A DNA stretch of 64,000 bases from Deltaproteobacteria bacterium (GTDB taxonomy: Bacteria > Desulfobacterota > Desulfarculia > Adiutricales > Adiutricaceae). The DNA lies in contig JAISCZ010000088.1 in the NCBI GenBank assembly GCA_031265205.1, positions 1 through 64,000 on the forward strand, read 5' to 3'. How positions within the stretch are numbered: position 1 is the first letter of the stretch; each line of letters starts with the position of its first letter. The position numbers and the translations under genes were made by a program. The notes beneath the pieces were generated by a model. That model was not told where the DNA came from, searched no databases, and saw only the letters and a program-made list of their open reading frames with translations. Shown in pieces: positions 1-64,000 of the stretch.

Positions 1-329
1 TCATACCAGGACACCGCTTCAACCGGCAATGTTTGTCCTTTAAAACGACTGGGATTGGCGCCGCCCATGACGCGCGTCCACTCGTCCTGCGTTACCTCAT
101 AAATACCCATATAAAAGGGGCTGGAAATAGTGACCAGATGTTGGGGCGCCTCATCGCTGTCCCCACTCTCAAGGCTCAAATCAGCGCCCATCGTAAACGA
201 GCCCGGGGAAATTAAGGTAAATTTCATGCCGACGCTGTTTGTGACTATATCGGAAGTCGCCGGCGCCGCGTTGTGGCACAAAAAAAGCGAGACGCTTAAA
301 ATCGAAAACGGAATAAATCTACCGAACAT
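1..329 (-). CDS. Formylglycine-generating-enzyme-like (SUMF1/FGE-sulfatase domain) secreted protein, N-terminal part
   Basis: The gene is cut by the left edge, so only about 110 N-terminal residues are visible. It opens with a hydrophobic Sec-type signal peptide (MFGRFIPFSILSVSLFLC, then ...NAAPA). The start of an FGE-sulfatase fold follows: NSVGMKFTLISPGSFTMGA, then DEAPQHLVTISSPFYMGIYE, TQDEWTRVMG and NPSRFKG, ending in LPVEAVSWY. These are the standard motifs of the family, which includes true formylglycine-generating enzymes and many proteins of other or unknown role; which one this is cannot be told without the C-terminal active-site cysteines. I chose the ATG at 329 because AAAGGGA lies just upstream; an in-frame ATG at 344 is the alternative. 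It is transcribed away from the dcw cluster and is probably exported to the periplasm. Confidence 0.8.
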   Translation of the reverse strand, partial: MFGRFIPFSILSVSLFLCHNAAPATSDIVTNSVGMKFTLISPGSFTMGADLSLESGDSDEAPQHLVTISSPFYMGIYEVTQDEWTRVMGGANPSRFKGQTLPVEAVSWY

Positions 330-344
330 ACCATTCCCTTTCAT

Positions 345-2457
345 ATTATTGACGACAATTAAAACTTTTAGCTTCCGCGGGTCACGCGCGGACTTTTGGC
401 TCAGGCTCATAAATTTAATTTCGGCGCGCCATCTAACCGTTAGCCGTTCCTTCCGCTCTAGCCCGCCCGCGCTTTGCCGCGGCCCACGATTTTAGCCGTT
501 ATCCCATACTTTATCCTATCTTCCGCCGCAAGCGCAATTCGATAGCTTTGGGCGCCGTCCCGAAACGCTGGAGAAATCCCAACGCTGGCCGGGGGAGGGA
601 GGACAATAACGGGCGCGCCCCTCCAGAAGCGAGTCCGGCTCGCGCGCTTGGATCCCTCCGAAGGGGCGTCCCGGGTCACTCGCGGAAGCGCGCGGATAGT
701 CTTTCCTAAAATCCCTTCGCCCATTCGCAAACGACGCCGGTATCGTAAACCCCCATGGATTATGGCGGTTCCCTCCAACGGGGCGCTTTTGGTCTCCTCC
801 GTTCTCCCCGCCCCAGGCCTGATTCCCAAGTGGTTTTTTGTCGTCGCCGCGCGAAGCGACGCTCGCCATCCCCGCCCTCGCCCAATATTTCCCCTTGGCT
901 CGCGCGCTAATCCCGCGTTTATCCGTTCCCTCCATACAATAGCCAAGGCGCGTAGAGTCCGCGCGCCCAAAGTTCTTCGGTTCCGCGCGGAGCGCCTCGT
1001 TAGCGGACGAATCCCCACCCGTTATAAGACGCGTAGGTTGGCCCGCCGAGCCCAAGATCCCCAAGTGGCCCTCGCCAACCCACTTAGCGAACGAACGCGG
1101 CCGCGCGCGCCTCGCCGCGAATAGCCGAAACCCCTGCGTCAATTTCACGCGAACCCTCTCGCCTCCGCCAGCGCGAGACAACCTTGTCCTTCCCTTCGGA
1201 GCCAGAGCCCGCGGTGGCTATTCCCGCGCGGAGAGTTAGGGAGGCGCCGGTCGCGCTCGCCGCGGCCCCCGACAGGCGGAGCGACGGCGAGCCAACGCCG
1301 CGCGGAGGGCCGTCGCCTCGATACGCGTCCAAAGAGATCGCGCGAGGACCCAGCGGCGCCGCGAGATTAAGGGAGCGCGCTCCGCCGGCGGGTCCAAGTT
1401 TAAGCGCGCGGTCGCTACGGACCCTCAAGCGGCGGCGCGAAAGCCGGGCGGTGGCCCGCGCCGCGCCCAAAATCCAGACGGGACGCTATCAGAGATTTAC
1501 CCGTCGCGAGTCCAAGTTCCCCTCTTCCGTAAGAACGCCGCTTACGTTCCCCAGAACGGCGGCCAGCCCCACTCTTGATGAGCGCCGCCGCGAGCTTCCG
1601 CCCGCGCGACGCGGGATCCGCCCAAATAATTATGAAAAAGCGGCGCCCAGAGGCGCGCCAGCGGCCGGCAAACTGACCAGCGCCCTTTAAGGTCACGCGA
1701 AAACGAGCGCGCCCAGGGGCCCGGCGACTCCCCCGGGAAAACGCTCTTCTGGAGCCGCTCGTCTTTCCGGGACAAAAAGGCTTAGCCATCAAGCGAGTCG
1801 GAAATTATCCCGCTGTCGCCGCGACCCTCATATAGCCACCGCTGGGCGCCTCGCGCGGAGACGGCCGCCTGATCGCGCGAAGGTCTCGCTTCATCCCGGA
1901 GCGCGGCCCGTCAAAGAGGGGGGAACTTTTGGGGCGCTCAATGGGGAGCGCGAGGGTTGGGTCCGCGCGCGGGGCGGTATATTCGCGTTATTTTTCCCTT
2001 CCGTCTTCTCGATAAAGCCCGAGGCCGCCTTCCTTTTCCGGTTCGTCGCCAGTCCGTCGCCGGTTCCTCGCCGGTCCGTCGCCGGTTCCTCGTCGGTCCA
2101 TCGCCGCTCCATCGCCGGTTCCTCGCCGGTTTTGGGGCGGCGCGTCGGCGCGCGTCGGCGCTTTATGTTCCTGGCGCTTGGAAAACGGTCCCAATATCTC
2201 GCGCTTGTCCACAATAGGGGAAAAGCTTCGAGCCGTATGGCGCCCCCCGCGCCTTCTTGAGGGCGAGCGCGTCTTTCCCAGCCAAGGCTCGCGGACAAGC
2301 GCGCCGCGCTTGTCCGCCCCCGTTCGCCGCGCCCGCTTGGGGCTCCGACTTGACGCGCGCGCGCGAAGTTCCCTCGCCAACGCCCCTATCCGCGCCAAGC
2401 GCCTTTCCCCCTGGATGGGGCGCCGCGCTTTGGACGCTTGGGCGACGGACGCGGCGC
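345..2457. other. GC-rich stretch without a convincing gene
   Basis: About 2.1 kb separates the FGE-like gene from the dcw terminator. Long open frames occur on both strands, but they are Arg/Pro/Ala-rich, overlap each other, lack Shine-Dalgarno sequences and resemble no family I know, which is what high GC produces by chance. A short tandem repeat lies at 2041-2133. I see no tRNA, rRNA or recognisable structured RNA. It may be decayed gene remnants, but nothing in it can be identified. Confidence 0.6.
2041..2133. repeat. Short GC-rich tandem repeat
   Basis: Imperfect copies of a 12-13 base unit of the type TCGCCGGTTCC / TCGCCGGTCCG follow each other for about 90 bases. The stretch lies in non-coding DNA and its role is unknown. 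Confidence 0.65.
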
Positions 2458-2520
2458 AAAAAAAATTCCACCAGCCTCGCGCGAGTAAAAAGGTATAAAA
2501 AAGCGCGCGAGACTGGTGGA
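2458..2520 (-). terminator. Rho-independent terminator at the end of the dcw operon
   Basis: Read on the minus strand, a 17-bp stem (2504-2520 with 2467-2483, one mismatch that can be a G-U pair) encloses a 20-base A/T-rich loop and is followed directly by AA and eight T. It lies about 190 bases after the ftsZ stop codon, so it is the likely end of the long dcw transcript. Minus-strand orientation is set by the T run. Confidence 0.8.
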
Positions 2521-2547
2521 GAGAATTGCGGATGCCGCCGCAAATAC

Positions 2548-2578
2548 GCTTAAAAAAAGAGCTGACCTTTTTTTAAGC
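2548..2578. repeat. A/T-rich perfect hairpin downstream of ftsZ
   Basis: GCTTAAAAAAAG and its exact complement CTTTTTTTAAGC are separated by 7 bases. The arms contain A and T runs, so it could help transcript release on either strand as a secondary terminator before the main one at 2458-2520. Confidence 0.5.
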
Positions 2579-2664
2579 CATCCCTCTTTGAGCTGTATGT
2601 GGCTGAAAAAGGGGAATATATCGGGTTAATAAGCGGGCGCCTTTCGCCGCGCCTCTTCTAAAAA

Positions 2665-2709
2665 ACGTCTTAGAGGAGACGCCTTATAAGAGACGTCTTA
2701 GAGGAGACG
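2665..2709. repeat. Two direct copies of a 17-base self-complementary element after ftsZ
   Basis: ACGTCTTAGAGGAGACG occurs at 2665-2681 and again at 2693-2709. Each copy can fold through CGTCT / AGACG. The last copy abuts the ftsZ stop codon, where a related GGAGGCGTC sequence is part of the coding end. Possibly a 3' mRNA structure; function unknown. Confidence 0.6.
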
Positions 2710-2711
2710 TA

Positions 2712-4166
2712 TTAGGAGGCGTCTTTGCGCAAAAAGGCCGGTTTGTTGTAATAATCCGGGTTGGAGTTGATCTCGTCCACCCCGTGTTGGCGCTCGTAGA
2801 CGCGCTGATTTTTATTGGCGGGCGCGGACGGTTGCGCGGGACGCGTGATCCTGGCGCCCAATGGATTGGCCGCCAAGGGAGAGGGGGCCAAGGAAGAGAC
2901 TCCCACGCCCATGGGGCGGGTGGCCAACGAAGTTTCGGTATAGGCGCGCTGCGTAGGCGGCGGCGTGGGATAGGGAAGCGGCGCTGAGCCCGTGGGCCGC
3001 GTGGAACTTAGGGCGGGACGTTGGGGGCTCAAGACCCCGCGCCCGGAAAAATCATCCTCGACGCGCGTGACGGGGATTGGCTCGTCCACGCAAGTTTCCA
3101 GGATAATCGGTTCCTCGTCGCCGTTGGCGGCGGGATCTTTCTCTTCCCAGCCGTCCGGGACGGCTTCCTTCAGGCCCGTCGCGATCACGGTGACCCGCAG
3201 CGCGCCCGTGTCCTTTAAGGAATCGTCATACATGAGGCCCGTGAACACCTCGGCGTCCTCGTCGGCTTGCTCGGTCGCGGCGGAGCAAATCGCGTCAAAC
3301 TCCTCCAAGGCCACGGGGCGGGCGCCGACCACGTTCACCAAAATTTTCTGGGCGCCCTTGATGGAGTTCTGGGTCATGAGGGGACAGGCGATGGCGTTAT
3401 TGAGGGCCTTCTTCGCCCGATCGTCGCCCGTGGCCTCGCCCACGCCGATGAGGGCCGGGCCTTTCAGCCTTAAAGTCTCTTCCACGTCGGCGAAATCCAA
3501 ATTGATGTCGCCGTTCTTGGTGAGTATCTCCAGAAGGCCGCAAAGCGCTTTGTAAAGCACGTCATTGGCCATGGCCTTGGCCTCGTCCATGGAAGCCCCG
3601 GTGGGGGCGAGCTTCTGGAGCTTGGAGTTGGAAACGGTAATGACGCAATTCGAGTGCGCCGAGAGCTCTCTAATCACCTGTTCCGCCACGCCATAGCGTT
3701 TCTTCTCCCAGGAGAAGGGCGTGGTGACCACGCTGATCACGAGGGGCGGGAGCTCCAATTTCGAGAGGGCCTCGGCCACGACGGGGGTCGCGCCACTCCC
3801 CGTGCCGCCGCCCATGCCCGCGGTGATAAAGACCAGATCGGCGTTCTCCAAAGTCTTTTTGATCGCCTTGATGCTTTCTTCCCCGGCCTTGCGCCCCAAT
3901 TCGGGCTTGCCGCCGCAGCCGCGGCGGCGGGTAATCCTCGCCCCGATGAGAAGCCTGGTGGGGGCCACGCATTCGGTGAGATCCGTGGGATCGGAGTTGA
4001 CGCCGATATATTCCACGCCGCCGATCCCCGTATTGATCAGGTGGTTGATCGATTTGTTGCCGCAGCCGCCGATGCCGACGACCTTGACCATGGGGGGCGG
4101 AATTTCCTCGCCTTCCACGAACACGGCGTCTTTTTCGTCGTCGACAAATGTGAAATCGTCTGCCAT
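2712..4166 (-). CDS. ftsZ: Cell division GTPase FtsZ
   Basis: A 484-residue tubulin homologue that polymerises into the Z ring and recruits the divisome. The GTP-binding glycine loop GGGTGSGA lies at residues 119-126 and the N-terminal nucleotide loop GIGGCGNKSI at 31-40. After the globular core comes a Pro/Ser/Thr-rich linker (about 370-460), then the conserved C-terminal peptide YYNKPAFLRK that binds FtsA. The open frame extends 85 codons upstream, but that part looks like random GC-rich sequence; the chosen ATG begins MADDFTF and has GAGGAG upstream. The loop usually written RGLGAGGNPE reads RRRGCGGKPE here (residues 80-89), an unusual set of changes. It is the last gene of the cluster and is separated from ftsA by 1 kb containing its own candidate promoter. 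Confidence 0.97.
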   Translation of the reverse strand: MADDFTFVDDEKDAVFVEGEEIPPPMVKVVGIGGCGNKSINHLINTGIGGVEYIGVNSDPTDLTECVAPTRLLIGARITRRRGCGGKPELGRKAGEESIKAIKKTLENADLVFITAGMGGGTGSGATPVVAEALSKLELPPLVISVVTTPFSWEKKRYGVAEQVIRELSAHSNCVITVSNSKLQKLAPTGASMDEAKAMANDVLYKALCGLLEILTKNGDINLDFADVEETLRLKGPALIGVGEATGDDRAKKALNNAIACPLMTQNSIKGAQKILVNVVGARPVALEEFDAICSAATEQADEDAEVFTGLMYDDSLKDTGALRVTVIATGLKEAVPDGWEEKDPAANGDEEPIILETCVDEPIPVTRVEDDFSGRGVLSPQRPALSSTRPTGSAPLPYPTPPPTQRAYTETSLATRPMGVGVSSLAPSPLAANPLGARITRPAQPSAPANKNQRVYERQHGVDEINSNPDYYNKPAFLRKDAS

Positions 4167-4544
4167 TGTCGCGTTACTCCTCGTATTGGCCCGGAAGCGA
4201 AAAGGCTTTGGAAAGCCGCGCGGGGGCTTTTCGCCCTCGCGGGCGACCTTCGCGGCGCGCGAGATCCTCGCGAACCCATTGTAAATTACCGCGAAACTTA
4301 AATCAGGCGGGAACTCCCCAAGAGCCCCCAAGCGAAAGAAAGGAATAAGCCCACGCGCGAAAAGCGGGGAGCGGAAACTTAAGGAAGGATGGGCGTTTTT
4401 CCCGCCGGCCTTATAGGCCACGGGCGGGGAAAGACGGGGGAAAGAGCGAGGGGGAACCGCGCGAGTGGCCTTAAGGTTTCACGCGCCGCGCGGCCTTTTT
4501 TCGCCCGTGAGAATATTCGCCAAGGTCGCTACCTCATGTTTTCC

Positions 4545-4573
4545 ATATTGCCCGATAACGCCTCCCCTGTCAA
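4545..4573 (-). promoter_or_regulatory. Candidate ftsZ promoter
   Basis: On the minus strand a perfect TTGACA (4568-4573) is followed after exactly 17 bases by CAATAT (4545-4550), which keeps the key A and T of the -10 element. It would start a transcript about 370 bases ahead of the ftsZ start codon and allow ftsZ to be expressed apart from the rest of the operon. Inferred from sequence only. Confidence 0.45.
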
Positions 4574-4930
4574 GAGAAATAACTCCGATCGGCTCAAAAA
4601 AACTTTGAAAATCTTTCGCGCGCGTTGAGCGCCCGCCGCGCGACTGGCCTTAAGGGACAACGCGCCGCGCCAATCGTCGCGGCGCCCGAGAGTCCACGGC
4701 GCGTCTCAAAGCTTCGCGGCGAGGCGCGCCGCGATCGCGAGTAAAAACTTAAAACTCCTTAAATCGCCGGCCTTACGTCGTCCTCGGAAAGCCAGCGGGC
4801 CCGCCTTTGGAGCGTCAGAAAAAATCCGCGCGCGCGCCCCGCCAGCGCTCCCGGCGCGCGCCTCCGCGACGCCCTTTCGCGGCCAAAACGAGCCGCCAAG
4901 AATTTTACCGCGCTCCCTTCCTTTAAATTT

Positions 4931-5013
4931 CGCCTTCCATTTCCGCCTTCCATTTCCGCCTTCCTTTTCCGCCCGCCTTCCTTTTCCGCCTTTCTTTTCA
5001 GCCTTCTTTTCCG
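4931..5013. repeat. Tandem 13-base pyrimidine repeat
   Basis: About six imperfect copies of CGCCTTCCATTTC / CGCCTTCCTTTTC. On the transcribed (minus) strand this is a purine-rich GAAAAGGAAGGCG ladder in the ftsA-ftsZ gap. Confidence 0.7.
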
Positions 5014-5169
5014 CGTCTAGCGCGGCGCTCCCGCGCGAGAACCCTTTCCGCCTTCGCGGCGGGGGGCGCTCCTCCCCCAAGCGCCTTAAGCCTCAAGCCC
5101 CACGGCGCGCCCCAAGCCCGCGCTCGAGCGCGACTTCCAAGAGGTCCTTAAAAAACGCGCGCGCGCCAA

Positions 5170-6408
5170 TCACGCGTCTAAACGCTTCTTAAAGCGACTG
5201 AAAAGCGAGCCCCAAAAACCTTTCCTTTTTTTGTCGTCCGCCAATTCCCAACTCTGGTCCCGATAGTACCCAAAGAGGAGGAGCCCCAGGACCATGGAAA
5301 ATTTGGGACTACTCACGTTGCGCGACAAGCCGCCCAAGGTCACGGGAAAACCCACGCGCGCGGGCCGCTCGAAGATCTCGCGGGCGAGCTCGGCCGCGCC
5401 TAAGAGAAGCGAGGAGCCCCCGGTCAAAACGATTTCCATGACCCTGGAGTCAAAGCCGCTGCCGATAATCTCCTCGTTGACGTGGGCGAAAATCTCCTCG
5501 GTCCGGCTCGTTAGAATGTCCGCGAGCGTGTGCCGGCCCACTTCCTGGCGTCGCTCCCCGGGCGCGGGAATGAGAATCGGCTCCTCGAAGGAGTCGAGGA
5601 GCCTTGGGTAGCAGCAGCCGTTTTCGACCTTCAGGGCCTCGGCCGCGTCCATGGGAATCATCAGGGTCTTCAAGATGTCGCGCGTCAGATCGTTGCCGCC
5701 GAGGTTTAAGACCTTGGTGTGGCGAATCGCGCCGTTCACGAAGATGGCGATATCCGTGGTTCCGCCCCCAAAATCCAAAACGGCCACGCCCGCTTCCTTT
5801 TCCTGGGGGGAGAGGACCGCGTCCGCCGAGGCGATGGACTCCAAAATAATGTCGTCGTCGTCCACCCGGAGGCCCGCCGCCTTGACGCAGTTGACGATAT
5901 TCTGAATGGCGTTGACCGAGACGGTCGTCACGTGCATGTTGACCTCAAGCCGCTCGCCGCACATGTTGAGGGGATCGCGGATGTCCGTCAGGTCGTCGAC
6001 CGCGTATTCCTGCTCGATTTGGTGCAGAATTTCCTCGTCCGGGGAAATCTTGAGGGAAAGCGCCGACCGCTGGGCCCGCCGCTTGTCGTCCTCCGTAATG
6101 ACGTGCCGGCGCGTGTCCCGGACGCCCACGACCCCGCGCGTGTTGTAGCACGTCACGTTGCCGCCGGCCACGCCCAAATAGACGTTTTTAATCTGGCAGC
6201 CGGCCATCAGCTCCGCTTCCCGGACCGCGGCGACGATTCCGCTCACCACCCGGTCAAAGTGATTGACCGCGCCCTTGGCCACGCCCGTCGAGGGAGCGTT
6301 GCCGATCCCGACGACGCTTAGCTCATCCCCTGGGCTCGGCGTCGCGACCACGCAGCACACCTTTGTGGTGCCGATATCCAAGGCGGCGATGATTTCGGTG
6401 TCTTTCAT
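5170..6408 (-). CDS. ftsA: Second FtsA-type cell division actin homologue
   Basis: A 412-residue FtsA-family protein, separate from the 421-residue FtsA just upstream. It has the phosphate-1 motif LDIGTTKVCC (residues 9-18), the phosphate-2 motif DFGGGTTDIA, the adenosine motif LTGGSSLL and a C-terminal amphipathic helix (FWGSLFSRFKKRL) of the membrane-targeting type, so nothing essential appears lost. By eye it resembles its neighbour over the whole length, at roughly 40-50% identity. FtsA anchors FtsZ filaments to the inner membrane; two copies suggest division of labour or mixed polymers. The start at MKDTEI has GAGGA upstream; the longer frame starts in an Arg-rich GC stretch. It lies 91 bases after the first ftsA. 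Confidence 0.9.
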   Translation of the reverse strand: MKDTEIIAALDIGTTKVCCVVATPSPGDELSVVGIGNAPSTGVAKGAVNHFDRVVSGIVAAVREAELMAGCQIKNVYLGVAGGNVTCYNTRGVVGVRDTRRHVITEDDKRRAQRSALSLKISPDEEILHQIEQEYAVDDLTDIRDPLNMCGERLEVNMHVTTVSVNAIQNIVNCVKAAGLRVDDDDIILESIASADAVLSPQEKEAGVAVLDFGGGTTDIAIFVNGAIRHTKVLNLGGNDLTRDILKTLMIPMDAAEALKVENGCCYPRLLDSFEEPILIPAPGERRQEVGRHTLADILTSRTEEIFAHVNEEIIGSGFDSRVMEIVLTGGSSLLLGAAELAREIFERPARVGFPVTLGGLSRNVSSPKFSMVLGLLLFGYYRDQSWELADDKKRKGFWGSLFSRFKKRLDA

Positions 6409-6499
6409 GCGTTTTTCCTCGCGTGTCCGCCCTTGGGGCCCGGCGCGCCGACGGCGCGCGGCGCGGCGCGGCGCGGCGCCCAAGGCCGCGCGGGGCCCT

Positions 6500-7765
6500 T
6501 TAGGAGCCCAGCAAAAGCATATTTTTGAGATGGCTCCAGATCTTGCCGAAAAGGGAAGCCCCGGAGTTTTCGTTTTTGCCTATTTGCAGGCCCGACTCGG
6601 GATGGCGAATCCCGTAAAGAATAAGGCCGATGGCCGTGGAGTACTTGGGATCGTTTACGAGGTTGGCGAGCCCCCCCTGGCAGTGGGGATAGCCTTGGCG
6701 GGCGGGCCTGTTGAAGATTTGGTAGGTCAGTTCCGGCAGGCCCCGCAGGAGGGAAGACCCTCCGGTGAGCACGATCTGGTGGACCTTGTCCTCGAGTTTG
6801 GCGTTGCGGATCTCGTTTTGGGCGTGGGTTAAAATTTCCTCGCAGCGCTTTTCCAAAATGTCGCAGAAAAAGGAGCGCTCCACCTTCTCGAGGCTCACCC
6901 CGCCCATGGACGGGACCTCGATGGGAGCGTTGGTCTCCAGCATGCCCTGCACGCAGCAGCCGTCGGTAATCTTGAGCCGCTCGGCGACCCCGGAATCGGT
7001 CTTGAGCCCCACGACCAGATCCGAGGTCAAAGAGTCGCCGCCCAAGGCGATCACGGCGCTGTGCTTGACCATGCCCTCGTGGAAGACGGCGATATCCGTG
7101 GTGCCTCCACCGATATCCAAAATGGCCGCGCCCACTTCCATTTCCTGGGGAGTTAGAACGGCCTCGGCGGAGGCTAAAGACTCGAGGATGATGTTTTTGG
7201 TGTTGAGCCCCGAAACGCCCACGCACCGGACGATATTGGCGATCGCGAAAACGGCGCCGGTGATGATGTGGACGTTCACCTCCAGGCGCACCCCCATCAT
7301 GTTCAGGGGATCGGCGATGCCCGTCAAGTTGTCGAGGGCGTAATCCTGGGGAACGCACTGGATAAGCTCCCGCTCCACGGGGATGTTGACGACCATGGCC
7401 GCCGCGATGGCCCTTTTCTTGTCTTCCTCCGTGACCTTTTTGGTCTCCTTGTCCGCGACCGCCACCATGCCGTGGCTGTTCTGGCTGTGCACGTGGCCGC
7501 CGGCGATGCCCACGTGGGCCCACTCGATCCGGCAGCCGGCCATCTGCTGGCACTCTTCCACGGCCAGCTCGATGGAGCGCGTGTTCAGCTGCATGTCCAC
7601 CATCACCCCGCGGCGCATCCCAAAAGACTGGGCGTTGCCGACCCCGATAATATCCAGCTCCCCGGCGGAGTTTAACACCGCGGCCACGCAGCAGACCTTC
7701 GTGGTCCCGATGTCGAGCCCCACGAAAACTTCGCCGCCGGGCTCATAGGTTTCTACTTTGCTCAA
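6500..7765 (-). CDS. ftsA: Cell division protein FtsA (first copy)
   Basis: A 421-residue actin-fold ATPase that links FtsZ to the cytoplasmic membrane. Visible motifs are GLDIGTTKVCC near residue 16, DIGGGTTDIA in the middle, LTGGSSLLRG near 345, and a C-terminal amphipathic membrane-targeting helix (SLFGKIWSHLKNMLLL). The start is a TTG with a well-placed GAGGA; no in-frame ATG exists nearby. It follows ftsQ by 67 bases, the usual dcw position, so it is the positional orthologue of classical FtsA. The next gene is a second full FtsA, which is the unusual feature here. Confidence 0.93.
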   Translation of the reverse strand: MSKVETYEPGGEVFVGLDIGTTKVCCVAAVLNSAGELDIIGVGNAQSFGMRRGVMVDMQLNTRSIELAVEECQQMAGCRIEWAHVGIAGGHVHSQNSHGMVAVADKETKKVTEEDKKRAIAAAMVVNIPVERELIQCVPQDYALDNLTGIADPLNMMGVRLEVNVHIITGAVFAIANIVRCVGVSGLNTKNIILESLASAEAVLTPQEMEVGAAILDIGGGTTDIAVFHEGMVKHSAVIALGGDSLTSDLVVGLKTDSGVAERLKITDGCCVQGMLETNAPIEVPSMGGVSLEKVERSFFCDILEKRCEEILTHAQNEIRNAKLEDKVHQIVLTGGSSLLRGLPELTYQIFNRPARQGYPHCQGGLANLVNDPKYSTAIGLILYGIRHPESGLQIGKNENSGASLFGKIWSHLKNMLLLGS

Positions 7766-7804
7766 TTTAATTTCCTCGCGCGATTGGTTGTTAAGGACGT
7801 TTGG

Positions 7805-7823
7805 CCAAGCCCTTGGGGCTTGG
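7805..7823. repeat. Hairpin in the ftsQ-ftsA junction
   Basis: CCAAGCCC and GGGCTTGG form a perfect 8-bp stem with a 3-base loop in the 67-base gap between ftsQ and ftsA. There is no T run, so it is not an intrinsic terminator; it may affect mRNA processing or stability. Confidence 0.45.
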
Positions 7824-7832
7824 GAGGCGTTT

Positions 7833-8924
7833 CTAGTCGCGGGGCCCCGCCGGCGCCTCGCCCGCGCCCGGCGCCGTCTCGCCCTCCGCCTCGAGGGCGG
7901 GCGCGAGCTCGATTTCGCCTTCCGGCGCGGGCCGCGCGCCTCGCGCGTAACGCGCGGTCACGCGCGGCGCGCACTCGAGGTTCACGTACTCGACGCCCTC
8001 GAAAAGGCCCTGGTATTTCAAGGTTCTGGCGACTTTGCCTAAACGCGCCATTTTTTCGGCGTAGGGCCCAAAGCCCACCCGAATCTCCAAGTCCGCGTAG
8101 CGCGCGAACATGGTAATCCCGATGTCCGGGTCAAAGCGCAATTCGGAGATATTGTCGAGCCGCCACTCGTCGCCGCGGGCGGAGAGCAGATCGATAAGCT
8201 CGTAGATCTCCGCGAGGGCCCGCATGGTCAAAGGTCCCCGGCTCAAAAGCTCGTCGAGCCCGAACCCGCTCACGATGGGGAGATCCGGGTTTTCCCCGGG
8301 CTCAAGGTTCTTGAAGGGCCGACCCATGTCGTCGATGTAATAGATCTGATCCAAATTGACGAGGGCCTTGGGCCGGTATTCCTTGACCCTGATGGAAACC
8401 CCGTCGGGAATGGGGCGCGCGACGACGGTCGCCTCCTCGACCCAGGGAAGGCTTTTGAGGTTGTTCGCCGCGACGTCTTCCTTGAACGCGAAAAAATTGA
8501 CCGGCGCGTCGAGGCCAGCCACCGCGAGAATCTCGGCGCGACTGGTCCGCGAGACACCCTTGATGTCAATGTCTTTGATAAAAAAGCGCTCGCCGCGGGG
8601 GAGATAGAAAAGAAGGGCCCCGGTCGCGAGAACCGCCGCGACGGCGAGCGCCAGCCCGAAGGTCACGAGCCCGCTTAAGAGCTTGCGGGCGGAGACGAGC
8701 GCGCGCCGCGCCGACGCCCCCCAGGATAGAGAGGGCCCCGCGCGCCGCGAGCGGGAAGCCGGAAGGGCGGCGCCCACGCGCTTTTGGCTCTCGCGCTTCA
8801 AGCGCGGCGCCTTTTTTTTCTTCTTTTCCCCAGCCGCGTCCCTCCCGGCGAGGGCGCCCATGTCTTTCAGTTTCCCCAAAGGCTCCGGGGTCCGCCGGCC
8901 GGTCGTCCAATCGTCGCGCCTCAC
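7833..8924 (-). CDS. ftsQ: Cell division protein FtsQ
   Basis: A 363-residue bitopic divisome protein. It has a long, basic cytoplasmic N-terminus (residues 1-90, with a KKKKK run), one membrane helix (about 93-112), a POTRA domain that begins FIKDIDIKGVSRTS, and the FtsQ/DivIB domain (WVEEATVVARPIPDGVSIRV, then RPKALVNLDQIYYIDDMG). FtsQ acts in the periplasm as a scaffold for FtsB/FtsL. The GTG start overlaps the murB stop by four bases (GTGA), which implies translational coupling. The cytoplasmic tail is longer than usual and the C-terminus is acidic and low in complexity. Confidence 0.93.
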   Translation of the reverse strand: MRRDDWTTGRRTPEPLGKLKDMGALAGRDAAGEKKKKKAPRLKRESQKRVGAALPASRSRRAGPSLSWGASARRALVSARKLLSGLVTFGLALAVAAVLATGALLFYLPRGERFFIKDIDIKGVSRTSRAEILAVAGLDAPVNFFAFKEDVAANNLKSLPWVEEATVVARPIPDGVSIRVKEYRPKALVNLDQIYYIDDMGRPFKNLEPGENPDLPIVSGFGLDELLSRGPLTMRALAEIYELIDLLSARGDEWRLDNISELRFDPDIGITMFARYADLEIRVGFGPYAEKMARLGKVARTLKYQGLFEGVEYVNLECAPRVTARYARGARPAPEGEIELAPALEAEGETAPGAGEAPAGPRD

Positions 8925-9862
8925 GGGTAGAGCCTCCCTTCCCGGGTCACGAGCCTGATCTCCGGGACGAGCTCCACCGCCCGCCGCTTGAAGACCGTAA
9001 ATTTGACAAAGGCGACCAGAGCCCGCACCTCCGAGGCGCTCGCGTCCCCCCGGTTGACGATAACGTTGGCGTGTCGCTCGCTCACCACGGCGCCCCCGAG
9101 GCGGTAACCTTTCAGGCCCGCCTCCTCGACGAGCCTCCCGGCGAAATCGCCGGGGGGATTTTTAAAGACCGAGCCCGCGGAAAGGCCAAGGGGGGTTTTC
9201 TCCCGCCTGAGCTGAAGCGCCGCGGCCATTTTCGCCTCCACCTTATCCGGCGCGGACCGCGTCAGACCCAAGTCGACGCTTAAAATCACCGCGCCTTCCG
9301 TCCAAGAAAGTTCCCGGTAGCCGAAGCGCAGTTTTTCCCGGCCCCAAGTCTCGCGGCGATCCCCGTCCGGGAAATAGGCCTCCAAGGCCAAAACCCTGTC
9401 GCCCAAAGAGACGCCGGCCGCCCCGGCGTTCCCGCGGGCCGCCCCGCCCACGGTCCCGGGCACGCCCGCGAGGCCCTCGAGACCCGCGAGCCCCCAAGCG
9501 CGCGCGCTTTCCAAAAGCCCCGCGAGGCTCGCCCCGGCCCCGGCCCGCGCGACGACCGCGTCCCCCGCCGCGCCCAAAAGCTCGATCTTCCGAAAGTCGC
9601 CCCCCAGCTTGAGGGCCAGGCCCTCGAGCCCCAAGTCGTCAAAGAGCGTGTCGCTCCCGCCGCCCAGGACGAAAGAGGGAATTTCCTCCGCGCGCGCCAA
9701 AAGCGCGAGACGCCTTAAGGCCTCCAAGTCGCCGGCCTCCGCGAAGAGGCGCGCCTCTCCCCCGAGGCGAAAGGTGGTCATGGGGGCCAAGGCCTTCCCG
9801 CTCTCCAAAAGGGGATCTTTTTGGGCCAAATCCTTATAGTACGCGCCGTCCCGAAGCCTCAT
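8921..9862 (-). CDS. murB: UDP-N-acetylenolpyruvoylglucosamine reductase MurB
   Basis: A 313-residue FAD enzyme that reduces enolpyruvyl-UDP-GlcNAc to UDP-MurNAc with NADPH in the cytoplasm. The flavin loop VLGGGSDTLFDD, the second FAD segment GLAGVPGTVGGA and the substrate/catalytic segment LSAGSVFKNP with its serine are present. The C-terminal glutamate segment LVPEIRLV is intact. Length fits the short type II MurB. It overlaps murC upstream (ATGA) and ftsQ downstream (GTGA). Confidence 0.96.
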   Translation of the reverse strand: MRLRDGAYYKDLAQKDPLLESGKALAPMTTFRLGGEARLFAEAGDLEALRRLALLARAEEIPSFVLGGGSDTLFDDLGLEGLALKLGGDFRKIELLGAAGDAVVARAGAGASLAGLLESARAWGLAGLEGLAGVPGTVGGAARGNAGAAGVSLGDRVLALEAYFPDGDRRETWGREKLRFGYRELSWTEGAVILSVDLGLTRSAPDKVEAKMAAALQLRREKTPLGLSAGSVFKNPPGDFAGRLVEEAGLKGYRLGGAVVSERHANVIVNRGDASASEVRALVAFVKFTVFKRRAVELVPEIRLVTREGRLYP

Positions 9863-11244
9863 GCCGTTACCCGCTCGCCCCGGACAAGGCGCATGAGCTC
9901 CTCCCCCGCCTCGTAAATGTCGCCGGCCCCGAGGGTCAGCGCCACGTCGCCCGGCGCGAGGCCCGGGGCCACCCGCGCCGGGAGATCCGCCACGCGGCCC
10001 CCGTATTCGGCGTCGGGGCCCCCCCGCCGGATGGCCGCGACGAGGGTCTCCGCGGTAAGATCGGCCCTCGCCTCTTCCCCGGCCGCGTAGATATCCGTGA
10101 CGTAAAGCTTGTCCGCCAAGGCGAAGGAGCCCACGAACTCCTCGAAGAGGGCGCGGGTCCGGCTGTGCCGGTGGGGCTGAAAGAGGACCACCTTGCGCCG
10201 CCGGGGAAAACGCTCGGCGAGGGTCTTAAGGGTCGCCCGGATCTCCGTGGGGTGATGGCCGTAATCGTCCAAAAAGAGGACCCCGCCCGCCTCGCCCTTT
10301 TTCTCGAGCCGACGGCCCACGCCCGAGAGCTTGGCGATGCCCGCGGCCAGCGCCGGAAAGCCGACCCCCAACTCCAAGGCGACGACCGACGCCGCCAGCG
10401 AGTTTAAGACGTTGTGCGCCCCGGGGATATTGACCGTGAGCCTTCCCAAGTCCCGCCCCTCAAAGGCGAGGGTAAAACTGAAACCCCAGTCCTCGGACTG
10501 GATCTCGCGGGCCGTGGCCTGGGCGCCGGGCGTAAGGCCGTAGGTGATTTTCCGCTTTTTGACCCGGGAAAGGAGGCTCCGGACCTGGGGGTCGTCGAGG
10601 CACAGTACGGAAAAACCGTAAAAAGGCACGCGGTTGACGAAAGTCAGAAAGGTCTCCTTGAGGCTCTCCAGGTCGCCGTAATAATTTAAGTGCTCCCGGT
10701 CGATGTTGGTGACCACGGTGACGGTGGGGCAGAGCAAGAGGAAAGAGCCGTCGGACTCGTCGGCCTCGGCGACCAAAAGATCGCCCTGGCCCAGGCGGGC
10801 GTTGCCCCCGAGGTTGTTGACCTTGCCCCCGATGACGAGGGTCGGGTCCCAGCCGCCTTCGGTTAAAATAGTGCCCAAAAGGGAGCAAGTCGTCGTTTTT
10901 CCGTGGCTTCCCGCCACGGCGACGGAGCTTTTGAGCCGCATCAGCTCCGCGAGCATTTCGGCGCGGGGGATCACCGGAATCCCCTGGTCCCTGGCGAAGC
11001 GCACCTCGGGGTTGTCCTCCGGGACGGCCGAGGAGACAACCACCACGTCCGCGCCCCGCGCGTGGGAGGAATCGTGTCCCCGAAAAACCGTCGCCCCCGC
11101 GGCGGCGAGCCTTTGGGTCTGAGCCCCGCCGCGCAGATCCGAGCCGGTCACCCGGTGCCCCAGGCTTAAGAGGACCTCGGCGATTCCGCTCATGCCGATG
11201 CCGCCCACCCCCACGAAATGAATTCGCCTTTTCTTCCGATACAT
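9859..11244 (-). CDS. murC: UDP-N-acetylmuramate--L-alanine ligase MurC
   Basis: A 461-residue ATP-dependent Mur ligase that adds L-Ala to UDP-MurNAc, the first peptide step. The N-terminal Rossmann loop FVGVGGIGMSGIAEVLL, the ATP P-loop VAGSHGKTTTCSLLG (around residue 112), the central VTNIDREHLNYYGD and the C-terminal domain entry FLDDYGHHPTEI are all present. Length is normal. It follows murG after 98 bases and overlaps murB. Confidence 0.97.
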   Translation of the reverse strand: MYRKKRRIHFVGVGGIGMSGIAEVLLSLGHRVTGSDLRGGAQTQRLAAAGATVFRGHDSSHARGADVVVVSSAVPEDNPEVRFARDQGIPVIPRAEMLAELMRLKSSVAVAGSHGKTTTCSLLGTILTEGGWDPTLVIGGKVNNLGGNARLGQGDLLVAEADESDGSFLLLCPTVTVVTNIDREHLNYYGDLESLKETFLTFVNRVPFYGFSVLCLDDPQVRSLLSRVKKRKITYGLTPGAQATAREIQSEDWGFSFTLAFEGRDLGRLTVNIPGAHNVLNSLAASVVALELGVGFPALAAGIAKLSGVGRRLEKKGEAGGVLFLDDYGHHPTEIRATLKTLAERFPRRRKVVLFQPHRHSRTRALFEEFVGSFALADKLYVTDIYAAGEEARADLTAETLVAAIRRGGPDAEYGGRVADLPARVAPGLAPGDVALTLGAGDIYEAGEELMRLVRGERVTA

Positions 11245-11342
11245 GCGCCTTTTAACTTCAACCTTCCCAGCGTCAAGCCCCCCAGGGGGCGGCCTTATCC
11301 GCCTCTAAACTTTTTTAAAAACCCTTTGGGCCGCGCGCGCCT

Positions 11343-12428
11343 CTAACGCGAGGCGACAATCTCCAAAACGCGGCGGGCCATCGCCTCGGCCGCGTCGGGC
11401 GCGAAAAGCTCCCGGGCCTTGCGGCCCATCTCCAAAAGGCGCGGCGCGTCCTTCCTTAAGGACTCGATCAGGGAAAACAAACGCTCCCCCGTGGCCTCCG
11501 ACTCCGGGAGCCAGAGGGCGGCCCCCCGTTCCGCCATGGCGCGGGCGTTGGCGCTCTGGTGATCGTCGGCCGCGGTCGGGAGCGGCGTCAGAATGGCGGG
11601 CAGCCCCACCGCGCGCAGTTCCGCGATGGTGAGCGCCCCGGCCCTGGCCACCGCCAGGTCCGCCTCCCCGTAGAGCCGCTCGATATCCGGCGCGAAACCC
11701 AAAAGCTCGACGTTAAGGCCGCTTCCCTCGTAGAGTTCGCGCGTCTCCGCGAGTCCCGCGGCCCCGGCCTGATGGATGATCCGGTAGGAGTCCCTCTTTT
11801 GGGCCAAAAAGGGCAAAGCCGCTCCCAGCGCCCGGTTGAGGGCCCGCGCCCCCTGGCTCCCGCCCAACAGCAAGAGGGTGAAAGGGGCGCCTTCCGGGCG
11901 CGCGCGCCTCTCGACCCGTAAAATGGCCTCCCGCACGGGGTTTCCGACCACCATGGTCTTCTCCGGGGCGAAACCCTCGCTCCCCGCCGCGCCCAAAAAA
12001 ACCTGCCGGGCCATTTTCCCCAAATAGCGGTTCGTGAGCCCCGCCTTCTGGTTCTGCTCGTGGATGGCCAAGGGCGTCCGCGAGAGAAAGGCGGCGAGCC
12101 CCACCGGGCCGGTCGCGTAGCCCCCCGCCCCGAAGGCGAGATGGGGCTTGAAGCGGCGGATAATGGAGAGGGCTTTGACGAGCCCCAAAAAGCCCGTCCC
12201 CGCGCTCGCCGCTTTTCCGGCGAGCCCGCGGCCCTTCAGGCCTCGGGCGGGGATCGTCTCCCGCGGAAAGCCCAAGGGATCGAGAATGGCCGCCTCCACG
12301 GGCCGGCCCGCCCCCACGAAAAGGAAGCGCGCGTCCCCGCGCTGGCGCCTGATGGCTTGGGCCACCGCGACGGCGGGCCAGACGTGCCCGCCCGTGCCCC
12401 CCGCCGCCATTAAAAGGCGCGGCCCCAT
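11343..12428 (-). CDS. murG: UDP-GlcNAc:lipid I transferase MurG
   Basis: A 361-residue membrane-associated GT-B glycosyltransferase that turns lipid I into lipid II. The N-terminal loop AAGGTGGHVWPAVAVAQ and the C-domain loop LLLGGSQGARALN are both present, with the acceptor-binding segment HEQNQKAGLTNRYLG between them. The start codon directly follows the ftsW stop (TAG-ATG), so the two are probably co-translated. Confidence 0.97.
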   Translation of the reverse strand: MGPRLLMAAGGTGGHVWPAVAVAQAIRRQRGDARFLFVGAGRPVEAAILDPLGFPRETIPARGLKGRGLAGKAASAGTGFLGLVKALSIIRRFKPHLAFGAGGYATGPVGLAAFLSRTPLAIHEQNQKAGLTNRYLGKMARQVFLGAAGSEGFAPEKTMVVGNPVREAILRVERRARPEGAPFTLLLLGGSQGARALNRALGAALPFLAQKRDSYRIIHQAGAAGLAETRELYEGSGLNVELLGFAPDIERLYGEADLAVARAGALTIAELRAVGLPAILTPLPTAADDHQSANARAMAERGAALWLPESEATGERLFSLIESLRKDAPRLLEMGRKARELFAPDAAEAMARRVLEIVASR

Positions 12429-13622
12429 CTAACGCGCCTCCGCCTGGCCCGTCACGAGCTTTAAGGGGGCGGGCCTCCAGGCCTCCCGGTCCCCGCCCCC
12501 GGGGGCGGCCTCCGCGCGGCCGCTCTCCCGGGCCACGTTTAAAATGAGGCCCACCGCGGCCATGGAGGCGACGAGGTTGGAGCCCCCCTGGCTGAAAAAG
12601 GGCAGCGCCAGTCCCTTGGCCGGCACCAAAGAGAGGGCCACGGCCATGTTGACGAAGGCCGGGACCCCAATCATCAAGGTCGCCCCGATGGCCAGATAGC
12701 GCCCGCCCAAATCCCGCGCGGCGCGGGCGATAACCAGGCCGCGCAGGCAGAAGAGCAGAAAGAGCCCGGCGACGAAAAGCACCCCAATGAGCCCCATTTC
12801 CTCGCCGACCACGGCGAAGACGTAATCGGTCTGCACCTCGGGGATATAGAACCGCTTTTCCACGCTAGCCCCGAGCCCGGCCCCAAAGATTCCCCCGTTG
12901 GCGAAGGCGTAATACGAATGGAGGATGGGGTAACCTACCCCCTGGGGATCGGCGTAGGGATCCCGCCATCCCTCGAGGCGGTCCAAACGGTAGGAGTACT
13001 GGGTGACCAAGAAAAAGCAAGCGACGGCCGCGAGCGCCGCGTAGGCCAAGAGATAGCGTTTTTTAAGCCCCCCGGCGAAGGAGAGGGCGACGACGATGAT
13101 CCCCAGAACCACGGCCCCGCCCAAATCTTTTTCCATGACGATGAGCAGCCCGAAGACCCCCAAAACCAGGCTGTGCGGGACGAAGCCGTACCAAAAGCCC
13201 TCGGCCAGCCGCCCTTTGCGCGCGAGGGAATAGGCCATGTACAGAACGACCCCGAGCTTGGCGAACTCCGAGGGCTGGAGGCTCACGCCGCCGATCCGGG
13301 CCCAGCGCGAGGCCCCGTTTAAGGAAACCCCAAGCCCGGGAATAAAGGGCAAGAGGAGAAGGAGCGCGCTCCCGACGGCCAAGACGACGGAGGCGCGCAG
13401 AAGCTCGCGGGTGGGGATAAGGGCGAAGAGGGCGAGGGCCGCCCACCCAAAGCCCATGTGCGTGAGCTGCGTTTTGAAATAATAATAGGGGTCGTGGCGA
13501 TAAAACTCGGCGCTCAAATAGCTCGCCGAAAGATGGGTGGCCAGGCCCACCCCCAACAAGAGGAGGAAAAAACCTGACAGGAAAAAATCGACCCGAAGGA
13601 TTGTGGATTTTGTCTCGGACAT
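12429..13622 (-). CDS. ftsW: SEDS-family septal glycosyltransferase FtsW
   Basis: A 397-residue polytopic membrane protein of the FtsW/RodA/SpoVE (SEDS) family, which polymerises lipid II into glycan strands together with FtsI. About ten hydrophobic segments are visible, with typical SEDS loops: GVSLNGASRWARIGGVSLQP, then GEEMGLIGV and PFFSQGGSNLVASM near the end. The Pro/Gly-rich cytoplasmic C-tail is short. It lies 37 bases after the candidate 27-residue peptide that follows murD. Confidence 0.96.
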   Translation of the reverse strand: MSETKSTILRVDFFLSGFFLLLLGVGLATHLSASYLSAEFYRHDPYYYFKTQLTHMGFGWAALALFALIPTRELLRASVVLAVGSALLLLLPFIPGLGVSLNGASRWARIGGVSLQPSEFAKLGVVLYMAYSLARKGRLAEGFWYGFVPHSLVLGVFGLLIVMEKDLGGAVVLGIIVVALSFAGGLKKRYLLAYAALAAVACFFLVTQYSYRLDRLEGWRDPYADPQGVGYPILHSYYAFANGGIFGAGLGASVEKRFYIPEVQTDYVFAVVGEEMGLIGVLFVAGLFLLFCLRGLVIARAARDLGGRYLAIGATLMIGVPAFVNMAVALSLVPAKGLALPFFSQGGSNLVASMAAVGLILNVARESGRAEAAPGGGDREAWRPAPLKLVTGQAEAR

Positions 13623-13659
13623 CGCCGTCCTCCCCCTTAAGGGACGCGCCGTAAGGGCC

Positions 13660-13743
13660 TTAAATCGCCACGAAAAGGACCAAGAACCATAAAAGAGTCG
13701 GCGTCGCCGCCGCCAAAAGATAGAGCGCGAGCCAAAAACTCAC
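13660..13743 (-). CDS. Candidate 27-residue single-span membrane peptide between murD and ftsW
   Basis: A short frame begins with GTG whose last bases are shared with the murD stop (GTGA), the same coupling used at several other junctions of this operon. It encodes 27 residues, almost all hydrophobic (FWLALYLLAAATPTLLWF is the core), enough for one membrane span, and ends in TAA 37 bases before ftsW. A GGAG element lies about nine bases upstream. I know of no named family. It could be a small divisome or flippase partner, or only a chance hydrophobic frame; the position and coupling favour the former, but conservation has not been tested. Confidence 0.4.
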   Translation of the reverse strand: MSFWLALYLLAAATPTLLWFLVLFVAI

Positions 13744-15224
13744 CCCTTCTCGCCTCCCCGCGCCGCCGAGGCCCTTCGCTTTTTGGGCGCGGCGGGCCGC
13801 GGCGCCGCGGCGCGGCCCTCCGGTTCCGCGCCGGCCCGGCTCTCCGGGTTCGCGAAGACGCGGCGCACCTCTTTCTGGAAAGCGAGGCCCCGCTCCTTGT
13901 AATTGGCGAACATGTCAAAACTCGCGCAGGCGGGGCTCAGAAGGGCCACGTCCCCCTTTTTGGCGACGACGGAGGCGAGCACCGCCGCGTCCCGCATGCT
14001 GGGGACGAAGGTGATCGGCGCGAAGCCCTGGAGATCCCGGGCGATTGTCCGGGCGGCCTCCCCCAGGAGGATGAGGTGCCGCGCCTTGGCCGTGACGGGC
14101 GCCAAGAGGGCGCCGTAATCGAGGCCCTTGTCCCGGCCCCCGGCGATTAAGACCACGCTCTTGTCCTTGAAATTGTCGAGGGCGGCGATGGTCGCCCCGG
14201 GATTGGTGGCCTTGGAGTCGTCGTAATAGGAAACGCCGTCGAATTCCCCGATAAGCTGGAGCCGGTGGTCGTCGACGCTAAAATCCCGCGCCGCCTCCAG
14301 GGCCTTTCGCGGGTCGGCCCCCAAAGAGAGGGCGAGGCCCACGGCGGCCAGGACGTTCCCTTGGTTGTGCCGGCCCTTTAAGGCGAACTCCTCCCAGGGG
14401 ACGGAGGCGGCCTCCTTGCCGTCCACGATTATTTTCAGGGTCTCTTTGGCGCCCTTGCGGTGGACGTATCCCCCGTGGGCCGGCGCCTCCTTAAGGGAAA
14501 AGCCGAAGCGGCGGGCCTTATGGCTCTTGTGGACGAGCAGGTACTCGTCGTCGTTTAAAATGGCCCAGTCCGTCGCGTCCTGGTTTTGGAAGATCCTCCA
14601 CTTGCCGTGGAAATAGGAGAGAAAATCCCCGTGCCGATCCAAATGGTCGGGGGTGACGTTCAAAATAGCCGCCCCCTTGGCGCGGAACTTGCTAACGGTC
14701 TCCAGCTGAAAGCTCGAGACCTCCAAAACCGCGCAGTCGTAACGGCCCGGGTCCGCTTGGAGCTCCAAGGCGCAGTTGGCGTAAGGGTTCCCGATGTTGC
14801 CCCCCAAAAAGGGGCGCCGGCCCACTTGGGCGAGAATATGGGCGGCGAGTCCCGCGACGGTAGTTTTGCCATTGGTTCCCGTGACCGCGACGACGGGGAG
14901 ATTCACGACGCGCGCGGCCAGCTCCAATTCCCCCAAGACGGGGATCTGGCTGCGGAAGGCCTCGGGCGCGCCCATGGCCGTGAGGGGCACCCCCGGGGAG
15001 ACGATCCAGAGATCGAAAAAATACCCGGGATGCGGCGCGTCGGGCCCCAAAACCCATTTCGCGCCCAAGCCTTGGAGCCTTTCCTGGGCGCCGCGGGCCT
15101 CCTCGGGGCGCATCTGATCGTAAACGGTGACTTCCAGCCCGCCCGCGCGTAAAAGCTTGGCCGCGGCGATCCCCGACTCGCCGGCCCCCAACACGAGCGC
15201 GCTATTTAAGTTAAAAAGAGACAT
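13740..15224 (-). CDS. murD: UDP-N-acetylmuramoylalanine--D-glutamate ligase MurD
   Basis: A 494-residue Mur ligase that adds D-Glu to UDP-MurNAc-L-Ala. The N-terminal nucleotide fold begins SALVLGAGESGIAAAKLL, the ATP loop is VTGTNGKTTVAGLAAHIL, and the central domain has LNVTPDHLDRHGDFLSY and the C-domain DDSKATNPGATIAALDN. I start it at MSLFNLN (15224); the longer open frame adds 45 residues with no Mur features. The last 35 residues are Ala/Pro/Arg-rich and beyond the usual end. The stop overlaps a small hydrophobic frame by GTGA. Confidence 0.95.
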   Translation of the reverse strand: MSLFNLNSALVLGAGESGIAAAKLLRAGGLEVTVYDQMRPEEARGAQERLQGLGAKWVLGPDAPHPGYFFDLWIVSPGVPLTAMGAPEAFRSQIPVLGELELAARVVNLPVVAVTGTNGKTTVAGLAAHILAQVGRRPFLGGNIGNPYANCALELQADPGRYDCAVLEVSSFQLETVSKFRAKGAAILNVTPDHLDRHGDFLSYFHGKWRIFQNQDATDWAILNDDEYLLVHKSHKARRFGFSLKEAPAHGGYVHRKGAKETLKIIVDGKEAASVPWEEFALKGRHNQGNVLAAVGLALSLGADPRKALEAARDFSVDDHRLQLIGEFDGVSYYDDSKATNPGATIAALDNFKDKSVVLIAGGRDKGLDYGALLAPVTAKARHLILLGEAARTIARDLQGFAPITFVPSMRDAAVLASVVAKKGDVALLSPACASFDMFANYKERGLAFQKEVRRVFANPESRAGAEPEGRAAAPRPAAPKKRRASAARGGEKG

Positions 15225-15301
15225 CTTGACAACCCGCCCCAGGGGGGAAAAGGCCTTCCGCCCTTCCCCCAAGCCCCGCTTTCCGCGGGGGGAAACGACC
15301 C

Positions 15302-16381
15302 CTAGCGCAATTTCAGGGTGGAAAGCCCCGCCAGCGCCAAAATAATGGCGATAATCCAAAAGCGAACGATCACCTTGGGCTCAGGCCATCCCTTGAGCTC
15401 AAAGTGATGGTGCAAAGGCGACATCCGCCAGAGACGCCGACCCTTGGTGCATTTAAAGAAGGCCACCTGGAGGATGACCGACAAAGCCTCGATGACGAAA
15501 ATGCCCCCCACGAGGACCAGGAGGATTTCCTGCTTGACGACGAGGGCCGTAAAGCCCAGGGCCGCGCCCAGGGAAAGGGAGCCGGTGTCGCCTAAAAAAA
15601 TCTGCGCCGGGAAGGCGTTATACCAAAGAAAGCCCAAGCCCGAGCCGATGAGCGCCGCCAGGAGCACCGCGACCTCCGCCGCCCCGGGGATGCGGGCGAT
15701 CTGCAGGTAATTGGCGATGACGCTGTTGCCCGCGCAGTAGGCGAAGACCATATAGGTCGCCCCCGCCATGACGATGGGCCCCGCCGCCAACCCATCCAAG
15801 CCGTCGGTGAGGTTGACGGCGTTGGAGGCCCCCACCAGGACGAGGGCGGCGAAGAGGATGTAGAAAGGCCCGAGGTTGAAAACCAAGGTCTTCAAAACGG
15901 GGAAGGCGAGGGTCGGGTCAAAGCTCGGGTCCGCGTAGAGGTAGGCCCCCGCGGCCAAACCCACCAAGCACTGCAGCGCGAACTTCTTTTTGCCGCTAAG
16001 GCCCTCGTTGCGGCGCCGCTTGATCTTCAGGTAATCGTCGCGGAAGCCGATAGCCGCGAAGAGGAGGATGACCGACCACATGGGGAGGAAAAAGCGCGCG
16101 GTCACGTCGACCCATAAAAGGCAGGAGACGAGGGAGGCCCCCAGGACCATCAGCCCCCCCATGGTGGGGGTCCCGGCCTTTTTCTGATGGCTTTCCGGGC
16201 CCTCGCCGCGGATGTACTGGCGCACGCGATAAGCCTTGATGAAGGCGATGAAACGGGGGCCTAGGAAAAACCACAGAAGGGTGGAGGTGAGGGCGGCCAG
16301 AATTATCCGAAACGTGATGTACTTAAACACGTTAAAGAAGGATATTTCCGTGGATAGCTGGAGAAATAACTTATACAGCAC
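15302..16381 (-). CDS. mraY: Phospho-MurNAc-pentapeptide translocase MraY
   Basis: A 359-residue integral membrane enzyme that transfers phospho-MurNAc-pentapeptide to undecaprenyl phosphate, forming lipid I. Key motifs are FRDDYLKIKRRRNEGLSGKK, NAVNLTDGLDGLAAG, FLGDTGSLSLGAALG and the histidine motif SPLHHHFELKGWPEPKV. About ten membrane helices are visible. The GTG at 16381 gives nearly the length of the E. coli enzyme; a TTG at 16396, overlapping the murF stop, is an alternative. Confidence 0.96.
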   Translation of the reverse strand: MLYKLFLQLSTEISFFNVFKYITFRIILAALTSTLLWFFLGPRFIAFIKAYRVRQYIRGEGPESHQKKAGTPTMGGLMVLGASLVSCLLWVDVTARFFLPMWSVILLFAAIGFRDDYLKIKRRRNEGLSGKKKFALQCLVGLAAGAYLYADPSFDPTLAFPVLKTLVFNLGPFYILFAALVLVGASNAVNLTDGLDGLAAGPIVMAGATYMVFAYCAGNSVIANYLQIARIPGAAEVAVLLAALIGSGLGFLWYNAFPAQIFLGDTGSLSLGAALGFTALVVKQEILLVLVGGIFVIEALSVILQVAFFKCTKGRRLWRMSPLHHHFELKGWPEPKVIVRFWIIAIILALAGLSTLKLR

Positions 16382-16385
16382 GCGC

Positions 16386-17888
16386 TTAACCCTCAAGCCT
16401 CAAATGGGCGACGGCCTTCTCCAAGCCGGCGGCCCGCGAGCCCTTGACCCAGGCCGCGTCCCCCGCGCGGGCGACGGAGAGAATCTTTTGGGCCGCGGCG
16501 GCGGGGGAGGAGGCGCGGTAAACGCGCGCGGGCTCCATTCCGCCCGCCAAGGCGCCCTCGCCGATAAGGGCCGCGCGCTCCCCGACCAAAACCACGAAAG
16601 CGGCCCCCGCGGCCGCGAGTCGCCGGCCCAAGGCCAGATGCTCCCCGGCCTCCGCCTCCCCCAGTTCCAGCATGTCCCCCAGAAGAAAGAGGGCGCGCCC
16701 CGGAAAGCGCGCCGCGGTCCCGACGAGGGCCTCCATGGAGGCGGGGCACGCGTTATAGCTCTCGTCGACGACCCACAGGCCCCGGGAGGTCAGAAAACTT
16801 TCCCCCCTGCCCGCGAGTGGCCGAAAGCTCTCGAGCCCGAAGCGGATTTCCTCCGGGCCCGCCCCCAGGGCGATGGCCCCGGCCGCGGCCGCGAGGGCGC
16901 ATTCCGCGCCGGCCTCGCCCCGGGCCCAAAGGCGCGCCCTGACCTTTTGACCCCGGAAGGCCGGGGCGGATAGCTCTATTTCCTGGCCCTCCCCGGAGGC
17001 GAGCTCGTTTCGGGACAGCGTTAGGACTTCCGCCCCGCTCCCCGCTTTCCCGAAGGTCAGCGTGGGGCCGGAAAATTTTTGGGCCCAGGGCGCGAGATAG
17101 GGATCGCTTAAATTGACCAGGGCCACCCCCGTTTCCCCGAGCCCCTTAAAAATTTCGCCCTTGGCCCGGGCGACCCCCGCGAGATCCCCGAAATTATCCA
17201 AATGGGCCGCGGCCACTTTGGTGACCAGGGCCGCGTCCGGGAGGGCGATGGCCGAAAGTTCCGCGATTTCCCCGAAGTCGCTCGCCCCCAACTCCAGCGC
17301 GGCGACCGTTTGCCCCGTTTTCCAGGACAAAAGGCTTAAGGGAAGGCCCACGCGGTTGTTGAAATTCCCCGCCGTCGCGAGGACATGGCCGGGACGCGAA
17401 AACTCCAAAATGGCCCGCGCCATTTCCTTGACCGTGGTCTTCCCCACCGAGCCCGTCACGGCTAAGACCCTTAAGTTTCGCTTAAGCCTTAGGCCCCGCG
17501 CGACGGCCCCCAAAGCCGCGTAAGCGTCCGCGACCGGAAGGAGGATCCCCTCCGTCCCCGCCAATAGCGTTTCCGCGCGGAGCGCCCGCGCGCGGTCGGA
17601 GGCGACAATGGCCGCCACCGCGCCGCGCCCCAGGGCCTCCCGCGCGAAGTCGTTCCCGTCGTGGCGGGGCCCCCGGAGCGCCACGAAAAGGCTTTGGGGC
17701 CGGACCGCGCGGCTGTCGGTCGCGACGCTCGCGACGGCGACGGCCTCTTCCGCGGCCTCCCCGGACTCGAAGCCGGGCGAAAGGAGGGCCCCTTGCGCGA
17801 GAAAGGCGCGGATCTCGGCCACGCTTAAGCCTAAGCCCCCTTGGGGGGCCGCGCTCTGGCCGTCTCGGATGTCCGCTTCGCGTGGCAA
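16386..17888 (-). CDS. murF: UDP-MurNAc-tripeptide--D-alanyl-D-alanine ligase MurF
   Basis: A 500-residue Mur ligase that adds D-Ala-D-Ala to the UDP-MurNAc-tripeptide. The ATP loop is VTGSVGKTTVKEMARAIL; the uridine-binding N-domain shows VATDSRAVRPQSLFVALRG, the central domain GNFNNRVGLPLSLL and LELGASDFGEI, and the C-domain VVDESYNACPASMEALV. The start is probably the TTG at 17888 with GGAGAGGG upstream; a later start before LSVAEIRAF cannot be excluded. It lies 125 bases after murE and nearly touches mraY. Confidence 0.95.
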   Translation of the reverse strand: MPREADIRDGQSAAPQGGLGLSVAEIRAFLAQGALLSPGFESGEAAEEAVAVASVATDSRAVRPQSLFVALRGPRHDGNDFAREALGRGAVAAIVASDRARALRAETLLAGTEGILLPVADAYAALGAVARGLRLKRNLRVLAVTGSVGKTTVKEMARAILEFSRPGHVLATAGNFNNRVGLPLSLLSWKTGQTVAALELGASDFGEIAELSAIALPDAALVTKVAAAHLDNFGDLAGVARAKGEIFKGLGETGVALVNLSDPYLAPWAQKFSGPTLTFGKAGSGAEVLTLSRNELASGEGQEIELSAPAFRGQKVRARLWARGEAGAECALAAAAGAIALGAGPEEIRFGLESFRPLAGRGESFLTSRGLWVVDESYNACPASMEALVGTAARFPGRALFLLGDMLELGEAEAGEHLALGRRLAAAGAAFVVLVGERAALIGEGALAGGMEPARVYRASSPAAAAQKILSVARAGDAAWVKGSRAAGLEKAVAHLRLEG

Positions 17889-18013
17889 AATGGCGTCCCT
17901 CTCCCTCGCCCGCCTTGGGCGCCCAAGGCGCCGGAGGCGGCGGCGAAAAACCGTCCCTTAAAAACCGTCCCTCAAAAAAACCTCGCGCCCTAACAAGGAC
18001 GCGCGCGGGCGCC

Positions 18014-19582
18014 TCACTCGCTCTTCCCCTGTTCCCGCAGGGCCTTGAGGGTCGTCTCCGCGTCGTCAAAATAAACCCGGCCGTCCCGGAAGATCTGATA
18101 GTTCTCGTGTCCCTTGCCCGCGACCAGAAGCGCGTCCCCGCTCTCCAAGAGCGCGGCCCCCCATTGGATGGCCTCCCCGCGGTCGGGGGCGACGAGGTAG
18201 GTCCCCGCGACGGCCTCCCGGAGCGACGCCGCGCGCCTCAGCCCGGCCTCCTGGAGCCCCTCTTCCGCCTCCGCGATAATGGCCATGGGGTCCTCGGAGC
18301 GGGGATTGTCCGTCGTCAGGACGGCGATCGCGGCCCTGGCGGCGGCCTGGCCCATGAGCGGCCTCTTGCCCCTGTCGCGGTCGCCCCCGCAGCCGAAGAC
18401 GACGACGACTTTCCCCGTCGTCAGCTCCCGGACGGCCTCCACCGCGGAGAGGAGGGCCTCCGGGGAGTGGGCGTAGTCGACGAGGGCCAGAAAGCGCTCC
18501 TCCGTCCCCACGCGCGAGAGCCTTCCCGGGGCCCCGCCCGACGCGGAAAGGCTCCCGGCCACGAGCCCCTGGGGGGCCCTAAGGCTTTCCCCGACGGAGG
18601 CCGCGGCCAAAAGGTTGCTCGCGTTGAATCTCCCCAAAAGGGAGCTTTGGATCCGATAGGCGCCCCGCTTCGTCACGACCTCGAGGTCGATTCCCGCCCG
18701 CGAGAGGCCGACGATTTTCCCCCGGATCTCCCCGGCCGCGAGGCCATAGCCGCGGGCCAAGGGCCCGAGGCTTAAAAGGAGCCTTTGCCCGTAGGGGTCG
18801 TCGGCGTTAACGAGGGCCCGGGGCTCCCCGGGGGGCACGTGGGGGCTTAAGGCCTCCGGCGGGGCCAAATAATCCGTGAAGAGGGTCTCTTTGGCCCTGA
18901 AGTAGTTTTCCAGGTCCCCGTGAAAGTCCAAGTGGTCGCGGGAAAGGTTGGAGAAGAGGGCTAGGGAGAAAAGAGTTTTCCCCAAACGCCCGAGGCTCAA
19001 GGCGTGGCTGGAGACCTCCATGATGGCCGAGCGGGCCCCGTCCTCGCGCATGCGCGCGAGGGTCCGGAAAAGGAGGGGCCCCTCGGGGGTGGTGTTGGCC
19101 CCCACGAGCCTTTCGCCGGGCCAGCGGTAGTTGACGGTCCCCAAAACCCCGGGGTAATAGCCCAGATCCGTAAAAAGGGTCTCCACGAGATAAGAAATCG
19201 TGCTCTTCCCGTTGCTCCCCGTGATCCCCACGAGCAGGAGGCCCTTTTCGGGCTCCCCGTAGATCTGGCGGGAGGCCTCCCCCAAGGATTTGCGAAAGGG
19301 CTCCGGGAGGGCGATCCGGGGCGCCTCCGCGAGCGTGGCGGCGGGGATATGGAGCTTTTGCAGGGCGTTAAAGTCGCTGGGGACGATGAGGCCCGCCGCC
19401 CCTCGCTCCAAGGCGTCCCGGGCGTAGCGGCCCCCCGAGTCCTTGGCGCCGTAGACCGCCGCGAAGAGCCATCCCGGAAGAATGTCCCGGGAGTCCTCGC
19501 TCACGCCGAGGATCTCGGGATCCCGGCCGTCGGGCGTCCAACAGGGGCAGTTTAAGAGGGCCGCGAGGGCCGATATCTTCAC
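18014..19582 (-). CDS. murE: UDP-MurNAc-L-Ala-D-Glu--meso-diaminopimelate ligase MurE
   Basis: A 522-residue Mur ligase that adds the third residue of the peptidoglycan stem. The ATP loop is GITGSNGKSTISYLVETL. The substrate motif TTDNPRSEDP identifies meso-diaminopimelate rather than lysine as substrate, which fits a Gram-negative wall. The N-domain shows VSEDSRDILPGWLFAAVYG and the central domain ANTTPEGPLLFRTLARMREDG is split by normal spacing. The GTG start overlaps the ftsI stop (GTGA). Confidence 0.97.
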   Translation of the reverse strand: MKISALAALLNCPCWTPDGRDPEILGVSEDSRDILPGWLFAAVYGAKDSGGRYARDALERGAAGLIVPSDFNALQKLHIPAATLAEAPRIALPEPFRKSLGEASRQIYGEPEKGLLLVGITGSNGKSTISYLVETLFTDLGYYPGVLGTVNYRWPGERLVGANTTPEGPLLFRTLARMREDGARSAIMEVSSHALSLGRLGKTLFSLALFSNLSRDHLDFHGDLENYFRAKETLFTDYLAPPEALSPHVPPGEPRALVNADDPYGQRLLLSLGPLARGYGLAAGEIRGKIVGLSRAGIDLEVVTKRGAYRIQSSLLGRFNASNLLAAASVGESLRAPQGLVAGSLSASGGAPGRLSRVGTEERFLALVDYAHSPEALLSAVEAVRELTTGKVVVVFGCGGDRDRGKRPLMGQAAARAAIAVLTTDNPRSEDPMAIIAEAEEGLQEAGLRRAASLREAVAGTYLVAPDRGEAIQWGAALLESGDALLVAGKGHENYQIFRDGRVYFDDAETTLKALREQGKSE

Positions 19583-21678
19583 GCGTCTTTACCCCCAAAG
19601 GAGACTAAGGCCTCGCTTCCGGGCCGGGTCAGCGTCCCGGCGGCGGGCTCCTGGGCGATGACGCGCCCGCTCCCCCGACACTCCAAATTCAGGGCCAGGG
19701 GCGAGAGGCGATCCAAGACCTGACGCATGGAAAGCCCCGTCAGATCGGGCATCGCGGCGGGGTCCCCGGGGTCCGCCTCAAGGGGAAGGGCCGCGGCCTC
19801 GCCCAGCTCCTCGCCTCCCCAAGGCGCGTCGGCGGGGGCGATGGGGCCCTGGGCGCCCTTGTCCCCCTTAGGGATGGAGACGCGCAGGTAGTTCGCGTTG
19901 GCGTAATCGGGCAAAACCCCCGGAACCCCGCCCTTGGCGCTGTCGGGCGTGGGCCAGGCGGGCGGGGCCGTCTCGGTTTCGTCCTTGGGGGGAATATCCA
20001 AAAGAGGCAGGGCCTCGCTCATGATCTCCCGAAAGACCGGGGCCGCCACGGAGCCGCCGTAATAGTCCGGCCAGGGCTCGTCCAGGACCACGTACAGGCA
20101 GAGCTCGGGATTATGGTAAGGGGCGAGCCCCACGTAGCTGGCCACGAACTGGAAGTGGGAATATGACCCCTCATCGGCGTCGAATTTTTGCGAAGTACCC
20201 GTTTTAGCGGCTATAGGGTATTCAGGGATGTCTCCTCGCGTACCCGTGCCACCCTTCATGACGGCCATGCGCATCATAGCCAAAACCTGGCGGGCGGTGA
20301 GGCGCGAGACCACCTGCCGGATGATTTCGGGCTCGCGCGACTCGATGACGCGCCCGTCGGCGTCAATCACCCGGGAAACCAGCATGGGCCGCATCAGGTA
20401 TCCGTCGTTACCCAAGGCGGCGACGGCCATCACCAGTTGTAGCGCCGTGACGGACAGGCCCTGGCCAAAGGCGACGTTCGCCGCGTCTAAACGCCTCCAG
20501 TCCTTGGCTGGGCGTAGCCTTCCGGCGCTCTCCCCGGAGGGGTAGGCGAGCCCGGACTTTTCGCCGAAGGAGAAACGGGTGAGATAGTTGTGGAGCTTCT
20601 GGGGCCCGAGCCTTTCGCCGATCTTGGCCGCCCCGATATTGGAGGAGACCTGGACAATCCGGCTCACGGTCAAATCCCCGTAGGACCCGGTGTCGCGGAT
20701 GGGGGTGCCGCCGTCGATTTTATAGAGCCCGTTCTCGCAGAAAAGAACGGTGTCCGGGGCGATGAGGCCCTCTTCCAGCCCCGCGGCCACCGTGAAAACC
20801 TTGAAAGTCGAGCCCGGCTCGAAGGGATCGGTTAAGATCCTGTTGCGCCGGGTTTCCATGGGGACGGCCCCGTAGTCGTTGGGGTCGTAAGTGGGATAGA
20901 CGGCCGAGGCCACGATCTCCCCGGTCCGGGGCCGCACGGCGATGGCCATGCCGCTCTTGGCGTTGCTCGCGACGACCGCGCGGGCGATGGCCTTTTCCGC
21001 GATGAACTGGATGCGCCTGTCGAGGGTCAGCATGACCGAGGCCCCCCGGGGGACCTCCTGGACCTGGGCGGCGCTGTCCATGATGACCCGGCCCTTGTTG
21101 TCGCGGGTAACGCGCACTCTTTTCGCGGGGGCCAGGAGGCTGTCGTTCAAGGCCAGCTCCAGGCCCTCGAGGCCCTGGCCCTCGACCCCCACGAAGCCCA
21201 GGAGATGTGAGGCCAGAGAGCCGTTGGGGTAAACCCGGCGGTAACCCTTCTCGATGGTCACCCCCTCCATGTCGAGGGCGGCGACGGCCGCGCTCTCGCT
21301 CTCCGAGAGGTCACGCTTCACGACCGCGTAGCGGACGGCCTTTTCCAGCTTCTGGGCCAAAGACTCGTAATCCATGTCCAGAACCTGGGAGAGGGCCAGA
21401 AAGATCTCCCCGGGTTTCTTCATGATGGCCCCGTGGACCGACAGGGTGTCGGAGCTCACGGAGGTCGCGAGTTTTTCCAGATGGCTGTCGTAGATGTCCC
21501 CCCGCAGGCTGGGGAGGATTAAAACCGTCTGGGAGTGCTTCTGGCTCATGGACCGCAGCTCGTCGCGCTTGGTCACCTGCAGGTAAAAGGCCTTGCCCGC
21601 GACGCCGCCGAAGGCCAGGACAAAAGCGATCGCCAGACAGTAAAGACGGAGCGTAAGCCGCGGGGCGCGAGATTTCAT
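19579..21678 (-). CDS. ftsI: Septal transpeptidase FtsI (PBP3-type) with C-terminal PASTA domain
   Basis: A 699-residue class B penicillin-binding protein that cross-links septal peptidoglycan with FtsW. An N-terminal membrane anchor (about residues 10-30) precedes the PBP dimerisation domain and the transpeptidase domain, with all three active-site motifs: SxxK in EPGSTFKVFTVAAG, SxN in VQVSSNIGAAKI and KTG in AAKTGTSQKF. The last 65 residues form a PASTA domain (AMPDLTGLSMRQVLDRL, ending SEALVSFGG), as in SpoVD and PBP2x-type proteins; E. coli FtsI has none. A Pro/Ala-rich linker joins the two. AAGGGAG precedes the ATG; the stop overlaps murE. Confidence 0.96.
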   Translation of the reverse strand: MKSRAPRLTLRLYCLAIAFVLAFGGVAGKAFYLQVTKRDELRSMSQKHSQTVLILPSLRGDIYDSHLEKLATSVSSDTLSVHGAIMKKPGEIFLALSQVLDMDYESLAQKLEKAVRYAVVKRDLSESESAAVAALDMEGVTIEKGYRRVYPNGSLASHLLGFVGVEGQGLEGLELALNDSLLAPAKRVRVTRDNKGRVIMDSAAQVQEVPRGASVMLTLDRRIQFIAEKAIARAVVASNAKSGMAIAVRPRTGEIVASAVYPTYDPNDYGAVPMETRRNRILTDPFEPGSTFKVFTVAAGLEEGLIAPDTVLFCENGLYKIDGGTPIRDTGSYGDLTVSRIVQVSSNIGAAKIGERLGPQKLHNYLTRFSFGEKSGLAYPSGESAGRLRPAKDWRRLDAANVAFGQGLSVTALQLVMAVAALGNDGYLMRPMLVSRVIDADGRVIESREPEIIRQVVSRLTARQVLAMMRMAVMKGGTGTRGDIPEYPIAAKTGTSQKFDADEGSYSHFQFVASYVGLAPYHNPELCLYVVLDEPWPDYYGGSVAAPVFREIMSEALPLLDIPPKDETETAPPAWPTPDSAKGGVPGVLPDYANANYLRVSIPKGDKGAQGPIAPADAPWGGEELGEAAALPLEADPGDPAAMPDLTGLSMRQVLDRLSPLALNLECRGSGRVIAQEPAAGTLTRPGSEALVSFGGKDA

Positions 21679-21774
21679 GGCTACTCCCTTGGGGGTAACG
21701 GCGGCGGGCCAAAAGGGGATTAGGGGGGAAGGGGCAAAATGGTTACGAAGGGGGCTTTAAGGGCGGCGCGAAAA

Positions 21775-22293
21775 TCACCGCAGCTCGACGATCTGGCCCT
21801 TGCGCGGGGTTTGGAGATTTAAGGAATCTTTGGCGACGATCTCCAAATCCTCCAGGACCATCAGGCGCTCAATCCTAGCCTTGAGCCGCCCGTTGATCTC
21901 CAAGAGCCGCGCCCTTTCCCGGGTGAGCCGGGAGACGTCGAGGCCCAGTTGGTTGCGGCCCTGGGCGATATGGACGAGGACAAAAAGCCCGAGGGTAAAA
22001 ATGACCGCGCAGAGGGCGAGGAGAGCGACCTGGCCGCGGGAGAAGAAAAGGAGCCGATGACCAGGGGGCGGGGAGAGTTTCTGGGCCTCGAAGCTAAGAT
22101 AGGCCCGGGCCGGCTGCTTATCCGTCTCCGCGCGAGAGCCCTTGGAGGCTTTCCCTTCCGGTCGCCGCGCCGAGGCGGCCAGGCGCTTCCGCCACTTCGG
22201 GATGGCGTCGTCCTTGGCCTGGAGCCGGGGTCCGGGGGCCTTTTTGGCCCGCTTTCCTTTCCCGGGGTCAAAGCGGTAAATCTTGGAGCCCAT
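21775..22293 (-). CDS. ftsL: FtsL-like divisome protein
   Basis: A 172-residue bitopic protein with a basic cytoplasmic tail (1-80), one membrane helix (about 86-108, VALLALCAVIFTLGLFVLV) and a periplasmic coiled coil (RLTRERARLLEINGRLKARI) ending in LNLQTPRKGQIVELR. The order rsmH-ftsL-ftsI and this topology identify FtsL, which forms a complex with FtsB and FtsQ to activate FtsWI. Sequence conservation in this family is low, so the call rests on position and architecture. The cytoplasmic tail is longer than in E. coli. Confidence 0.85.
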   Translation of the reverse strand: MGSKIYRFDPGKGKRAKKAPGPRLQAKDDAIPKWRKRLAASARRPEGKASKGSRAETDKQPARAYLSFEAQKLSPPPGHRLLFFSRGQVALLALCAVIFTLGLFVLVHIAQGRNQLGLDVSRLTRERARLLEINGRLKARIERLMVLEDLEIVAKDSLNLQTPRKGQIVELR

Positions 22294-22302
22294 CGCCTCC
22301 CC

Positions 22303-23352
22303 CTACAGCCGCGTGGCGACCCGCAGCTTGGCGGAGCGGGCCCGGTGGTTCATGAAGATCTCGCTCTCCTGGGGACGGATGGGTTTTTTCAAAATAGCCT
22401 TCCAGCGGGACTCCTCGTATTTGGGCCGAGCGCGGAAGAGGTTTTTGACCAGGCGATCCTCCAGGGAATGGAAAGAAATGACCGCGAGGCGGCCCTGGGG
22501 CTTCAAGAGGCCGTAGGCCTCGTCCAGGAAACGCTCCAGGGACGAAAGCTCGCCGTTTACGGCGATCCGCAGGGCCTGGAAAACGCGGGTGGCGGGGTGG
22601 ATGAACTCTTTGCCGTCCCTCTTGGAGGACAGCCGCGCGATGACGGCGGCCAGCTCCCCGGTCGTCCGGAAGGGCGTCTCGGCGCGGGCCCGCGCGATTT
22701 CCCGGGCGATGGCCCGGGAACGGCGGTCCTCCCCGTAGGCGAAGATCAGATCCGCGAGCTTTTTTTCGCTTAAGGAATTGACGAGCTTGGCGGCCGTCGT
22801 GGCGGTCTTGGGGCTAAGGCGCATGTCCAAAGGGCCGTCGCTCGCGATGGAAAAGCCTCGGTTGGGGGCCGCGAGCTGGCGGCTGTTGATTCCTAAATCC
22901 AAGAGTATTCCGTCGGCCGGCCCCAGGCCCTCCTCCTTTAAGACGCGCCGCAGGTCCGCGAAATTCGCCTCCAGGGCGATAAGGCGTCTCTCGCCCGCGC
23001 CCCAATGCTTGGCGAAGGCGACGCACTCGGGATCCGCGTCGAGGGCCAAAAGCTTCCCCTGGGGGCCCAGGCGTCCCAGGATGGCCCTGGCGTGGCCGCC
23101 GCCGCCCACGGTGCCGTCGACGTAGAAACCCTCGGGCTTAACGTTTAAGGCCGCCACGCTTTCGTCCAGCATGACCGGACAGTGCCCGAAGGCCTCGGCG
23201 AAGGAGACTTCAGGCGGGAGCGCCTCCCAGGAGGGGCCCTCCCCGGAGGCCGGAAAAGGGGCGCCGGCCTCGCCGCCGCGGCCCTGGGGCTCGTCGGGGA
23301 AATAGGCGAGGGAGGCGAATTCGGGAATTTTGGATTCTTTGTTTTTTACCAT
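22303..23352 (-). CDS. rsmH: 16S rRNA (cytosine-1402 N4) methyltransferase RsmH (MraW)
   Basis: A 349-residue SAM-dependent methyltransferase that modifies C1402 of 16S rRNA. The SAM loop is YVDGTVGGGGHARAIL; other family segments are GILLDLGINSRQLAAPNRGF, DGPLDMRL, IHPATRVFQALRIAVNGEL and VISFHSLEDRLVKN. I start at MVKNKES (23352), which overlaps the mraZ stop by seven bases. About 50 residues precede the usual HCPVMLDE start of the family, an acidic/Pro-rich extension; the first conserved block is GHCPVMLDESVAAL. Confidence 0.95.
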   Translation of the reverse strand: MVKNKESKIPEFASLAYFPDEPQGRGGEAGAPFPASGEGPSWEALPPEVSFAEAFGHCPVMLDESVAALNVKPEGFYVDGTVGGGGHARAILGRLGPQGKLLALDADPECVAFAKHWGAGERRLIALEANFADLRRVLKEEGLGPADGILLDLGINSRQLAAPNRGFSIASDGPLDMRLSPKTATTAAKLVNSLSEKKLADLIFAYGEDRRSRAIAREIARARAETPFRTTGELAAVIARLSSKRDGKEFIHPATRVFQALRIAVNGELSSLERFLDEAYGLLKPQGRLAVISFHSLEDRLVKNLFRARPKYEESRWKAILKKPIRPQESEIFMNHRARSAKLRVATRL

Positions 23353-23852
23353 GACGGGAACCTCGGGACCCCCCGTTCCTCTTCCCGGGCGAGATTTAAA
23401 AAGCTCTGGGGATCGGAGGCGGCGGCCTCGGCCCGTTTCTTCTCGTACGCGACAAAAGCGCCGCGCTCCCAAATTTCGATTTTGTCGCCGCAGCCCGCGA
23501 CGACCGCCTCTTTTTCCAGCTTAATCCACTCGCGGTGGGTGGCGGGCAGGAGAATTCGCCCCGCCTTGTCGGGAGTCAGCGTCGCGATTTTGGAAAAAAA
23601 GACCCGCTTGAAGTCCATAAAATCCAAAGTCGAGCGGAAGCGCTCCTCCTGGTTCCATTCCGCGAGCACCTTGACCCATTTTTCATAGGTATAGAGGCTG
23701 AGGAAGGAGGTTCCCGGCAGATAGCTCAGATAGAGTTCCGGCGAACAGCTCAGTTGGATGACGGCGCGGGTCGGCCCGGGGAGCGTAAGCCTCCCCTTCT
23801 CGTCCAGCGAGTGGTAATCCGTGCCTCCAAAAAAGAGTTTCGCGCCTTCCAT
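23346..23852 (-). CDS. mraZ: Transcriptional regulator MraZ
   Basis: A 168-residue protein with two AbrB/SpoVT-type swapped-hairpin domains: YHSLDEKGRLTLPG near residue 14 and LTPDKAGRILLPATHREW near residue 93. MraZ forms a ring-shaped oligomer that binds repeated TGGG boxes ahead of its own gene and represses the dcw operon. It is the first gene of the operon here. TAGGA lies five bases before the ATG. The C-terminal 25 residues are charged and beyond the usual length. Confidence 0.95.
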   Translation of the reverse strand: MEGAKLFFGGTDYHSLDEKGRLTLPGPTRAVIQLSCSPELYLSYLPGTSFLSLYTYEKWVKVLAEWNQEERFRSTLDFMDFKRVFFSKIATLTPDKAGRILLPATHREWIKLEKEAVVAGCGDKIEIWERGAFVAYEKKRAEAAASDPQSFLNLAREEERGVPRFPSW

Positions 23853-23945
23853 CAGATCCTACGGTAGCCTCAGGGTCCCTCGGCATAAGGGATTTTTTTA
23901 GCCGAAAATGTTAAAACGCTCTAGGCGACTAGATAATCGCCCCTT

Positions 23946-23990
23946 TTTATAAGCGTAGCCAAGGTTAACCCACAATTCTCCACATGTCAA
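23946..23990 (-). promoter_or_regulatory. dcw operon promoter with MraZ-box-like repeats
   Basis: On the minus strand, TTGACA (23985-23990) is followed by TGGAG (23978-23982), then TGGG ten bases later (within 23969-23973), and TTGG eleven bases on (23959-23962). Ten-base spacing of TGGG-type boxes is the known MraZ operator pattern. A TATAAA (23946-23951) lies 18 bases after TTGTGG and is the best -10; TAACCT 17 bases after TTGACA is the other possibility. Either way, the boxes overlap the promoter, which suggests autorepression. Confidence 0.55.
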
Positions 23991-23993
23991 TGA

Positions 23994-26142
23994 AATTTGG
24001 TCCAAATTGAAAAAATTTGTGGGCGAGCGTCTTTTGGAGGCGCGCTTTTCAGGCGAAACTCTCGCCACATCTCCGCGAAGCGGAAAATGGCGGACTCCAT
24101 ATATGGGAAAAAAGAGGCGCGCGCCCGGGGGAAAAAAATATTTCGCCCTCCCCTCCCGGGGAGGCCTGTCTCCGCCCGGAAGCGCCCCCTCCCGCGGGCC
24201 TCGCGCCTGGATCTCGCGGAAACGCCGCCCACCGCCGCGGCCTCCGCGGCGCGCCGCGTCTCATGTGACCATTTAACGTGAGGAGCTTTTGAATCGTTTA
24301 GCGCGAGGAGCGTCGCCAGCGAGGCCCAGGACAGGCGCTGGGGCCTCGCGCGGGCCCTTTCCCGCGCCAGCTCGCCCGCGCGCCCCTGAGGTGGCTGGAG
24401 GGGCTCGCGGGCCGCGGCCCCGCGAGCGAGCCCCTCCCCTCTCGCTTGGAGCTTCCCCCCGCCGCCGACCTTTCGCCGCGAGGCGCGCCCAAGGCCCGGA
24501 AAGGACAGCCCCAAGCCGATTCCTTTCCATGGCGGGGGGACCCCAAGCCGGGGCGAGACGGGCTCTCTCAGGGAGTCGAGACGCGCCTTGGGGCTTTGTA
24601 AACTCCCCCCTCTGAGCGGCGGGCGCCCCGCGGAAAGCTTTAAGCGCGCGTCGCGCTCGGCGGGGAGGGCCGAGGCGGGACTAAAGGCGCGGTCGCGCGG
24701 AACGCGCTAGATCTCTCGCGCGGCCGTGGGCGGGATTGTCAAGCCGCGGGCGTCACTGGCGCCGCGCGGGGCGCCCGTCTCTGGCGGGAAAAAGCGCAAA
24801 GCCCTTAGGGGGAGACGTTGGCGTGGCGGCGTGGGCGTGGCCGTGGCGACGCGAGACGCCGCCGTGGCGTAATATGGCGTGAATTTTGTCAATAAGGCGT
24901 TGGCGTGAAAGACGCTCTCGCTCTCAAAGGCGAAAGCGGCGCGCTCAAGAGACGATAAGCCTTTTTAAAGTTTGAGGCGACGCTCGCGACGCTCTCTCCC
25001 TGTCGGGCGGGCGTAGGGGAAGCCCCCGGGCCAGGCGGGGAAACGCCTGGGGGAGACTGTTATCCGTTCCGGACCGCCCCCCGTGGTCGAGGACTGGCGG
25101 GAAGCTCGCCTAACCCTAACGGCTGGGAGAAAAGAGAAAATATATCCGTTCGCGGGAAGGAAGAGCCTTAGGCCCCAAAAGTATGGGCGGATCGCCACGA
25201 TGGCCCCACTGGGCCTATCGCTGGCGAGAGCCAGCTCCGCGCGCGGACGCGCTCCCCGGCGGCAATCCCGGCGAAGGCGCGCGGGGTTCCTCGGAGGCTC
25301 GCGCGTTTCTGGCCCTTCGCGAGGCGCCGAAGGACGCCGGGCGAGGGCTTTAAGCGCGGTCGCGCCGCCCCAGGCGGCGCTATCCAGCGCCAGGGCCGCG
25401 CGGAACGCGCGGCGGGCTCGCGAGGGGGCCATGGGCGGAATTATTCAGCCCAACCCATTGGCGCCGCGACGGGCGTTCGCCGCCTCTAGGAGAGCGCGCG
25501 AAGCGCTCGCGCGAGTGGTCGTGGTGGCGTAGGTATTGAAAGTAGTGATATAAAACGATGGCGTAGTTAAAGTAGCGCGATTTGACAACTATAGAGCCTT
25601 GGAGTAGGACGCCTTCTCGCGCTCGAACTCAAAATGAGCCATTTCATGACGCGGCTTAAATTAACGCGAGCGCGAGGCTTCTTGAGGTCCCGTAACGGAT
25701 TCGGGTTCGGTTAACGCTATTATACGCGAGACGGCGCGGCAAAAAATATGGACATCGACTTTTTAATGATTTTGGCGCTGTGGGCGCTGTGGATGACGCT
25801 CTCTCCGCGCCGGGCGAGTCGGGCGGACGAAGGGGACTCCTCTGGGAACGGCGGGGAAGCGCCTGGGACCGCGGGGAAAGCCCCTGGGACCGGCGGTCGC
25901 CGTGAGGTTAGTAAGGATGGCTACTTTAAACGAATTTTAGAAATAAACTTATACGGCGCGTTGGAGCTTCTTGGAATCGCTCTCTCTCTCATCAAGGGCG
26001 CCACGGGATTTCAGACACCGGTTAATGCCGGACAAACGGCTTATTTATGCCATTCTTCGGCGTCGGCGCTTGCGCAACCGAATGCATTATGGTATATTTT
26101 CTTTGATCGTTCTTAGACGTTTTTCTAAGCGACCAGGGAAAT
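23994..26142. other. GC-rich gap between the dcw promoter and the prophage integrase
   Basis: About 2.1 kb with no convincing gene. Up to about 25.5 kb the composition matches the host; frames there are overlapping and low in complexity. GGCGTGG-type repeats occur at 24820-24920. A frame at 25748-26116 (122 codons) starts with a possible membrane helix but has no Shine-Dalgarno sequence and no family I know. The left prophage junction must lie within this gap or just beside the integrase; without the right end it cannot be placed. I see no tRNA to serve as attachment site. Confidence 0.55.
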
Positions 26143-27267
26143 ATGGCAAAAACATTCAAAACAAAGTATCCGGGCGTTTACTACCGGCTATCCTCCATCA
26201 AAAAGCATGAGGGGAAGCCAGAACGCGTTTTTTATATCGTTTACCAAAACGAAAACGGAAAGCAAATTTGGGAAAAAGTTGGCGTCTCTTCTATTGATTT
26301 CTCCGGTATTAACGCCAACCAAATTAGAACCGATAGGATGCGCGCGGTCCAGGCGAAAAAAAACGGAGAAGAAATCGCCCCTAAAATTCTAACTTTTAAA
26401 GATATCGCTCAAGAGGCGGAAGAAAGACATTTTTACAAATTAGCGCATTTTAGCGACTTTCTTGCGTATCGTAAAAAATACTTCGCGATATTTGACGATA
26501 AAACGCTTTCCGAAATTAACCCTAAAGATATTGAATCTTTGCGGAACAAGCTTCAAGGCGAGGGGAAATGCCCTGGGACTATTATCAATATTTTAAATTA
26601 CTTAAAAGTTATTTTTAACTTAGCTATAAAATGGGATATGTTTCAAGGCGTAAATCCGGTTGTAAAAGTTTCGATCCCGAGAGTGGACGACAAACGGTCA
26701 CGTTATCTTTCTAAGGAAGAAGCCCAAGCTCTTTTGGAAGACCTCAAAAAAAGGTCGCCATATGTCTACGGCCTGGCCATTATTAGCCTCTTTACAGGCA
26801 TGAGACTTAGCGAGACGATTAATCTTAGAGGAGAACATATCAATTTAGAGAACAAAACCATTAAAATCGTAGACACTAAAACTAAAAATAATCGGGTCGT
26901 CTATATTGGCGGCCCTCTCTTGGATTATTTGCGTAATATCCCCATAAAAACTGGGAAGCTTCTTTTAGACCCCCCAAAATGGGCGCATATTAGACAAACC
27001 GCGTCAAAGAATTTTAAAGCGTCAGTCGATCATCTTGGCCTTAACGACGGCATAACCGATCGTCGGGATAAGGTCGTTTTTCACACCTTGCGACATACCT
27101 TCGCCTCCTGGCTGGCAAGCCAGGGCCAAAGCCTCTACACCATCGGGACGCTCCTTGGGCACTCAAGCCCGGAGATGACCAAAAGGTACGCCCACTTACT
27201 GCCGGAAGCAAAGAAGGCGGCGATTGAGTCAATCGACGCCTTCTTTGGGACTCCGCCAGAAAAATAA
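26143..27267 (+). CDS. int: Tyrosine-recombinase integrase
   Basis: A 374-residue phage integrase that joins prophage and host DNA at att sites. The catalytic set is complete: R221 (in FTGMRLSETI), H314-x-x-R317 (FHTLRHTFASWLA), H340 (LLGHSSPEM) and nucleophile Y349 (TKRYAHLL). An N-terminal DNA-arm region (1-80) and a core-binding domain (85-180) precede it. AGGGAAAT precedes the ATG. The gene is richer in A/T than the host genes on its left. It converges with the excisionase-like gene, with 23 bases between the two. Confidence 0.95.
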   Translation: MAKTFKTKYPGVYYRLSSIKKHEGKPERVFYIVYQNENGKQIWEKVGVSSIDFSGINANQIRTDRMRAVQAKKNGEEIAPKILTFKDIAQEAEERHFYKLAHFSDFLAYRKKYFAIFDDKTLSEINPKDIESLRNKLQGEGKCPGTIINILNYLKVIFNLAIKWDMFQGVNPVVKVSIPRVDDKRSRYLSKEEAQALLEDLKKRSPYVYGLAIISLFTGMRLSETINLRGEHINLENKTIKIVDTKTKNNRVVYIGGPLLDYLRNIPIKTGKLLLDPPKWAHIRQTASKNFKASVDHLGLNDGITDRRDKVVFHTLRHTFASWLASQGQSLYTIGTLLGHSSPEMTKRYAHLLPEAKKAAIESIDAFFGTPPEK

Positions 27268-27290
27268 AGCCGGGCTCTGACCAGCATTAT

Positions 27291-27584
27291 CTACTGCCGG
27301 CGTTGCCTGGTTTTCATGCGGAACTTTTCGATATATTCTTCGATATCTTTTCGGCTGTAGAGAATTTTCTTCATCACCTTGCAATAAGGCGGCCCAATAC
27401 GATACCCCCGCCATCTGCAAAGAGTGCTCGCGCGAAGACCGTACTGCGACTCAACCTGAGTGGGCGACAAATAGCCTTTCTCTTCCACGGGCTCAGGCGC
27501 GGGCAAAACGTCCCTTAAAAAAGTGGTGACCTCTTCCCGGACTATCGCGCGGACGTGGGAGTCCAAATCATCCTTTAAAGCCAT
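27291..27584 (-). CDS. Excisionase/MerR-like helix-turn-helix protein
   Basis: A 97-residue protein. The N-terminal half is acidic; the C-terminal half has a winged-helix DNA-binding motif of the excisionase/AlpA type (YLSPTQVESQYGLRASTLCR, then GPPYCKVMKKILYSRKDIEE YIE). Start at MALKDDLD, sharing one base with the upstream stop (TAATG) and preceded by GGAGAAGG. As the last gene of the early operon, next to int, it is likely a recombination directionality factor or regulator of integration; the sequence alone does not separate the two. Confidence 0.75.
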   Translation of the reverse strand: MALKDDLDSHVRAIVREEVTTFLRDVLPAPEPVEEKGYLSPTQVESQYGLRASTLCRWRGYRIGPPYCKVMKKILYSRKDIEEYIEKFRMKTRQRRQ

Positions 27585-28579
27585 TATTCCTTCTCCTCGC
27601 GCATTTCGGCGTATTCGTTCGCAATCTGGCCGATATACTCGCAAACATCCTCATAAGGCGAGCGGCACCACTCGCCATCAATATCTTCTTGGCGCTCAAA
27701 TCCGCCGTCTAAAGCGAGATTAGCCACGGAAAGGCCAATTCCTTCATACCCGACCACGACGAGGCCCCACTGGTTAAAATTGTCCGGAAGAACGCCCATC
27801 AGCGCGGCCACGTGGGCGACCGTTAAACCATCGCCGGCCGCCATCGCCCACTGGTCAAAATCTTCGGGAAGACGGGCCCCCAAATAAACGGCCATGTGGG
27901 CCACGGTCCAGCCTTGGATGTCGGCCCAATCCCAATGTTTAAAATCCTTGGGGAAATTAGAGCTGCCAACGGCCACATGGGCGACAGTCATCCCGTCGAT
28001 GTCTCTTAACTCCCAACGGTCGAAGTCATCGGGCAACATGTCTTGGCGAGCGGCCTCATGGGCGACCGTCCATCCGATCGTGTTGGCAAGCTCCCACTTT
28101 TTAAAGTTTTGGGGTAAATACCTGTGTTCCGCGGCCTCGTGGGCGACCGTCCAGCCGTAATCGTCGGCGATTTCCCATTGGTCAAAATCAAGGGGTAAAT
28201 AGTCGTGTGAGGCGGCCTCGTGGGCGACCGTCCAGCCATCACAGTCGGCCACCGCCCAATGCTCGAAGTCTTTGGGAAAGACCCTCCACTCGGCGGCCTC
28301 ATGGGCGACCGTGTGGCCAGAATTGTCGGCGAGGGTCCAGTCGCTAAAATCTTCAGGCAATTGCTCGCACCGCGCCTCCGCGGCTACGTGGGCGACCGTC
28401 CGCCCATCGTTATCGGCGAGGGCCCAGGCGTCAAAATCTTTAGGTAAATGCTTATTCTTCGCGGCTTCATGAGCGACCGTCCATCCGTTATTGCCGACAA
28501 GCCTCCAGCCCTGAAAATCGGCGGGGAGCGTCCCATCGCTTGCGGCCTCAAAAAGGGCGACTAACTCATCTTTAATCAT
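27584..28579 (-). CDS. Ankyrin-like repeat protein A (about 10 repeats)
   Basis: A 331-residue protein made almost wholly of a 27-28 residue repeat, consensus LPxDFxxWxLADxxGWTVAHEAAxxxx, about ten copies. GWTVAHEAA corresponds to the G-x-TPLH-x-AA core of ankyrin repeats, but the second helix (usually xxVVxLLLxxGA) is replaced by LPxDFxxW and the unit is 5-6 residues shorter than the usual 33. The acidic C-terminus (AEMREEKE) is free of repeats. No signal peptide or membrane segment. Such repeats usually bind proteins; the partner is unknown. It is the last of five such genes, starts at TAATG with the gene upstream and ends at TAATG with the excisionase-like gene. Confidence 0.85.
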   Translation of the reverse strand: MIKDELVALFEAASDGTLPADFQGWRLVGNNGWTVAHEAAKNKHLPKDFDAWALADNDGRTVAHVAAEARCEQLPEDFSDWTLADNSGHTVAHEAAEWRVFPKDFEHWAVADCDGWTVAHEAASHDYLPLDFDQWEIADDYGWTVAHEAAEHRYLPQNFKKWELANTIGWTVAHEAARQDMLPDDFDRWELRDIDGMTVAHVAVGSSNFPKDFKHWDWADIQGWTVAHMAVYLGARLPEDFDQWAMAAGDGLTVAHVAALMGVLPDNFNQWGLVVVGYEGIGLSVANLALDGGFERQEDIDGEWCRSPYEDVCEYIGQIANEYAEMREEKE

Positions 28580-29454
28580 TATTTCCTCCCACGCAATTTT
28601 TCGTAGACATCGCGGACAGTTCGGCCTTGGTTGTCGGCAAGAGTCCAGAGCGCGTTTTCAAAGGTCCCGGCGTCAAAAAACCATGGCAATTTGTCATGCC
28701 GCGCGGCCTCGTGAGCGACGGTCCACCCGTTTTTATCGGCAAGGTGCCAATCGTGGAAGTCTTGTGGTAACCAGCTACGCTCCGCCGCCTCGTGGGCTAC
28801 CGTGCGCCCATCGACATCGGCGAGGAACCACCATGCAAAGGTAGCCGGCATCTTGCCCTTCCTCGCGGCCACATGAGCGACAGTCCAGCCGATATCGGTC
28901 GCTAGCGACCATTGGTTAAAATCATCTGGCAGAATATCGCGCGCGGCCGCTGCATGCGCCACGGATATTCCTTCTTTGTCAGCGAGCGCCCACTGATCAA
29001 AGCCTTCAGGCAAGCGCTTACACCGGGCTAATTCATGCGCGACAGACCAACCTTTTTCGTCGGCAAGCGCTAAATTTTTAAAGGTTTCAGGCAAAGTCCC
29101 ACATTCAGCCGCGATGTGAGCTACCGTCCGGCCGGAATCAGTGGCAAGCTCCCATTTATCGAAGTTGGCCGGCAAATGATTATGCTCCGCCGCTTCATGC
29201 CCTACCGTGTAGCCGGACCCAAAGCTGGACAGTTCCCACTGGTCAAAATCGGCGGGTAAGCGGCCATAGTATTCAGCCACGGCGGCGATAGTCACGCCGT
29301 CTCTAATGTAAAGAGCCCAGCGCCCTAAGCTCTTGGCCACGCTCTGAAGGGGTTCCCCGCTGGAATTATAGACCAGGTCCCACTGGTTAAAATCCTTGGG
29401 AAGCGTACCTTTGGCCGCCTTTTTGAACAGCTTCTTTAAAGCGTCAACTTGCAT
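28579..29454 (-). CDS. Ankyrin-like repeat protein B (about 9 repeats)
   Basis: A 291-residue paralogue of the neighbours, with about nine copies of the LPxDFxxWxLADxxGWTVAHxAA unit. The N-terminus (MQVDALKKLFKKAAKGTLPK) resembles that of protein A (a capping helix before the first LP). The first repeat is degenerate (SSGEPLQSVAKSLGRW) and one unit near the end has an insertion (FFDAGTFENALW). It ends with DNQGRTVRDVYEKLRGRK, an ending also seen in protein C (GLTVREVYDN), so these genes share a capping design. Function unknown; cytoplasmic. Confidence 0.85.
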   Translation of the reverse strand: MQVDALKKLFKKAAKGTLPKDFNQWDLVYNSSGEPLQSVAKSLGRWALYIRDGVTIAAVAEYYGRLPADFDQWELSSFGSGYTVGHEAAEHNHLPANFDKWELATDSGRTVAHIAAECGTLPETFKNLALADEKGWSVAHELARCKRLPEGFDQWALADKEGISVAHAAAARDILPDDFNQWSLATDIGWTVAHVAARKGKMPATFAWWFLADVDGRTVAHEAAERSWLPQDFHDWHLADKNGWTVAHEAARHDKLPWFFDAGTFENALWTLADNQGRTVRDVYEKLRGRK

Positions 29455-29457
29455 CGT

Positions 29458-29625
29458 CTACTCCTCCTCGCGGCTCTCGCCGAGGCCGTTAAGCTGGTTT
29501 CGCCTGAAATTCGCGGAAGTCTCGCTGACGCGCTCAAGCATCAGCTTTTCTCCCTTAGTAAGCTCAATCCCCAGGCAAATATCTTTTAGCCGCGCGCCAT
29601 TGTGCGCGGCTTCGATTAAATTCAT
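29458..29625 (-). CDS. Small hypothetical protein within the ankyrin-like gene array
   Basis: A 55-residue charged protein (MNLIEAAHNGARLKDICLG...) with no recognised domain. The start at 29625 is preceded by AAGGA eleven bases away; an ATG at 29655 would add ten residues but has no ribosome-binding site. A 12-codon frame with a strong GGAGGG (29633-29671) ends just upstream and may act as a leader that couples translation from the repeat gene before it. The opening EAAHNGARL vaguely recalls an ankyrin helix, so it may be a remnant. Confidence 0.5.
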   Translation of the reverse strand: MNLIEAAHNGARLKDICLGIELTKGEKLMLERVSETSANFRRNQLNGLGESREEE

Positions 29626-29674
29626 GAGGATTTTATTCCTTGTTTTTCGATTCATTCGCGATGTCTTTCATGGG

Positions 29675-30508
29675 TTATTTCCCTCCTATAATGATGTTCT
29701 TGACCTGCTCGCTCGCAAGCTTCGCGCGGTTGTCATAAACTTCCCGGACAGTAAGTCCAGCATTAGTCCTAAAATTCCAAAGGTTGAAGCCTTGAGGCAG
29801 GCATCCGAAACACGCGGCCGCATGCGCCACGCTCCAACCGTCTTCGTCAGCGAAGGCCCATAAGGTGAAATCTTTAGGTAGAAGGCCATACTCCGCGGCT
29901 TGGTGCGCTACGGTGTAGCCGTTGGCAGTGGCGAGGCGCCATTTGTTAAACCCAACGGGAAGATGGTTTTTCCGCGCCGCTTGATGCGCCACCGTCCATC
30001 CGTTTACGTTAGCAAGCTCCCACTGGTCGAAGTTATCTGGCAAAAAATCCTTAGTAACGGCAACGTGCGCAACTGTGTTGCCGTCATCATCGGCGAGACT
30101 CCATTGGTCGAAGGCATCGGGTAAATAGCCGTAACATGCGGCGACGTGCGCCACGGTCCAACCATTCTTACTGAAGAGCTTCCATTGGTCGAAGCCAACG
30201 GGCAAATGACCGTATCGCGCGGCCACGCTCGCCACGGTTTCACCGTCCTTGTTGGCGAGACTCCATTGGTCAAAACCATCGGGTAAAGGCCCGTAGCAAG
30301 CAGCTTCATGCGCTACTGTCCAGCCATCCTTACGGGCGATGGCCCATTGATTAAAAGCAGAGGGCAAGTAGCCAAATTCAGCGGCAATGTGCGCCACGGT
30401 AAGTCCGTCTTCGTTAGCCAGCTCCCATTGGCTGAAGTCATCGATCAAAGAACCGTTCCTTGTTATCCGGAAAAGCGTTTCAATCGACGGATAAATAAAA
30501 CATATCAT
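29675..30508 (-). CDS. Ankyrin-like repeat protein C (about 9 repeats)
   Basis: A 277-residue protein with nine regular repeats of 27 residues, the cleanest of the set (for example LPDGFDQWSLANKDGETVAS). Each unit keeps the LP-x-x-F-x-x-W pair and the TVAHxAA helix. It opens with a short hydrophobic cap (MICFIYPSIETLFRI), too short to be a sure signal peptide, and ends with TVREVYDNRAKL plus a basic tail. AGGAGAGG precedes the ATG. No catalytic motif is visible; likely a protein-binding scaffold or decoy. Confidence 0.85.
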   Translation of the reverse strand: MICFIYPSIETLFRITRNGSLIDDFSQWELANEDGLTVAHIAAEFGYLPSAFNQWAIARKDGWTVAHEAACYGPLPDGFDQWSLANKDGETVASVAARYGHLPVGFDQWKLFSKNGWTVAHVAACYGYLPDAFDQWSLADDDGNTVAHVAVTKDFLPDNFDQWELANVNGWTVAHQAARKNHLPVGFNKWRLATANGYTVAHQAAEYGLLPKDFTLWAFADEDGWSVAHAAACFGCLPQGFNLWNFRTNAGLTVREVYDNRAKLASEQVKNIIIGGK

Positions 30509-30537
30509 GGTTATTTCCTCTCCTAATCGAAAAGCTT

Positions 30538-31020
30538 CTAGATGTCGCTAACCATCGTAGCTTCTCTCAATTTACGAAAGAGAGATTCTACGCTCATGCC
30601 GTAGTTATTAACGAGGCACCAAACGTTTCTATCGCCCGCCCAAGGGATTTTTTTTAAAAGCTTTTTGCTTTCAAAAATATGCCCGACAAACGCATGCGCG
30701 ACCGTGTTTCCGTCGTTGTCGGCAAGATGCCACTGGTTAAAATCATCTGGCAAATGGCCACTTTCCGCCGCCACGTGCGCGACCGTCACTCCGTTAACAT
30801 TGGCAAGCTCCCACTTGTCAAAGCCTTTAGGCATGGCTCCATGAAGCGCGGCCATGTGGGCGACCGTTACGCCGTCATCGTCGGCCAGTTCCCATCTGTC
30901 AAAGTCCGATGGCAAAATCCCAAAGACGGCCGCCGCGTGGGCGAGGGTCGCGTTCGGCCCCAAACTAGCGTCCCACAGCCTATAATCCGCGGGCAAAATG
31001 TGAATTAGACGAGTAGCCAT
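30538..31020 (-). CDS. Ankyrin-like repeat protein D (about 5 repeats)
   Basis: A 160-residue short member of the family. It begins MATRLIHILPADYRLWD, nearly the same as protein E (MATRLSPILPADDNKW), so D and E arose by a recent tandem duplication. About five repeats follow, then a divergent C-terminal cap with a tryptophan-rich segment (KKIPWAGDRNVWCLVN) also shared with E. AGGAGAAG lies before the chosen ATG; the open frame extends upstream into the end of E. Function unknown. Confidence 0.85.
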   Translation of the reverse strand: MATRLIHILPADYRLWDASLGPNATLAHAAAVFGILPSDFDRWELADDDGVTVAHMAALHGAMPKGFDKWELANVNGVTVAHVAAESGHLPDDFNQWHLADNDGNTVAHAFVGHIFESKKLLKKIPWAGDRNVWCLVNNYGMSVESLFRKLREATMVSDI

Positions 31021-31031
31021 AATTTCTTCTC

Positions 31032-31607
31032 CTACCTGAAAAGATTCTTGATATCGCGCAACATTGCCGCTTGCAATTCCTGGTGGTAATACTCCGCGAC
31101 ACTCATGCCGTCTTTGGTGCTGAGTTTCCAAACGTCGCTATCATCGGCCCAAGGCAACTTTTCCTCAACCCCTTTTTCGGCGGCGCGCTCAACAAACAGA
31201 TGCGCGACCGTGATTCCGTCTTTATTGGCGAGATGCCACTGAGTAAAATCATCTGGCAACCGACTACACATCGCCGCCAAATGAGCGACAGTCCAGCCGT
31301 TTTTATCGGTCAATTCCCAGCGGTCAAAGTCCTTGGGTAACTTGCCATGAACTGCTAATACGTGGGCGACCGTCACAGCATCGGCATCGGCCAATTCCCA
31401 TTTATTAAAGCCTTTGGGTAGGGTTCCACAAAGCGCGGCCATGTGAGCGACCGTCCAGCCGTCGACTGTGGCTAGTTCCCATTTGCCAAAATCCAAAGGC
31501 AAAACTCCATATATAGCCGCCGCGTGCGCGAGAGTCGAACCAGTTGTAAGAATCCGGTTCCACTTGTTATCGTCGGCTGGCAAAATGGGACTTAGACGAG
31601 TAGCCAT
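31032..31607 (-). CDS. Ankyrin-like repeat protein E (about 5-6 repeats)
   Basis: A 191-residue close paralogue of protein D with the same N-terminal cap, five to six 27-residue repeats and the same C-terminal cap (EEKLPWADDSDVWKL, then GMSVAEYYHQEL). It is the first of the five repeat genes in transcription order, 29 bases after the hypothetical gene at 31637. Repeats at equal positions in D and E differ most at the residues between TVAH and LP, where ankyrin repeats usually contact partners. Confidence 0.85.
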   Translation of the reverse strand: MATRLSPILPADDNKWNRILTTGSTLAHAAAIYGVLPLDFGKWELATVDGWTVAHMAALCGTLPKGFNKWELADADAVTVAHVLAVHGKLPKDFDRWELTDKNGWTVAHLAAMCSRLPDDFTQWHLANKDGITVAHLFVERAAEKGVEEKLPWADDSDVWKLSTKDGMSVAEYYHQELQAAMLRDIKNLFR

Positions 31608-31636
31608 GCGTCCTCCTTTTTCCTAGCGCCAAGCGC

Positions 31637-32116
31637 CTAGTTAACTTTGGTTCCGGCCTTGGTCATATTGATGATGGACGCGCCTTCAGCTTTAGACGCT
31701 TGGACAAGCAAGTATTTCAAAAAACCGACGCGCGCGTTGCGAGAGTTGCCGAAGCCGTCGCTGAAGCTATTGGCAAGCTCCTCAGGCATGGTCTTAAAGA
31801 GATCGCTCCAAAGCGTTACCTTCAGCAAAGGTGTCAGGCTCGCGATTGCGCACAACTCACTCCTCAAGCCTATGATGGCTTCCGTGACACCACTAAGCGC
31901 GTCTCGGTTCGCCTGGAATTCAGCCTCGAAGAACTTTTTGAAGGAGTCCAGCATATCGCCGATGGCCTTCAGGCCGTCCTTAATCTCAGAGCTAACTCCG
32001 TCAATGTCTGGATCGGTGTTCATCGAGTGTAACGTTAGATTCATGACGTGTAACTCTTCGGCGACGGTGTAAGCTTCTCCAAAGAATTTGCCAACTTTAT
32101 CACGGTACGATGTCAT
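31637..32116 (-). CDS. Hypothetical prophage protein
   Basis: A 159-residue protein without a known domain. It is mostly helical with a central region likely to form a coiled coil (residues 40-90) and a hydrophobic stretch ASLTPLLKVTLW. A similar segment, LKVALWVYVYNNLPVED, occurs in the next gene upstream (32193-32579), and both have the pattern LKV(A/T)LW followed by (L/M)P and acidic residues, so they may be distant paralogues. It lies directly ahead of the ankyrin-like gene array. Confidence 0.6.
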   Translation of the reverse strand: MTSYRDKVGKFFGEAYTVAEELHVMNLTLHSMNTDPDIDGVSSEIKDGLKAIGDMLDSFKKFFEAEFQANRDALSGVTEAIIGLRSELCAIASLTPLLKVTLWSDLFKTMPEELANSFSDGFGNSRNARVGFLKYLLVQASKAEGASIINMTKAGTKVN

Positions 32117-32192
32117 TTTTTTGACCTCCTATACGGTCGGTTAAAGGTTGTTGCGCGCCTTTTGGCGCGGCAAAAAGCGGAATAAATTTTCA

Positions 32193-32579
32193 TTATTCCT
32201 CGTGTTCAGCAAATTTTTTCGCTCTCTCCCGCCTCCTTTCTTCCCTTTCCTCATTCTCCATTTCTTCAGTTACTTCCGCTTCCAGCAACATTTTGCGCAT
32301 AATTTTTTTATTGTCTTCATACTGCCAGTCCTCTACGGGAAGATTATTGTAGACGTAAACCCACAGCGCGACTTTCAAAACCGACAAAATGGTCTTTATG
32401 GTGGCGTTATCAAGAATATCTAAGTAATTCAGGTGACACGTCGACAACACATCGTAGATGCGCTCTAAGTCATATGTCGCGTCGGCGCTTGAAGAGTCAA
32501 TTTTTTCAGCGATACTTTTTAAGGCATCCCTGATTTCTCCAAGCGATACCGCTTTTTCAAACTCAACATCATTCGTCAT
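32193..32579 (-). CDS. Hypothetical coiled-coil protein
   Basis: A 128-residue helical protein. Its middle contains NATIKTILSVLKVALWVYVY, a possible amphipathic or membrane-associated segment, and its C-terminus is a highly charged coil (EEMENEEREERRRERAKK). It shares a weak pattern with the following gene. Function unknown; it starts the accessory block after a hairpin that could attenuate transcription from the replication genes. Confidence 0.6.
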   Translation of the reverse strand: MTNDVEFEKAVSLGEIRDALKSIAEKIDSSSADATYDLERIYDVLSTCHLNYLDILDNATIKTILSVLKVALWVYVYNNLPVEDWQYEDNKKIMRKMLLEAEVTEEMENEEREERRRERAKKFAEHEE

Positions 32580-32612
32580 CTTTGTGACCTCCCTTTTGGT
32601 CGTTTAAGCCCT

Positions 32613-32644
32613 AAAAATCGCCTTTTCAACGCGTTGAAAAAGGC
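32613..32644 (-). terminator. Candidate attenuator hairpin between VRR-NUC and the accessory genes
   Basis: A palindrome around CAACGCGTTG (32620-32644), with GCCTTTT / AAAAAGGC arms, is followed on the minus strand by GA and five T. It sits in the 96-base gap after the nuclease gene and could lower transcription into the ankyrin-like module. Confidence 0.45.
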
Positions 32645-32675
32645 CGTGAATATTGGCCGCTAGTCGTGGTCCCCG

Positions 32676-33065
32676 CTATTCGCTAGCGCCAATGTATTTT
32701 TCAAAGGCGCGGATGCCTTCCAGCTGGCCAACGCACACCTGCGCGCCGTAGCCGTTGGCCGCCACCTTCGCCAAAAAGGCCTTCTGCTCAGGTTTCAACT
32801 TCCCCCCAAGCGTCTTAAACTCAATGAAAAGGCCGTGAAACCCATCGCGAGGCTCCGCGATAAACACGTCCGCCGTCCCTTTCCGGACGCCCTCTTCCTT
32901 AAGCCGCCGGCCCGTGATGGGGCTCCTCTTTCCACCATTGGGGACGGCGCAATAGGGAACGTCCGGATACTTCGCGTCTAGCCATTGAACAAAAAGCTTT
33001 TGCTCCATGTGCTCAGTCAAGAGCCCGGCCTTGCCAAGCGGCTTTCGAGGCTTCCTTGGCGTCAT
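32676..33065 (-). CDS. VRR-NUC domain nuclease
   Basis: A 129-residue VRR-NUC protein of the PD-(D/E)xK superfamily, common in phages, where it probably acts on branched DNA or Holliday junctions. The motifs are YCAVPNGGKR, KGTADVFIAEP (catalytic Asp) and GLFIEFKTLGGKLKPEQKAF (catalytic Glu-x-Lys). The start at MTPRKPRK overlaps the stop of the small membrane gene upstream (ATGA). It probably works with the replication genes ahead of it. Confidence 0.9.
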   Translation of the reverse strand: MTPRKPRKPLGKAGLLTEHMEQKLFVQWLDAKYPDVPYCAVPNGGKRSPITGRRLKEEGVRKGTADVFIAEPRDGFHGLFIEFKTLGGKLKPEQKAFLAKVAANGYGAQVCVGQLEGIRAFEKYIGASE

Positions 33066-33211
33066 TTCCGCTCCTTGTCCCAATGGTCGTCCCACTTGAC
33101 CGTGTTATCGTCCCGAAGGTCGCGGTTCACGTCCAAAAAGAACGTTACAGCCTGATAAACCCAATAGATGAGCCCGCTAAGGGCCAAAAATAGAATTAAA
33201 TACGTCAACAT
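33062..33211 (-). CDS. 49-residue membrane-anchored prophage protein
   Basis: Overlaps the primase gene stop at its start (TGATG) and the VRR-NUC start at its end (ATGA), with a near-perfect GGAGGACTG ribosome-binding site. The protein has one N-terminal membrane helix (MLTYLILFLALSGLIYW) and a charged cytoplasmic tail (about residues 27-49, FLDVNRDLRDDNT). Both junctions and the strong site make it a real gene although it is short. Function unknown; possibilities include a membrane anchor for the replication complex or a superinfection factor. Confidence 0.75.
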   Translation of the reverse strand: MLTYLILFLALSGLIYWVYQAVTFFLDVNRDLRDDNTVKWDDHWDKERK

Positions 33212-35262
33212 CAGTCCTCCCTATCGACGGCGCGCAAGAAAAAGGTCCGCGCTTTGTCCGGGTTCATAATCTTTTCAATAGTGCCGCGCTCAAGGCACTT
33301 GGCGACGACCTGGCGCGTATAACGATCCGGCCACCCTAAAGCTTCATGTAGATGTTTTGGAAATATCTTCTCCCCATTAGCGGCCAGGGCCCGCAGCTCC
33401 TCCGGGAGCTTCCGGCAGCTCTCCTCCATCCGGATGAGCTTCTTCGGGTCGTCCTCCTGATAAAGGCGCTTCAAAACCCCATCCGACTTCTCCAGGATAA
33501 TCATCCGTTCGGGCGAGCCCATGTTCTTCTTGACCACCTTCGCCGCCACGTAGCAGCCGTCCTCGCCCTCCAAGGCCTCTTCTCTCTTGAGGAACTTCCC
33601 GGCCAGCTTCCCGCTGATGGGGACGAGCTGCGCCACCCACCGCAGCGCTCCGGCAATCGACGAGGCCCCACGGATGCTCACCTGAGACATCGCCTCCAAG
33701 AGATTCTTCCGGACGTGGATCACGTCGCCGGCGCTCTTATTGGAATGGTGAATCAAAACGATGTTGCAGTTATGCCGTTCCGCCGTCGCCTCCAGCAGAG
33801 CCAGCATGCCGTTCATTAAGACGTTGTTATTTTCGTCCCCGCCAAGGAACCTTACAAAAGTATCCAAAATTAAAATATTCGGTTTATAGTCCATTAACAT
33901 GATGTCTAATTTGGCGTAATTCGGAGCCGGAGCCACGCGGCCCGCCTCAACAAAGGCCAGAGCCACGTCCCCTCTGAAGGTGTGGGCCCGGAAGTCTAAA
34001 CGGTCGATATCCAAGTCCGGAAACATCTCCATCGCCTCTTTTAGCCTGAAATGCTGTATCTGGCTCGTGTCTTCCACGGATACGCTCATCACCCTAAAGG
34101 GGCGCGTCGGGAACCAGTTCTCAAATAAAGGGTTGCCGGAGGCCAGGGCCAGAATCAGCTGCGATGTAAAGAGCCCTTTCCCGCTTCCCGGAGGGCCGAA
34201 AATCATCCCTAGCTGGCCACGCAAAAAGGAGTTATCGAAAATCCAATGGAAAGGCTCAGGGTCGCCCAAGAGGCTTTCCGGAGTTAAAAAATCAGTCCCG
34301 TTACGGTCAAAGTCATCGCAGGTCGAGGCGGCGTCGCCGCCGCGGGGAAAGAACTTAAAGGCCGATTTAGCCGTCGCCCGGACTTCCGTCTCCGGAAGAG
34401 GGTCCGCCGTCGAAATATTGAGGCGGAGCGCCATATTGGCCAGCCCCTCGGAGGTCATGTTCTTAGGGTCCGCCAGGTAACATATTTCGCGGTAAAGCTG
34501 CTGGTTCCTCTCGCCTTCCACGGCGGACTCAAAGTTGACCTTCCGCCCCGTAAACTGAAGGATTTTCCCTGGCCCTAATCCGTTGGCCGCCCCATCGGCC
34601 GCCCCATCGGCCGTCCCATCGGCGGAGGCCTCGCCCTTGGGAAGAGGCCCGGGACCCAGCTGGAACGGCGCGGCGATTCCCGGCGAGCCGCCCGATGGGG
34701 AGCCCTTAGACTTCTTCTTGGATTTGGAGGGCGAGGTAATCTCAGTCTCCGGAAGCTGGTCATAAATAAACTGAGGCGATATCGCCGGGATATCATCGAA
34801 GGGCGGCGCGTGAAGCCACTCGTAGACGTGGCCGCTTTGATGGACTGACGGTGGCATGCAGGTTATGGTGCCTTCCCCTCGGATTTCTCCGGCGTGGCCA
34901 AGGAGCGTCCGGATATTGGCCCCCTTGATAACCTCGTTTGGAGGAATCCGAAAATAGTAGTGCCTTCCGCGAGCGGATATCGCGACTCGGATGGTATCCA
35001 AAGGCACCTGGATAATAGGCTCAAACCAGTTCACCGTTTCTTCGTCGTCGGCGTCCACGGTCCAAAAACCAGAGACGCGACCGTTTACAAGGCCAATATT
35101 CCGAGGATGGGTTACGTCAAACCATTTAATGATTTGCTCTCGGCTTGGGGGATTAGTTTGATAGGGCTTCCAGTTAATGACGCAAGCTTTTCCCTCAAGA
35201 GGCACCACGCATAGCCTTTGGGCGTGATACTCTAAGGCGGCTTTAAGTATTTCATTGGCCAC
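33211..35262 (-). CDS. Prim-pol primase fused to RepA-like hexameric helicase
   Basis: A 683-residue replication protein. Residues 1-170 form a bifunctional primase/polymerase domain: the metal-binding pair D70 and D72 in FWTVDADDEE, H101 in ARGRHYYF, and the GEGTITCMPPSVH motif. A low-complexity linker (Ser/Lys and ADG repeats) joins it to a RecA-like ATPase with Walker A in IFGPPGSGKGLF and Walker B in ILILDTFVRF. The C-terminus is a winged-helix-like tail. It would prime and unwind phage DNA. Three stand-alone copies of the first domain lie directly upstream. Its start is three bases from the last of them. Confidence 0.93.
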   Translation of the reverse strand: MANEILKAALEYHAQRLCVVPLEGKACVINWKPYQTNPPSREQIIKWFDVTHPRNIGLVNGRVSGFWTVDADDEETVNWFEPIIQVPLDTIRVAISARGRHYYFRIPPNEVIKGANIRTLLGHAGEIRGEGTITCMPPSVHQSGHVYEWLHAPPFDDIPAISPQFIYDQLPETEITSPSKSKKKSKGSPSGGSPGIAAPFQLGPGPLPKGEASADGTADGAADGAANGLGPGKILQFTGRKVNFESAVEGERNQQLYREICYLADPKNMTSEGLANMALRLNISTADPLPETEVRATAKSAFKFFPRGGDAASTCDDFDRNGTDFLTPESLLGDPEPFHWIFDNSFLRGQLGMIFGPPGSGKGLFTSQLILALASGNPLFENWFPTRPFRVMSVSVEDTSQIQHFRLKEAMEMFPDLDIDRLDFRAHTFRGDVALAFVEAGRVAPAPNYAKLDIMLMDYKPNILILDTFVRFLGGDENNNVLMNGMLALLEATAERHNCNIVLIHHSNKSAGDVIHVRKNLLEAMSQVSIRGASSIAGALRWVAQLVPISGKLAGKFLKREEALEGEDGCYVAAKVVKKNMGSPERMIILEKSDGVLKRLYQEDDPKKLIRMEESCRKLPEELRALAANGEKIFPKHLHEALGWPDRYTRQVVAKCLERGTIEKIMNPDKARTFFLRAVDRED

Positions 35263-35264
35263 AT

Positions 35265-35849
35265 TTAGCTCTCGCCGTAGGTCGCGGCCTGATTGTTGAG
35301 TAACTTCAAAATCGCGTCCTTAAGTTGGTCTAGGACGACCCACGGCGAAGCCTCCGCCATCTCATTAAACGGAAGCTTGTTAAGCCACTTGTAAACATGC
35401 CCTTCCGGATGGACGGACGGAGGGAGAACGGTAAGAGACCCGGAGCAGCGGATGTCGAGGTTGAGCCCTTTCGCCCTCGGGATAAAGCGTTTGCCGACGT
35501 TATACGCGTCATCTTCCGAGAGCCTGAAGAAGAAGTGCTGGCCGCGCAACGTTTCGGCGATTCCAACCGTTTCCAAAGGCCCCTGGATAAGCGACATGAG
35601 CCAATCGATCGTCTTGGCGTCGTCACAGTCCACGGACCAGACACCGGAAATATAGCCGTTCACAAGGGCGATATTCGGAGGGTTAGCGACGTTAAACCAG
35701 CTCGCGAGTTCCTCTTCCGTGGGAAGACGGCCCCGATATTCCGTCCAATTAAATTCAGGCCTTTTGCCTTTCACTGGCACCACGCTAACGCCTTCGCTGA
35801 CGTATTCGCGGGACGCTTCGTAAATTTGGTTGATAGTTGTTTTGGTCAT
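35265..35849 (-). CDS. Stand-alone prim-pol domain, paralogue 1 (active site kept)
   Basis: A 194-residue protein equal to only the prim-pol part of the neighbouring primase-helicase; there is no helicase. The metal pair D74/D76 (VWSVDCDDAK), the histidine H105 (LRGQHFFFRL) and the GSLTVLPPSVHPEGHVYKW motif are all intact, so it could be catalytically active. By eye about 40% identical to the primase N-terminus. It begins at TAATG with the stop of paralogue 2, so the three domain genes and the primase are one translationally linked set. Confidence 0.88.
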   Translation of the reverse strand: MTKTTINQIYEASREYVSEGVSVVPVKGKRPEFNWTEYRGRLPTEEELASWFNVANPPNIALVNGYISGVWSVDCDDAKTIDWLMSLIQGPLETVGIAETLRGQHFFFRLSEDDAYNVGKRFIPRAKGLNLDIRCSGSLTVLPPSVHPEGHVYKWLNKLPFNEMAEASPWVVLDQLKDAILKLLNNQAATYGES

Positions 35850-36478
35850 TAGTTTTCCTCTTTTGCCTGGCCCGGCTGCGGGCCCGGCTGTGGGGTTGGC
35901 TCCAGGTTCGCCTGAATCGGAGCGTTCTTGGGGCCGATGCGATCCAAGATAATCCGCGGGGAGACCACGGCAAGCTCCTTAAACGGTGGCCTATTAATCC
36001 AATAGTAAATTGTCCGGCTTGGAAGGCTGACGGACGGCGGAAGGCAAGTAATCGTCCCATTGCCGCAGATTTCGACGCAAAAGGCCATTCTCTCTTTGGT
36101 TATTTTGTTTTGGGCCGTATGGACGACCACGACACGGCTCCTGACGCGCTCGATGTCCTCCGGAAGTTTAAATAAATAGATCAGCCCACAAAGGGTACGG
36201 AAGACGGCGACCTTTTCTAAGGGCTCGGGGATAAGCTTTTTAAACCAATTGTTGGCGACCGTGCTATTGCATTCCACGGACCAAAGCCGGGAGGAGCCGT
36301 TTAGAACGCCGATATTGGGCGGATTTTCAACGTCAAACCACTTCGTAAGCTCCTCAAGAGTCGGAAGCTTATCCCTGTAGAGCGACATGTTAACTTGCGG
36401 GATTTTGCCCTTCATGGGGATGACGCTTATGCCCTCGTCCACGTACTCAAGGGCGGCGTCGTAAATCGGGTTGCTCAT
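35849..36478 (-). CDS. Stand-alone prim-pol domain, paralogue 2 (catalytic residues changed)
   Basis: A 209-residue relative of the primase domain. The overall pattern is kept (EGISVIPMKGK, NPPNIGVLNG, GNGTITCLPPS), but the metal pair reads E69 and N71 (LWSVECNST) and the histidine position is isoleucine (TLCGLIYLF). The histidine after PPS is lost as well. It is therefore probably not a polymerase and may bind template, the active paralogue or the primase. The C-terminus is Pro/Gln-rich. The stop overlaps paralogue 1 (TAATG). Confidence 0.85.
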   Translation of the reverse strand: MSNPIYDAALEYVDEGISVIPMKGKIPQVNMSLYRDKLPTLEELTKWFDVENPPNIGVLNGSSRLWSVECNSTVANNWFKKLIPEPLEKVAVFRTLCGLIYLFKLPEDIERVRSRVVVVHTAQNKITKERMAFCVEICGNGTITCLPPSVSLPSRTIYYWINRPPFKELAVVSPRIILDRIGPKNAPIQANLEPTPQPGPQPGQAKEEN

Positions 36479-36501
36479 TTAGTTCTCCTTGCTTAAAGAG
36501 T

Positions 36502-37092
36502 TTAAAAGGGAATGTCAGCGCCATCCGCTAACGCGGCCATTAGATTTTTCCTCTCGCCAACTTTCACTAAATCCGGAAGATCAAAAATGAAGCGCGGCGA
36601 GACAACGGCTAACTTGTTAAAAGGAACTTCGTTTTCCCACTCCGCCACGGCTCCGTCGTGATAGATTGTCGGAGGAAGGCAGCAGCAATCCCCAGAACCG
36701 CTAACCTCGATGCATAAGGAATTAGCCTCGGAGCCAAATATCCCATGTTCGACGCGCGAGACATCTTCTGGAAGACGAAACAAAAAGCCCTTCGTGCGCG
36801 GGGTCTTAATAATTCCAACGGCGCTTAATTTCGCCGGGACAATTGATTTAAACGAATTTTCGCTCATATTAGCTACGTACACGCACCAGATTTGAGAATA
36901 AGCGCCGCACAGGACGCCCACACCCTGAACGTCGGGCGCGTTAAACCAAAGCTTAAGGGTGTTCCCCGAGATAAACGGTAACGTTCGCATGTAGCTAAAA
37001 CCATCTATCATCACTTTATTGTCCTTCAGCGACGCGACAATCGCGCCTTGGGACGAGTACTTAAGGGCGGCCTCGTAAATCTGAGCGTTCAT
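36502..37092 (-). CDS. Stand-alone prim-pol domain, paralogue 3 (catalytic residues lost)
   Basis: A 196-residue, most divergent member. The position of the metal pair reads Y72 and A74 (IWCVYVANMS), the histidine is replaced by glycine (TPRTKGFLFRLPE), and the last motif is GSGDCCCLPPTIYHDGAVAEW. The fold-defining hydrophobic pattern and the WFN...V.GVGVLCGAYS segment are still recognisable, so it is not random decay: the frame is intact. Probably a non-catalytic accessory subunit. First of the prim-pol set in transcription order, after the nuclease. Confidence 0.82.
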   Translation of the reverse strand: MNAQIYEAALKYSSQGAIVASLKDNKVMIDGFSYMRTLPFISGNTLKLWFNAPDVQGVGVLCGAYSQIWCVYVANMSENSFKSIVPAKLSAVGIIKTPRTKGFLFRLPEDVSRVEHGIFGSEANSLCIEVSGSGDCCCLPPTIYHDGAVAEWENEVPFNKLAVVSPRFIFDLPDLVKVGERKNLMAALADGADIPF

Positions 37093-37108
37093 GGCAAAAA
37101 TCCTTGGC

Positions 37109-38248
37109 TTATAAAGCGGAGAAATAATCGTCCATTAAATCGGCCGGGACATACGACTCGCAGCCCTTCAAGTCGTCAAGAGGCTTCCGCCGTGAAACTT
37201 GAGCGCACCACGGCTTCTTGGAAGCCGGGATATGGCCGATAATCTTCCATATGTCCTCAATCGTGATGACGGCCCCTCGCCGCTCTTGCCGCAGCTTATT
37301 CAAGCCAACCGTGTACATCGGGAGGCAATCGGCGATAACTTCCAAAGTTTTATCCTCCGTTTTGGCGTCCGCGCGGCGGGAGAGGACCGTTTTTGTCCGG
37401 TTCCGATTGCAGTTAATCTCCGCGACGCTCCGAAAAGACTTGCAATCCAAGCACCGCGTATCCTGGACCTTGGGCCAAAGCTCATATTTCGCGCAAATTG
37501 GTTTATAGCCGCAAATATTGCATTCCGAGAAGCGGTTCGGGAAATCGCTCGGCAAAGGGTCCGGAGCCTTCCGAGACGTCAAAATCGACGCCGCGCGAGC
37601 CATAATCCGCTTGTAAAGGTCTTCCCGATAATTCACCGTCTCAACGTGAATCTTTTGGGTGTCCTTGTTTTCGACGATAAAAAGAGCCTTGTTTATCGGC
37701 GTACCCGGAGGGTTGCCGAGTTGCCTCTGCAAAGGCGCGATAAAGCTTTGCAGGCGGCCTAAATAGACCTGAATTTGAGATAGATACATGCTGTTAGACT
37801 TAACGCCATGGGTAACGTACTTGGCGAAGCCGGCGTCGTTAACTCCCTTTATTTCCAGCAAATAGGGTATCGTCGCGCCCGGAAGCGTTATTAGCCCGTC
37901 CACGTGTCCCATGAAACGGTAATTAAAGCCGTACAAAGTCCCTTGGTGGTAATAGATGAAGCATCCGCCCTTGATAAGCTCGCGCTTAATCCTGGTCTCA
38001 AGGTTATGTCCCGCTTGAAACTTCCGCGCGACGACATCAGGGATAGGCTCGGCGTTGGCCCCACGGTATTTAAACCAAACATTCCGGGAGCAAGGATGGC
38101 CGATATAGGACATGCCTAAATATTCCCGGCCTAGGCTTCCTTCCTCGTTTAATTTCAAGGCCCCATCATAGACAGCCTGGGCCGCGATTTCCGCCAGGCT
38201 GGGGGGAGCCACGGTTCCTTGGAGCTCGTCTTTAATCTCGTCTACCAT
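37109..38248 (-). CDS. Cas4-like PD-(D/E)xK nuclease
   Basis: A 379-residue nuclease of the Cas4/RecB-C family. The core shows MGHVDGLITL (catalytic Asp), YLLEIKGVNDAG (catalytic Glu-x-Lys) and SQIQVYLG (motif with Gln), followed by clustered cysteines (CNICGYKPIC, CLDC) that may bind zinc or an iron-sulfur cluster. It probably processes DNA ends in phage recombination together with the helicase, whose stop it overlaps (ATGGTAG). I use the ATG at 38248 next to AAGGA; the open frame extends five codons to a TTG. Confidence 0.85.
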   Translation of the reverse strand: MVDEIKDELQGTVAPPSLAEIAAQAVYDGALKLNEEGSLGREYLGMSYIGHPCSRNVWFKYRGANAEPIPDVVARKFQAGHNLETRIKRELIKGGCFIYYHQGTLYGFNYRFMGHVDGLITLPGATIPYLLEIKGVNDAGFAKYVTHGVKSNSMYLSQIQVYLGRLQSFIAPLQRQLGNPPGTPINKALFIVENKDTQKIHVETVNYREDLYKRIMARAASILTSRKAPDPLPSDFPNRFSECNICGYKPICAKYELWPKVQDTRCLDCKSFRSVAEINCNRNRTKTVLSRRADAKTEDKTLEVIADCLPMYTVGLNKLRQERRGAVITIEDIWKIIGHIPASKKPWCAQVSRRKPLDDLKGCESYVPADLMDDYFSAL

Positions 38249-39948
38249 TCCTTCACCTTCCAAAATTCGCCGTCTCGCTTCAGTTCCACCGCGCCAGTAA
38301 ACCGTAGCTCATTCTTGCGGGATACGGCCATGTCTACCGTGCCCGGAGGATTCGTGTTTGTGGCGTTCATGCGCCAGAATTGCTTGGCCTTTTTTTGTCC
38401 ATATTGCGAGCCGGTACCCTCAAAATCGAAGTATTGAAAGAAATTCAAAACGCCGTCATGGACGCAAGTTCCAAGCGACTTAAGCTTTTTCGCGTCTATT
38501 CTGTCGAGGTTTGAAAACCTGGCGAAGACGCTCAAGCGAGCCATCCGATTCCCTTTGCGGCTGACATGCGGCTCCATGTCCCACTGGAGAATCTCGGCCT
38601 TAAGCTTGATGTCTTCTTGAAAAAATATCTCGTACAAAGCGACCGCGTCGGCTTCCGACAACCCCTTTTTTTGCGCCGGGGGTTGCCAAACATAGCCGCA
38701 CTCCGGGCAAAGGTACTCGCCGTGCGGGACATAGGTCCGGCATATAGGGCAAACCTTAAAGCCGGGATGCTCATCCTCCGTAGACTCCGACACGGTGGGA
38801 TCGCTTGGATGCCCATGCCGAGTAAAATTACCCACCAGATCCAGGACTAAAACGTCTTTCTTGCCCTCGCGAATTCTCGTCCCACGGCCCACCATCTGAA
38901 CGAAGAGCCCGGGAGACAGCGTCGGCCGCGCCATCAGAATCAGATCGACGCGAGGGCTATCCCATCCTTCGGTTAAGACCCCCACGTTAACTAAGATGTC
39001 AAATTTGCCCTCGGCGAAGGAGTTAAGGGTCCGCGTCCGCGCTCCCTTGTCAAGCTTCGAGTGCACCACGCGAGCCTCATAGCCGGCGCGGTTGAAAGCG
39101 TCGGTCAAAACCTCGGCGTGCTCGATGGTCACCGCGAAGACCAAAACATTTCTCCGGCTTTCTCCAAACTCTTTGTAAGCGTTAACCGCGCTCTGGATGT
39201 GGACTTTCTTGGACATCAGCTCGGAAAGTTGTCCCTGGTGATATTCCCCTTCCGTCGTCTTGATGGATTGAAGCTCATCGTCAATCCTGGCGGCTTCCTT
39301 GGCCCTAATCGGCACCAGCCAGCCCTCTTCCACCAAGTCGTTCATGGTGATTCTGTAATCAACATCCGAAAAAAAATCGTTCTCGTGTCCGTAGATGTAG
39401 CCCGTGTTGAGCCGAAACGGTGTCGCCGTCACGCCTAAAACGCGCATCGTCGGGTACTTAAGTAGCAATTTTTCTATAACTATTTGATATTGAGACGGAC
39501 CGACATCAGTCAGCTTGCCAATGTGATGCGCCTCGTCCACTATTAATAAATGGATATCCCTCGCTACGGTCCGCGTGGCCAGGGTTTGAACCGTCCCAAT
39601 GATGATGGGGTATTCCGTGTTGACCTTCTGAAGGGAGGCGCAGGCAATCCCAATCCGGCCGTAGGCTGACGGCCAAACCTTTTGCAGCTTGTCCCTTGCC
39701 TGCAAAACAAGTTCCGTCCGGTGCGCGAGAATGCCAACCGACATCTTGGGATATGTCTCCATATAATGCTTCGCCAAAGCGCTAAAAATGATGGTCTTCC
39801 CTCCGCCCGTGGCCATTTCCAAGAGGACGCGCCGCTTATTCTGAAGGGCTTCCAACAGAGCCACGACGCAATCCTCCTGGTAGGGCCGAAGGACGAATTC
39901 TTGCTCCTCGGGCGAGGGCAAAAAGCTAGAAGGGAAGGTCAGCGTCAT
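38242..39948 (-). CDS. SF2 DEAH-type DNA helicase with zinc-ribbon segment
   Basis: A 568-residue helicase of the RecG/Rad25-like phage group. Walker A ATGGGKT (46-52), Walker B IVDEAHH (DEAH at 138-141), motif III VTATPFR, and motif VI FVQMVGRGTRIR are present. Two CxxC pairs (CPICRTYVPHGEYLCPECG) about residue 395-412 suggest a zinc ribbon. The C-terminal 130 residues lack a known domain. Its start lies within the end of the upstream SSB-like gene. It likely serves strand exchange or replication restart. Confidence 0.93.
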   Translation of the reverse strand: MTLTFPSSFLPSPEEQEFVLRPYQEDCVVALLEALQNKRRVLLEMATGGGKTIIFSALAKHYMETYPKMSVGILAHRTELVLQARDKLQKVWPSAYGRIGIACASLQKVNTEYPIIIGTVQTLATRTVARDIHLLIVDEAHHIGKLTDVGPSQYQIVIEKLLLKYPTMRVLGVTATPFRLNTGYIYGHENDFFSDVDYRITMNDLVEEGWLVPIRAKEAARIDDELQSIKTTEGEYHQGQLSELMSKKVHIQSAVNAYKEFGESRRNVLVFAVTIEHAEVLTDAFNRAGYEARVVHSKLDKGARTRTLNSFAEGKFDILVNVGVLTEGWDSPRVDLILMARPTLSPGLFVQMVGRGTRIREGKKDVLVLDLVGNFTRHGHPSDPTVSESTEDEHPGFKVCPICRTYVPHGEYLCPECGYVWQPPAQKKGLSEADAVALYEIFFQEDIKLKAEILQWDMEPHVSRKGNRMARLSVFARFSNLDRIDAKKLKSLGTCVHDGVLNFFQYFDFEGTGSQYGQKKAKQFWRMNATNTNPPGTVDMAVSRKNELRFTGAVELKRDGEFWKVKEW

Positions 39949-40720
39949 CCGCTCCTACCTCTCCGGCATCGGGTAAATCAGCGTCAGTGGGAAGATCGTC
40001 GGGCGCGACCGCGACCGCGACTTCGTCAGCCTCTATGGCCGCGAGGGCCTCCTCATCGGCCGCGACCGCCGCGAGGGCCTCCTCGTCTACGGTCGAGGCC
40101 GCGACGGCCTCTTCCGTTTGAACCGCAGCCGCCTTTTTAGGAGGCGTCTTCGCTTGGGCCGAAGCCGTCTTCGCGGCCCCTCCGGGCGCGGCGCTCCCCG
40201 TGGGAGCCGCGGAAGCGCCCGACGGGGCCGCCGCTTTGGCCGGAGCCGTACTCGGTTTCCCGGTTGGCATGCCTCCCGTCTTTTTGGGCATGGCCGAAAA
40301 CGGATTGAAGGTGTCAACCGCGTTCTCTTCCTTCTCGGAGTTGTACTGCTTCTGCACAACAAGGTTAAAAACGCAGACCTGGCCAATCAGCTTCGGAAGG
40401 TCTTTTAAGGACAAGACCTGAGTCGCCGATTCCTTGCCCAAGGCCTTAAACAGCTTTTCAAGGATGATCTCCGTGCGTTTCATGGCCTTCTCGGAGCCGT
40501 CAATGAAAAGCCGCTCCTGGATTAAGCAGCCCTCGTATTCCGGGACACCCGCCGTCACCGTCGCCCAAAGATCGACGAACCGGTTGTCGTTTTTGGCCGG
40601 TTTTATGTCGGCTTTAATGATTTTGGCCGAGTAGCGGCCTTCAGGTAAAAGGTCCGGGCGCGACCAATCGTCGCCTTCCCCATGCCTGGGGTTGTCAGAA
40701 TCAATGTAAAAGGGCATCAA
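39926..40720 (-). CDS. DUF669-like single-strand-binding protein with SSB-type acidic tip
   Basis: A 264-residue protein. The N-terminal 130 residues match the DUF669 pattern (LLPEGRYSAKIIKADIKPAK, then KKRTEIILEKLFKALG-like helices), thought to bind single-stranded DNA in phages. A long Ala/Pro/Lys and then acidic linker follows, and the last residues read GADDADLPF, which resembles the SSB tip DDDIPF that recruits partner proteins. It therefore could serve as the phage SSB. It lies between the Sak4-like ATPase and the helicase. The linker carries simple DNA repeats, so its length may vary. Confidence 0.8.
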   Translation of the reverse strand: MMPFYIDSDNPRHGEGDDWSRPDLLPEGRYSAKIIKADIKPAKNDNRFVDLWATVTAGVPEYEGCLIQERLFIDGSEKAMKRTEIILEKLFKALGKESATQVLSLKDLPKLIGQVCVFNLVVQKQYNSEKEENAVDTFNPFSAMPKKTGGMPTGKPSTAPAKAAAPSGASAAPTGSAAPGGAAKTASAQAKTPPKKAAAVQTEEAVAASTVDEEALAAVAADEEALAAIEADEVAVAVAPDDLPTDADLPDAGEVGADDADLPF

Positions 40721-40750
40721 ATTCTCCTTTAAAGGGTTTTCAAAATAAGA

Positions 40751-40769
40751 CAGTTCGGTCGCCGAACTG
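40751..40769. repeat. Hairpin in the gap before the SSB-like gene
   Basis: CAGTTCGG-TCG-CCGAACTG is a perfect 8-bp stem with a 3-base loop in the 78-base gap between the ATPase and SSB-like genes. On the minus strand it is followed by TCTTATTTT, so it could act as a weak attenuator. Confidence 0.4.
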
Positions 40770-40798
40770 AAAATAATCCTTGCCTGGCGTCGCTAGGC

Positions 40799-41587
40799 CT
40801 ATGCTAAGGGAGGCCTCTCGGGGAGCTTCCCCACCATCTTTTCCAGCAGGGCCGCGAGGTTAAACTCAGGCTCGCAAATTTCCAGCTTCCCGCTCCGGTC
40901 CTTGCCCGGCAAAAAGCCGTTCTTCGCGGTGTAAAGGCTATAGGTGAAGGAAGTTTCCCCCTCGTCCAAAATCTTGTTCATGTGGAAGACCTCGTCAAAC
41001 CACGCGAAAAATTCGCCCCGCGCGTCGCGGCCGCGAAGCCGGGGCTCAATCTTCCGGCTTCCATCGTCGGCAAGGTGGTTATCTTCCAAAACCGTCGTTA
41101 CGGTAATAATGGGAAGCTCGCAGAAGGCCACCATCAGCTTCCGCAGGTCCTCGCTAATCTTCCCGTAAAGACCAAAGCCCGACATGCCCTTGTTCACGCA
41201 CTCGGTGTAAAGGATGTTCATTAGAGCCGTGGCGGAATCCAAAACCACGATGTTAAAACGGTCCGGGTTCTGGTAAAGCCAGTTGACAATGCCCCTAAAC
41301 TCCGCGCTAGTCTTCACAAGCCGCATGTCGAAGTCTTCCGGACGGGCCAAAACGTCGTCCACGACCGACATAAGGCCGTTTTCGGTCACCAGGCCTAGGG
41401 TTCGAGAGCCGGGAGGCGTCGTCCCGAAGGCCATCCGCGTCTTGCCCACGCCGGAATCCCCAACCAGGCAAATGGAGAACGAATGCCGCATCCGAAGCAT
41501 GTTTATTTTCTTCGGGATAGCCGTCGCCGCCGCGGGCTGAACTTTAGACTTGACGGCCGGAAGCGCCCTTTTTGCCGTCTCGCTCAT
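40799..41587 (-). CDS. Sak4-like RecA-type ATPase
   Basis: A 262-residue phage P-loop NTPase. Walker A GDSGVGKT (43-50) and Walker B NIVVLDSAT, followed by a RecA-like motif ITVTTVLEDN, place it with the Sak4/AAA_24 group, which stimulates single-strand annealing together with an SSB. The SSB-like protein is the next gene. It starts at TAATG with the upstream stop. Role: homologous recombination during phage growth. Confidence 0.82.
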   Translation of the reverse strand: MSETAKRALPAVKSKVQPAAATAIPKKINMLRMRHSFSICLVGDSGVGKTRMAFGTTPPGSRTLGLVTENGLMSVVDDVLARPEDFDMRLVKTSAEFRGIVNWLYQNPDRFNIVVLDSATALMNILYTECVNKGMSGFGLYGKISEDLRKLMVAFCELPIITVTTVLEDNHLADDGSRKIEPRLRGRDARGEFFAWFDEVFHMNKILDEGETSFTYSLYTAKNGFLPGKDRSGKLEICEPEFNLAALLEKMVGKLPERPPLA

Positions 41588-42114
41588 TAGTTCTCCTCCA
41601 TCGGCTGATAGGTGACAGAGGCCTTGGGCGCCTTGTCCTCGAACGTCTCCAAAATCAAAGCGCTATGTGGGCTCTCCATGACCGCCTCGTCGATGACCTT
41701 CTTGCTGATGCCCTTCCAGTCCCAAGTAAAAAGCTTCTGGAACTCCGCTTCCGGAATCTTCCCCCTAAGCTCCTCGATCACCGTTTGCTTGTAGTCGCGC
41801 TCGTTCCGGACGCTGATTTTGGCCAGGTAACGAAGTCCTGGAAACTTCCTTTGGCCCCTCGTCCGGCCCAAAAACTCCGCTTCCATGGCGTGGCGGTTGT
41901 CTATCACTATCTTCTCGACCCTCTTCAGCTCCGCCGCTTTGTCGACCAGGGTCGCCGTCTCCCACGTCCCGATGACGGCCTTCGTGGCGTCGTTGATGTC
42001 CAAAAAGACTTCAGGAAGGAAGTCTCCATCGACCGACAAAAGGGCGATTTCTCCCCGCTCCGGAGAGGACTCCTGGCCCGAAATTTGGGCCTTTTTGACG
42101 CTTTTAGCGCTCAT
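41587..42114 (-). CDS. Conserved-looking phage protein of unknown function
   Basis: A 175-residue soluble protein. The N-terminus is low in complexity and the middle is charged and helical (ELKRVEKIVIDNRHAMEAEF). No motif identifies a family for me. It overlaps the Sak4-like gene (TAATG) and thus probably belongs to the recombination module; partner proteins in this position in other phages are often DUF-type recombination accessories, which is inference. Confidence 0.6.
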   Translation of the reverse strand: MSAKSVKKAQISGQESSPERGEIALLSVDGDFLPEVFLDINDATKAVIGTWETATLVDKAAELKRVEKIVIDNRHAMEAEFLGRTRGQRKFPGLRYLAKISVRNERDYKQTVIEELRGKIPEAEFQKLFTWDWKGISKKVIDEAVMESPHSALILETFEDKAPKASVTYQPMEEN

Positions 42115-42126
42115 CCGTCTAGCCTC

Positions 42127-42411
42127 CTATTTCATTTGTCCATCGGCCGCCGGGACAAGGCCCGCGCGAGCGATAGCCCGTATGACCGAAAAGGCCTCGT
42201 CCGCCATGTTTCGGATATATTTGTTGATGTACCGCTCCCGCTCTTTCTCCCTAAAGCCCATCTCCTCAGTGAAGCGGTACATTTTGGTGGTTTCAGTGGT
42301 TAATAAAGATATCTCCTCCTCGATTTCTTGCTGGACCCACCAGCTGTCCGCGCCCGGAAGCGCGCGCATCTTGGCCGCGATGTCTTGGACGTATTCGTTC
42401 GCCGTCTTCAT
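42127..42411 (-). CDS. Small hypothetical early protein
   Basis: A 94-residue, mainly helical, highly charged protein (MKTANEYVQDIAAKMRALPG, later EKERERYINKYIRNMADEA). No domain recognised. It lies 12 bases ahead of the next early gene and 24 bases after the previous one, so it is part of the operon. Confidence 0.6.
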   Translation of the reverse strand: MKTANEYVQDIAAKMRALPGADSWWVQQEIEEEISLLTTETTKMYRFTEEMGFREKERERYINKYIRNMADEAFSVIRAIARAGLVPAADGQMK

Positions 42412-42435
42412 GGTTAGCCTCCCTTTTTGGCCGCC

Positions 42436-43239
42436 TTACGCGTCCTCATACGTTTTGTAGCAACGATTTTTCCTGGGCTTGCCCGGCCACGCGGGCTCAA
42501 CAAAGGGCTTGACGCCGTAGCCCTTCGCCTCCGGAGCCGGCATCGCCTCCGAAAGGGGCTTTTGGGCCTGGCCGCAGGCCAGCATGGGATTCAACGCGGA
42601 GGTCGAGACGGAGAAGCCCAACGGCGGCAAATCCCCGATATACGGCGCGCTTGGCGGCAAATCCCCGAAACGACGCGGGCCCGGCGGGATATTCCCGACA
42701 TGCGGTTCGATTAAGGGAAGCGGCGCCGGCTGAGGAGTCCCCGTTCCCGGGCTCCGGCTGACAAGCGGCCAGGAGTCGGCCTGATTTTGGGCCCAAGCCC
42801 TCTCAAGCTTCGAGACCAAGACTCCAACCGTCTTCTCCATGTACTGGTCGAAAAACCTCTCCTTTTGGGCTTTCTCGGCCTTCAGCCTCTCAATCTCGGC
42901 CTTGAGAAAAAGAATCTCTTTGTTCTTTTCCCCGACGTAGTTTTGGGCCTCATCGGTGAGTCGGGACGGCGTCATAGTCCCAAGCGTGAGTCGTGGGACC
43001 AGGCCCGGGAGCTGCGACAGGGACCTGAAGACCAACGCGGCGTCCGCCTTCAAAAGTTTGTCGTATTTATTCTCGTCCTCCTCGATGTCGAAATGAACGC
43101 AAGCCCACGCCGCCTCGGCGTCTTCCAGCAACTTCTTTACCTTTTTGACAAGGCCCGAAGCCCGCGAAGCCAAGGCCAACGAACGTTTCGGGGTGCTCAA
43201 AGCTTCGTCCCAAGCCGAGACTTTCTCTTCATTTGCCAT
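42436..43239 (-). CDS. Hypothetical early protein with coiled coil and proline-rich region
   Basis: A 267-residue protein. Residues 120-160 form a likely coiled coil (FLKAEIERLKAEKAQKER). Residues 175-215 hold three short repeats of the form GNIPP / GDLPP / GDLPP spaced by 12-14 residues. No enzyme motif is visible. As an early gene near the control region it may be a regulator or a structural partner of the recombination proteins; function unknown. Confidence 0.6.
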   Translation of the reverse strand: MANEEKVSAWDEALSTPKRSLALASRASGLVKKVKKLLEDAEAAWACVHFDIEEDENKYDKLLKADAALVFRSLSQLPGLVPRLTLGTMTPSRLTDEAQNYVGEKNKEILFLKAEIERLKAEKAQKERFFDQYMEKTVGVLVSKLERAWAQNQADSWPLVSRSPGTGTPQPAPLPLIEPHVGNIPPGPRRFGDLPPSAPYIGDLPPLGFSVSTSALNPMLACGQAQKPLSEAMPAPEAKGYGVKPFVEPAWPGKPRKNRCYKTYEDA

Positions 43240-43365
43240 AATCTCTAAACTCCAAAGGACTAGATTTAGTAGATAATTTCTAGCCCTATATAAAATACCG
43301 CTAAATGTCGAGGCCTAAGACGCGGCCAAAGCTTTATTTAAGCGGCCGCTATCCCATAAAATGGC

Positions 43366-43608
43366 TTAGTGCCAATATCTGCGCCTAGACTGATGGGGAA
43401 GATACGGCCGCCGAAGTTCTTTAATCGGGACGCCCAAGACCTTAGAAATCCGATTCCAGGTCTCAATCCGTCCGCCGGGAATAATCCCCCGCTCCAAAAA
43501 ACTTAAGGATTGGGCCGTTATCCCAACTTTCGCGGCCAGCTCGGCGAGAGTCAGATTTAACTTCTCCCGGACGTTCCTTAGTCGAATTATTCCAGTGAAT
43601 TTATTCAC
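43366..43608 (-). CDS. Cro/CI-type helix-turn-helix regulator
   Basis: An 80-residue xre-family DNA-binding protein. The helix-turn-helix reads LTLAELAAKVGITAQSLSFL, followed by ERGIIPGG and an ETWNRISKVLGVPIKELRR helix. The basic C-terminus is short and has no dimerisation domain. It is the second gene of the leftward operon and opposes the divergent repressor gene in position, so it is a plausible Cro analogue. Confidence 0.85.
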   Translation of the reverse strand: MNKFTGIIRLRNVREKLNLTLAELAAKVGITAQSLSFLERGIIPGGRIETWNRISKVLGVPIKELRRPYLPHQSRRRYWH

Positions 43609-43805
43609 AATTTAAGGCCTTAAAAATGAGCTTTTGGGCCTTTCGCAAACCCAAAAGCTCGACGAAGAAATATAGACAAAATCCTCTACGCCCCCCTCCG
43701 GGGACGGGCGCTAGGCTCGTCAAAAACTCGTAAAAACGAGCCCTTTAACCTTCCAGCAGCGCGTGCTTGGCCAGGAAGGCGAGGAGCCGAGGAGGCTCCT
43801 CATTC

Positions 43806-44030
43806 TCACCGGGGCCGCGAGTCGTCATCTCCCGGCCCCCCAAACTCAGAATCGCCGTCGGACCTTCGGCCGTCCCATCGGCGCAGATAAGCCTCCACTG
43901 AGGAGGGAAAGTCAGTTTGCTTGATGTCGTCAAATTCTGAATACATCAATCCGTAGGCGGTAGCCGAGCGCAAGAGCCTATCCATGGCGTTTTTACCCTT
44001 CGCGCGGTTTTTCTCCAGCTTCTTGTCCAT
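43806..44030 (-). CDS. Small hypothetical protein, first gene of the leftward operon
   Basis: A 74-residue charged protein (MDKKLEKNRAKGKNAMDRLL) ending in an acidic, Gly/Asp-rich tail. The ATG at 44030 has GAGGGAAG upstream and lies directly after the early promoter and operators. No domain is recognised. A 27-codon frame (43745-43828) overlaps its end in another frame and is not counted. Confidence 0.55.
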   Translation of the reverse strand: MDKKLEKNRAKGKNAMDRLLRSATAYGLMYSEFDDIKQTDFPSSVEAYLRRWDGRRSDGDSEFGGPGDDDSRPR

Positions 44031-44050
44031 GCTTCCCTCGTCCGATAATA

Positions 44051-44067
44051 CGAGTATCAAATACTCG
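44051..44067. promoter_or_regulatory. Operator 1 in the divergent control region
   Basis: CGAGTATCAAATACTCG is a perfect 7-bp inverted repeat with a 3-base centre, 17 bases in all, the size usual for lambdoid repressor operators. It lies between the divergent repressor and leftward early genes. Confidence 0.65.
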
Positions 44068-44086
44068 GACTTCCGTTTTGAAGATA

Positions 44087-44121
44087 CGAGGACAATACAC
44101 TCGGATAATCGGGTTTGTCAA
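44087..44121 (-). promoter_or_regulatory. Leftward early promoter overlapped by operator 2
   Basis: On the minus strand TTGACA (44116-44121) is 18 bases from TATTGT (44092-44097). An imperfect copy of the operator, CGAGGACAATACACTCG (44087-44103), covers the -10 element; its centre is 36 bases from that of operator 1. Repressor binding here would block the early operon. On the plus strand GATAAT (44104-44109) could be the -10 for the repressor gene. Confidence 0.55.
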
Positions 44122-44132
44122 GGAATTTTTTT

Positions 44133-44606
44133 ATGCCTAGCGAAAAAAAAGTTAACCCTATGATTAAAGAATGTTTGGTGCGCTTTCGGAAAGGCCATAA
44201 TCTTTCCCAAGAGCTTTTCGCGAAAGCAATTAAAGCCGGCTATTCGACCGTGGCCGGATGGGAAAAAAGCCTTAGCTCGCCTGATATGGAGAATATGCTA
44301 AAGATTCTGAACGCTTTTGGCTGTACCTTTGAAAAAGTTATGGAAGGCGCGATTAATCCAATCGACCTAAACGCCATTCCATTTTGGCTCTCCCCTTTTT
44401 GCCAGTGCCTTCATAAGGTCACTCCGCAAGAGAGAGACATGGTGATCATCTTCATGGAAGGCTTAAAACTAACGGTGGCTACCAGGGAGGCCAAAGAAGA
44501 GGAGGACGCTAAAAAGCCACCTAGGCAAAAGAGAGCCGCGAAAAAGGCATCGGACCAGGAGCCAACCGTGGCCGATGGGCTCCCCGCGGAGGTTCCCGAG
44601 GCCTAG
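44133..44606 (+). CDS. CI-like prophage repressor
   Basis: A 157-residue protein with an N-terminal helix-turn-helix (GHNLSQELFAKAIKAGYSTV, then AGWEKSLSSPDMENMLKIL) of the Cro/CI type, followed by a helical middle and a Lys/Glu/Ala-rich tail. There is no LexA-like peptidase domain (no Ser/Lys dyad or Ala-Gly cleavage site visible), so induction would not follow the RecA self-cleavage route. AAGGAA precedes the ATG. It is transcribed away from the early operon and is followed by a strong terminator. Confidence 0.8.
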   Translation: MPSEKKVNPMIKECLVRFRKGHNLSQELFAKAIKAGYSTVAGWEKSLSSPDMENMLKILNAFGCTFEKVMEGAINPIDLNAIPFWLSPFCQCLHKVTPQERDMVIIFMEGLKLTVATREAKEEEDAKKPPRQKRAAKKASDQEPTVADGLPAEVPEA

Positions 44607-44724
44607 CGTCATTAATAGAGAGTTTCCAATTCAGCCCTCGAGCTTCTGGCTAACCAGGCCAAAAAGCTATTGTTTTCTTCGGGGAAGGTGGATAAACTGC
44701 GTTTAATCATTTTAAAGCTCCACA

Positions 44725-44773
44725 AAGAGCGGCTTTCTAGGGGTGGGAACCCAAGGAAGCCGCTCTTTTTTTT
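44725..44773 (+). terminator. Rho-independent terminator after the repressor gene
   Basis: AAGAGCGGCTT (44725-44735) pairs exactly with AAGCCGCTCTT (44757-44767) and the stem runs into eight T (44766-44773). It ends the plus-strand repressor transcript about 120 bases after its stop codon. Confidence 0.85.
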
Positions 44774-45006
44774 GCGCCGTTACCCCAAAAAAGAGGCATC
44801 GGAAAGGAAAAGACTCGAGACAATAAAACACTGGATGACGGCTATTTAGTCGCCATCGAGCCCTTATCTAGTCGTTGGCTAGCCTTCTATCTAATTACAG
44901 TTAATTATTTCTAATTATATAAGTAGCCTGAAAAATCGCCCCTAGCTTTCAGCTTTAAGCACCAAGCGGCGACTGGGTAATTTTGGCCCCTTCGCTTGTC
45001 GCCGGT

Positions 45007-45046
45007 GTCGGTGTCAACGGTGTTTTTTTAAAGCGTTGACACCGAC
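45007..45046. repeat. Perfect 13-bp inverted repeat
   Basis: GTCGGTGTCAACG (45007-45019) and CGTTGACACCGAC (45034-45046) with a 14-base A/T-rich loop. The half-site GGTGTCAACG occurs again near 45231-45240, which hints at a protein-binding site. Confidence 0.65.
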
Positions 45047-45244
45047 CACCGTGTCCCAAATGGATACTTTTCACCCACTTGCTTCAAACCCGGCCTTTTT
45101 ACGTTTTTCGGCTTCCAGCCTACGTTTCAGCTTTTAAATTATATTTTTTGTTAACTTTTTAGCGGTGACGATATTTTTGCCACCGTTAACATTTTGTGAG
45201 GTAAAAGCTGAGGATTTATGCGACGGTGACGGTGTCAACGTTTT

Positions 45245-45310
45245 GTTCCCCTACGGGGAAGGAAGGTAGGGGGCCTTCCAGCCCCCCTTCCTTCCGCCGT
45301 CTAGGGGAAC
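45245..45310. repeat. Large imperfect hairpin
   Basis: GTTCCCCTA...GGAAGGAAGG...GGGGG pairs in order with CCCCC...CTTCCTTCC...TAGGGGAAC, giving a stem of about 24 bp with small bulges around a short loop. It lies in the middle of the AGCTGA-rich region. Confidence 0.65.
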
Positions 45311-46366
45311 TTTAAGTCGACAGCGCCACCGTCCGCGTCCTCAGCTTTTGCCTCGCGGCGTTGCCGAGAGCTGAGACGGCAGCTGAAAATAAAACTCAAG
45401 CCGGAAGGTCAAGCGGAAAAAAAGTCGCGGAAAACGGCTTTAAGAAGCGTTTAAACGGAAATCCAAAATCCAACGTTGAAAGCTGACAGAAAAAGAGAGA
45501 AAAACGCGAATTTGAAGCAAAAATCCTCAGCTTCCAACAAAATGAGAAAACAGCCGGAAATTAAATTTGAAAGCTAAACTACAAAAATCCAAAGCTGGTA
45601 AAGAAAAGCTGAAGACTGAGGCGCGTTTTTCCATTTCAGGGTAGCCCTTGCCGCGACACGGTAGCCCCCTTGAAGTCGGCCCCTGAGGCCGCCTATAAGC
45701 CGTGGAGCATGGGAGAGGGCCCTCTGTTTGACATCTCCCATGGCAACTCTTATATTTATGTTGACGCCAAATCTAAAGGCAAATAGGTTGTCACCATATA
45801 TTTTGCTTATGAGGGTAAGCGTCAATTATCCAGGCCGGCCATGGGCGCTAACCTCTCACCTTAGATGCAAGCGATAAGCTGATGTCGCGCGCCATGGTTG
45901 GCCTGTATCTTCCTAAACTCAGAAGCGAGGCTATAGCGTGGATAAAGGAGACATCAAAGACAAGGCCAAGGAAGCTGATGGGATGGCGACGACGAGCCTA
46001 GGCCCTGGCCTGGCGTCCCACGTCACGGTTCCGCCGTTAAACGGAAAAATCTATCCGGAGGCCCTTATCACGAATAGGGCGGGGCCGTCCGTCGGCTCTC
46101 GCGTCCATCGGACCGTGGCAAGCTTAGATTCCTTGAAAAAGAATATTCCTCCGAGGTGCTCAAATTGCGATACCCTCCCCCCTCGTTCGCGACGCCAAAA
46201 ATGATGCGCCAATCTATAATTATATATAAATATATGTATTTATGTATAACTATGCTCTATTGCTACAATATATATTGTTTTGTATCATTTTGGGTCCTTT
46301 CTCGTATCAATCGCGCGATACGCAACGGCGGAGGCCCGGTTTTCGAGCCGGTTTCGATAATTTTTT

Positions 46367-46394
46367 TTGCGTAATTACGGGTCTATTATATATA
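46367..46394 (+). promoter_or_regulatory. Candidate late promoter
   Basis: TTGCGT (46367-46372) and TATATA (46389-46394) are 16 bases apart, about 50 bases ahead of the terminase small subunit gene. The whole stretch 46380-46440 is A/T-rich. The -35 match is partial, so activation by a phage protein is possible. Confidence 0.35.
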
Positions 46395-46442
46395 ACTGTA
46401 GGCCTAAAGAACATCTTTCTTTTAAATAATATCTAATACGTT

Positions 46443-47132
46443 ATGACACGGTATAACCCTAAAAAAATCGACGAAAACGACGTTTTTTGCACGCAACCTG
46501 GCTGCGTGCGTTGGCTCAACGAGCAGGGGTATAAAATCTCCGTGTCAGGCTTCAGCGGTCACGTCCGGAAGGGGCTTATCAAGCCGGACGGCAACGGGGT
46601 CTTCTGGCCAAGGAACCTTCTCATCTACGCGCGGAGCAAGCTACCGTTGTTGTCGGTGGAGGGCATCGCCGCCGAGTCTACCGACTTGGCGACCAAGAAG
46701 CTGATAGCGGAGACGGCCAACAAAGAGGCGATGGCCGGGCGCAACAAGCTCAAGCTCCAATACGAGCAGGGGGTTCTCATCGAGAAGGAGAAGATGGACC
46801 AGTCTTTGGCCGCGCGGCTGGCCTTCTTCAAGAGAGAGATAGAGACTTTCGGCCAGAGGTTGGGTCAAGAGCTGGTCGCTTTGGTGGAGGGGAAGCTGGA
46901 GAAGCTTCCGGACTTCTACTCCTTCTGGCGCGAGAAGACGGAGATATGGCTTGACGCCTTCGCGGCGGACCGCGAGTTTGTGGTGGACCTGGACCTGGAG
47001 GAGATAACGCCAGGCCTCCTGACTTCGGGGCGGAGGTCTACCCGGACGCGGCTTAAAAGTGAGGCCACGCCAGCGTCTCCGAAAAAGAGGTTGGAGGCCT
47101 CCAAGTCGGAGGCCTCCAGGAAGGCGACGTGA
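46443..47132 (+). CDS. Terminase small subunit (DNA packaging)
   Basis: A 229-residue protein that would recognise the phage packaging site. The N-terminal 60 residues form a winged-helix-like segment (CVRWLNEQGYKISVSGFSGH, then VRKGLIKPDGNGVFW), followed by long helices (KKLIAETANKEAMAGRNKLK) and a basic Ser/Lys/Arg tail. This layout and the position immediately before the GpA-type large subunit fit Nu1-like or DUF1441-like small subunits. The GTG or ATG of the next gene overlaps its stop. Confidence 0.85.
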   Translation: MTRYNPKKIDENDVFCTQPGCVRWLNEQGYKISVSGFSGHVRKGLIKPDGNGVFWPRNLLIYARSKLPLLSVEGIAAESTDLATKKLIAETANKEAMAGRNKLKLQYEQGVLIEKEKMDQSLAARLAFFKREIETFGQRLGQELVALVEGKLEKLPDFYSFWREKTEIWLDAFAADREFVVDLDLEEITPGLLTSGRRSTRTRLKSEATPASPKKRLEASKSEASRKAT

Positions 47133-49129
47133 CCATGGGCGACGAAGGCGAGCGAGCGGAACGGATAGCCTTCAGGTTTACGGAAGGCGAGCGGAAGGTC
47201 TTCCAGCGGAAGCCTCCGATGCCTGTTTCGGAGTGGGCCTCCCAAAATATCATCGTCCAGGACGGCCCCTACCGTGGGGCCAAGTATCGGCCGGACGTCA
47301 CGCCTTACCTGATAGACATTATGGACGTGTTTTCGTGGGACACGGTGGAGGAGGTAGTCGTTTGCGGGGCCCCACAGACGGGGAAGACTCTCGCGATGTA
47401 CGCTTGCCTTGGCTACTCGATGGACCGGAGGCCGGGCACCAAAATGCTAGCCATGCCTGACGACAAGGTTTTGGCCAGGGTGGAGGCGGAGAAGCTGAAG
47501 CCTTTGCTGAAGTCCTCGCCGGGTCTTAATGGGTTGGTGGCGCGGATGACGGCCGGGCATATCCGGCTGAAGGATGGGTCAAGCATTTATCTGTCCTCGG
47601 CGATGGCTCCGGCGCAGCGGGCGTCGATCACGGTGCGCGACCTTTTTTTGGACGAGGAGGATTTATACGGTACCGTCACGGGGAGGGGCGACCCTGTCTC
47701 TGACTTCCTGGAGCGGACGCGGTCCTATTTTTTCGGCCGGAAGATTATGAGGGTCTCGAAGCCGGTTGGCGACTCTCACTCGTCTATTTGGAACGCCTTG
47801 ACCCTCGGCGCGGATATCTGCTTTTCGTACGAGGTTAAATGCCCGCGGTGCGGGGAGCCGCAGTTTTTCCGGGAGCCTAATTTGGTGCTGGCGGGGAACG
47901 CGGACCCTGAAAAATACGAGGCGACCGTCATCGAGCGGCTATCGCTTGGCCGCTATAAATGCTTCCATTGCGAGCAGCTGTGGGACGACGCGGAGAAGAA
48001 CCGAGCGGTGGCGGGCGGAGCCTGGCGGCCGTCGCGGGTCCGGGAGTTGGGCGACAGTGGGATTCCGGTTTTTGAGACGGCGGAGCGGCCGTCTTACGTC
48101 AAGAAAGTTGGCTTCCACTTGCCGGCGATTCTCTCCCAAGCGGTGTCGCTTTCCAACCTGGCGGCCCGGCGAAAGAGGGCCGATGAATCCGAGGACATGG
48201 AGGTCAAGCAAACCCAGGCCAACGGCGATTGGGCGCGGCCGTATATCACGGTGACGGTGAAGCCCTTGGAGGCGGACATCCTATCCCGCCGGGATTTTAG
48301 CCTCGAGGCTCGGACGGTTCCCCATGGGGCCATCGCTTTGACGTGCGGGATAGACACTCAGAAGACCGGCTTCTATTATTTGGTGCTGGCCTGGATGCCG
48401 AACCTCAGCAAATACGTCATCGACTACGGGCGCCTGGCGACTTTTGAGGACGTGACGACGCTTGTCTACGAGACGCCTTACCCATGCCTGGACGCCGATG
48501 GAAAGAAGGACGGTAGCTACATGGAGGTTTGGCGGGCGGGGATAGACTCGGGCGGCACCGCGGGCGAGGGCGTATACACGAGGACGGAGGAGGTCTACGA
48601 GTATGTCCGGCTGGAGGGCTACGATAGGCTCTTCGCGATTAAGGGGTCGAGCAACGACCAAACGCCGACGATAAAGTGGACGACGCTAGACAAGCTTCCG
48701 GGCCGTCAAACTCCGATTCCGGGCGGGCTGATGCTGTATATCATAGACACGGCGAAGATAAAGTCGTCGATGTTCGCGGCTCTCCTGTCTCCGGACGCCA
48801 AGCGGCCGCTCCGGCTCTACGGGCGGGAGCCGGAGGCGGAGGGCAAAGATCGCGTGGTGACGCATGATGAGCTGATAAGCCATCTGACGGCGGAGCGCCA
48901 GATAAGGAACCCACGGGGCCAGCTGGTTTGGGTCCAGGACAAGAAGGCGAATCACTATTTGGACTGCATGATGATAGCTAGCGCCTGCGGGGACGTGACC
49001 TGGACGCCGAGTTTGCACCACCTGGCGACGGAGCTAAAGGAAGAGGCGGAGGCCGCGGCGAAGCAGGCGTATATCCCGCCCTATAAGCCGGCGAAGAAGG
49101 CGAAACGGAGGTTTAATCGGGCATGGTAG
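47129..49129 (+). CDS. Terminase large subunit, lambda GpA family
   Basis: A 666-residue packaging motor and nuclease. The ATPase has Walker A GAPQTGKT (80-87) and Walker B LFLDEED (172-178). A zinc-binding segment with CPRCGEPQFF and CFHCEQLW follows around residues 235-285, typical of GpA. The nuclease half contains the acidic motif TCGIDTQKTGFYYLVLAW and AGIDSGG. The GTG at 47129 overlaps the upstream stop (GTGA); an ATG six bases on is equally possible. It packages DNA into the prohead through the portal. Confidence 0.95.
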   Translation: MTMGDEGERAERIAFRFTEGERKVFQRKPPMPVSEWASQNIIVQDGPYRGAKYRPDVTPYLIDIMDVFSWDTVEEVVVCGAPQTGKTLAMYACLGYSMDRRPGTKMLAMPDDKVLARVEAEKLKPLLKSSPGLNGLVARMTAGHIRLKDGSSIYLSSAMAPAQRASITVRDLFLDEEDLYGTVTGRGDPVSDFLERTRSYFFGRKIMRVSKPVGDSHSSIWNALTLGADICFSYEVKCPRCGEPQFFREPNLVLAGNADPEKYEATVIERLSLGRYKCFHCEQLWDDAEKNRAVAGGAWRPSRVRELGDSGIPVFETAERPSYVKKVGFHLPAILSQAVSLSNLAARRKRADESEDMEVKQTQANGDWARPYITVTVKPLEADILSRRDFSLEARTVPHGAIALTCGIDTQKTGFYYLVLAWMPNLSKYVIDYGRLATFEDVTTLVYETPYPCLDADGKKDGSYMEVWRAGIDSGGTAGEGVYTRTEEVYEYVRLEGYDRLFAIKGSSNDQTPTIKWTTLDKLPGRQTPIPGGLMLYIIDTAKIKSSMFAALLSPDAKRPLRLYGREPEAEGKDRVVTHDELISHLTAERQIRNPRGQLVWVQDKKANHYLDCMMIASACGDVTWTPSLHHLATELKEEAEAAAKQAYIPPYKPAKKAKRRFNRAW

Positions 49130-49341
49130 TTTACTGCAACGAGGACGGTTCCCTAATAGGCCTTAAGGAGATAGCGGCTTATATGCAGCTGGACGCACGG
49201 ACGGTGGTCGCTTTGGTCCAAAAGGACGGCTTTCCGGCGGCTAAAATCAACGGCTATTGGATGGCGGATAGGAGCCAGATCGGCGACTGGCTGCGGGCGA
49301 AGGTCCAAAGCTGCCTGTCAAGCGCAAATAAAGGGAAATAG
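49123..49341 (+). CDS. Excisionase/terminase-associated helix-turn-helix protein
   Basis: A 72-residue protein with a winged helix-turn-helix of the MerR/excisionase type (GLKEIAAYMQLDARTVVALV, then GFPAAKINGYWMADRSQI and GDWLRAK). It overlaps the end of the terminase gene by seven bases (ATGGTAG). In this position it may be a regulator or a packaging accessory resembling the DNA-binding part of Nu1. A hairpin follows. Confidence 0.7.
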   Translation: MVVYCNEDGSLIGLKEIAAYMQLDARTVVALVQKDGFPAAKINGYWMADRSQIGDWLRAKVQSCLSSANKGK

Positions 49342-49382
49342 ATAGCGTTTAGACGCAAATAGCATACAAATATCTACAAATA

Positions 49383-49433
49383 CCCTCCCGGCCCAAAAAC
49401 GGGGTTTAAGCTTGGGCCGTTGGAGGGTTTTTT
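49383..49433 (+). terminator. Terminator-like hairpin containing the ribosome-binding site of the next gene
   Basis: CCCTCC-C-GGCCCAA (49383-49396) pairs with TTGGGCC-GTT-GGAGGG (49412-49427), followed by six T. The GGAGGG of the 3' arm is also the Shine-Dalgarno sequence of the GTG start at 49434. The hairpin can thus end transcription and hide the ribosome-binding site, possibly setting the ratio of terminase to head genes. Confidence 0.7.
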
Positions 49434-49691
49434 GTGGCCGAAGCGGTTAAAGAGTTTGTTACTTGGCGGGATATCTACAATCAGCTGAAGCAGGATTTGA
49501 CTCGGTCTGATTTTAGAACGATGCAGCAGTACTCCATCACCGCCGGAGGCACGGGCGGCTCGCGGATGGTGTCGTACCGCGACTTAAACCAGCTTAAGCA
49601 GCTTATCGCTTTGGCGAAAGAGGAGATGGACGCGGAGGAGCCGCGCGATTGGGCCGCGCGGACCTATCCCAGGAACGGGGGTCGCGGCTAA
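49434..49691 (+). CDS. gpW-like head-tail connector
   Basis: An 85-residue protein. The middle segment GSRMVSYRDLNQLKQLIALA matches the pattern of lambda gpW (small helical protein that closes the portal so that tails can bind), as does the position between terminase and portal. The start is GTG with GGAGGG located in a hairpin. It ends at TAATG with the portal gene. Sequence similarity is modest, so the call rests on size, pattern and order. Confidence 0.7.
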   Translation: MAEAVKEFVTWRDIYNQLKQDLTRSDFRTMQQYSITAGGTGGSRMVSYRDLNQLKQLIALAKEEMDAEEPRDWAARTYPRNGGRG

Positions 49692-51250
49692 TGGGTTCTA
49701 AACTTTGGCCTTGGAATTGGGGCGAGAAGGCGAGCCAGAAGGAGCGAAAGCCTTTCCGCGACGGGAAACGGTATCAGGCGGCCGAGGCGTCGGGTCTTGA
49801 GAGGGATATCTATCCGACTTGGGAGCGGAATTTTAACGATTTAGTGGCGCGGTCGAATCCGAGGCTTCGTCAGAGGGTCTACCGGATGACGCGCAATTTC
49901 CCTCCTTTCGTCCGGGCGATAAAGGTTCTTCAGGCCTTCATTATTGGCGAGGGCGGGCGCTTCGAGTCTTTGGCCGAGCGTCCTAACGGGGAGCCTGACC
50001 TGAAGCTGAGGAAGGAGATTGAGCGGCGTTTTAGCAGGTGGACTAAAAAGGCCACGGTTGACAATCGGCTCAACTTCTACGAGAGCCAGCTGCTGGCCTT
50101 AAAGCAGAAGCTAGAGACGGGCGAGTTTTTTAACGTCTTCCGGACGCGCAAAAGCGGCCCTCGGAAAGGCGAGCTGGCCCTTCAGTTTATAGAGCCTGAG
50201 CGCGTGACATCCTCGGTTATCACGTACGCGGACACAGGGGACGTGATAGTCGAGCAGGGCATTGAGTTTGACCGTCACACGGGCGAGCGTTTCGCCTACT
50301 ACGTGGAGCCTACGGACCCCGCGCTGAAGGTGGCGAGCCAGGAGAGGATTCCGGAGGAGCAGGTTATACACGGTTTCGAGACGCTGCGTCCGGGACAGCT
50401 GCGGGGCGTGACGCCGTTCGCTCCGGCGATCATTTTGGCCGACTGCATGTTTGATTATATGGAGGCGGAGCTTGACGGCGCGAAGATGGCGGCTAAATGG
50501 CTCGCCTTCGTGACGAGCCCTAGTCCTAAGGAAACTCAGATGATGAGGGTTCGCGGGAAGAAGGACGACGCTTCGGAGAATAGCCGGATAGAGGAGATAG
50601 AGAACTGCGTCATCGAGTATCTGAAGACGGGCGAGGAGATAAAATTTTCGGCTTCGTCGGATAGGGTGAAGGATAATTTTGACCGTTTCGCCCGGTTTGT
50701 GTTGCGGATGGTTGGCGTCACCATGGGCGTTCCTTATGAGCTTATCTCCGGCGACTATACGGGCGTTAACTACTCGACCTCGCGGATGTCGCGTCAGGAT
50801 TTCAACCTTATTTTGAAGCCTGAGCGGCACTGGATGAAGACGGCTTTTAACGAGTCCGTCTTTGAGGAGTGGCTAAAATTTGAGGCCCTGAAGAATCCGT
50901 CGTTTTTTCCGGATTATTTCGAGAATCCGGAGCGGTACCAAAAAGCCTTATGGATTCCGGCGGGGATGCCGAGCCCTGACCCTCTGAAGGAGGGCAAAGC
51001 GGACATTGACAACATTAAGGCCGGGCTAGTCGCGCCGCAGGACGTCATTTTGGCTCGCGGGGACGACCCGGAGATGGTCATCGCCCGGAGGGTCGAGTGG
51101 AAGAAAATGGAGGAGGACAACGGCTTGAAGAGCGAAATAGACCAGATTTCCACTTGGGAGTCGACTAACCCCGCGGCCTTGGAAAAAGAGGCGGAGGCCA
51201 AGAAGGACGGCGGAGACGGCGGCGATGAAGACGGCGAGGAGGAGGCGTAA
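49691..51250 (+). CDS. Portal protein, lambda gpB family
   Basis: A 519-residue portal protein that forms the dodecameric DNA channel at one capsid vertex. Characteristic lambda-type segments include RNFPPFVRAIKVLQAFIIG near residue 75, FRTRKSGPRKGELALQFIEP, IEFDRHTGERFAYYV, and GVPYELISGDYTGVNYSTSR near residue 345. The C-terminus is acidic and Gly-rich. The ATG shares a base with the upstream stop; an earlier in-frame start lies within the gpW-like gene and is not preferred. It overlaps the next start by one base. Confidence 0.95.
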   Translation: MGSKLWPWNWGEKASQKERKPFRDGKRYQAAEASGLERDIYPTWERNFNDLVARSNPRLRQRVYRMTRNFPPFVRAIKVLQAFIIGEGGRFESLAERPNGEPDLKLRKEIERRFSRWTKKATVDNRLNFYESQLLALKQKLETGEFFNVFRTRKSGPRKGELALQFIEPERVTSSVITYADTGDVIVEQGIEFDRHTGERFAYYVEPTDPALKVASQERIPEEQVIHGFETLRPGQLRGVTPFAPAIILADCMFDYMEAELDGAKMAAKWLAFVTSPSPKETQMMRVRGKKDDASENSRIEEIENCVIEYLKTGEEIKFSASSDRVKDNFDRFARFVLRMVGVTMGVPYELISGDYTGVNYSTSRMSRQDFNLILKPERHWMKTAFNESVFEEWLKFEALKNPSFFPDYFENPERYQKALWIPAGMPSPDPLKEGKADIDNIKAGLVAPQDVILARGDDPEMVIARRVEWKKMEEDNGLKSEIDQISTWESTNPAALEKEAEAKKDGGDGGDEDGEEEA

Positions 51251-53319
51251 TGGAAGGCAAAAGGGCTGAAAACGTCTTACGGGTCCGCGCTCCCTCGACT
51301 TTGGACGAGGCCTCGCGCTCCGTGGAGGTGGTGGCGGTCACTTCGGATCCCGTCGAGATGTGGGACATGTGGCGCGGGGAGGCGTACAGGGAAATTTTGA
51401 TGATGGAGGGCGTCAGAATTCCGTCTAACGGCCAGGTTCCGCTGTGCGACAGTCACTTTAGGGCGACGGTCCAGAGCGTTTTAGGCTCGTTTCGGGACAT
51501 TAAATCTGACGGCGACAAGCGTCTCGTCGGGAAGGTCTATTTTTCGGACTCTCCGGCGGCGCGGGAGGCTTTTCAGAAGGTCAAGGAAGGCCATTTGACC
51601 GATTTTTCGGTGGGCTATACGCCGCGAAAAATCGTCGATATTAAGGGAGGCAAGAAAGAGACGGTCCTTGGCAAGGAGTTTGATGGCCCATGTCAGGTGG
51701 TATCTGACTGGTCTCTTTACGAGCTATCTATTTGCCCTGTCGGAGCTGATCCGAAGGCTAAAGCGAGGAGCAATTTAATGGAGAAAAGCATGGACAAGAT
51801 TGTGGAGGATTTTTTGGAGAGGCTTCGGGCCGCGCGAGCGGATGAGAAGCCGGACGAGGACGAGGAGAAGGGCAAGCAGGCGGAGCCTGAAGGCGACGAG
51901 CCCAAGAAGGAGGACGAGGAGGAGAAGAAAAAGGCTAAAAAGGCCGCGAAGGAGGAGCCCGACGAGCCCGAGGACGAGGAGCCCAAGAAGGACGACGACG
52001 ACGAGGTGAAGGGCAAGGACGGGAAGAAATCCTTGGGCGAGGATTTAGCCCGGGCGGCCGTCGAGGGCGAGCGTCGGAGGGCGAAAGGGATTATGGAATT
52101 GTGCCGCTCGCTGGATCTCGGCGACGCGACTTGCGCGAGCATGCTTTCCCGCGGCGTTAGCGTGGAGAAAGCGCGCTCCGAGGCCTTAAAAATGGTCACG
52201 GACAAATACGAAAGGGGGGCCGGAGGCTTGGATTTTAGGGTTACCAAGGACGAGGGCGAGTCCTTCCGGAAGCGTTTCATTGACGCTATAGGCATTAGGA
52301 CCGGCCAGCTGACGGGGAAGGATAAGCCGGAGGCGGGCTCCGATGAGCTGGCCAGCATGCCGTTAACTGAGTTGGCGAAGGCTTGCTTGCGTCAGAAGGG
52401 CCTGAAAGCCACCGGCGACACGCTTCCGATGGTTGGCCGGGCTATTACCACGTCCGATCTCCCTTTGCTTTTGCAGGAGGGCGCGAAGCGATACTTGCTT
52501 CGCGGCTTCGCGGAGAATCAGGAGACGTGGGGCCAGTGGACGGATTCGGGGAGCGTGACGGATTTCCGGCCTTTCAAGATGATTAGCGTTGGCTTGGACA
52601 ACAGTTTGGAGCGGATTTACGCTCTTGACGAGTACACCTACACGGTGGCGAAGGAAGAGGGCGAGGAGGTGGAGGTCCACACCTTCGGGCGCGGGTTCGG
52701 TCTTTCTCGCGAGGCCATCATCAACGACGATTTAGGCGCGGTGACGGCGCTTCCCCAGGAGCTGGGGCGCGGCGTTTCGCGGCACGTTGGCGACGCTGTC
52801 TATAACGTCTTGGCTAGCGACATTATGGGCGACAAGAAGCCTCTTTTTGACAGCGCGGCCCACTCCAACGTGGTCATCGGCGGCGGGGACGGGACTCCTA
52901 CTGTGGACTCCATCTCCAAGGCGCTTCTCAAAATGAGCGAGCAGAAGGACGTCGTTGGGAAGCGTCTTAGCTTAAGGCCGGTCTTTTTCTTGGCTCCGTT
53001 GGCGCTTCAGGCGGCCTGCGAGACCTTTTTTAACTCGCAGATGATTGGCACGCAGGCCTTGCCGACCACGAAAAACATCTACGCCAACCATTTCACGAGG
53101 ATTTACGACCATCGGCTGGATCAGCTGTCGCCGACCACGTGGTATTTCGTCGGCGAGAAGGCCATGGGCGTCCGGGTCCTTTACTTGCGCGGCGTTAAGA
53201 CGCCCTACATGGAGGACCACGTCGAGTTTAACGTCGACGCCATCAAATATAAGGTCCGCTTCGACTATGGCGTGAAGGCCATCTCCTGGCGGAACTTCAT
53301 TCAGGTTAAGGTTGCTTAA
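51250..53319 (+). CDS. Prohead protease-major capsid protein fusion
   Basis: A 689-residue polyprotein. Residues 1-175 form an HK97-type (S78) prohead protease with catalytic H69 (LCDSHFRATVQS) and S120 (LTDFSVGYTPRK). Residues 195-270 are an extremely charged Glu/Lys/Asp segment that probably serves as scaffold. A HK97-fold capsid protein follows, from about residue 370 (DLPLLLQEGAKRYLLRGF, later HFTRIYDHRLDQLSPTTWYF). Protease-capsid fusions are known in some phages; self-cleavage would release the mature capsid. A 12-base gap separates it from the cement gene. Confidence 0.92.
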   Translation: MEGKRAENVLRVRAPSTLDEASRSVEVVAVTSDPVEMWDMWRGEAYREILMMEGVRIPSNGQVPLCDSHFRATVQSVLGSFRDIKSDGDKRLVGKVYFSDSPAAREAFQKVKEGHLTDFSVGYTPRKIVDIKGGKKETVLGKEFDGPCQVVSDWSLYELSICPVGADPKAKARSNLMEKSMDKIVEDFLERLRAARADEKPDEDEEKGKQAEPEGDEPKKEDEEEKKKAKKAAKEEPDEPEDEEPKKDDDDEVKGKDGKKSLGEDLARAAVEGERRRAKGIMELCRSLDLGDATCASMLSRGVSVEKARSEALKMVTDKYERGAGGLDFRVTKDEGESFRKRFIDAIGIRTGQLTGKDKPEAGSDELASMPLTELAKACLRQKGLKATGDTLPMVGRAITTSDLPLLLQEGAKRYLLRGFAENQETWGQWTDSGSVTDFRPFKMISVGLDNSLERIYALDEYTYTVAKEEGEEVEVHTFGRGFGLSREAIINDDLGAVTALPQELGRGVSRHVGDAVYNVLASDIMGDKKPLFDSAAHSNVVIGGGDGTPTVDSISKALLKMSEQKDVVGKRLSLRPVFFLAPLALQAACETFFNSQMIGTQALPTTKNIYANHFTRIYDHRLDQLSPTTWYFVGEKAMGVRVLYLRGVKTPYMEDHVEFNVDAIKYKVRFDYGVKAISWRNFIQVKVA

Positions 53320-53330
53320 GAGGAGATCAC

Positions 53331-53693
53331 ATGCAGACTTTGGTCCAGAATGGGAAGACCATTCACTATCAGAACACTAGCGGGGAGCTTATCCCTAGCG
53401 GGACGCTTGTCGTGATTGGGACTGGCGGGCAAGTCGGCGTCGCGCAGACCGACATCGGCCCTAACGCGACGGCGGCGCTAACGGTCGTTGGCGTCCATCG
53501 GCTCGCCAAGAATCCGGACGAGGCCTTCGCGCAGGGCGACACCCTCTACTACGACGAGGGAACAAAAGCTTTGACCAAGGTTCCATCCACCATCCCGGTG
53601 GGCGCGGCTTGGGCTGACGCGGTGACGGTCGATCCTTTAGGCGTCGTAAAAATTAACGCCGCTAACGTCGTCGTCGTGGGTGGTGGCGACTAA
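53331..53693 (+). CDS. DUF2190 capsid decoration (cement) protein
   Basis: A 120-residue beta-rich protein: IHYQNTSGELIPSGTLVVIG, then VGVHRLAKNPDEAFAQGD and LYYDEGTKALTKV. This is the DUF2190 pattern found next to capsid genes, related to lambda gpD-like stabilising proteins. AGGAGAT precedes the ATG. It probably binds the outside of the expanded capsid. Confidence 0.88.
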   Translation: MQTLVQNGKTIHYQNTSGELIPSGTLVVIGTGGQVGVAQTDIGPNATAALTVVGVHRLAKNPDEAFAQGDTLYYDEGTKALTKVPSTIPVGAAWADAVTVDPLGVVKINAANVVVVGGGD

Positions 53694-53698
53694 GGCTA

Positions 53699-54277
53699 AT
53701 GAGCGTCCATCGGATAGACGACGAGAGCGCGTTTAGGGCTTTAGGGAAGTTCGCGGTCTATTTGCGGGCTTTCCCTAAGTCCTATGAAAAAGCCGTAGCC
53801 GGAGGCCTGAATATAGTTGGAGCTAAGGCTCGAAAGGACGTTATAAACGTCCTCTCCGAGCGGTATTGGGCCTCCAAGGGAAAGATTAATAGCCGCGTGG
53901 AGGTCTTCCGGGCCAGAGCGCGGCGACTTTCCTTCCTCATTGCCGGCAAAGGCCGGGCGCTGACTTTAGGGTCCTTTCGGACCGTCCCGACGACAGTTAC
54001 GGACAAGCGAGGGCGCGCGCGACAAGGGGTGATGGCGGCGGTGTTAAGGGAAAACGCGCCGAAGCTTATCCAAGGCGGATTTTTGGGCAAGGGTCTTATT
54101 TTTAAGCGCGTTGGCGAAGAGCGGTTGCCGATTCGGGCTCTGTATGGGCCGACTTTGGTCGGTTATTTCGCCAACGAAGAGAATTTGGAGCCGATTAAAG
54201 AAGGAATCGCGGCGAATATGGACGAGGCGATGGAAAAAGCGGCGACTAAGGAGCTTAAAAAGCTTGGGATGATTTAG
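53699..54277 (+). CDS. Lambda gpZ-like minor tail protein
   Basis: A 192-residue basic protein. The segment AFPKSYEKAVAGGLNIVGAK, followed by a basic helical stretch and LIKQGGFLGKGL-like sequence near residue 125, fits the GPZ family of head-tail connector or tail-completion proteins. The order cement, gpZ-like, head-tail joining, terminator-like gene fits. The identification is at family level. Confidence 0.7.
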   Translation: MSVHRIDDESAFRALGKFAVYLRAFPKSYEKAVAGGLNIVGAKARKDVINVLSERYWASKGKINSRVEVFRARARRLSFLIAGKGRALTLGSFRTVPTTVTDKRGRARQGVMAAVLRENAPKLIQGGFLGKGLIFKRVGEERLPIRALYGPTLVGYFANEENLEPIKEGIAANMDEAMEKAATKELKKLGMI

Positions 54278-54285
54278 GGCTTACG

Positions 54286-54621
54286 ATGGCTGAGTTTTAC
54301 GAGACGGATTTCGCGAATATTTTGGCCGATGGGCCCTTTTCTAGGGATATTGTCTACGACCCGGACGGCGCGAGCGTGTCATTTAGGGCCGTGGTCAATG
54401 AGCCGGAGCGGGATTCGGGCTTCGCCTACGGTGGCGGAGCCGCGCAGAGCCAGATAATCGCCTTGGATTTGAGCTTTATTTGCGACGAGCGCGTTTTGGG
54501 CGTCCGCCTCAAAAAGGACGATGTCTTCGAGGTCGCCGGGCGGCTCCATCGGGCCTACAAAATCTACCGCGACGGCGCGGGGATGAGCACGGTTTTTCTG
54601 CATAAGGCCATGAGCGAATGA
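54286..54621 (+). CDS. Head-tail joining protein, lambda gpFII-like
   Basis: A 111-residue beta-rich protein (residues 20-110: VYDPDGASVSFRAVVNEP, then SFICDERVLGVRLKKDDVFE, HRAYKIYRDGAGMSTVFL). Pattern and length fit the Phage_attach (gpFII) family that joins head to tail. It overlaps the next gene by four bases (ATGA). Confidence 0.7.
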   Translation: MAEFYETDFANILADGPFSRDIVYDPDGASVSFRAVVNEPERDSGFAYGGGAAQSQIIALDLSFICDERVLGVRLKKDDVFEVAGRLHRAYKIYRDGAGMSTVFLHKAMSE

Positions 54622-55211
54622 AACCTTTCTTAACGGTCATAAAAAAAGGCCTCAAAAGCCTTTTGGAGGCCTACGACCCCTTCGCGACGCTGACGGGCGG
54701 GAAGGTTCACCTTAACGCCTATGACCCTTTCGAGGAGGGGAAGGCGGTTATCGCGGGCCTTTACGTCCTTTCGGAGTTGCCTCTGGAGACTGACTTGGGG
54801 AGGCGTCCGGACGAGCGCCAGCTTTCCTTTCAGGTGGAGCTTGTCGCGGGCGACTACGCGCCGGAGATGCCTATTGAGGAGCGTTTGGACGTGGCGGCCG
54901 ACATCGCCGAGGGTCTAATCATCCGCCCGGGCTGCTTGCCGGCGCTGGACTTCTTTCTGGCGTCTAAAGGAAGGGTGGACAAGCTTTTGGAGGTGGCTTG
55001 GCGGGAAACGTCGTCCGCCTATATCGTCCAGGCGGGAAGGACTATTGGAGTAAGAATCCTCCGTTTTGAGTTGGAATATGAGAAACGGGAGCCTGAAGGC
55101 GTTTTGCCTGATTTTTTGGTGGCCGGAACGTCCTGGCGGGCTTATCTGGATTCTTTAAGCGAGCCGATGGAGGCCTCTAACGAGGTCCATTTAGGCGAAG
55201 GAGAGATTTAA
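54618..55211 (+). CDS. Probable tail terminator/completion protein
   Basis: A 197-residue protein with no signature I can name with certainty. Its position (after the head-tail joiner, before the Mu gp38-like and sheath genes) and mixed alpha/beta pattern (VKKGLKSLLEAYDPF-like start, later ELVAGDYAPEMPIEERLDVA) fit a tail terminator such as Mu gp37 or lambda gpU. It overlaps both neighbours, upstream by four bases and downstream by one. Confidence 0.55.
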   Translation: MKPFLTVIKKGLKSLLEAYDPFATLTGGKVHLNAYDPFEEGKAVIAGLYVLSELPLETDLGRRPDERQLSFQVELVAGDYAPEMPIEERLDVAADIAEGLIIRPGCLPALDFFLASKGRVDKLLEVAWRETSSAYIVQAGRTIGVRILRFELEYEKREPEGVLPDFLVAGTSWRAYLDSLSEPMEASNEVHLGEGEI

Positions 55212-55609
55212 TGTTTTTGAAGCCGTCGCAAGTGAGGTTGTTAGTTATGGACCCACAGCGGAAGTCTTATTTGCCGCCTGAAGGCCGGGAAGTCGAGCCT
55301 TCCGTCTACTGGACGCGTCAGCTGAAGGCGGGAACGGTGAAGGTTGTTTCCAAGGAGGCGGAGGAGCCGGAGAGCCCTCCCGCGCCCGCGGGCGGGCCCG
55401 CGGACGCGCCGGCTCCGCGGGAGGCGCCCGATGAGCCTCCAGCTGAGGAGCCTTCCGCTGAGGAGCCTTCCGATGAGGAGCCTCCCGATGAGGAGCCTCC
55501 GGCTGAGGAGCCTCCGGCTGAAGAGCCTCAGCTGGTCGAGAAGCCCTCGTTTGAGTTTGTGGAAGTTGCCGAAGAGCGGCCGAAGAAGGCCAAAAAGGGG
55601 GCTAAGTAA
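55211..55609 (+). CDS. Mu gp38-like (DUF2635) protein with acidic repeat
   Basis: A 132-residue protein. Residues 1-45 match DUF2635 (VRLLVMDPQRKSYLPPEGRE, then VYWTRQLKAGTVKV), found ahead of the sheath gene in Mu-like tails. Residues 55-110 are a tandem repeat of (A/D/S)EEP units, coded by a 15-base DNA repeat at 55440-55530; copy number may vary. The C-terminus is Lys-rich. The repeat is unusual for this family, whose members are normally about 60 residues. Confidence 0.8.
   Translation: MFLKPSQVRLLVMDPQRKSYLPPEGREVEPSVYWTRQLKAGTVKVVSKEAEEPESPPAPAGGPADAPAPREAPDEPPAEEPSAEEPSDEEPPDEEPPAEEPPAEEPQLVEKPSFEFVEVAEERPKKAKKGAK
55440..55530 (+). repeat. 15-base coding tandem repeat in the gp38-like gene
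   Basis: Six near-identical GAGGAGCCTYCCGMT units in frame, encoding EEPPA/EEPPD/EEPSA. Because the unit is a multiple of three, slippage would change protein length without a frameshift. Confidence 0.75.
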
Positions 55610-57081
55610 TGAGCGGCTATTTTAACGACCTTCCGGACAATATCAGGTTGCCTTTCACCTATACGGAGTTTGACCCTTCGATGGCGGACCGTGGCCTTAG
55701 CGACATGGCTTTCCATGTCCTTTTGGTTGGCCAGAAGCTGGCCACCGGAACGGCGGAGCCTTTGATCCCCATGCGGCCGACCACGGGGGCTCAGGCTGAC
55801 GTCATGTTTGGGGCGGGCTCAATGCTCGCGGAGATGGTTAAGGCCTTCCTTGGGGCGAATAAGCTCACGAAGATGTCCGCCATTGGGGTCAATGACTTCG
55901 ATGGCGGGACTAAGGCGACGGGGAGCCTCACTTTTGCCGGCGCGGTCACGGGCGCGACTCCGATTTGCCTTTACTTGGGAGGCAAGCTGACGCGGCTTGG
56001 GACAGTCAATGGCGACGACGCCGAGGACGTGGCCGCGAGCCTCGCGGCGGCCATCAACGCCAAGGTTGACCTTCCGGTGACGGCTACCGCGGCCGAAGGG
56101 GTAGTCACCCTGACGGCGAAGCACTCGGGAGCCCTCGGGAACGATATTGACATCCGTTTTGGCTATTCAGGAGAGGATTTTCCCGCCGGGCTCGGGGTCA
56201 CGGTCGCGCCGATGGCGGGCGGGGCGGGCAACCCTGACGCCTTGGAGACGGTCGCGGCTCTCGGCGGGGAGCGTTACCACGTCATCGCCTGGCCTTGGGG
56301 CGACACGGCCTCCCTTAACGCTTTGAAGGAGGAGCTGGATAGCCGTTTCGGGCCCTTGCGCCAGATTGACGGCCAGGCCTTCTTAGTCAAGAAGGGGAGC
56401 TTTTCGGAGGTCACCACGTTCACCGCCGGGCGCAACGACAAGCATTTGACCGTTTTCGCCTCGGAGGGCTCGCCCACGTTGCCGTGGGTGGACTGCGCGG
56501 CCTCTTCGGGGGTTATCGCCTACTACGCCGACGACGACCCCGCTAGGCCCTTCCAAACGCTTCCGATCCCTGGAGTCTTGGCTCCGAGGGTGGAGGACCG
56601 GTGGGCGGACTTTCCGGAGAAGAATCAGGCCCTTTACGAGGGCTGTTCCGTCCGGAGCGTCAACGCGAGCGGCCAGGTGGTTTTCTCCAACGTCATCACC
56701 ACCTATCGGTTTAGCGAGGCGGGAGCTGAGACGGTGGCTTACTTGCAGCTAAACAGCCTCTTTACTCTGTCGTTTTTGCGCTACGACTGGAACAACTACC
56801 TTCGGCTGAAGTATCCGAGGCATAAGCTGGCGAGCGACGACCAGGGCAAGCGGATGAACGCCGGCGAGCCGGTGATGACTCCCACGTTGGGGAAGGCGGA
56901 GGCCATCAACCGGATGTACGAGTGGATGGCCCGCGGGCTGATTGAGGCTCCGGACGACTTCAAGGACCACTTAGTGGTCGAGCGCGATTCCAGCAACCAG
57001 AACAGGCTCAATTGGATCATGATGCCTGATTTGGTCAATCAGTTCAGGATCGCGGCCACTTCCATTAAATTTCTTATCTAA
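55609..57081 (+). CDS. Contractile tail sheath protein, Mu gpL type
   Basis: A 490-residue sheath subunit. It begins FNDLPDNIRLPFTYTEFDPS and has the typical sheath segments VLLVGQKLATGTAEPL, a central insert (VTLTAKHSGALGNDIDIRFG) found in many sheath proteins, and the C-terminal handshake strand RLNWIMMPDLVNQFRIAATS near the end. Sheath contraction drives DNA injection, so the virion is a myovirus. The start overlaps the upstream stop by one base (TAATG). Confidence 0.95.
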   Translation: MSGYFNDLPDNIRLPFTYTEFDPSMADRGLSDMAFHVLLVGQKLATGTAEPLIPMRPTTGAQADVMFGAGSMLAEMVKAFLGANKLTKMSAIGVNDFDGGTKATGSLTFAGAVTGATPICLYLGGKLTRLGTVNGDDAEDVAASLAAAINAKVDLPVTATAAEGVVTLTAKHSGALGNDIDIRFGYSGEDFPAGLGVTVAPMAGGAGNPDALETVAALGGERYHVIAWPWGDTASLNALKEELDSRFGPLRQIDGQAFLVKKGSFSEVTTFTAGRNDKHLTVFASEGSPTLPWVDCAASSGVIAYYADDDPARPFQTLPIPGVLAPRVEDRWADFPEKNQALYEGCSVRSVNASGQVVFSNVITTYRFSEAGAETVAYLQLNSLFTLSFLRYDWNNYLRLKYPRHKLASDDQGKRMNAGEPVMTPTLGKAEAINRMYEWMARGLIEAPDDFKDHLVVERDSSNQNRLNWIMMPDLVNQFRIAATSIKFLI

Positions 57082-57090
57082 GGAGAAGGC

Positions 57091-57459
57091 ATGGACAGGA
57101 ATAGGCGCGCTGGCCTTATCTACATCAAGATTAACGGCATTCAGCACGAGGCTAAGGGCACTTTCACCGTCGGGACTGGCGCTCCCAAAAGGGACGCCAT
57201 TATCGGCGCGGACGGCATCCATGGGTATAAGGAGACTCCGCAGGTCGCCTACATCGAGGGAGCGATTACCGATTCCTTTGATTTGGACTCGGAATCCTTG
57301 CGTCACGTGACTAACGCGACGGTCACCTTGGAGCTGAACAACGGGAAGACGTGGATGCTTTCCGACGCGTGGTACGCCTCCGAGGGGGCGATGACCACGG
57401 ACGAGAGCGAAATAGCCGTCCGCTTCGAGTCGAAGCAGCCGGCCCACGAAATTAAATAG
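57091..57459 (+). CDS. Tail tube protein, Mu gpM type
   Basis: A 122-residue protein: AGLIYIKINGIQHEAKGTFT, then GYKETPQVAYIEGAITDSF and NATVTLELNNGKTWMLSDAW. This matches the Mu-type tail tube family, a beta barrel that stacks inside the sheath. AGGAG lies upstream. It is followed immediately by the chaperone genes, as usual. Confidence 0.9.
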   Translation: MDRNRRAGLIYIKINGIQHEAKGTFTVGTGAPKRDAIIGADGIHGYKETPQVAYIEGAITDSFDLDSESLRHVTNATVTLELNNGKTWMLSDAWYASEGAMTTDESEIAVRFESKQPAHEIK

Positions 57460-57470
57460 GAGAAGGTTAA

Positions 57471-57746
57471 ATGGAGATTCCATTTGTTTTTGTCCTGGAC
57501 AAGCCGATCGTAATTGATGGCGCGGAGAGCGTGACAAATTTGCGCTTCAACAGGGAGCCTACGGTCAAGGACTTATACGGTATTGACATGAAGGCGTTTA
57601 ATTTGCGGGACTATATCGGCCTCGCGGGAAGGCTCTCTAATCAGCCGACGCCGATTTTGGACCTTATGTCCATCCCTGACGGCATGCGTCTAATGAGGCT
57701 TCTCGGCGATTTTTTGTCCGATGGCCAGGAGACTGGCGATTCTTAA
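57471..57746 (+). CDS. Tail assembly chaperone, Mu gp41 type (upstream frame)
   Basis: A 91-residue chaperone that coats the tape measure before tube assembly. Segments such as LDKPIVIDGAESVTNLRFNR and FNLRDYIGLAGRLSNQP fit the gp41 family. Near its end it contains the heptamer T TTT TTG (57710-57716) in the correct frame for a -1 ribosomal shift into the next frame, which gives a longer product ending at 57877. AGGAGAAGG lies upstream. Confidence 0.85.
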   Translation: MEIPFVFVLDKPIVIDGAESVTNLRFNREPTVKDLYGIDMKAFNLRDYIGLAGRLSNQPTPILDLMSIPDGMRLMRLLGDFLSDGQETGDS

Positions 57747-57877
57747 TCGGGGCGTTCGCCTATTTTTTTCATTGGTCAATGTCCGAAATTGAGGGCATGA
57801 CTCTTGCTGACGTCGATTTTTGGGCCGCGCGCTTGGCGGAGATTCTGAAGGTAACTCATGGCGAAAGGCGAATCTAG
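57710..57877 (+). CDS. Frameshift extension of the tail chaperone (gp42-like part)
   Basis: After the slippery heptamer, the -1 frame stays open from 57716 to a TAG at 57875 and encodes about 53 residues that include AYFFHWSMSEIEGMTLADVD and FWAARLAEIL. This is the pattern of GpE/gp42-type chaperone tails (small aromatic region, then MTLxELxxW). Lambda G-GT and P2 E-E' are made in the same way. It overlaps the start of the tape measure gene. An ATG at 57780 could also start it separately, but the shift site is the more likely route. Confidence 0.75.
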   Translation, partial: FFVRWPGDWRFLIGAFAYFFHWSMSEIEGMTLADVDFWAARLAEILKVTHGERRI

Positions 57878-59756
57878 TTTTAAGCTTTCGATAGAGGCCT
57901 TGGATAAGTTCACCAAGCCTTTTGACGGCTTCGCCAAGGTCGTCGAGAAATCGACGAAATCCGTTCGTACCTTGGGCAAAGAGCTTGACATCGTCAAGAA
58001 GAGGATTGGAGCCTCTTTAGGGTTGCCGAAGCTGAAGGGCGCTTTAACTGACGTTGGCAAATCGTTTAGCGCCGTTGGCGACCAGCTTAAAAGTTTCGCC
58101 GTCGCGATTATGGGCATCGGAGCGGCGGCGATTGGAGCCGGGGCCGGCCTTTACAAAATGGTTAGAGTTTACTCTGACGCGATGGATGAGGCCGTCAAGA
58201 GTTCCCAGAAGGCGGGCATATCCATTTCCGCCTGGCAAGAGATGAGCTACGCCGCCGCGCTCTCGGACGTGACGAACGAGCAGCTTATCGGCTCGTATCA
58301 GAAATTAAACCGGAATATGATAAACGCCGCCAAGGGAGGCAAAACGCAGGCGGCGGCGTTTAAGTCTTTGGGCATAACGCTAACGAATTCCAAGGGCGAG
58401 ATAAAAGCGACCGATACGGTCATGATGGAGATAGCCGAGGCCTTCTCGAAGATGCCGGACGGCGCGAAAAAAACGGCCGTCGCGATGGATATTTTCGGCA
58501 AGAGCGGCGCGCAGATTATCCCTCTTTTGAACGCCGGCGAGAGTGGGCTAAAAGACCTGCGCCGGGAAGCCGAGGCGATCGGCGTTGTTTTCGGCGACGA
58601 GGACGCGCGCGCGGCCGAGGAGTTTAACGACAATATCACGCGCCTGGAGACGCGCTTGCGCGGCTTGGCTTTTGTCGTGGGACACGCTTTGTTGCCTGTC
58701 TGCGATGATATAGTTAAGTCTTTTTCGCAATGGATAGACGCCAACAAACAGTTTATAAGCACGAAGATTTTAGAATACGTGGACAAGTTTAAACAGCTGC
58801 TGCCCGTGTTTATTTCTAAGGCTAAGGGCGCTGTCGAGGCTATCAAAAATTTCGCGATCAAAGCGTGGGGTCTGTGGGAGGCGATGGGCGGCCTGAATAC
58901 CCTTGTAACTACTTTAAGCGTAGTTATGGCGGGCAAATTCGTTACGGCTATTTTGGGCTGCATTGGGCCCATCATGAAATTGAGCGCGGCCCTTATGGCG
59001 ACTCCGGTTGGGTGGATTCTGCTCGCGGTTGGAGCCGTGGTTCTTATCGCTGACAAGCTTGGAATAATTGAGCCTCTTTTAACTGGCATTCAAGAAGGCT
59101 TCTCGCAGGCGTTTAACGATTTTGAGCCTCCGGATGAGCTGATGAAGTTGTTTACGGAGTTAAAGGAGAGCTTGAGAGTTATAGGGATAGATTTAGATAA
59201 TCTTGGACCCACGTTTCATGAAATCGGCGCTTTTTTAGGTGGCATGTTTTTTGGCGTTTTAAATTTAGTGCTGACTGTTTTAAACGCCATCGCGGCGGCG
59301 ATAAACGCCATTAATTACGCTATCGAATGGTGGATAAAGCTTATCCAGAGCCCGGAATTTGACCAGTTTGCCGATAAAGTTGGCGGGACTATGGAATCTG
59401 TCGCGAATGTGGCTCAATACATAAATCCTGTCACGGCCACGAGTAAATTATTAGACCATGTAGACCCGAAGGTTCTTATCCCTTTAGTGGGCCCGTATTT
59501 AGCCGCCCGTGACGCAATCGAGAGAGACAATTCTGCCACTTCTAACGCCATGTCAAATTCTCCGGCGTCTCCCCAAGGAAACACTATCGCTGGACTAGCC
59601 GCGGCTGGGCAAACTCAAACAAAGGTCGAGCGCTCGGAAGTCGCCTTGCATTTATTTCCTCCTCCCGGATGGGGAACGAAGATGGACGGTCCTCTTTCCG
59701 ATCATGTTACCCTTTCGACTTCTCCTTCTTACTTGGGTCGTCAAAATGGCTTTTAA
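57858..59756 (+). CDS. Tail tape measure protein
   Basis: A 632-residue protein that sets tail length. The N-terminus is basic and helical (MAKGESSFKLSIEALDKFTK), with a TMP-type central region (QEMSYAAALSDVTNEQLIGS, later GAKKTAVAMDIFGKSGAQII) common to many tape measures, and several hydrophobic stretches around residues 85-100 and 335-400 (AGKFVTAILGCIGPIMKL). The length suggests a short-to-moderate tail. The start overlaps the chaperone extension; the end overlaps the gpN-like gene by 11 bases. Confidence 0.92.
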   Translation: MAKGESSFKLSIEALDKFTKPFDGFAKVVEKSTKSVRTLGKELDIVKKRIGASLGLPKLKGALTDVGKSFSAVGDQLKSFAVAIMGIGAAAIGAGAGLYKMVRVYSDAMDEAVKSSQKAGISISAWQEMSYAAALSDVTNEQLIGSYQKLNRNMINAAKGGKTQAAAFKSLGITLTNSKGEIKATDTVMMEIAEAFSKMPDGAKKTAVAMDIFGKSGAQIIPLLNAGESGLKDLRREAEAIGVVFGDEDARAAEEFNDNITRLETRLRGLAFVVGHALLPVCDDIVKSFSQWIDANKQFISTKILEYVDKFKQLLPVFISKAKGAVEAIKNFAIKAWGLWEAMGGLNTLVTTLSVVMAGKFVTAILGCIGPIMKLSAALMATPVGWILLAVGAVVLIADKLGIIEPLLTGIQEGFSQAFNDFEPPDELMKLFTELKESLRVIGIDLDNLGPTFHEIGAFLGGMFFGVLNLVLTVLNAIAAAINAINYAIEWWIKLIQSPEFDQFADKVGGTMESVANVAQYINPVTATSKLLDHVDPKVLIPLVGPYLAARDAIERDNSATSNAMSNSPASPQGNTIAGLAAAGQTQTKVERSEVALHLFPPPGWGTKMDGPLSDHVTLSTSPSYLGRQNGF

Positions 59757-61029
59757 TATCATATCCAAAGCTCAAAATTTGGCGAGCGTCGCTTCTCAGG
59801 TCGGAGGGCTTTTGGGAGGCGTGGCCGGCGCGTCGTCTAAAGCGCGGAGCGCTTCTTTCCGTGGCGTTCCTTTCGGCGTTTTTGACGCGTCCGATCAAAG
59901 AGGCCGCAACGTCGCCATCCATGAGTTTCCTCTTCGGGACAAGGTCTACGTCGAGGACATGGGCCCGGCCAAAAGGACGATCAACCTTAACGCTTTTGTC
60001 CTTGGCGACGACTTCGCGAGCAAGCGAGACGCTTTAATCGGAGCCTTGGAAGAGGAAGGCCCGGGAACTTTAGTTCACCCTTGGATGGGGACTATGAACG
60101 TCGCCTTGGCGGCTCCGGCGGAGATTACCCACAACTCCGATTCCTTACGAATCGCGTTGTTTTCGCTCTCTTTCGTCGAGTGCGAGGCTCCGGAATCTCC
60201 GGGCGAGGGCCTGCATTCGCCCACGCTATCATCCATTTCGGCGGGACTCGCGAAGGTCCAGGCTTGCTTGGATTTTGACCTAATGTTCTACCTGCGCCCG
60301 GTCGCGGAAGACGCCTTGTCTTTGGCCCATGAGTGGGCCGAAGGCCTGGAGGGTATTTTTTCCCCGATTTACGAGGCCTTTTCCGCTTTCCCCGTCATGG
60401 CGGACACGGTAAGCGTCTTTTTAGGCCAAGCGGTAAGTCTCGGAAACTCGATTTCGTCGCTTGTAAAGGGCTTTTGGCCGGATAGGAGCTACAAAGGCTC
60501 CGGAGGCGGAACCGTCGCCATGAAGGAGGCCGGGCCCCTACTCCGGCTGTCCCTGGAGTCTCCGCCGATTCCGATTCCTTCCGGCCTGGGAACGGTCCGC
60601 TCGCAAATCGCGGCGAATAAGGCGGCCATCGCCGACTTTCAAAGGGAGATGTCGGGAGCCGAGGGTTTAGTCGCGTCCGCGTGGGCGCGCCCGTCGTCCA
60701 GCGAGGAGGCCAAGGAACTGAGGGACCTTATCCTGGAGGCGACCGACCAGATGCTGGAGAACGCGACTTCGGACGAGTTCTACCGTCATATCTCGAGGGC
60801 GCGCGATTTTAGCTTGCTGGCTTTGGCCTTGGCGGCCAAAAAAGCGCCTGACGTGGTGAAAATTGAGCTGGAGACGGTTACACCGTGTTTTCCCTTCCTT
60901 TGGCGGGAGGTCTTGCTTGACTCGGCCTCCAACGACATCGAAGGCGCTTCCGACGAGCTGATTTCGCGGAATCGCGTCCGGCATCCCGGATTCATTCCTC
61001 CGGGAGAAGTCGAGGTCCGGCTTGTCTAG
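59746..61029 (+). CDS. Mu gpN-like DNA circularisation/baseplate protein
   Basis: A 427-residue protein of the DNA_circ_N family. The N-terminal part contains RGVPFGVFDASDQRGRNVAI, DMGPAKRTINLNAFVLGDD and GTLVHPWMGTMNVALAA, a pattern known from Mu gpN, which forms part of the baseplate near the tail tip. The start is placed at MAFNIISK, overlapping the tape measure stop; an earlier frame start lies within that gene and is less likely. Confidence 0.88.
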   Translation: MAFNIISKAQNLASVASQVGGLLGGVAGASSKARSASFRGVPFGVFDASDQRGRNVAIHEFPLRDKVYVEDMGPAKRTINLNAFVLGDDFASKRDALIGALEEEGPGTLVHPWMGTMNVALAAPAEITHNSDSLRIALFSLSFVECEAPESPGEGLHSPTLSSISAGLAKVQACLDFDLMFYLRPVAEDALSLAHEWAEGLEGIFSPIYEAFSAFPVMADTVSVFLGQAVSLGNSISSLVKGFWPDRSYKGSGGGTVAMKEAGPLLRLSLESPPIPIPSGLGTVRSQIAANKAAIADFQREMSGAEGLVASAWARPSSSEEAKELRDLILEATDQMLENATSDEFYRHISRARDFSLLALALAAKKAPDVVKIELETVTPCFPFLWREVLLDSASNDIEGASDELISRNRVRHPGFIPPGEVEVRLV

Positions 61030-62248
61030 CGCGGATATCATCAAAGACGATGGGAAAGCCCAGGCTCCGGCCGATGGGGCCGCGGGCGCTCTTCCGGAAG
61101 CGCGGAAGAAGGAAGAAGTAACCTTAAGGATTAACGGCGTGAATTGGGTTGGCTGGACAAGTTTTGAGGCGACGCGCGAGATTGACTCGATTTGCGGCCA
61201 GTTCGCCTTGGGCTTGGTCGACCGCTGGATGCCCGGCATGGAGGCCTTGCCCATCGCGGCGGGGATGCCTTGCGAGGTCGTTTTAGGGGAGGGCGACCCA
61301 CTGTTTAACGGCTACATCGACAAGGTGGATTTTTCCCTCGCGATGGGCAACCACGCGATCCAGATCACGGGGCGGGAGAAGGCCGAGGATTTAGTCGACT
61401 GCTCGGCGGTCCATACGCCCGGGACTTGGAAGGGGCTCAAAATCCAGGAGCTTTTAAAGGAGCTGGCCAAGCCCTTTGATATAACCATCGCCTTCAACAA
61501 GAACGTTGATTTAGGCCCGCCGTTTCCGGTTTTCAAGCTGGAAGAGGGCGAGACGGCCTTTGACGCCATGGACCGGGCCCTGAAGCTGCGGGAGCTTTTG
61601 GTGGTTCCTTACGGCGACGGGCGGCTCGTGATTACAAAGCTTGCCGACTACCACATCAAAACGCCTTTGGTTCAGGGGGAGAATGTTTTGGAGGCCTCGG
61701 CCTCATATGACATGGCCGACCGCTTCTCGGATTACATCGTCAAGGGCCAGGCTCAGGGAACCGACACCAACTACGGCGCTTCGGTCGCGACCGTGCGCGG
61801 GGAGGCGCGCGACGAGAGCGTGGAAAGATATCGGCCGTTTTTGGTGCGGGCCGAAAACCAGGTTGACACGGCGAGCGCCATCAAGCGGGCCAAGTGGGAG
61901 GCCACCACGCGAGCGGCGCGCTCGGTGACCCTAACGGTCAAGGTACGGGGTTGGCGGCGCGAGGGCGACTCTCTTTGGGATATCAATTATTTGGTCATGG
62001 CCAAATTGCCTTATCTCCGGATAAAGCAGGAGCTTCTAATCTCCAAGGTGACCTATTCTCTCACCTTGACCGGCGGAACGGTCGCGACCTTGGAGCTGAG
62101 GGACCCCAAGGCCTTTGATCCGGAGCCTCCGAAAAAGGACTCCAAGAGCGGAAGCTCCTCCGGAGGAACCCTCGGCGGCCCGGAGCTGCTGCAAGCTTCG
62201 GCGGACTCGGCTTGGACGGCCCACGACGAAAAAACGGGAGGCCTCTAA
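61022..62248 (+). CDS. Mu gpP-like baseplate hub protein
   Basis: A 408-residue protein of the Mu gp44 (gpP)/gpD hub family. Segments VTLRINGVNWVGWTSFEATR, LALVDRWMPGM-like and GYIDKVDFSLAMGNHAIQIT, followed by KAEDLVDCSAVHTPGTWKGL, are typical. It forms the central ring at the tail tip. The start is a TTG overlapping the gpN-like stop by eight bases with GAGG upstream; no ATG fits. It ends at TAATG with the spike gene. Confidence 0.9.
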   Translation: MSSADIIKDDGKAQAPADGAAGALPEARKKEEVTLRINGVNWVGWTSFEATREIDSICGQFALGLVDRWMPGMEALPIAAGMPCEVVLGEGDPLFNGYIDKVDFSLAMGNHAIQITGREKAEDLVDCSAVHTPGTWKGLKIQELLKELAKPFDITIAFNKNVDLGPPFPVFKLEEGETAFDAMDRALKLRELLVVPYGDGRLVITKLADYHIKTPLVQGENVLEASASYDMADRFSDYIVKGQAQGTDTNYGASVATVRGEARDESVERYRPFLVRAENQVDTASAIKRAKWEATTRAARSVTLTVKVRGWRREGDSLWDINYLVMAKLPYLRIKQELLISKVTYSLTLTGGTVATLELRDPKAFDPEPPKKDSKSGSSSGGTLGGPELLQASADSAWTAHDEKTGGL

Positions 62249-62808
62249 TGGACGGACGGGAAAAAAAGAAGCTCTATGATTTTATCCGCAACTCGGCCGC
62301 GACGAGGGTAACTCTCAATCGGACTAACGATGGCTCCAAGATGCAGGGAAGCCAGGTCACGGGCCTAAGCGGCGAGGATTTCTTGGAGGTCGAGCGCTTC
62401 CAAAATTACGGCTTTTCGAGCGTTCCGCCTGATGGGGCGGAGGGAATCGCCCTTCCGGTGGGCGGCGACCGCGGCCATTTGGTCGTGGTGGCCATCGAGG
62501 ACCGCGGCGTCCGGAAGGGCGGCTTAGGCGCGGGCGACGTGGCCATCTACAACGGCAACGGGGACTACCTTCTTTTCAAGGAAGGCAACAAAACGGAGCT
62601 TAAATCCAAGGAGGTACTGTTTGATTTTGGCTCCAAAATGGACCTTAAGGCTCCAATCATCGAGATAACGGGCGACGTGAAGATTATCGGCAATCTGACG
62701 GTCACGGGGAGCGTTTCCGCGACCGGAGACATCACGGCCGGCGGGATTTCTCTCGTCAACCATACCCATCCGGGCGATTCCGGAGGAACCACGGGGAAGC
62801 CGCGCTAA
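62248..62808 (+). CDS. Mu gp45-like central spike/baseplate assembly protein
   Basis: A 186-residue protein. Residues 1-110 form the OB-fold baseplate domain (ATRVTLNRTNDGSKMQGSQV, GLSGEDFLEVERFQNYGFSS). A beta-helix with repeating hydrophobic residues follows (VKIIGNLTVTGSVSATGDIT), ending in NHTHPGDSGG, the metal-binding HxH tip of contractile-tail spikes. It would pierce the outer membrane. One-base overlaps join it with both neighbours. Confidence 0.92.
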   Translation: MDGREKKKLYDFIRNSAATRVTLNRTNDGSKMQGSQVTGLSGEDFLEVERFQNYGFSSVPPDGAEGIALPVGGDRGHLVVVAIEDRGVRKGGLGAGDVAIYNGNGDYLLFKEGNKTELKSKEVLFDFGSKMDLKAPIIEITGDVKIIGNLTVTGSVSATGDITAGGISLVNHTHPGDSGGTTGKPR

Positions 62809-63293
62809 TGGATATCGCTTTAATATTTACGGAGCATGGGGATTTTGACGTGGACATCCGGGATAGGGATTTGGTTGGGGACGAGAGCCCGATTACTCCC
62901 ATCACCATCAGCCTTTACACGGACCGGGCGGCCAAGCCTGACGATTCGTTGCCATCTTTTATGCCCGGGCAAAAGGTCGACCGGCGCGGCTGGTGGGGCG
63001 ATTTGATACGCGACGACGGTCGCGTGTCGCCCATCGGCTCGCGGCTCTGGCTTTTGAGCCGGGAAAAGGAGCTGCGGGCGACCGTTGACCGGGCCCAAGA
63101 GTACGCCGTCGAGGCCTTGGATTGGATTAGGGCCGAGCAGGGGACTTACGCGATAGCGGCGAGCGACGGCGGTCGCGGGAGGCTTCTTTTTGAGGGCGCG
63201 GCGAAGCTCTCCGGAGCCCGGGAACGGACATCCAAGTGGACGGCCTTTATTGACGTGACCAAGCCTAGCAAAATAACGCCGATGGGAGGCTAG
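62808..63293 (+). CDS. Mu gp46-like baseplate wedge protein
   Basis: A 161-residue protein: FDVDIRDRDLVGDESPITPI, GQKVDRRGWWGDLIRDDGRV, SRLWLLSREKELRATVDRAQ. These segments fit the Mu gp46/GpW-type wedge subunit that links sheath and outer baseplate. It lies two bases before the gp47 gene. Confidence 0.9.
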   Translation: MDIALIFTEHGDFDVDIRDRDLVGDESPITPITISLYTDRAAKPDDSLPSFMPGQKVDRRGWWGDLIRDDGRVSPIGSRLWLLSREKELRATVDRAQEYAVEALDWIRAEQGTYAIAASDGGRGRLLFEGAAKLSGARERTSKWTAFIDVTKPSKITPMGG

Positions 63294-63295
63294 AG

Positions 63296-64000
63296 ATGCC
63301 TTGGCAAAAGCCAACATTAAAAGAACTGAAGAGCGAGTGCGAGACTTCCCTCTCGGCGAGGCTTCTTGAAGGCGCGCCGCTGCGCCCGAATAGCGTCCTA
63401 AGCGTCATCGCGACGATGCACGCCGGCGGCTTAGACTTTTTGCACCGTTACCTGGCCTACATGTTTAAGCAGGTTTTCCCGACTCAGGCGGAGCTTGAAT
63501 ACTTGCTGGAATGGGGCAAAGTTTGGGGAGTTTACCGCAAATCGGCTAGCGCGGCTCAGGGCCAGGTGGTGGTTCGCGGCAATCAGGGGACGGCGATTAT
63601 GGACAACTCTTTGGCCCTCAACTCGAAGGGCGCTCAATATCGGCTCGCCGGAGTGACCCTGACGGGCGAAAGCGCGCTTATGGATGTCGAGGCGACAACC
63701 CTTGGAGCCGTGGGCAATCTCCCCGAGGGAGCGATTTTAAGCCTCATGAGCCCGATTCCTGGCATTGAAAATGATTTGGTCGTCGCGGGCGAAGGCTTGA
63801 GCGGCGGCGTCGACGTGGAATCCGACGAGGCCTTGCGAGGCCGGATTCTGAAGCTCATCCAGTCGCCGCCACACGGTGGCAACAAGGCGGACTATGAGAC
63901 GTGGGCTCTGTCAGTGAAAGGCGTTTCCAAGGCCCTGTGCGTCCCGACTATGAACGGAATCGGCACGGTTGGCGTCGCGGTTTGGGGCGAGCCCGAAGAT
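63296..64000 (+). CDS. Mu gp47-like baseplate J protein, N-terminal part
   Basis: The first 235 residues of a gene cut by the right edge. Baseplate J features are visible: EAPLRPN-like start (ARLLEGAPLRPNSVLSVIAT), QAELEYLLEWGKVWGVYRKS, the Ig-like beta region (GAQYRLAGVTLTGESALMDV, AVGNLPEGAILSLMSPI), and GVDVESDEALRGRILKLIQS with GGNKADYETWA. This is the second wedge subunit. Tail fibre and lysis genes presumably follow beyond the window. Confidence 0.93.
   Translation, partial: MPWQKPTLKELKSECETSLSARLLEGAPLRPNSVLSVIATMHAGGLDFLHRYLAYMFKQVFPTQAELEYLLEWGKVWGVYRKSASAAQGQVVVRGNQGTAIMDNSLALNSKGAQYRLAGVTLTGESALMDVEATTLGAVGNLPEGAILSLMSPIPGIENDLVVAGEGLSGGVDVESDEALRGRILKLIQSPPHGGNKADYETWALSVKGVSKALCVPTMNGIGTVGVAVWGEPED

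Follow-up and report, generated by a model that had tools for sequence, protein, structure and literature searches.

Five repeat genes at the end of a replication operon

The window analysed here, the whole 64,000-nt stretch of contig JAISCZ010000088.1 (GCA_031265205.1) from a Deltaproteobacteria bacterium (Desulfarculia; Adiutricales; Adiutricaceae), carries on its minus strand five side-by-side genes, A to E, at 27584-31607, whose products consist almost wholly of tandem 27-residue units, and the open reading frames found there bear out the five tandem repeat genes reported by a first-pass annotation. Gene E (31032..31607) codes for 191 aa with 5 units and a C-terminal cap, gene D (30538..31020) for 160 aa with 4 units, gene C (29675..30508) for 277 aa with 8 units as well as an N-cap and a C-cap, gene B (28579..29454) for 291 aa with 7 clear and about 2 degenerate units, and gene A (27584..28579) for 331 aa with 10 units, a 48-aa tail and a net charge of -41. 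Between C and B, on the same strand, lies a 65-aa ORF (29458..29655) devoid of repeats and of matches in Pfam and PADLOC. Gene D had been listed as a 197-aa frame starting from a TTG inside E, which we regard as mis-started; the ATG at 31020 is preferred, being preceded by an AGGAG-type site and opening with MATRL as gene E does. With this start, D is a paralogue of E minus exactly one 27-residue unit (58% identity).

Hydropathy, the one check applied to the claim that signal peptides are absent, agreed with it in that no N-terminal hydrophobic segment was seen in A to E, which are probably cytoplasmic. No credible match to the five proteins was found in NCBIfam and none in PADLOC, a library which holds defence but not counter-defence proteins, nor did an Rfam search reveal RNA features. 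Pfam matches of A and C to HTH_23, DUF6600 and RHH_5 were taken as chance, arising from the repeated helix motif.

The surrounding element is a contractile-tail prophage, with a structural module on the plus strand (46443..62248; terminase, portal, head/protease, neck, sheath, tape measure and hub by PHROGs) and a tyrosine integrase gene, int (26143..27267, plus strand; Pfam Phage_integrase, 7.6e-27). Convergent with int is the gene for a putative 97-aa excisionase (27291..27584, minus strand), whose weak HTH_17 match (3e-4) is below the curated cut-off and was scored on a longer ORF; the two genes occur together in relatives too. Directly upstream of E, the operon continues on the minus strand with a 159-aa gene of no annotated function (31637..32116; no relative in viral contigs, no match in Pfam or PADLOC), an unassigned gene (32193..32579; no match in Pfam, NCBIfam or PADLOC), a nuclease-like replication gene of a Holliday-resolvase-type PHROG (32676..33095; phrog_824, 8e-37; phrog_5702, 6e-12) and a replication/recombination module (33211..41587), to which PHROGs assign a primase/helicase, two primase-like proteins, a Cas4-type exonuclease, a helicase and a Sak4-like annealing protein. 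A candidate repressor (44115..44606, plus strand; Pfam HTH_3, 1.5e-9) lies beside a promoter-like site (44092..44121, minus strand) which could drive the leftward operon; this site is a consensus match, and the number of such sites is not above chance.

The block A to E, correctly placed by the earlier reading between the replication genes and int, closes this leftward operon. TAATG overlaps join the stop of B to the start of A and the stop of A to the start of the putative excisionase gene, and the consensus promoter scan gave no convincing promoter inside the block. No direct repeat of more than 15 bases, as expected of an attachment site, was found between the int flank and the distant part of the contig.

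Although close relatives of the prophage were not found (best primase, 37% identity), the element G013 carries a related primase, RusA, AlpA and int with nothing like the block between them, so that A to E are accessory cargo of the phage, as had been proposed. In one relative only, G030, genes for Lar-type restriction alleviation proteins, which have neither sequence nor fold relation to A to E, occupy the corresponding slot beside an excisionase-like gene.

An abbreviated ankyrin unit

Depending on the measure, A to E hold 33-36 units: a loose helix motif matches 36 times, a first reading counted 34 copies, and the second half LPxxFxx(W/L) and a unit HMM match 33 times each, so that the repeats announced earlier are real and the figure of nearly 40 copies is slightly high. 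No further unit was found by motifs or HMM elsewhere in the window. A chance origin of these counts is excluded, because 1000 composition shuffles gave far fewer motifs (helix motif, mean 0.28 and maximum 3; second-half motif, mean 0.04 and maximum 1). The unit is 27 residues long in nearly all cases in A to E, and the same spacing separates 1075 neighbouring unit pairs when all loci are pooled.

The loop and first helix of the unit are those of ankyrin (hhalign, 99.5%, E 2e-22), over exactly the GxTxxHxAAxxG signature of finger loop and inner helix which the position table of the unit displays, while LPxxFxxWxL stands in place of the ankyrin outer helix; the description as an ankyrin-like but shortened unit with a different second half is thereby upheld. 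By summed whole-protein scores, A, B, C and E pass the gathering cut-off of Pfam ankyrin models (for the C product, Ank_2 at 2.2e-12) and D stays below it; in a genome-wide Ank_4 search, no single unit of A to E was matched. The refutation foreseen earlier, a profile match to ordinary ankyrins with an established role, is thus half borne out, by the summed scores and not by the units.

AlphaFold, run as the structure prediction suggested with the first-pass annotation, returned regular solenoids for C (pLDDT 93.8, pTM 0.87) and E (pLDDT 93.2), and the best Foldseek matches are ankyrins (5et1, E 4.5e-11, prob 1.00; AnkB 5y4d, TM 0.70 by query). According to DSSP, however, both models have one helix per internal unit and lack the two antiparallel helices of an ankyrin repeat, and the unit has 27 rather than about 33 residues, which rules out a plain canonical ankyrin identity. 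Judged from sequence and models, A to E are very probably single-domain solenoid proteins of abbreviated ankyrin units. With canonical ankyrins (Pfam Ank, Ank_2, Ank_4) and DARPins they would have in common, besides the signature, the stacked solenoid, the N-cap and C-cap and variable residues on the binding face.

Variable positions and proposed role

In close unit pairs, pN/pS is 0.17 for the scaffold and 0.84 for the variable positions; by this measure the scaffold is under purifying selection, while the variable positions change nearly freely. Variability is highest at positions matching the target-binding face of ankyrins, and most of the variable positions coincide with those randomised in DARPins, where they serve target binding. 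The residues between TVAHxAA and LP, singled out earlier as the most variable, do belong to this group, but two positions before the G and one after it are equally variable. Clear positive selection at the variable positions was considered and set aside, overall pN/pS being below 1, and an arms race is not demonstrated because the ratio at these positions does not exceed 1.

From the fold, which lends weight to the protein-binding role suggested before, it is likely that A to E bind bacterial proteins. Our best reading, advanced tentatively and on sequence and models, is that they are early-expressed binders of such proteins, carried as cargo at the end of the operon; a role specifically in counter-defence or host takeover is plausible, if a shade more doubtful. 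The proteins would be made early, in lytic growth or upon induction. With its concave face each would bind one specific bacterial protein, most likely one of defence or regulation, and neutralise or redirect it, while paralogues and the gain or loss of whole repeats may widen the range of targets. The solenoid models with their ankyrin matches, the split in pN/pS, the one-unit difference between D and E, the operon place with its TAATG overlaps and the slots of G013 and G030 all speak for this reading, as do the presence of the same genes on a putative ICE and on further phages and the fusion of such repeats, in a relative, to polyphosphate kinase, a cytosolic enzyme. Against it stand the mostly chromosomal copies, the lack of a PADLOC match, a promoter site not above chance, a pN/pS not above 1 and the restriction of the Lar genes in the slot to a single relative.

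Spread of the family and rival readings

Beyond this prophage, the family was found in chromosomes, other phages, a putative ICE and, distantly, a plasmid. Copies on the other phages and the putative ICE are, like A to E, small genes of a single repeat domain. The plasmid form, encoded on the Deferribacter megaplasmid pDF308, shares with A to E 27-residue TVAH units, tandem genes and a mobile replicon, but has xxDxEILKL as its second half and 34% identity; several plasmid copies of the family are annotated as hypothetical. Most copies found, though, are chromosomal and in the sampled MAGs mostly not beside phage genes, so that a general cellular use of the family is indicated and its view as phage matter is not supported. 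That all copies are prophage was likewise dropped, as no head or tail families were among the 25 commonest neighbouring PHROGs in these MAGs.

A to E could be mimics of giant scaffold repeat proteins of the host that compete for their partners, or genes captured from the chromosome that serve the phage in no particular way. The source genome itself has 46 family matches, with ORFs of up to 1648 aa and proteins of about 40 units, genomes of relatives have up to 75 matches each, members in this bacterial family reach 1000-2000 residues, and no phage copy is appreciably closer to gene C than chromosomal copies are (54-58% identity). In other lineages, unrelated phages and mobile elements nevertheless bear the same small single-domain genes, and we consider this explanation unlikely, if the most serious of the rivals.

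It is improbable that A to E serve as effectors or immune modulators directed at a eukaryote with which the bacterium lives, a role suggested for the ankyrins of ankyphages and of phage WO. In favour of it, the bacterial family in which the repeats have expanded most has named members that we take, judging by their MAG names, to be from termite-gut samples. Ankyphages of sponge symbionts likewise code for ankyrin proteins, which are described as being secreted and as targeting the immune system of the sponge (PMC7064744), and phage WO of Wolbachia has, like the present prophage, several ankyrin cargo genes per prophage, in some variants beside the recombinase (PMC9203015). By description, A to E are set apart from the former by the lack of a visible export signal, the shortened unit and some carriers that are not host-associated, and from the latter, with its eukaryotic association context, by their place in a replication operon and again the unit. 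The effector idea of the first-pass annotation, as aimed at a eukaryote, is weakened because Acidithiobacillus ferrivorans and Desulfacinum hydrothermale carry copies and Deferribacter a distant form.

Lysogenic conversion or superinfection exclusion, with the proteins made in the lysogen and guarding against other phages, is rather improbable too. Many such cargo genes run opposite to the terminase gene, as do the tandem repeat genes of viral contig L103, and the accessory place beside int would fit; this earlier suggestion is weakened, however, because the block shares its strand with the replication genes, whose operon it ends, with one-base overlaps up to the putative excisionase gene, and has no convincing internal promoter. 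Drifting repeats with no maintained function, for which the wide spread of protein sizes with whole units gained or lost and a decayed copy of gene A on contig C129 might speak, are very improbable, already disfavoured because of purifying selection (beside the scaffold pN/pS, dN/dS of 0.31 for D/E and 0.21 for C13/C133), and the high pseudogene rate that would have suited them was not seen, with stop codons in 13/1574 adjacent unit pairs.

To our knowledge, discussion of phage ankyrin proteins has hitherto cast them as tools against eukaryotes; the open-access literature searched describes no phage ankyrins acting against bacterial defence, and no description of the 27-residue ankyrin family was found in it. 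The family has mostly gone unrecognised, Pfam ankyrin models being reached by summed scores only. Returning to A to E as binders of bacterial proteins, it may be speculated, with little confidence, that the half-ankyrin scaffold is a natural counterpart of a DARPin library, sets of binders with a fast-changing binding face and whole-unit length changes being borne by phages, conjugative elements and plasmids and used in contests between bacteria and mobile elements, of which the chromosomal copies would be the other side. Genes built of the shortened ankyrin unit recur as cargo on phages, on a putative ICE and, in a distant form, on a plasmid, and free-living bacteria are among the carriers. 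Should the targets of A to E prove to be bacterial proteins of defence or regulation, the five would represent a modular, re-targetable phage-inhibitor class, and the regular 27-residue unit would offer a new designable binding scaffold.

The repeat unit and its relation to ankyrin

The five repeat ORFs A–E at 27584-31607, described in the first-pass annotation as tandem genes, are real and adjacent on the minus strand, and the start of gene D is moved to the ATG at 31020, giving a protein of 160 aa which opens with MATRL as does gene E. Depending on strictness, A–E comprise 33-36 units, while the unit HMM gives 33 matches in the window, every one within the block; in shuffled sequences, helix motifs occur with a mean of 0.28 and a maximum of 3. 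The unit is 27 residues long (xxGxTVAHxAAxxGxLPxxFxxWxLA and a single linker residue), and its frames are unbroken, with a stop in 13 of 1574 adjacent unit pairs.

For A, B, C and E, Pfam ankyrin models score above the cut-off, chiefly through the sum of many weak matches, and a genome-wide Ank_4 search matches canonical ankyrins of the same genome, with no match to A–E or their giant relatives. Upon hhalign comparison of the family with the ankyrin consensus (99.5%), the alignment covers exactly the finger loop and the first helix and ends there. The structure prediction proposed earlier as a test for a solenoid yielded confident AlphaFold models, built using natural relatives, for gene C (29675..30508; pLDDT 93.8, pTM 0.87) and gene E (pLDDT 93.2, pTM 0.87), which display one helix per internal unit and a non-helical LPxxFxxW. 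Ankyrins and DARPins rank first in Foldseek searches against the PDB, and chiefly ankyrin proteins from giant and pox viruses are retrieved from the viral library. Based on these profile, alignment and structure results, the unit is ankyrin-like and probably also works as ankyrin does, yet lacks two defining features of the canonical ankyrin repeat.

Variable face and selection

Among 1256 distinct units, scaffold positions are near-invariant, and the freest positions are 1, 2, 12, 13 and 15, followed by 4, 18 and 22. In ankyrin numbering, positions 1, 2, 4, 12 and 13 correspond to the finger loop and the inner-helix end, which are positions randomised in DARPin design. DARPins carry six randomised positions in each internal repeat (PMC6590788), and in AnkB the target groove is built by the finger loops together with the inner helices, while the outer helices make up the convex back (PMC4358367). 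The short unit has lost this back and kept the face that binds the target. Across 46 independent pairs of closely similar units, pN/pS is 0.17 for the scaffold and 0.84 for variable positions; D and E, which differ by one whole unit, show a dN/dS of 0.31, with 0.21 and 0.51 for other paralogue pairs in the genome.

Accessory cargo of a prophage

Chromosomal cell-wall genes in the left part of the window are followed by a prophage with integrase, replication genes and a contractile-tail structural module, besides a divergent candidate repressor (HTH_3; 44115-44606). A–E lie downstream of the replication genes and share their strand, with one-base TAATG overlaps of B with A and of A with a 97-aa gene. 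The latter, convergent with int here and in relatives and with a weak helix-turn-helix match, is a putative excisionase. In the relative G013, RusA, AlpA and int directly succeed a related primase, without an intervening block, while in G030 an acetyltransferase and two Lar-type restriction-alleviation genes, one exceeding the Pfam cut-off, adjoin the related element's excisionase-like gene (L182:1824-3126, contig C125). As this slot is empty in one relative and holds other genes in another, A–E are accessory cargo. A related-prophage remnant elsewhere in the same genome (L033:4874-5661, contig C129) combines fragments of integrase and excisionase-like gene with the C-terminus of a decayed copy of gene A, adjoining secD/secF-like genes.

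In addition, four consecutive genes at 33211-37092, one full primase/helicase and three short genes, match each other across the primase N-terminal domain, an unusual tandem duplication. Past the window, the prophage tail region (G000:C78:67488-69739) holds three tandem paralogous genes with the glycine-rich start TWTAPxxGTYRVTxIGGGGxGG.

Distribution and possible function of the family

The same genome gives 46 matches to gene C, in ORFs reaching 1648 aa and contigs ending inside repeats. Giant chromosomal proteins of 1600-2000 residues are built of the short unit (L026:5518-10464 on contig C15, with about 40 units; L075:3654-9718; G028:C45). Two paralogue pairs, L028:1-2760 with L029:4430-6847 and L030 with L031, lie on contigs ending at the identical residue within the repeat, so that the assembly is interrupted at this point and the copy numbers are too low. 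Matches occur in 18 of 60 relatives, all in one family, with up to 75 per genome; upon an even draw across the phylum, 3 of 297 genomes, the window's own among them, show a strong match. Most carriers with a name are MAGs of 'Deltaproteobacteria bacterium' or Desulfovibrio, with sample-style names that we presume to stem from termite-gut surveys. Such surveys report termite Desulfobacterota, e.g. Adiutrix (PMC9137090, PMC10281810).

Further carriers are Desulfacinum hydrothermale, Lysobacterales, Desulfomicrobium, where the copy adjoins an integrase, and Acidithiobacillus ferrivorans, with an integrase as well as a conjugative coupling protein encoded in the region. The Deferribacter megaplasmid pDF308 harbours tandem genes of a distant 27-residue variant, TVAHEQAxxGWxTxDxEILKL, mostly annotated hypothetical (L128:3684-5315 and 19920-20855). 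No match was found among INPHARED phages; viral contigs also carry family genes, in one case about five or six of them in tandem, in the orientation opposite to that of the terminase gene. Viral contig L105, with short ankyrin genes, encodes other repeat proteins (13619-14368, 16350-16913) of short acidic units resembling LDPEEIAGIFHNR. A 1345-aa protein (L090:4446-8483) combines N-terminal HTH_23/HTH_28 matches with short ankyrin units, five in number, towards its C-terminal end.

Given the numerous chromosomal copies, most of which do not lie in phage modules, the family may have a general scaffold role, with which the phage genes may compete. A complete polyphosphate kinase with five units at its N-terminus in a Desulfovibrionaceae MAG (L084:3202-5928) suggests that the repeat is a targeting module at work in the cytoplasm. 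That A–E are effectors on a eukaryotic partner is weakened by the existence of free-living carriers and by the absence of a visible export signal in A–E, but may hold for this host. For A–E, the models establish the fold class, and the sequence analysis establishes the variable face, the purifying selection, the accessory status and the operon context; the proteins would be expressed early, bind bacterial proteins and serve counter-defence or takeover.

Follow-up and report, generated by a model that had tools for sequence, protein, structure and literature searches.

The window, by which we mean the whole stretch of 64,000 nucleotides that was analysed, comes from a MAG of the same family as Deltaproteobacteria bacterium Smac51. 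This family, the Adiutricaceae, is known from termite guts. Candidatus Adiutrix is placed in Desulfarculia by NCBI. The window carries the following genes of a prophage, among them four consecutive genes encoding a prim-pol domain or its diverged relative:

26143 to 27267, + strand: tyrosine integrase, at the prophage end near the array (phrog_1, E 3e-64; PF00589, E 8e-27)
32676 to 33095, - strand: VRR-NUC nuclease, downstream of the primase (PF08774, E 4e-9)
33211 to 35262, - strand: prim-pol/PriCT-1/AAA_25 helicase fusion, 683 aa, GTG start
35265 to 35849, - strand: paralogue 1, stand-alone prim-pol domain, 194 aa (PF09250, E 8e-23)
35849 to 36478, - strand: paralogue 2, stand-alone prim-pol domain, 209 aa (PF09250, E 3.5e-10)
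36502 to 37092, - strand: paralogue 3, stand-alone protein of predicted prim-pol fold, 196 aa (BLASTP to paralogue 2)
37109 to 38263, - strand: Cas4-like exonuclease, directly upstream of the array (phrog_1990, E 2e-47)
38242 to 39948, - strand: DEAD/ResIII-type helicase (PF04851, E 5e-27; phrog_16, E 3e-99)
39926 to 40720, - strand: DUF669/single-strand DNA binding protein (PF05037, phrog_6015)
40799 to 41587, - strand: Sak4-like ssDNA annealing protein (phrog_124, E 2e-25)
44115 to 44606: repressor-like HTH gene

Between 46.4 and 61 kb come the genes for terminase, portal, head, tape measure and baseplate. The region is bordered by host genes, MraW at 22.3 kb on one side and a penicillin-binding protein on the other, at about 74.8 kb of the contig. 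The integrase, the phage structural genes and these host flanks together identify a prophage. No gene among those checked is broken: every integrase, terminase, portal, head or tail gene that was sampled has an open frame. Judged by gene content, the array is part of the replication/recombination operon of this phage, whose DEAD/ResIII-type helicase is 44% identical to its homologues in L023 and L076.

The four array genes are transcribed from the - strand in the order paralogue 3, paralogue 2, paralogue 1 and primase-helicase. They are closely packed, paralogue 3 lying 16 nt from the Cas4-like gene and 23 nt from paralogue 2, which overlaps paralogue 1 by 1 nt, and paralogue 1 being separated from the primase by 2 nt; Shine-Dalgarno-like sequences precede paralogue 3 (AAGGA) and paralogue 2 (AAGGAG). 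The full-length protein matches PF09250 at residues 8-158 (E 3e-18), PriCT_1 at residues 246-302 and AAA_25 at residues 329-510 (E 4e-28), and by Pfam the PriCT-1 region is absent from all three paralogues. Paralogue 1 is 40% identical to the primase domain, and paralogue 2 has a Pro-rich tail and a longer stretch between motif B and motif C. While the primase and paralogues 1 and 2 exceed the PF09250 cut-off, paralogue 3 falls under it (E 0.013, 16.4 bits against 22.8 bits); it is nonetheless clearly homologous, since BLASTP links it to paralogue 2 (E 1e-28) and paralogue 1 (E 3e-27) and its predicted fold resembles that of pRN1. There is very little doubt about this anatomy of a prim-pol array at the replication operon. 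The four open reading frames, their coordinates and their shared orientation agree with the first-pass annotation, as do the residues that it had assigned to motifs A and B in each copy.

The primase-helicase carries D70xD72 in motif A, RGxH101 in motif B and E126xR128 in motif C, and paralogue 1 has the complete catalytic set (D74, D76, H105, D132 and R134). In paralogue 2, motif A reads E69xN71, the motif B His is replaced by I100 and the motif C Arg by C138; in paralogue 3, motif A reads Y72xA74, the RGxH of motif B is lost (G102) and the motif C Arg has become S131. The motif C acid is retained throughout, as E126 in the primase, D132 in paralogue 1, E136 in paralogue 2 and E129 in paralogue 3. 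When an active enzyme is defined by DxD/E in motif A, His in motif B and an acid in motif C, the primase and paralogue 1 qualify, and paralogues 2 and 3 fail because motifs A and B are gone even though the motif C acid is present. The first-pass annotation had described a stepwise loss of the active site; the loss itself is borne out, but the smooth gradient is not, since by their motifs two copies are intact and two are dead, the latter both lacking motif A, the motif B His and the motif C Arg.

All 66 distinct relatives compared have DxD as motif A; 56 of them retain the His of motif B, and in motif C 49 have Asp and 16 Glu. Across the 70 domains obtained by adding the four of the array, DxD is missing in paralogues 2 and 3 only. 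We had considered that the full-length primase might be impaired by the Glu of its motif C, as Asp was invariant among the first 32 relatives, and rejected this on finding Glu in 16 of the 66 domains of the larger set. Activity is expected of both the primase and paralogue 1, as each has a full catalytic set and Glu in motif C occurs among relatives, whereas the motifs of paralogues 2 and 3 predict that these two are inactive.

Despite this loss, paralogues 2 and 3 are predicted to retain the prim-pol fold. The AF2 model of paralogue 2 (pLDDT 86.5, pTM 0.81) has the pRN1 prim-pol as its best match, with Z 15.2 over 177 residues, and that of paralogue 3 (pLDDT 83.6, pTM 0.80) best matches the pRN1 prim-pol 1rni, with Z 13.9 and 171 aligned residues; a caveat is that the input alignments for both models included active relatives. 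Together with the BLASTP links, these models uphold the homology to prim-pol proposed at first pass.

A tree of 42 prim-pol domains, drawn from genomes, phages and viral contigs, unites the array domains in one clade with support of 100/100, which is recovered with the same support in a second tree of 14 rows; the set would therefore have arisen by local duplication. Two syntenic relatives have the operon without extra copies. In Smac51, Sak4, SSB, DEAD and Cas4 are followed by the helicase, the Cas4-like gene overlapping the helicase gene by one base; in G013 the order is Sak4, SSB and DEAD and then, about 50 nt further on, a prim-pol helicase that is 34% identical to the primase-helicase of the array over about 600 residues. 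The three extra genes occupy a junction that is direct in both relatives, which is most simply explained by the N-terminal domain having been duplicated locally in tandem. The array would be an expansion of the prim-pol domain, in tandem and specific to this lineage, within a temperate phage's replication operon. The trees make paralogues 2 and 3 probable sisters (support 96/83 and 92/84), and the branch of paralogue 3, at 1.3-1.6 in the two trees, is longer than those of the other three copies. We do not adopt a clean order of duplication, as the trees conflict, with (para1,(primase,(para2,para3))) in one and (primase,(para1,(para2,para3))) in the other, and no tested alternative was rejected (p-AU 0.16-0.42); of the branching relations in these alignments, the clade of four alone is firm.

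The array is known from one locus in one MAG. Within the phylum, 51 of 395 genomes have PF09250, and adjacent separate copies were found in the source genome only; two overlapping PF09250 hits in G155 proved to be fragments of one broken gene and were discarded as an array. Related DEAD helicases led to 80 viral loci; a prim-pol gene is present in 36 of these, never more than one per locus. A sensitive prim-pol query returned 913 places in 912 phage records and 135 places in 123 plasmid records, and the second places that were followed up had no adjacent annotated copy within the stretches examined, few of the 12 extra plasmid places having been inspected individually. Those in a Streptomyces plasmid, a Lacticaseibacillus plasmid and the Methanosarcina virus MetMV were set aside on this ground, no adjacent second copy being annotated in the stretches viewed. 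In L025 and L089, N-terminal extensions before the prim-pol were rejected as fused extra domains, since they appear to be an open non-coding frame ahead of the real start. The related element in L025 (G032:C238) also carries, 2.8 kb past its intact primase gene, an additional prim-pol that is broken across two frames. No comparable array was thus found among the 395 phylum genomes, the 36 related viral prim-pol loci, the 912 phage records and the 123 plasmid records, in keeping with the remark at first pass that no such four-gene set was known. A profile of paralogues 2 and 3 found no orthologue elsewhere in the collections searched, in which the genus of the array is represented by one genome, and pattern searches of IMG/VR for kin of the paralogues or the primase gave distant helicase/prim-pol relatives at most.

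The extra copies could be transient duplicates en route to loss, with paralogues 2 and 3 drifting towards pseudogenes and having no function of their own. The long branch of paralogue 3 is what such drift would produce, and the split prim-pol of L025 suggests that decaying duplicates may occur. The state of the frames argues otherwise. In a simulation of neutral evolution, paralogue 1 acquired on average 5.3 in-frame stops by 41% identity and 6.1 by 32% identity, runs with no stop numbering 0 of 300 and 1 of 300, respectively; the frames of the array are intact at 27-43% identity, where neutrality predicts 5-6 stops. In every pair of copies the second codon position is the most conserved and the third the least, with p from 1e-5 to 0.04, and the weakest contrast (p=0.04), between paralogues 2 and 3, is a further point in favour of drift. 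Pairwise maximum-likelihood estimates of codon omega lie below 1 in every pair, which again speaks against it: the values are 0.27, 0.08, 0.17, 0.19 and 0.30, with 0.395 for paralogue 2 against 3 (p=0.001 against 1), and since synonymous changes approach saturation and each value is a mean across the time before and after active-site loss, they indicate overall constraint and not its present strength.

All four frames are uninterrupted, and on average the net effect of selection on them is purifying. The first-pass annotation had named neutral dN/dS and broken frames as signs of decay, and as far as can be tested the array has neither. The distribution of changes points the same way, as paralogues 2 and 3 keep only 1 of 12 catalytic columns against 36 of 66 other conserved columns (p=0.004), so that on these alignments residue loss is concentrated on the catalytic columns and is not evenly spread. 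With open frames, an omega of 0.40 between them, Shine-Dalgarno-like sites and a conserved, pRN1-like core in their predicted folds, paralogues 2 and 3 are, on sequence grounds, not the outcome of simple decay, and we consider transient duplication an unlikely explanation.

Several known systems share parts of this organization. Prim-pols of the pRN1 ORF904 and NrS-1 primase-polymerase type, which are PF09250 AEPs of plasmids and phages, have the same fold and motifs as the array, and their layout of prim-pol, PriCT and helicase is that of the full-length protein; their elements have one intact prim-pol domain, whereas the array has four, two of them without motif A. A stand-alone prim-pol gene adjoining the helicase gene of a replication module, as in the array, is present in Thermus ICETh2 (Ppol/Hel, PMC7693054) and in the Streptomyces plasmid NZ_CP108574, but there one stand-alone copy accompanies a separate helicase, and in the array extra copies stand beside a fused primase-helicase. 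Split prim-pol and helicase genes are therefore already known, and what is new, within the collections searched, is the presence of extra copies beside an already fused primase.

Dead subunits have precedents that are functional, not homologous. The archaeal PolB2 proteins are inactivated polymerases in conserved operons, with their catalytic residues replaced, and are thought to be non-catalytic partners (PMC4104785); like paralogues 2 and 3, they are operon-retained paralogues of a replication enzyme without catalytic residues, but they belong to a different enzyme family, are cellular and widespread, and do not form a tandem array in one phage. In CCPol-MP of SCCmec, the small partner MP confers priming (PMC7581432), and in this system as in archaeal PriSLX (PMC5700102) a non-catalytic small subunit enables priming by a catalytic partner from the same element or complex. 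Unlike the array copies, neither MP nor PriX is described as a paralogue of a prim-pol; PriX, which we had considered as an inactive prim-pol homologue, was dropped as a homologous precedent because its reported kinship is with the Fe-S domain of PriL (PMC5700102).

Paralogues 2 and 3 have lost the chemistry while keeping the scaffold and the operon position, which fits non-catalytic subunits, and we give an even chance to the reading that they are pseudo-enzyme components of a phage primosome. As such, they would hold the template or the nucleotide, serve in loading, or limit the active copies. The restriction of the array to one locus, the near-saturated omega, the weak codon-position contrast between the two, the active relatives in the folding alignments and the long branch of paralogue 3 weigh against a subunit role. 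In the wider model, which we put forward tentatively and hold to be somewhat less probable than not, the primosome would consist of a helicase-primase, a free catalytic prim-pol core and two dead prim-pol subunits, a heteromeric complex produced by tandem duplication in a single operon. The full-length protein would be the replicative helicase-primase, and paralogue 1 a free, catalytically competent core without PriCT-1. In pRN1, the helix-bundle domain beside the catalytic core is required for priming and dispensable for extension (PMC8718748); since paralogue 1 lacks PriCT-1, it should by analogy extend primers alone, and priming may be possible with the PriCT-1 region and the helicase supplied in trans by the full-length protein. 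The heteromeric primosome had already been suggested at first pass and is plausible, being the best inference for the array.

Paralogues 2 and 3 might instead be regulators or immunity factors, competing with the phage's own primases in lysogeny, or with the primases of superinfecting phages, for template, helicase or origin. Dead enzyme copies can act as dominant negatives. The Ppol of the Thermus mobile element has, moreover, been linked to defence against incoming DNA (PMC7693054). The paralogues nevertheless sit within the replication operon between nuclease and primase, co-oriented and nearly gapless, and not beside the repressor-like HTH gene, and a promoter scan, itself no better than chance, revealed no dedicated promoter for them; we regard a regulatory or immunity role as decidedly unlikely. 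A further proposal of the first-pass annotation, that the paralogues are decoys soaking up a host defence by which phage primases are sensed or inhibited, found no support. Inactive copies with the surface fold kept would suit a decoy, and nothing more specific speaks for one; a single literature query returned no such anti-primase defence, and paralogue 3 is strongly diverged, keeping 16 of 39 conserved positions, so that this explanation appears very improbable indeed.

Mobile-element prim-pols are usually regarded as single, self-sufficient enzymes, and a phage operon with four of them, two dead, would be a case of subunits of a bacterial AEP specializing through duplication, much as archaeal PolB2 has been proposed to turn from enzyme into scaffold. 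The four proteins form a small set for direct tests of what catalytic and non-catalytic prim-pol domains each contribute to priming.

In the AAA_25 helicase lineage to which the window's primase-helicase belongs, two members, one in the related Deltaproteobacteria bacterium Smac51 (L076:12915-14957) and one at L075:2567-4603, have no recognisable Prim-Pol domain at the N-terminus. Both loci have apparently kept the helicase but exchanged or lost the primase portion, and in Smac51 the module order has persisted as well. In another genome (G032:C238, locus L025), the element has an intact prim-pol helicase gene and, 2.8 kb past it, a second prim-pol that is split between two reading frames (14997-16106 and 15745-16020) and represents either a duplicate in decay or an assembly frameshift error.

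The window's own genome harbours a second module-type DEAD helicase (G000:C53:29415-31058; L087, L092; 41% identity) and another, partial prim-pol close to a contig end (G000:C33:495-773; L068), together hinting at a second prophage or a remnant.

Further ORFs in the window are:

33062-33211, minus strand, 49-aa ORF
29675-30508, minus strand, ankyrin-like repeat ORF 1 of 3
30538-31131, minus strand, ankyrin-like repeat ORF 2 of 3
31032-31607, minus strand, ankyrin-like repeat ORF 3 of 3

The 49-aa ORF has a hydrophobic N-terminal stretch; its first base is also the final base of the primase gene, and it overlaps the VRR-NUC gene. The three adjacent ankyrin-like ORFs (29675-31607) carry 'WELA-GxTVAHxAA' repeats and are apparently tandem paralogues of each other, the first having homologues in G036:C212 (L078) and G006:C26 (L027). 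They apparently form a second tandem gene family in the prophage that carries the prim-pol array.
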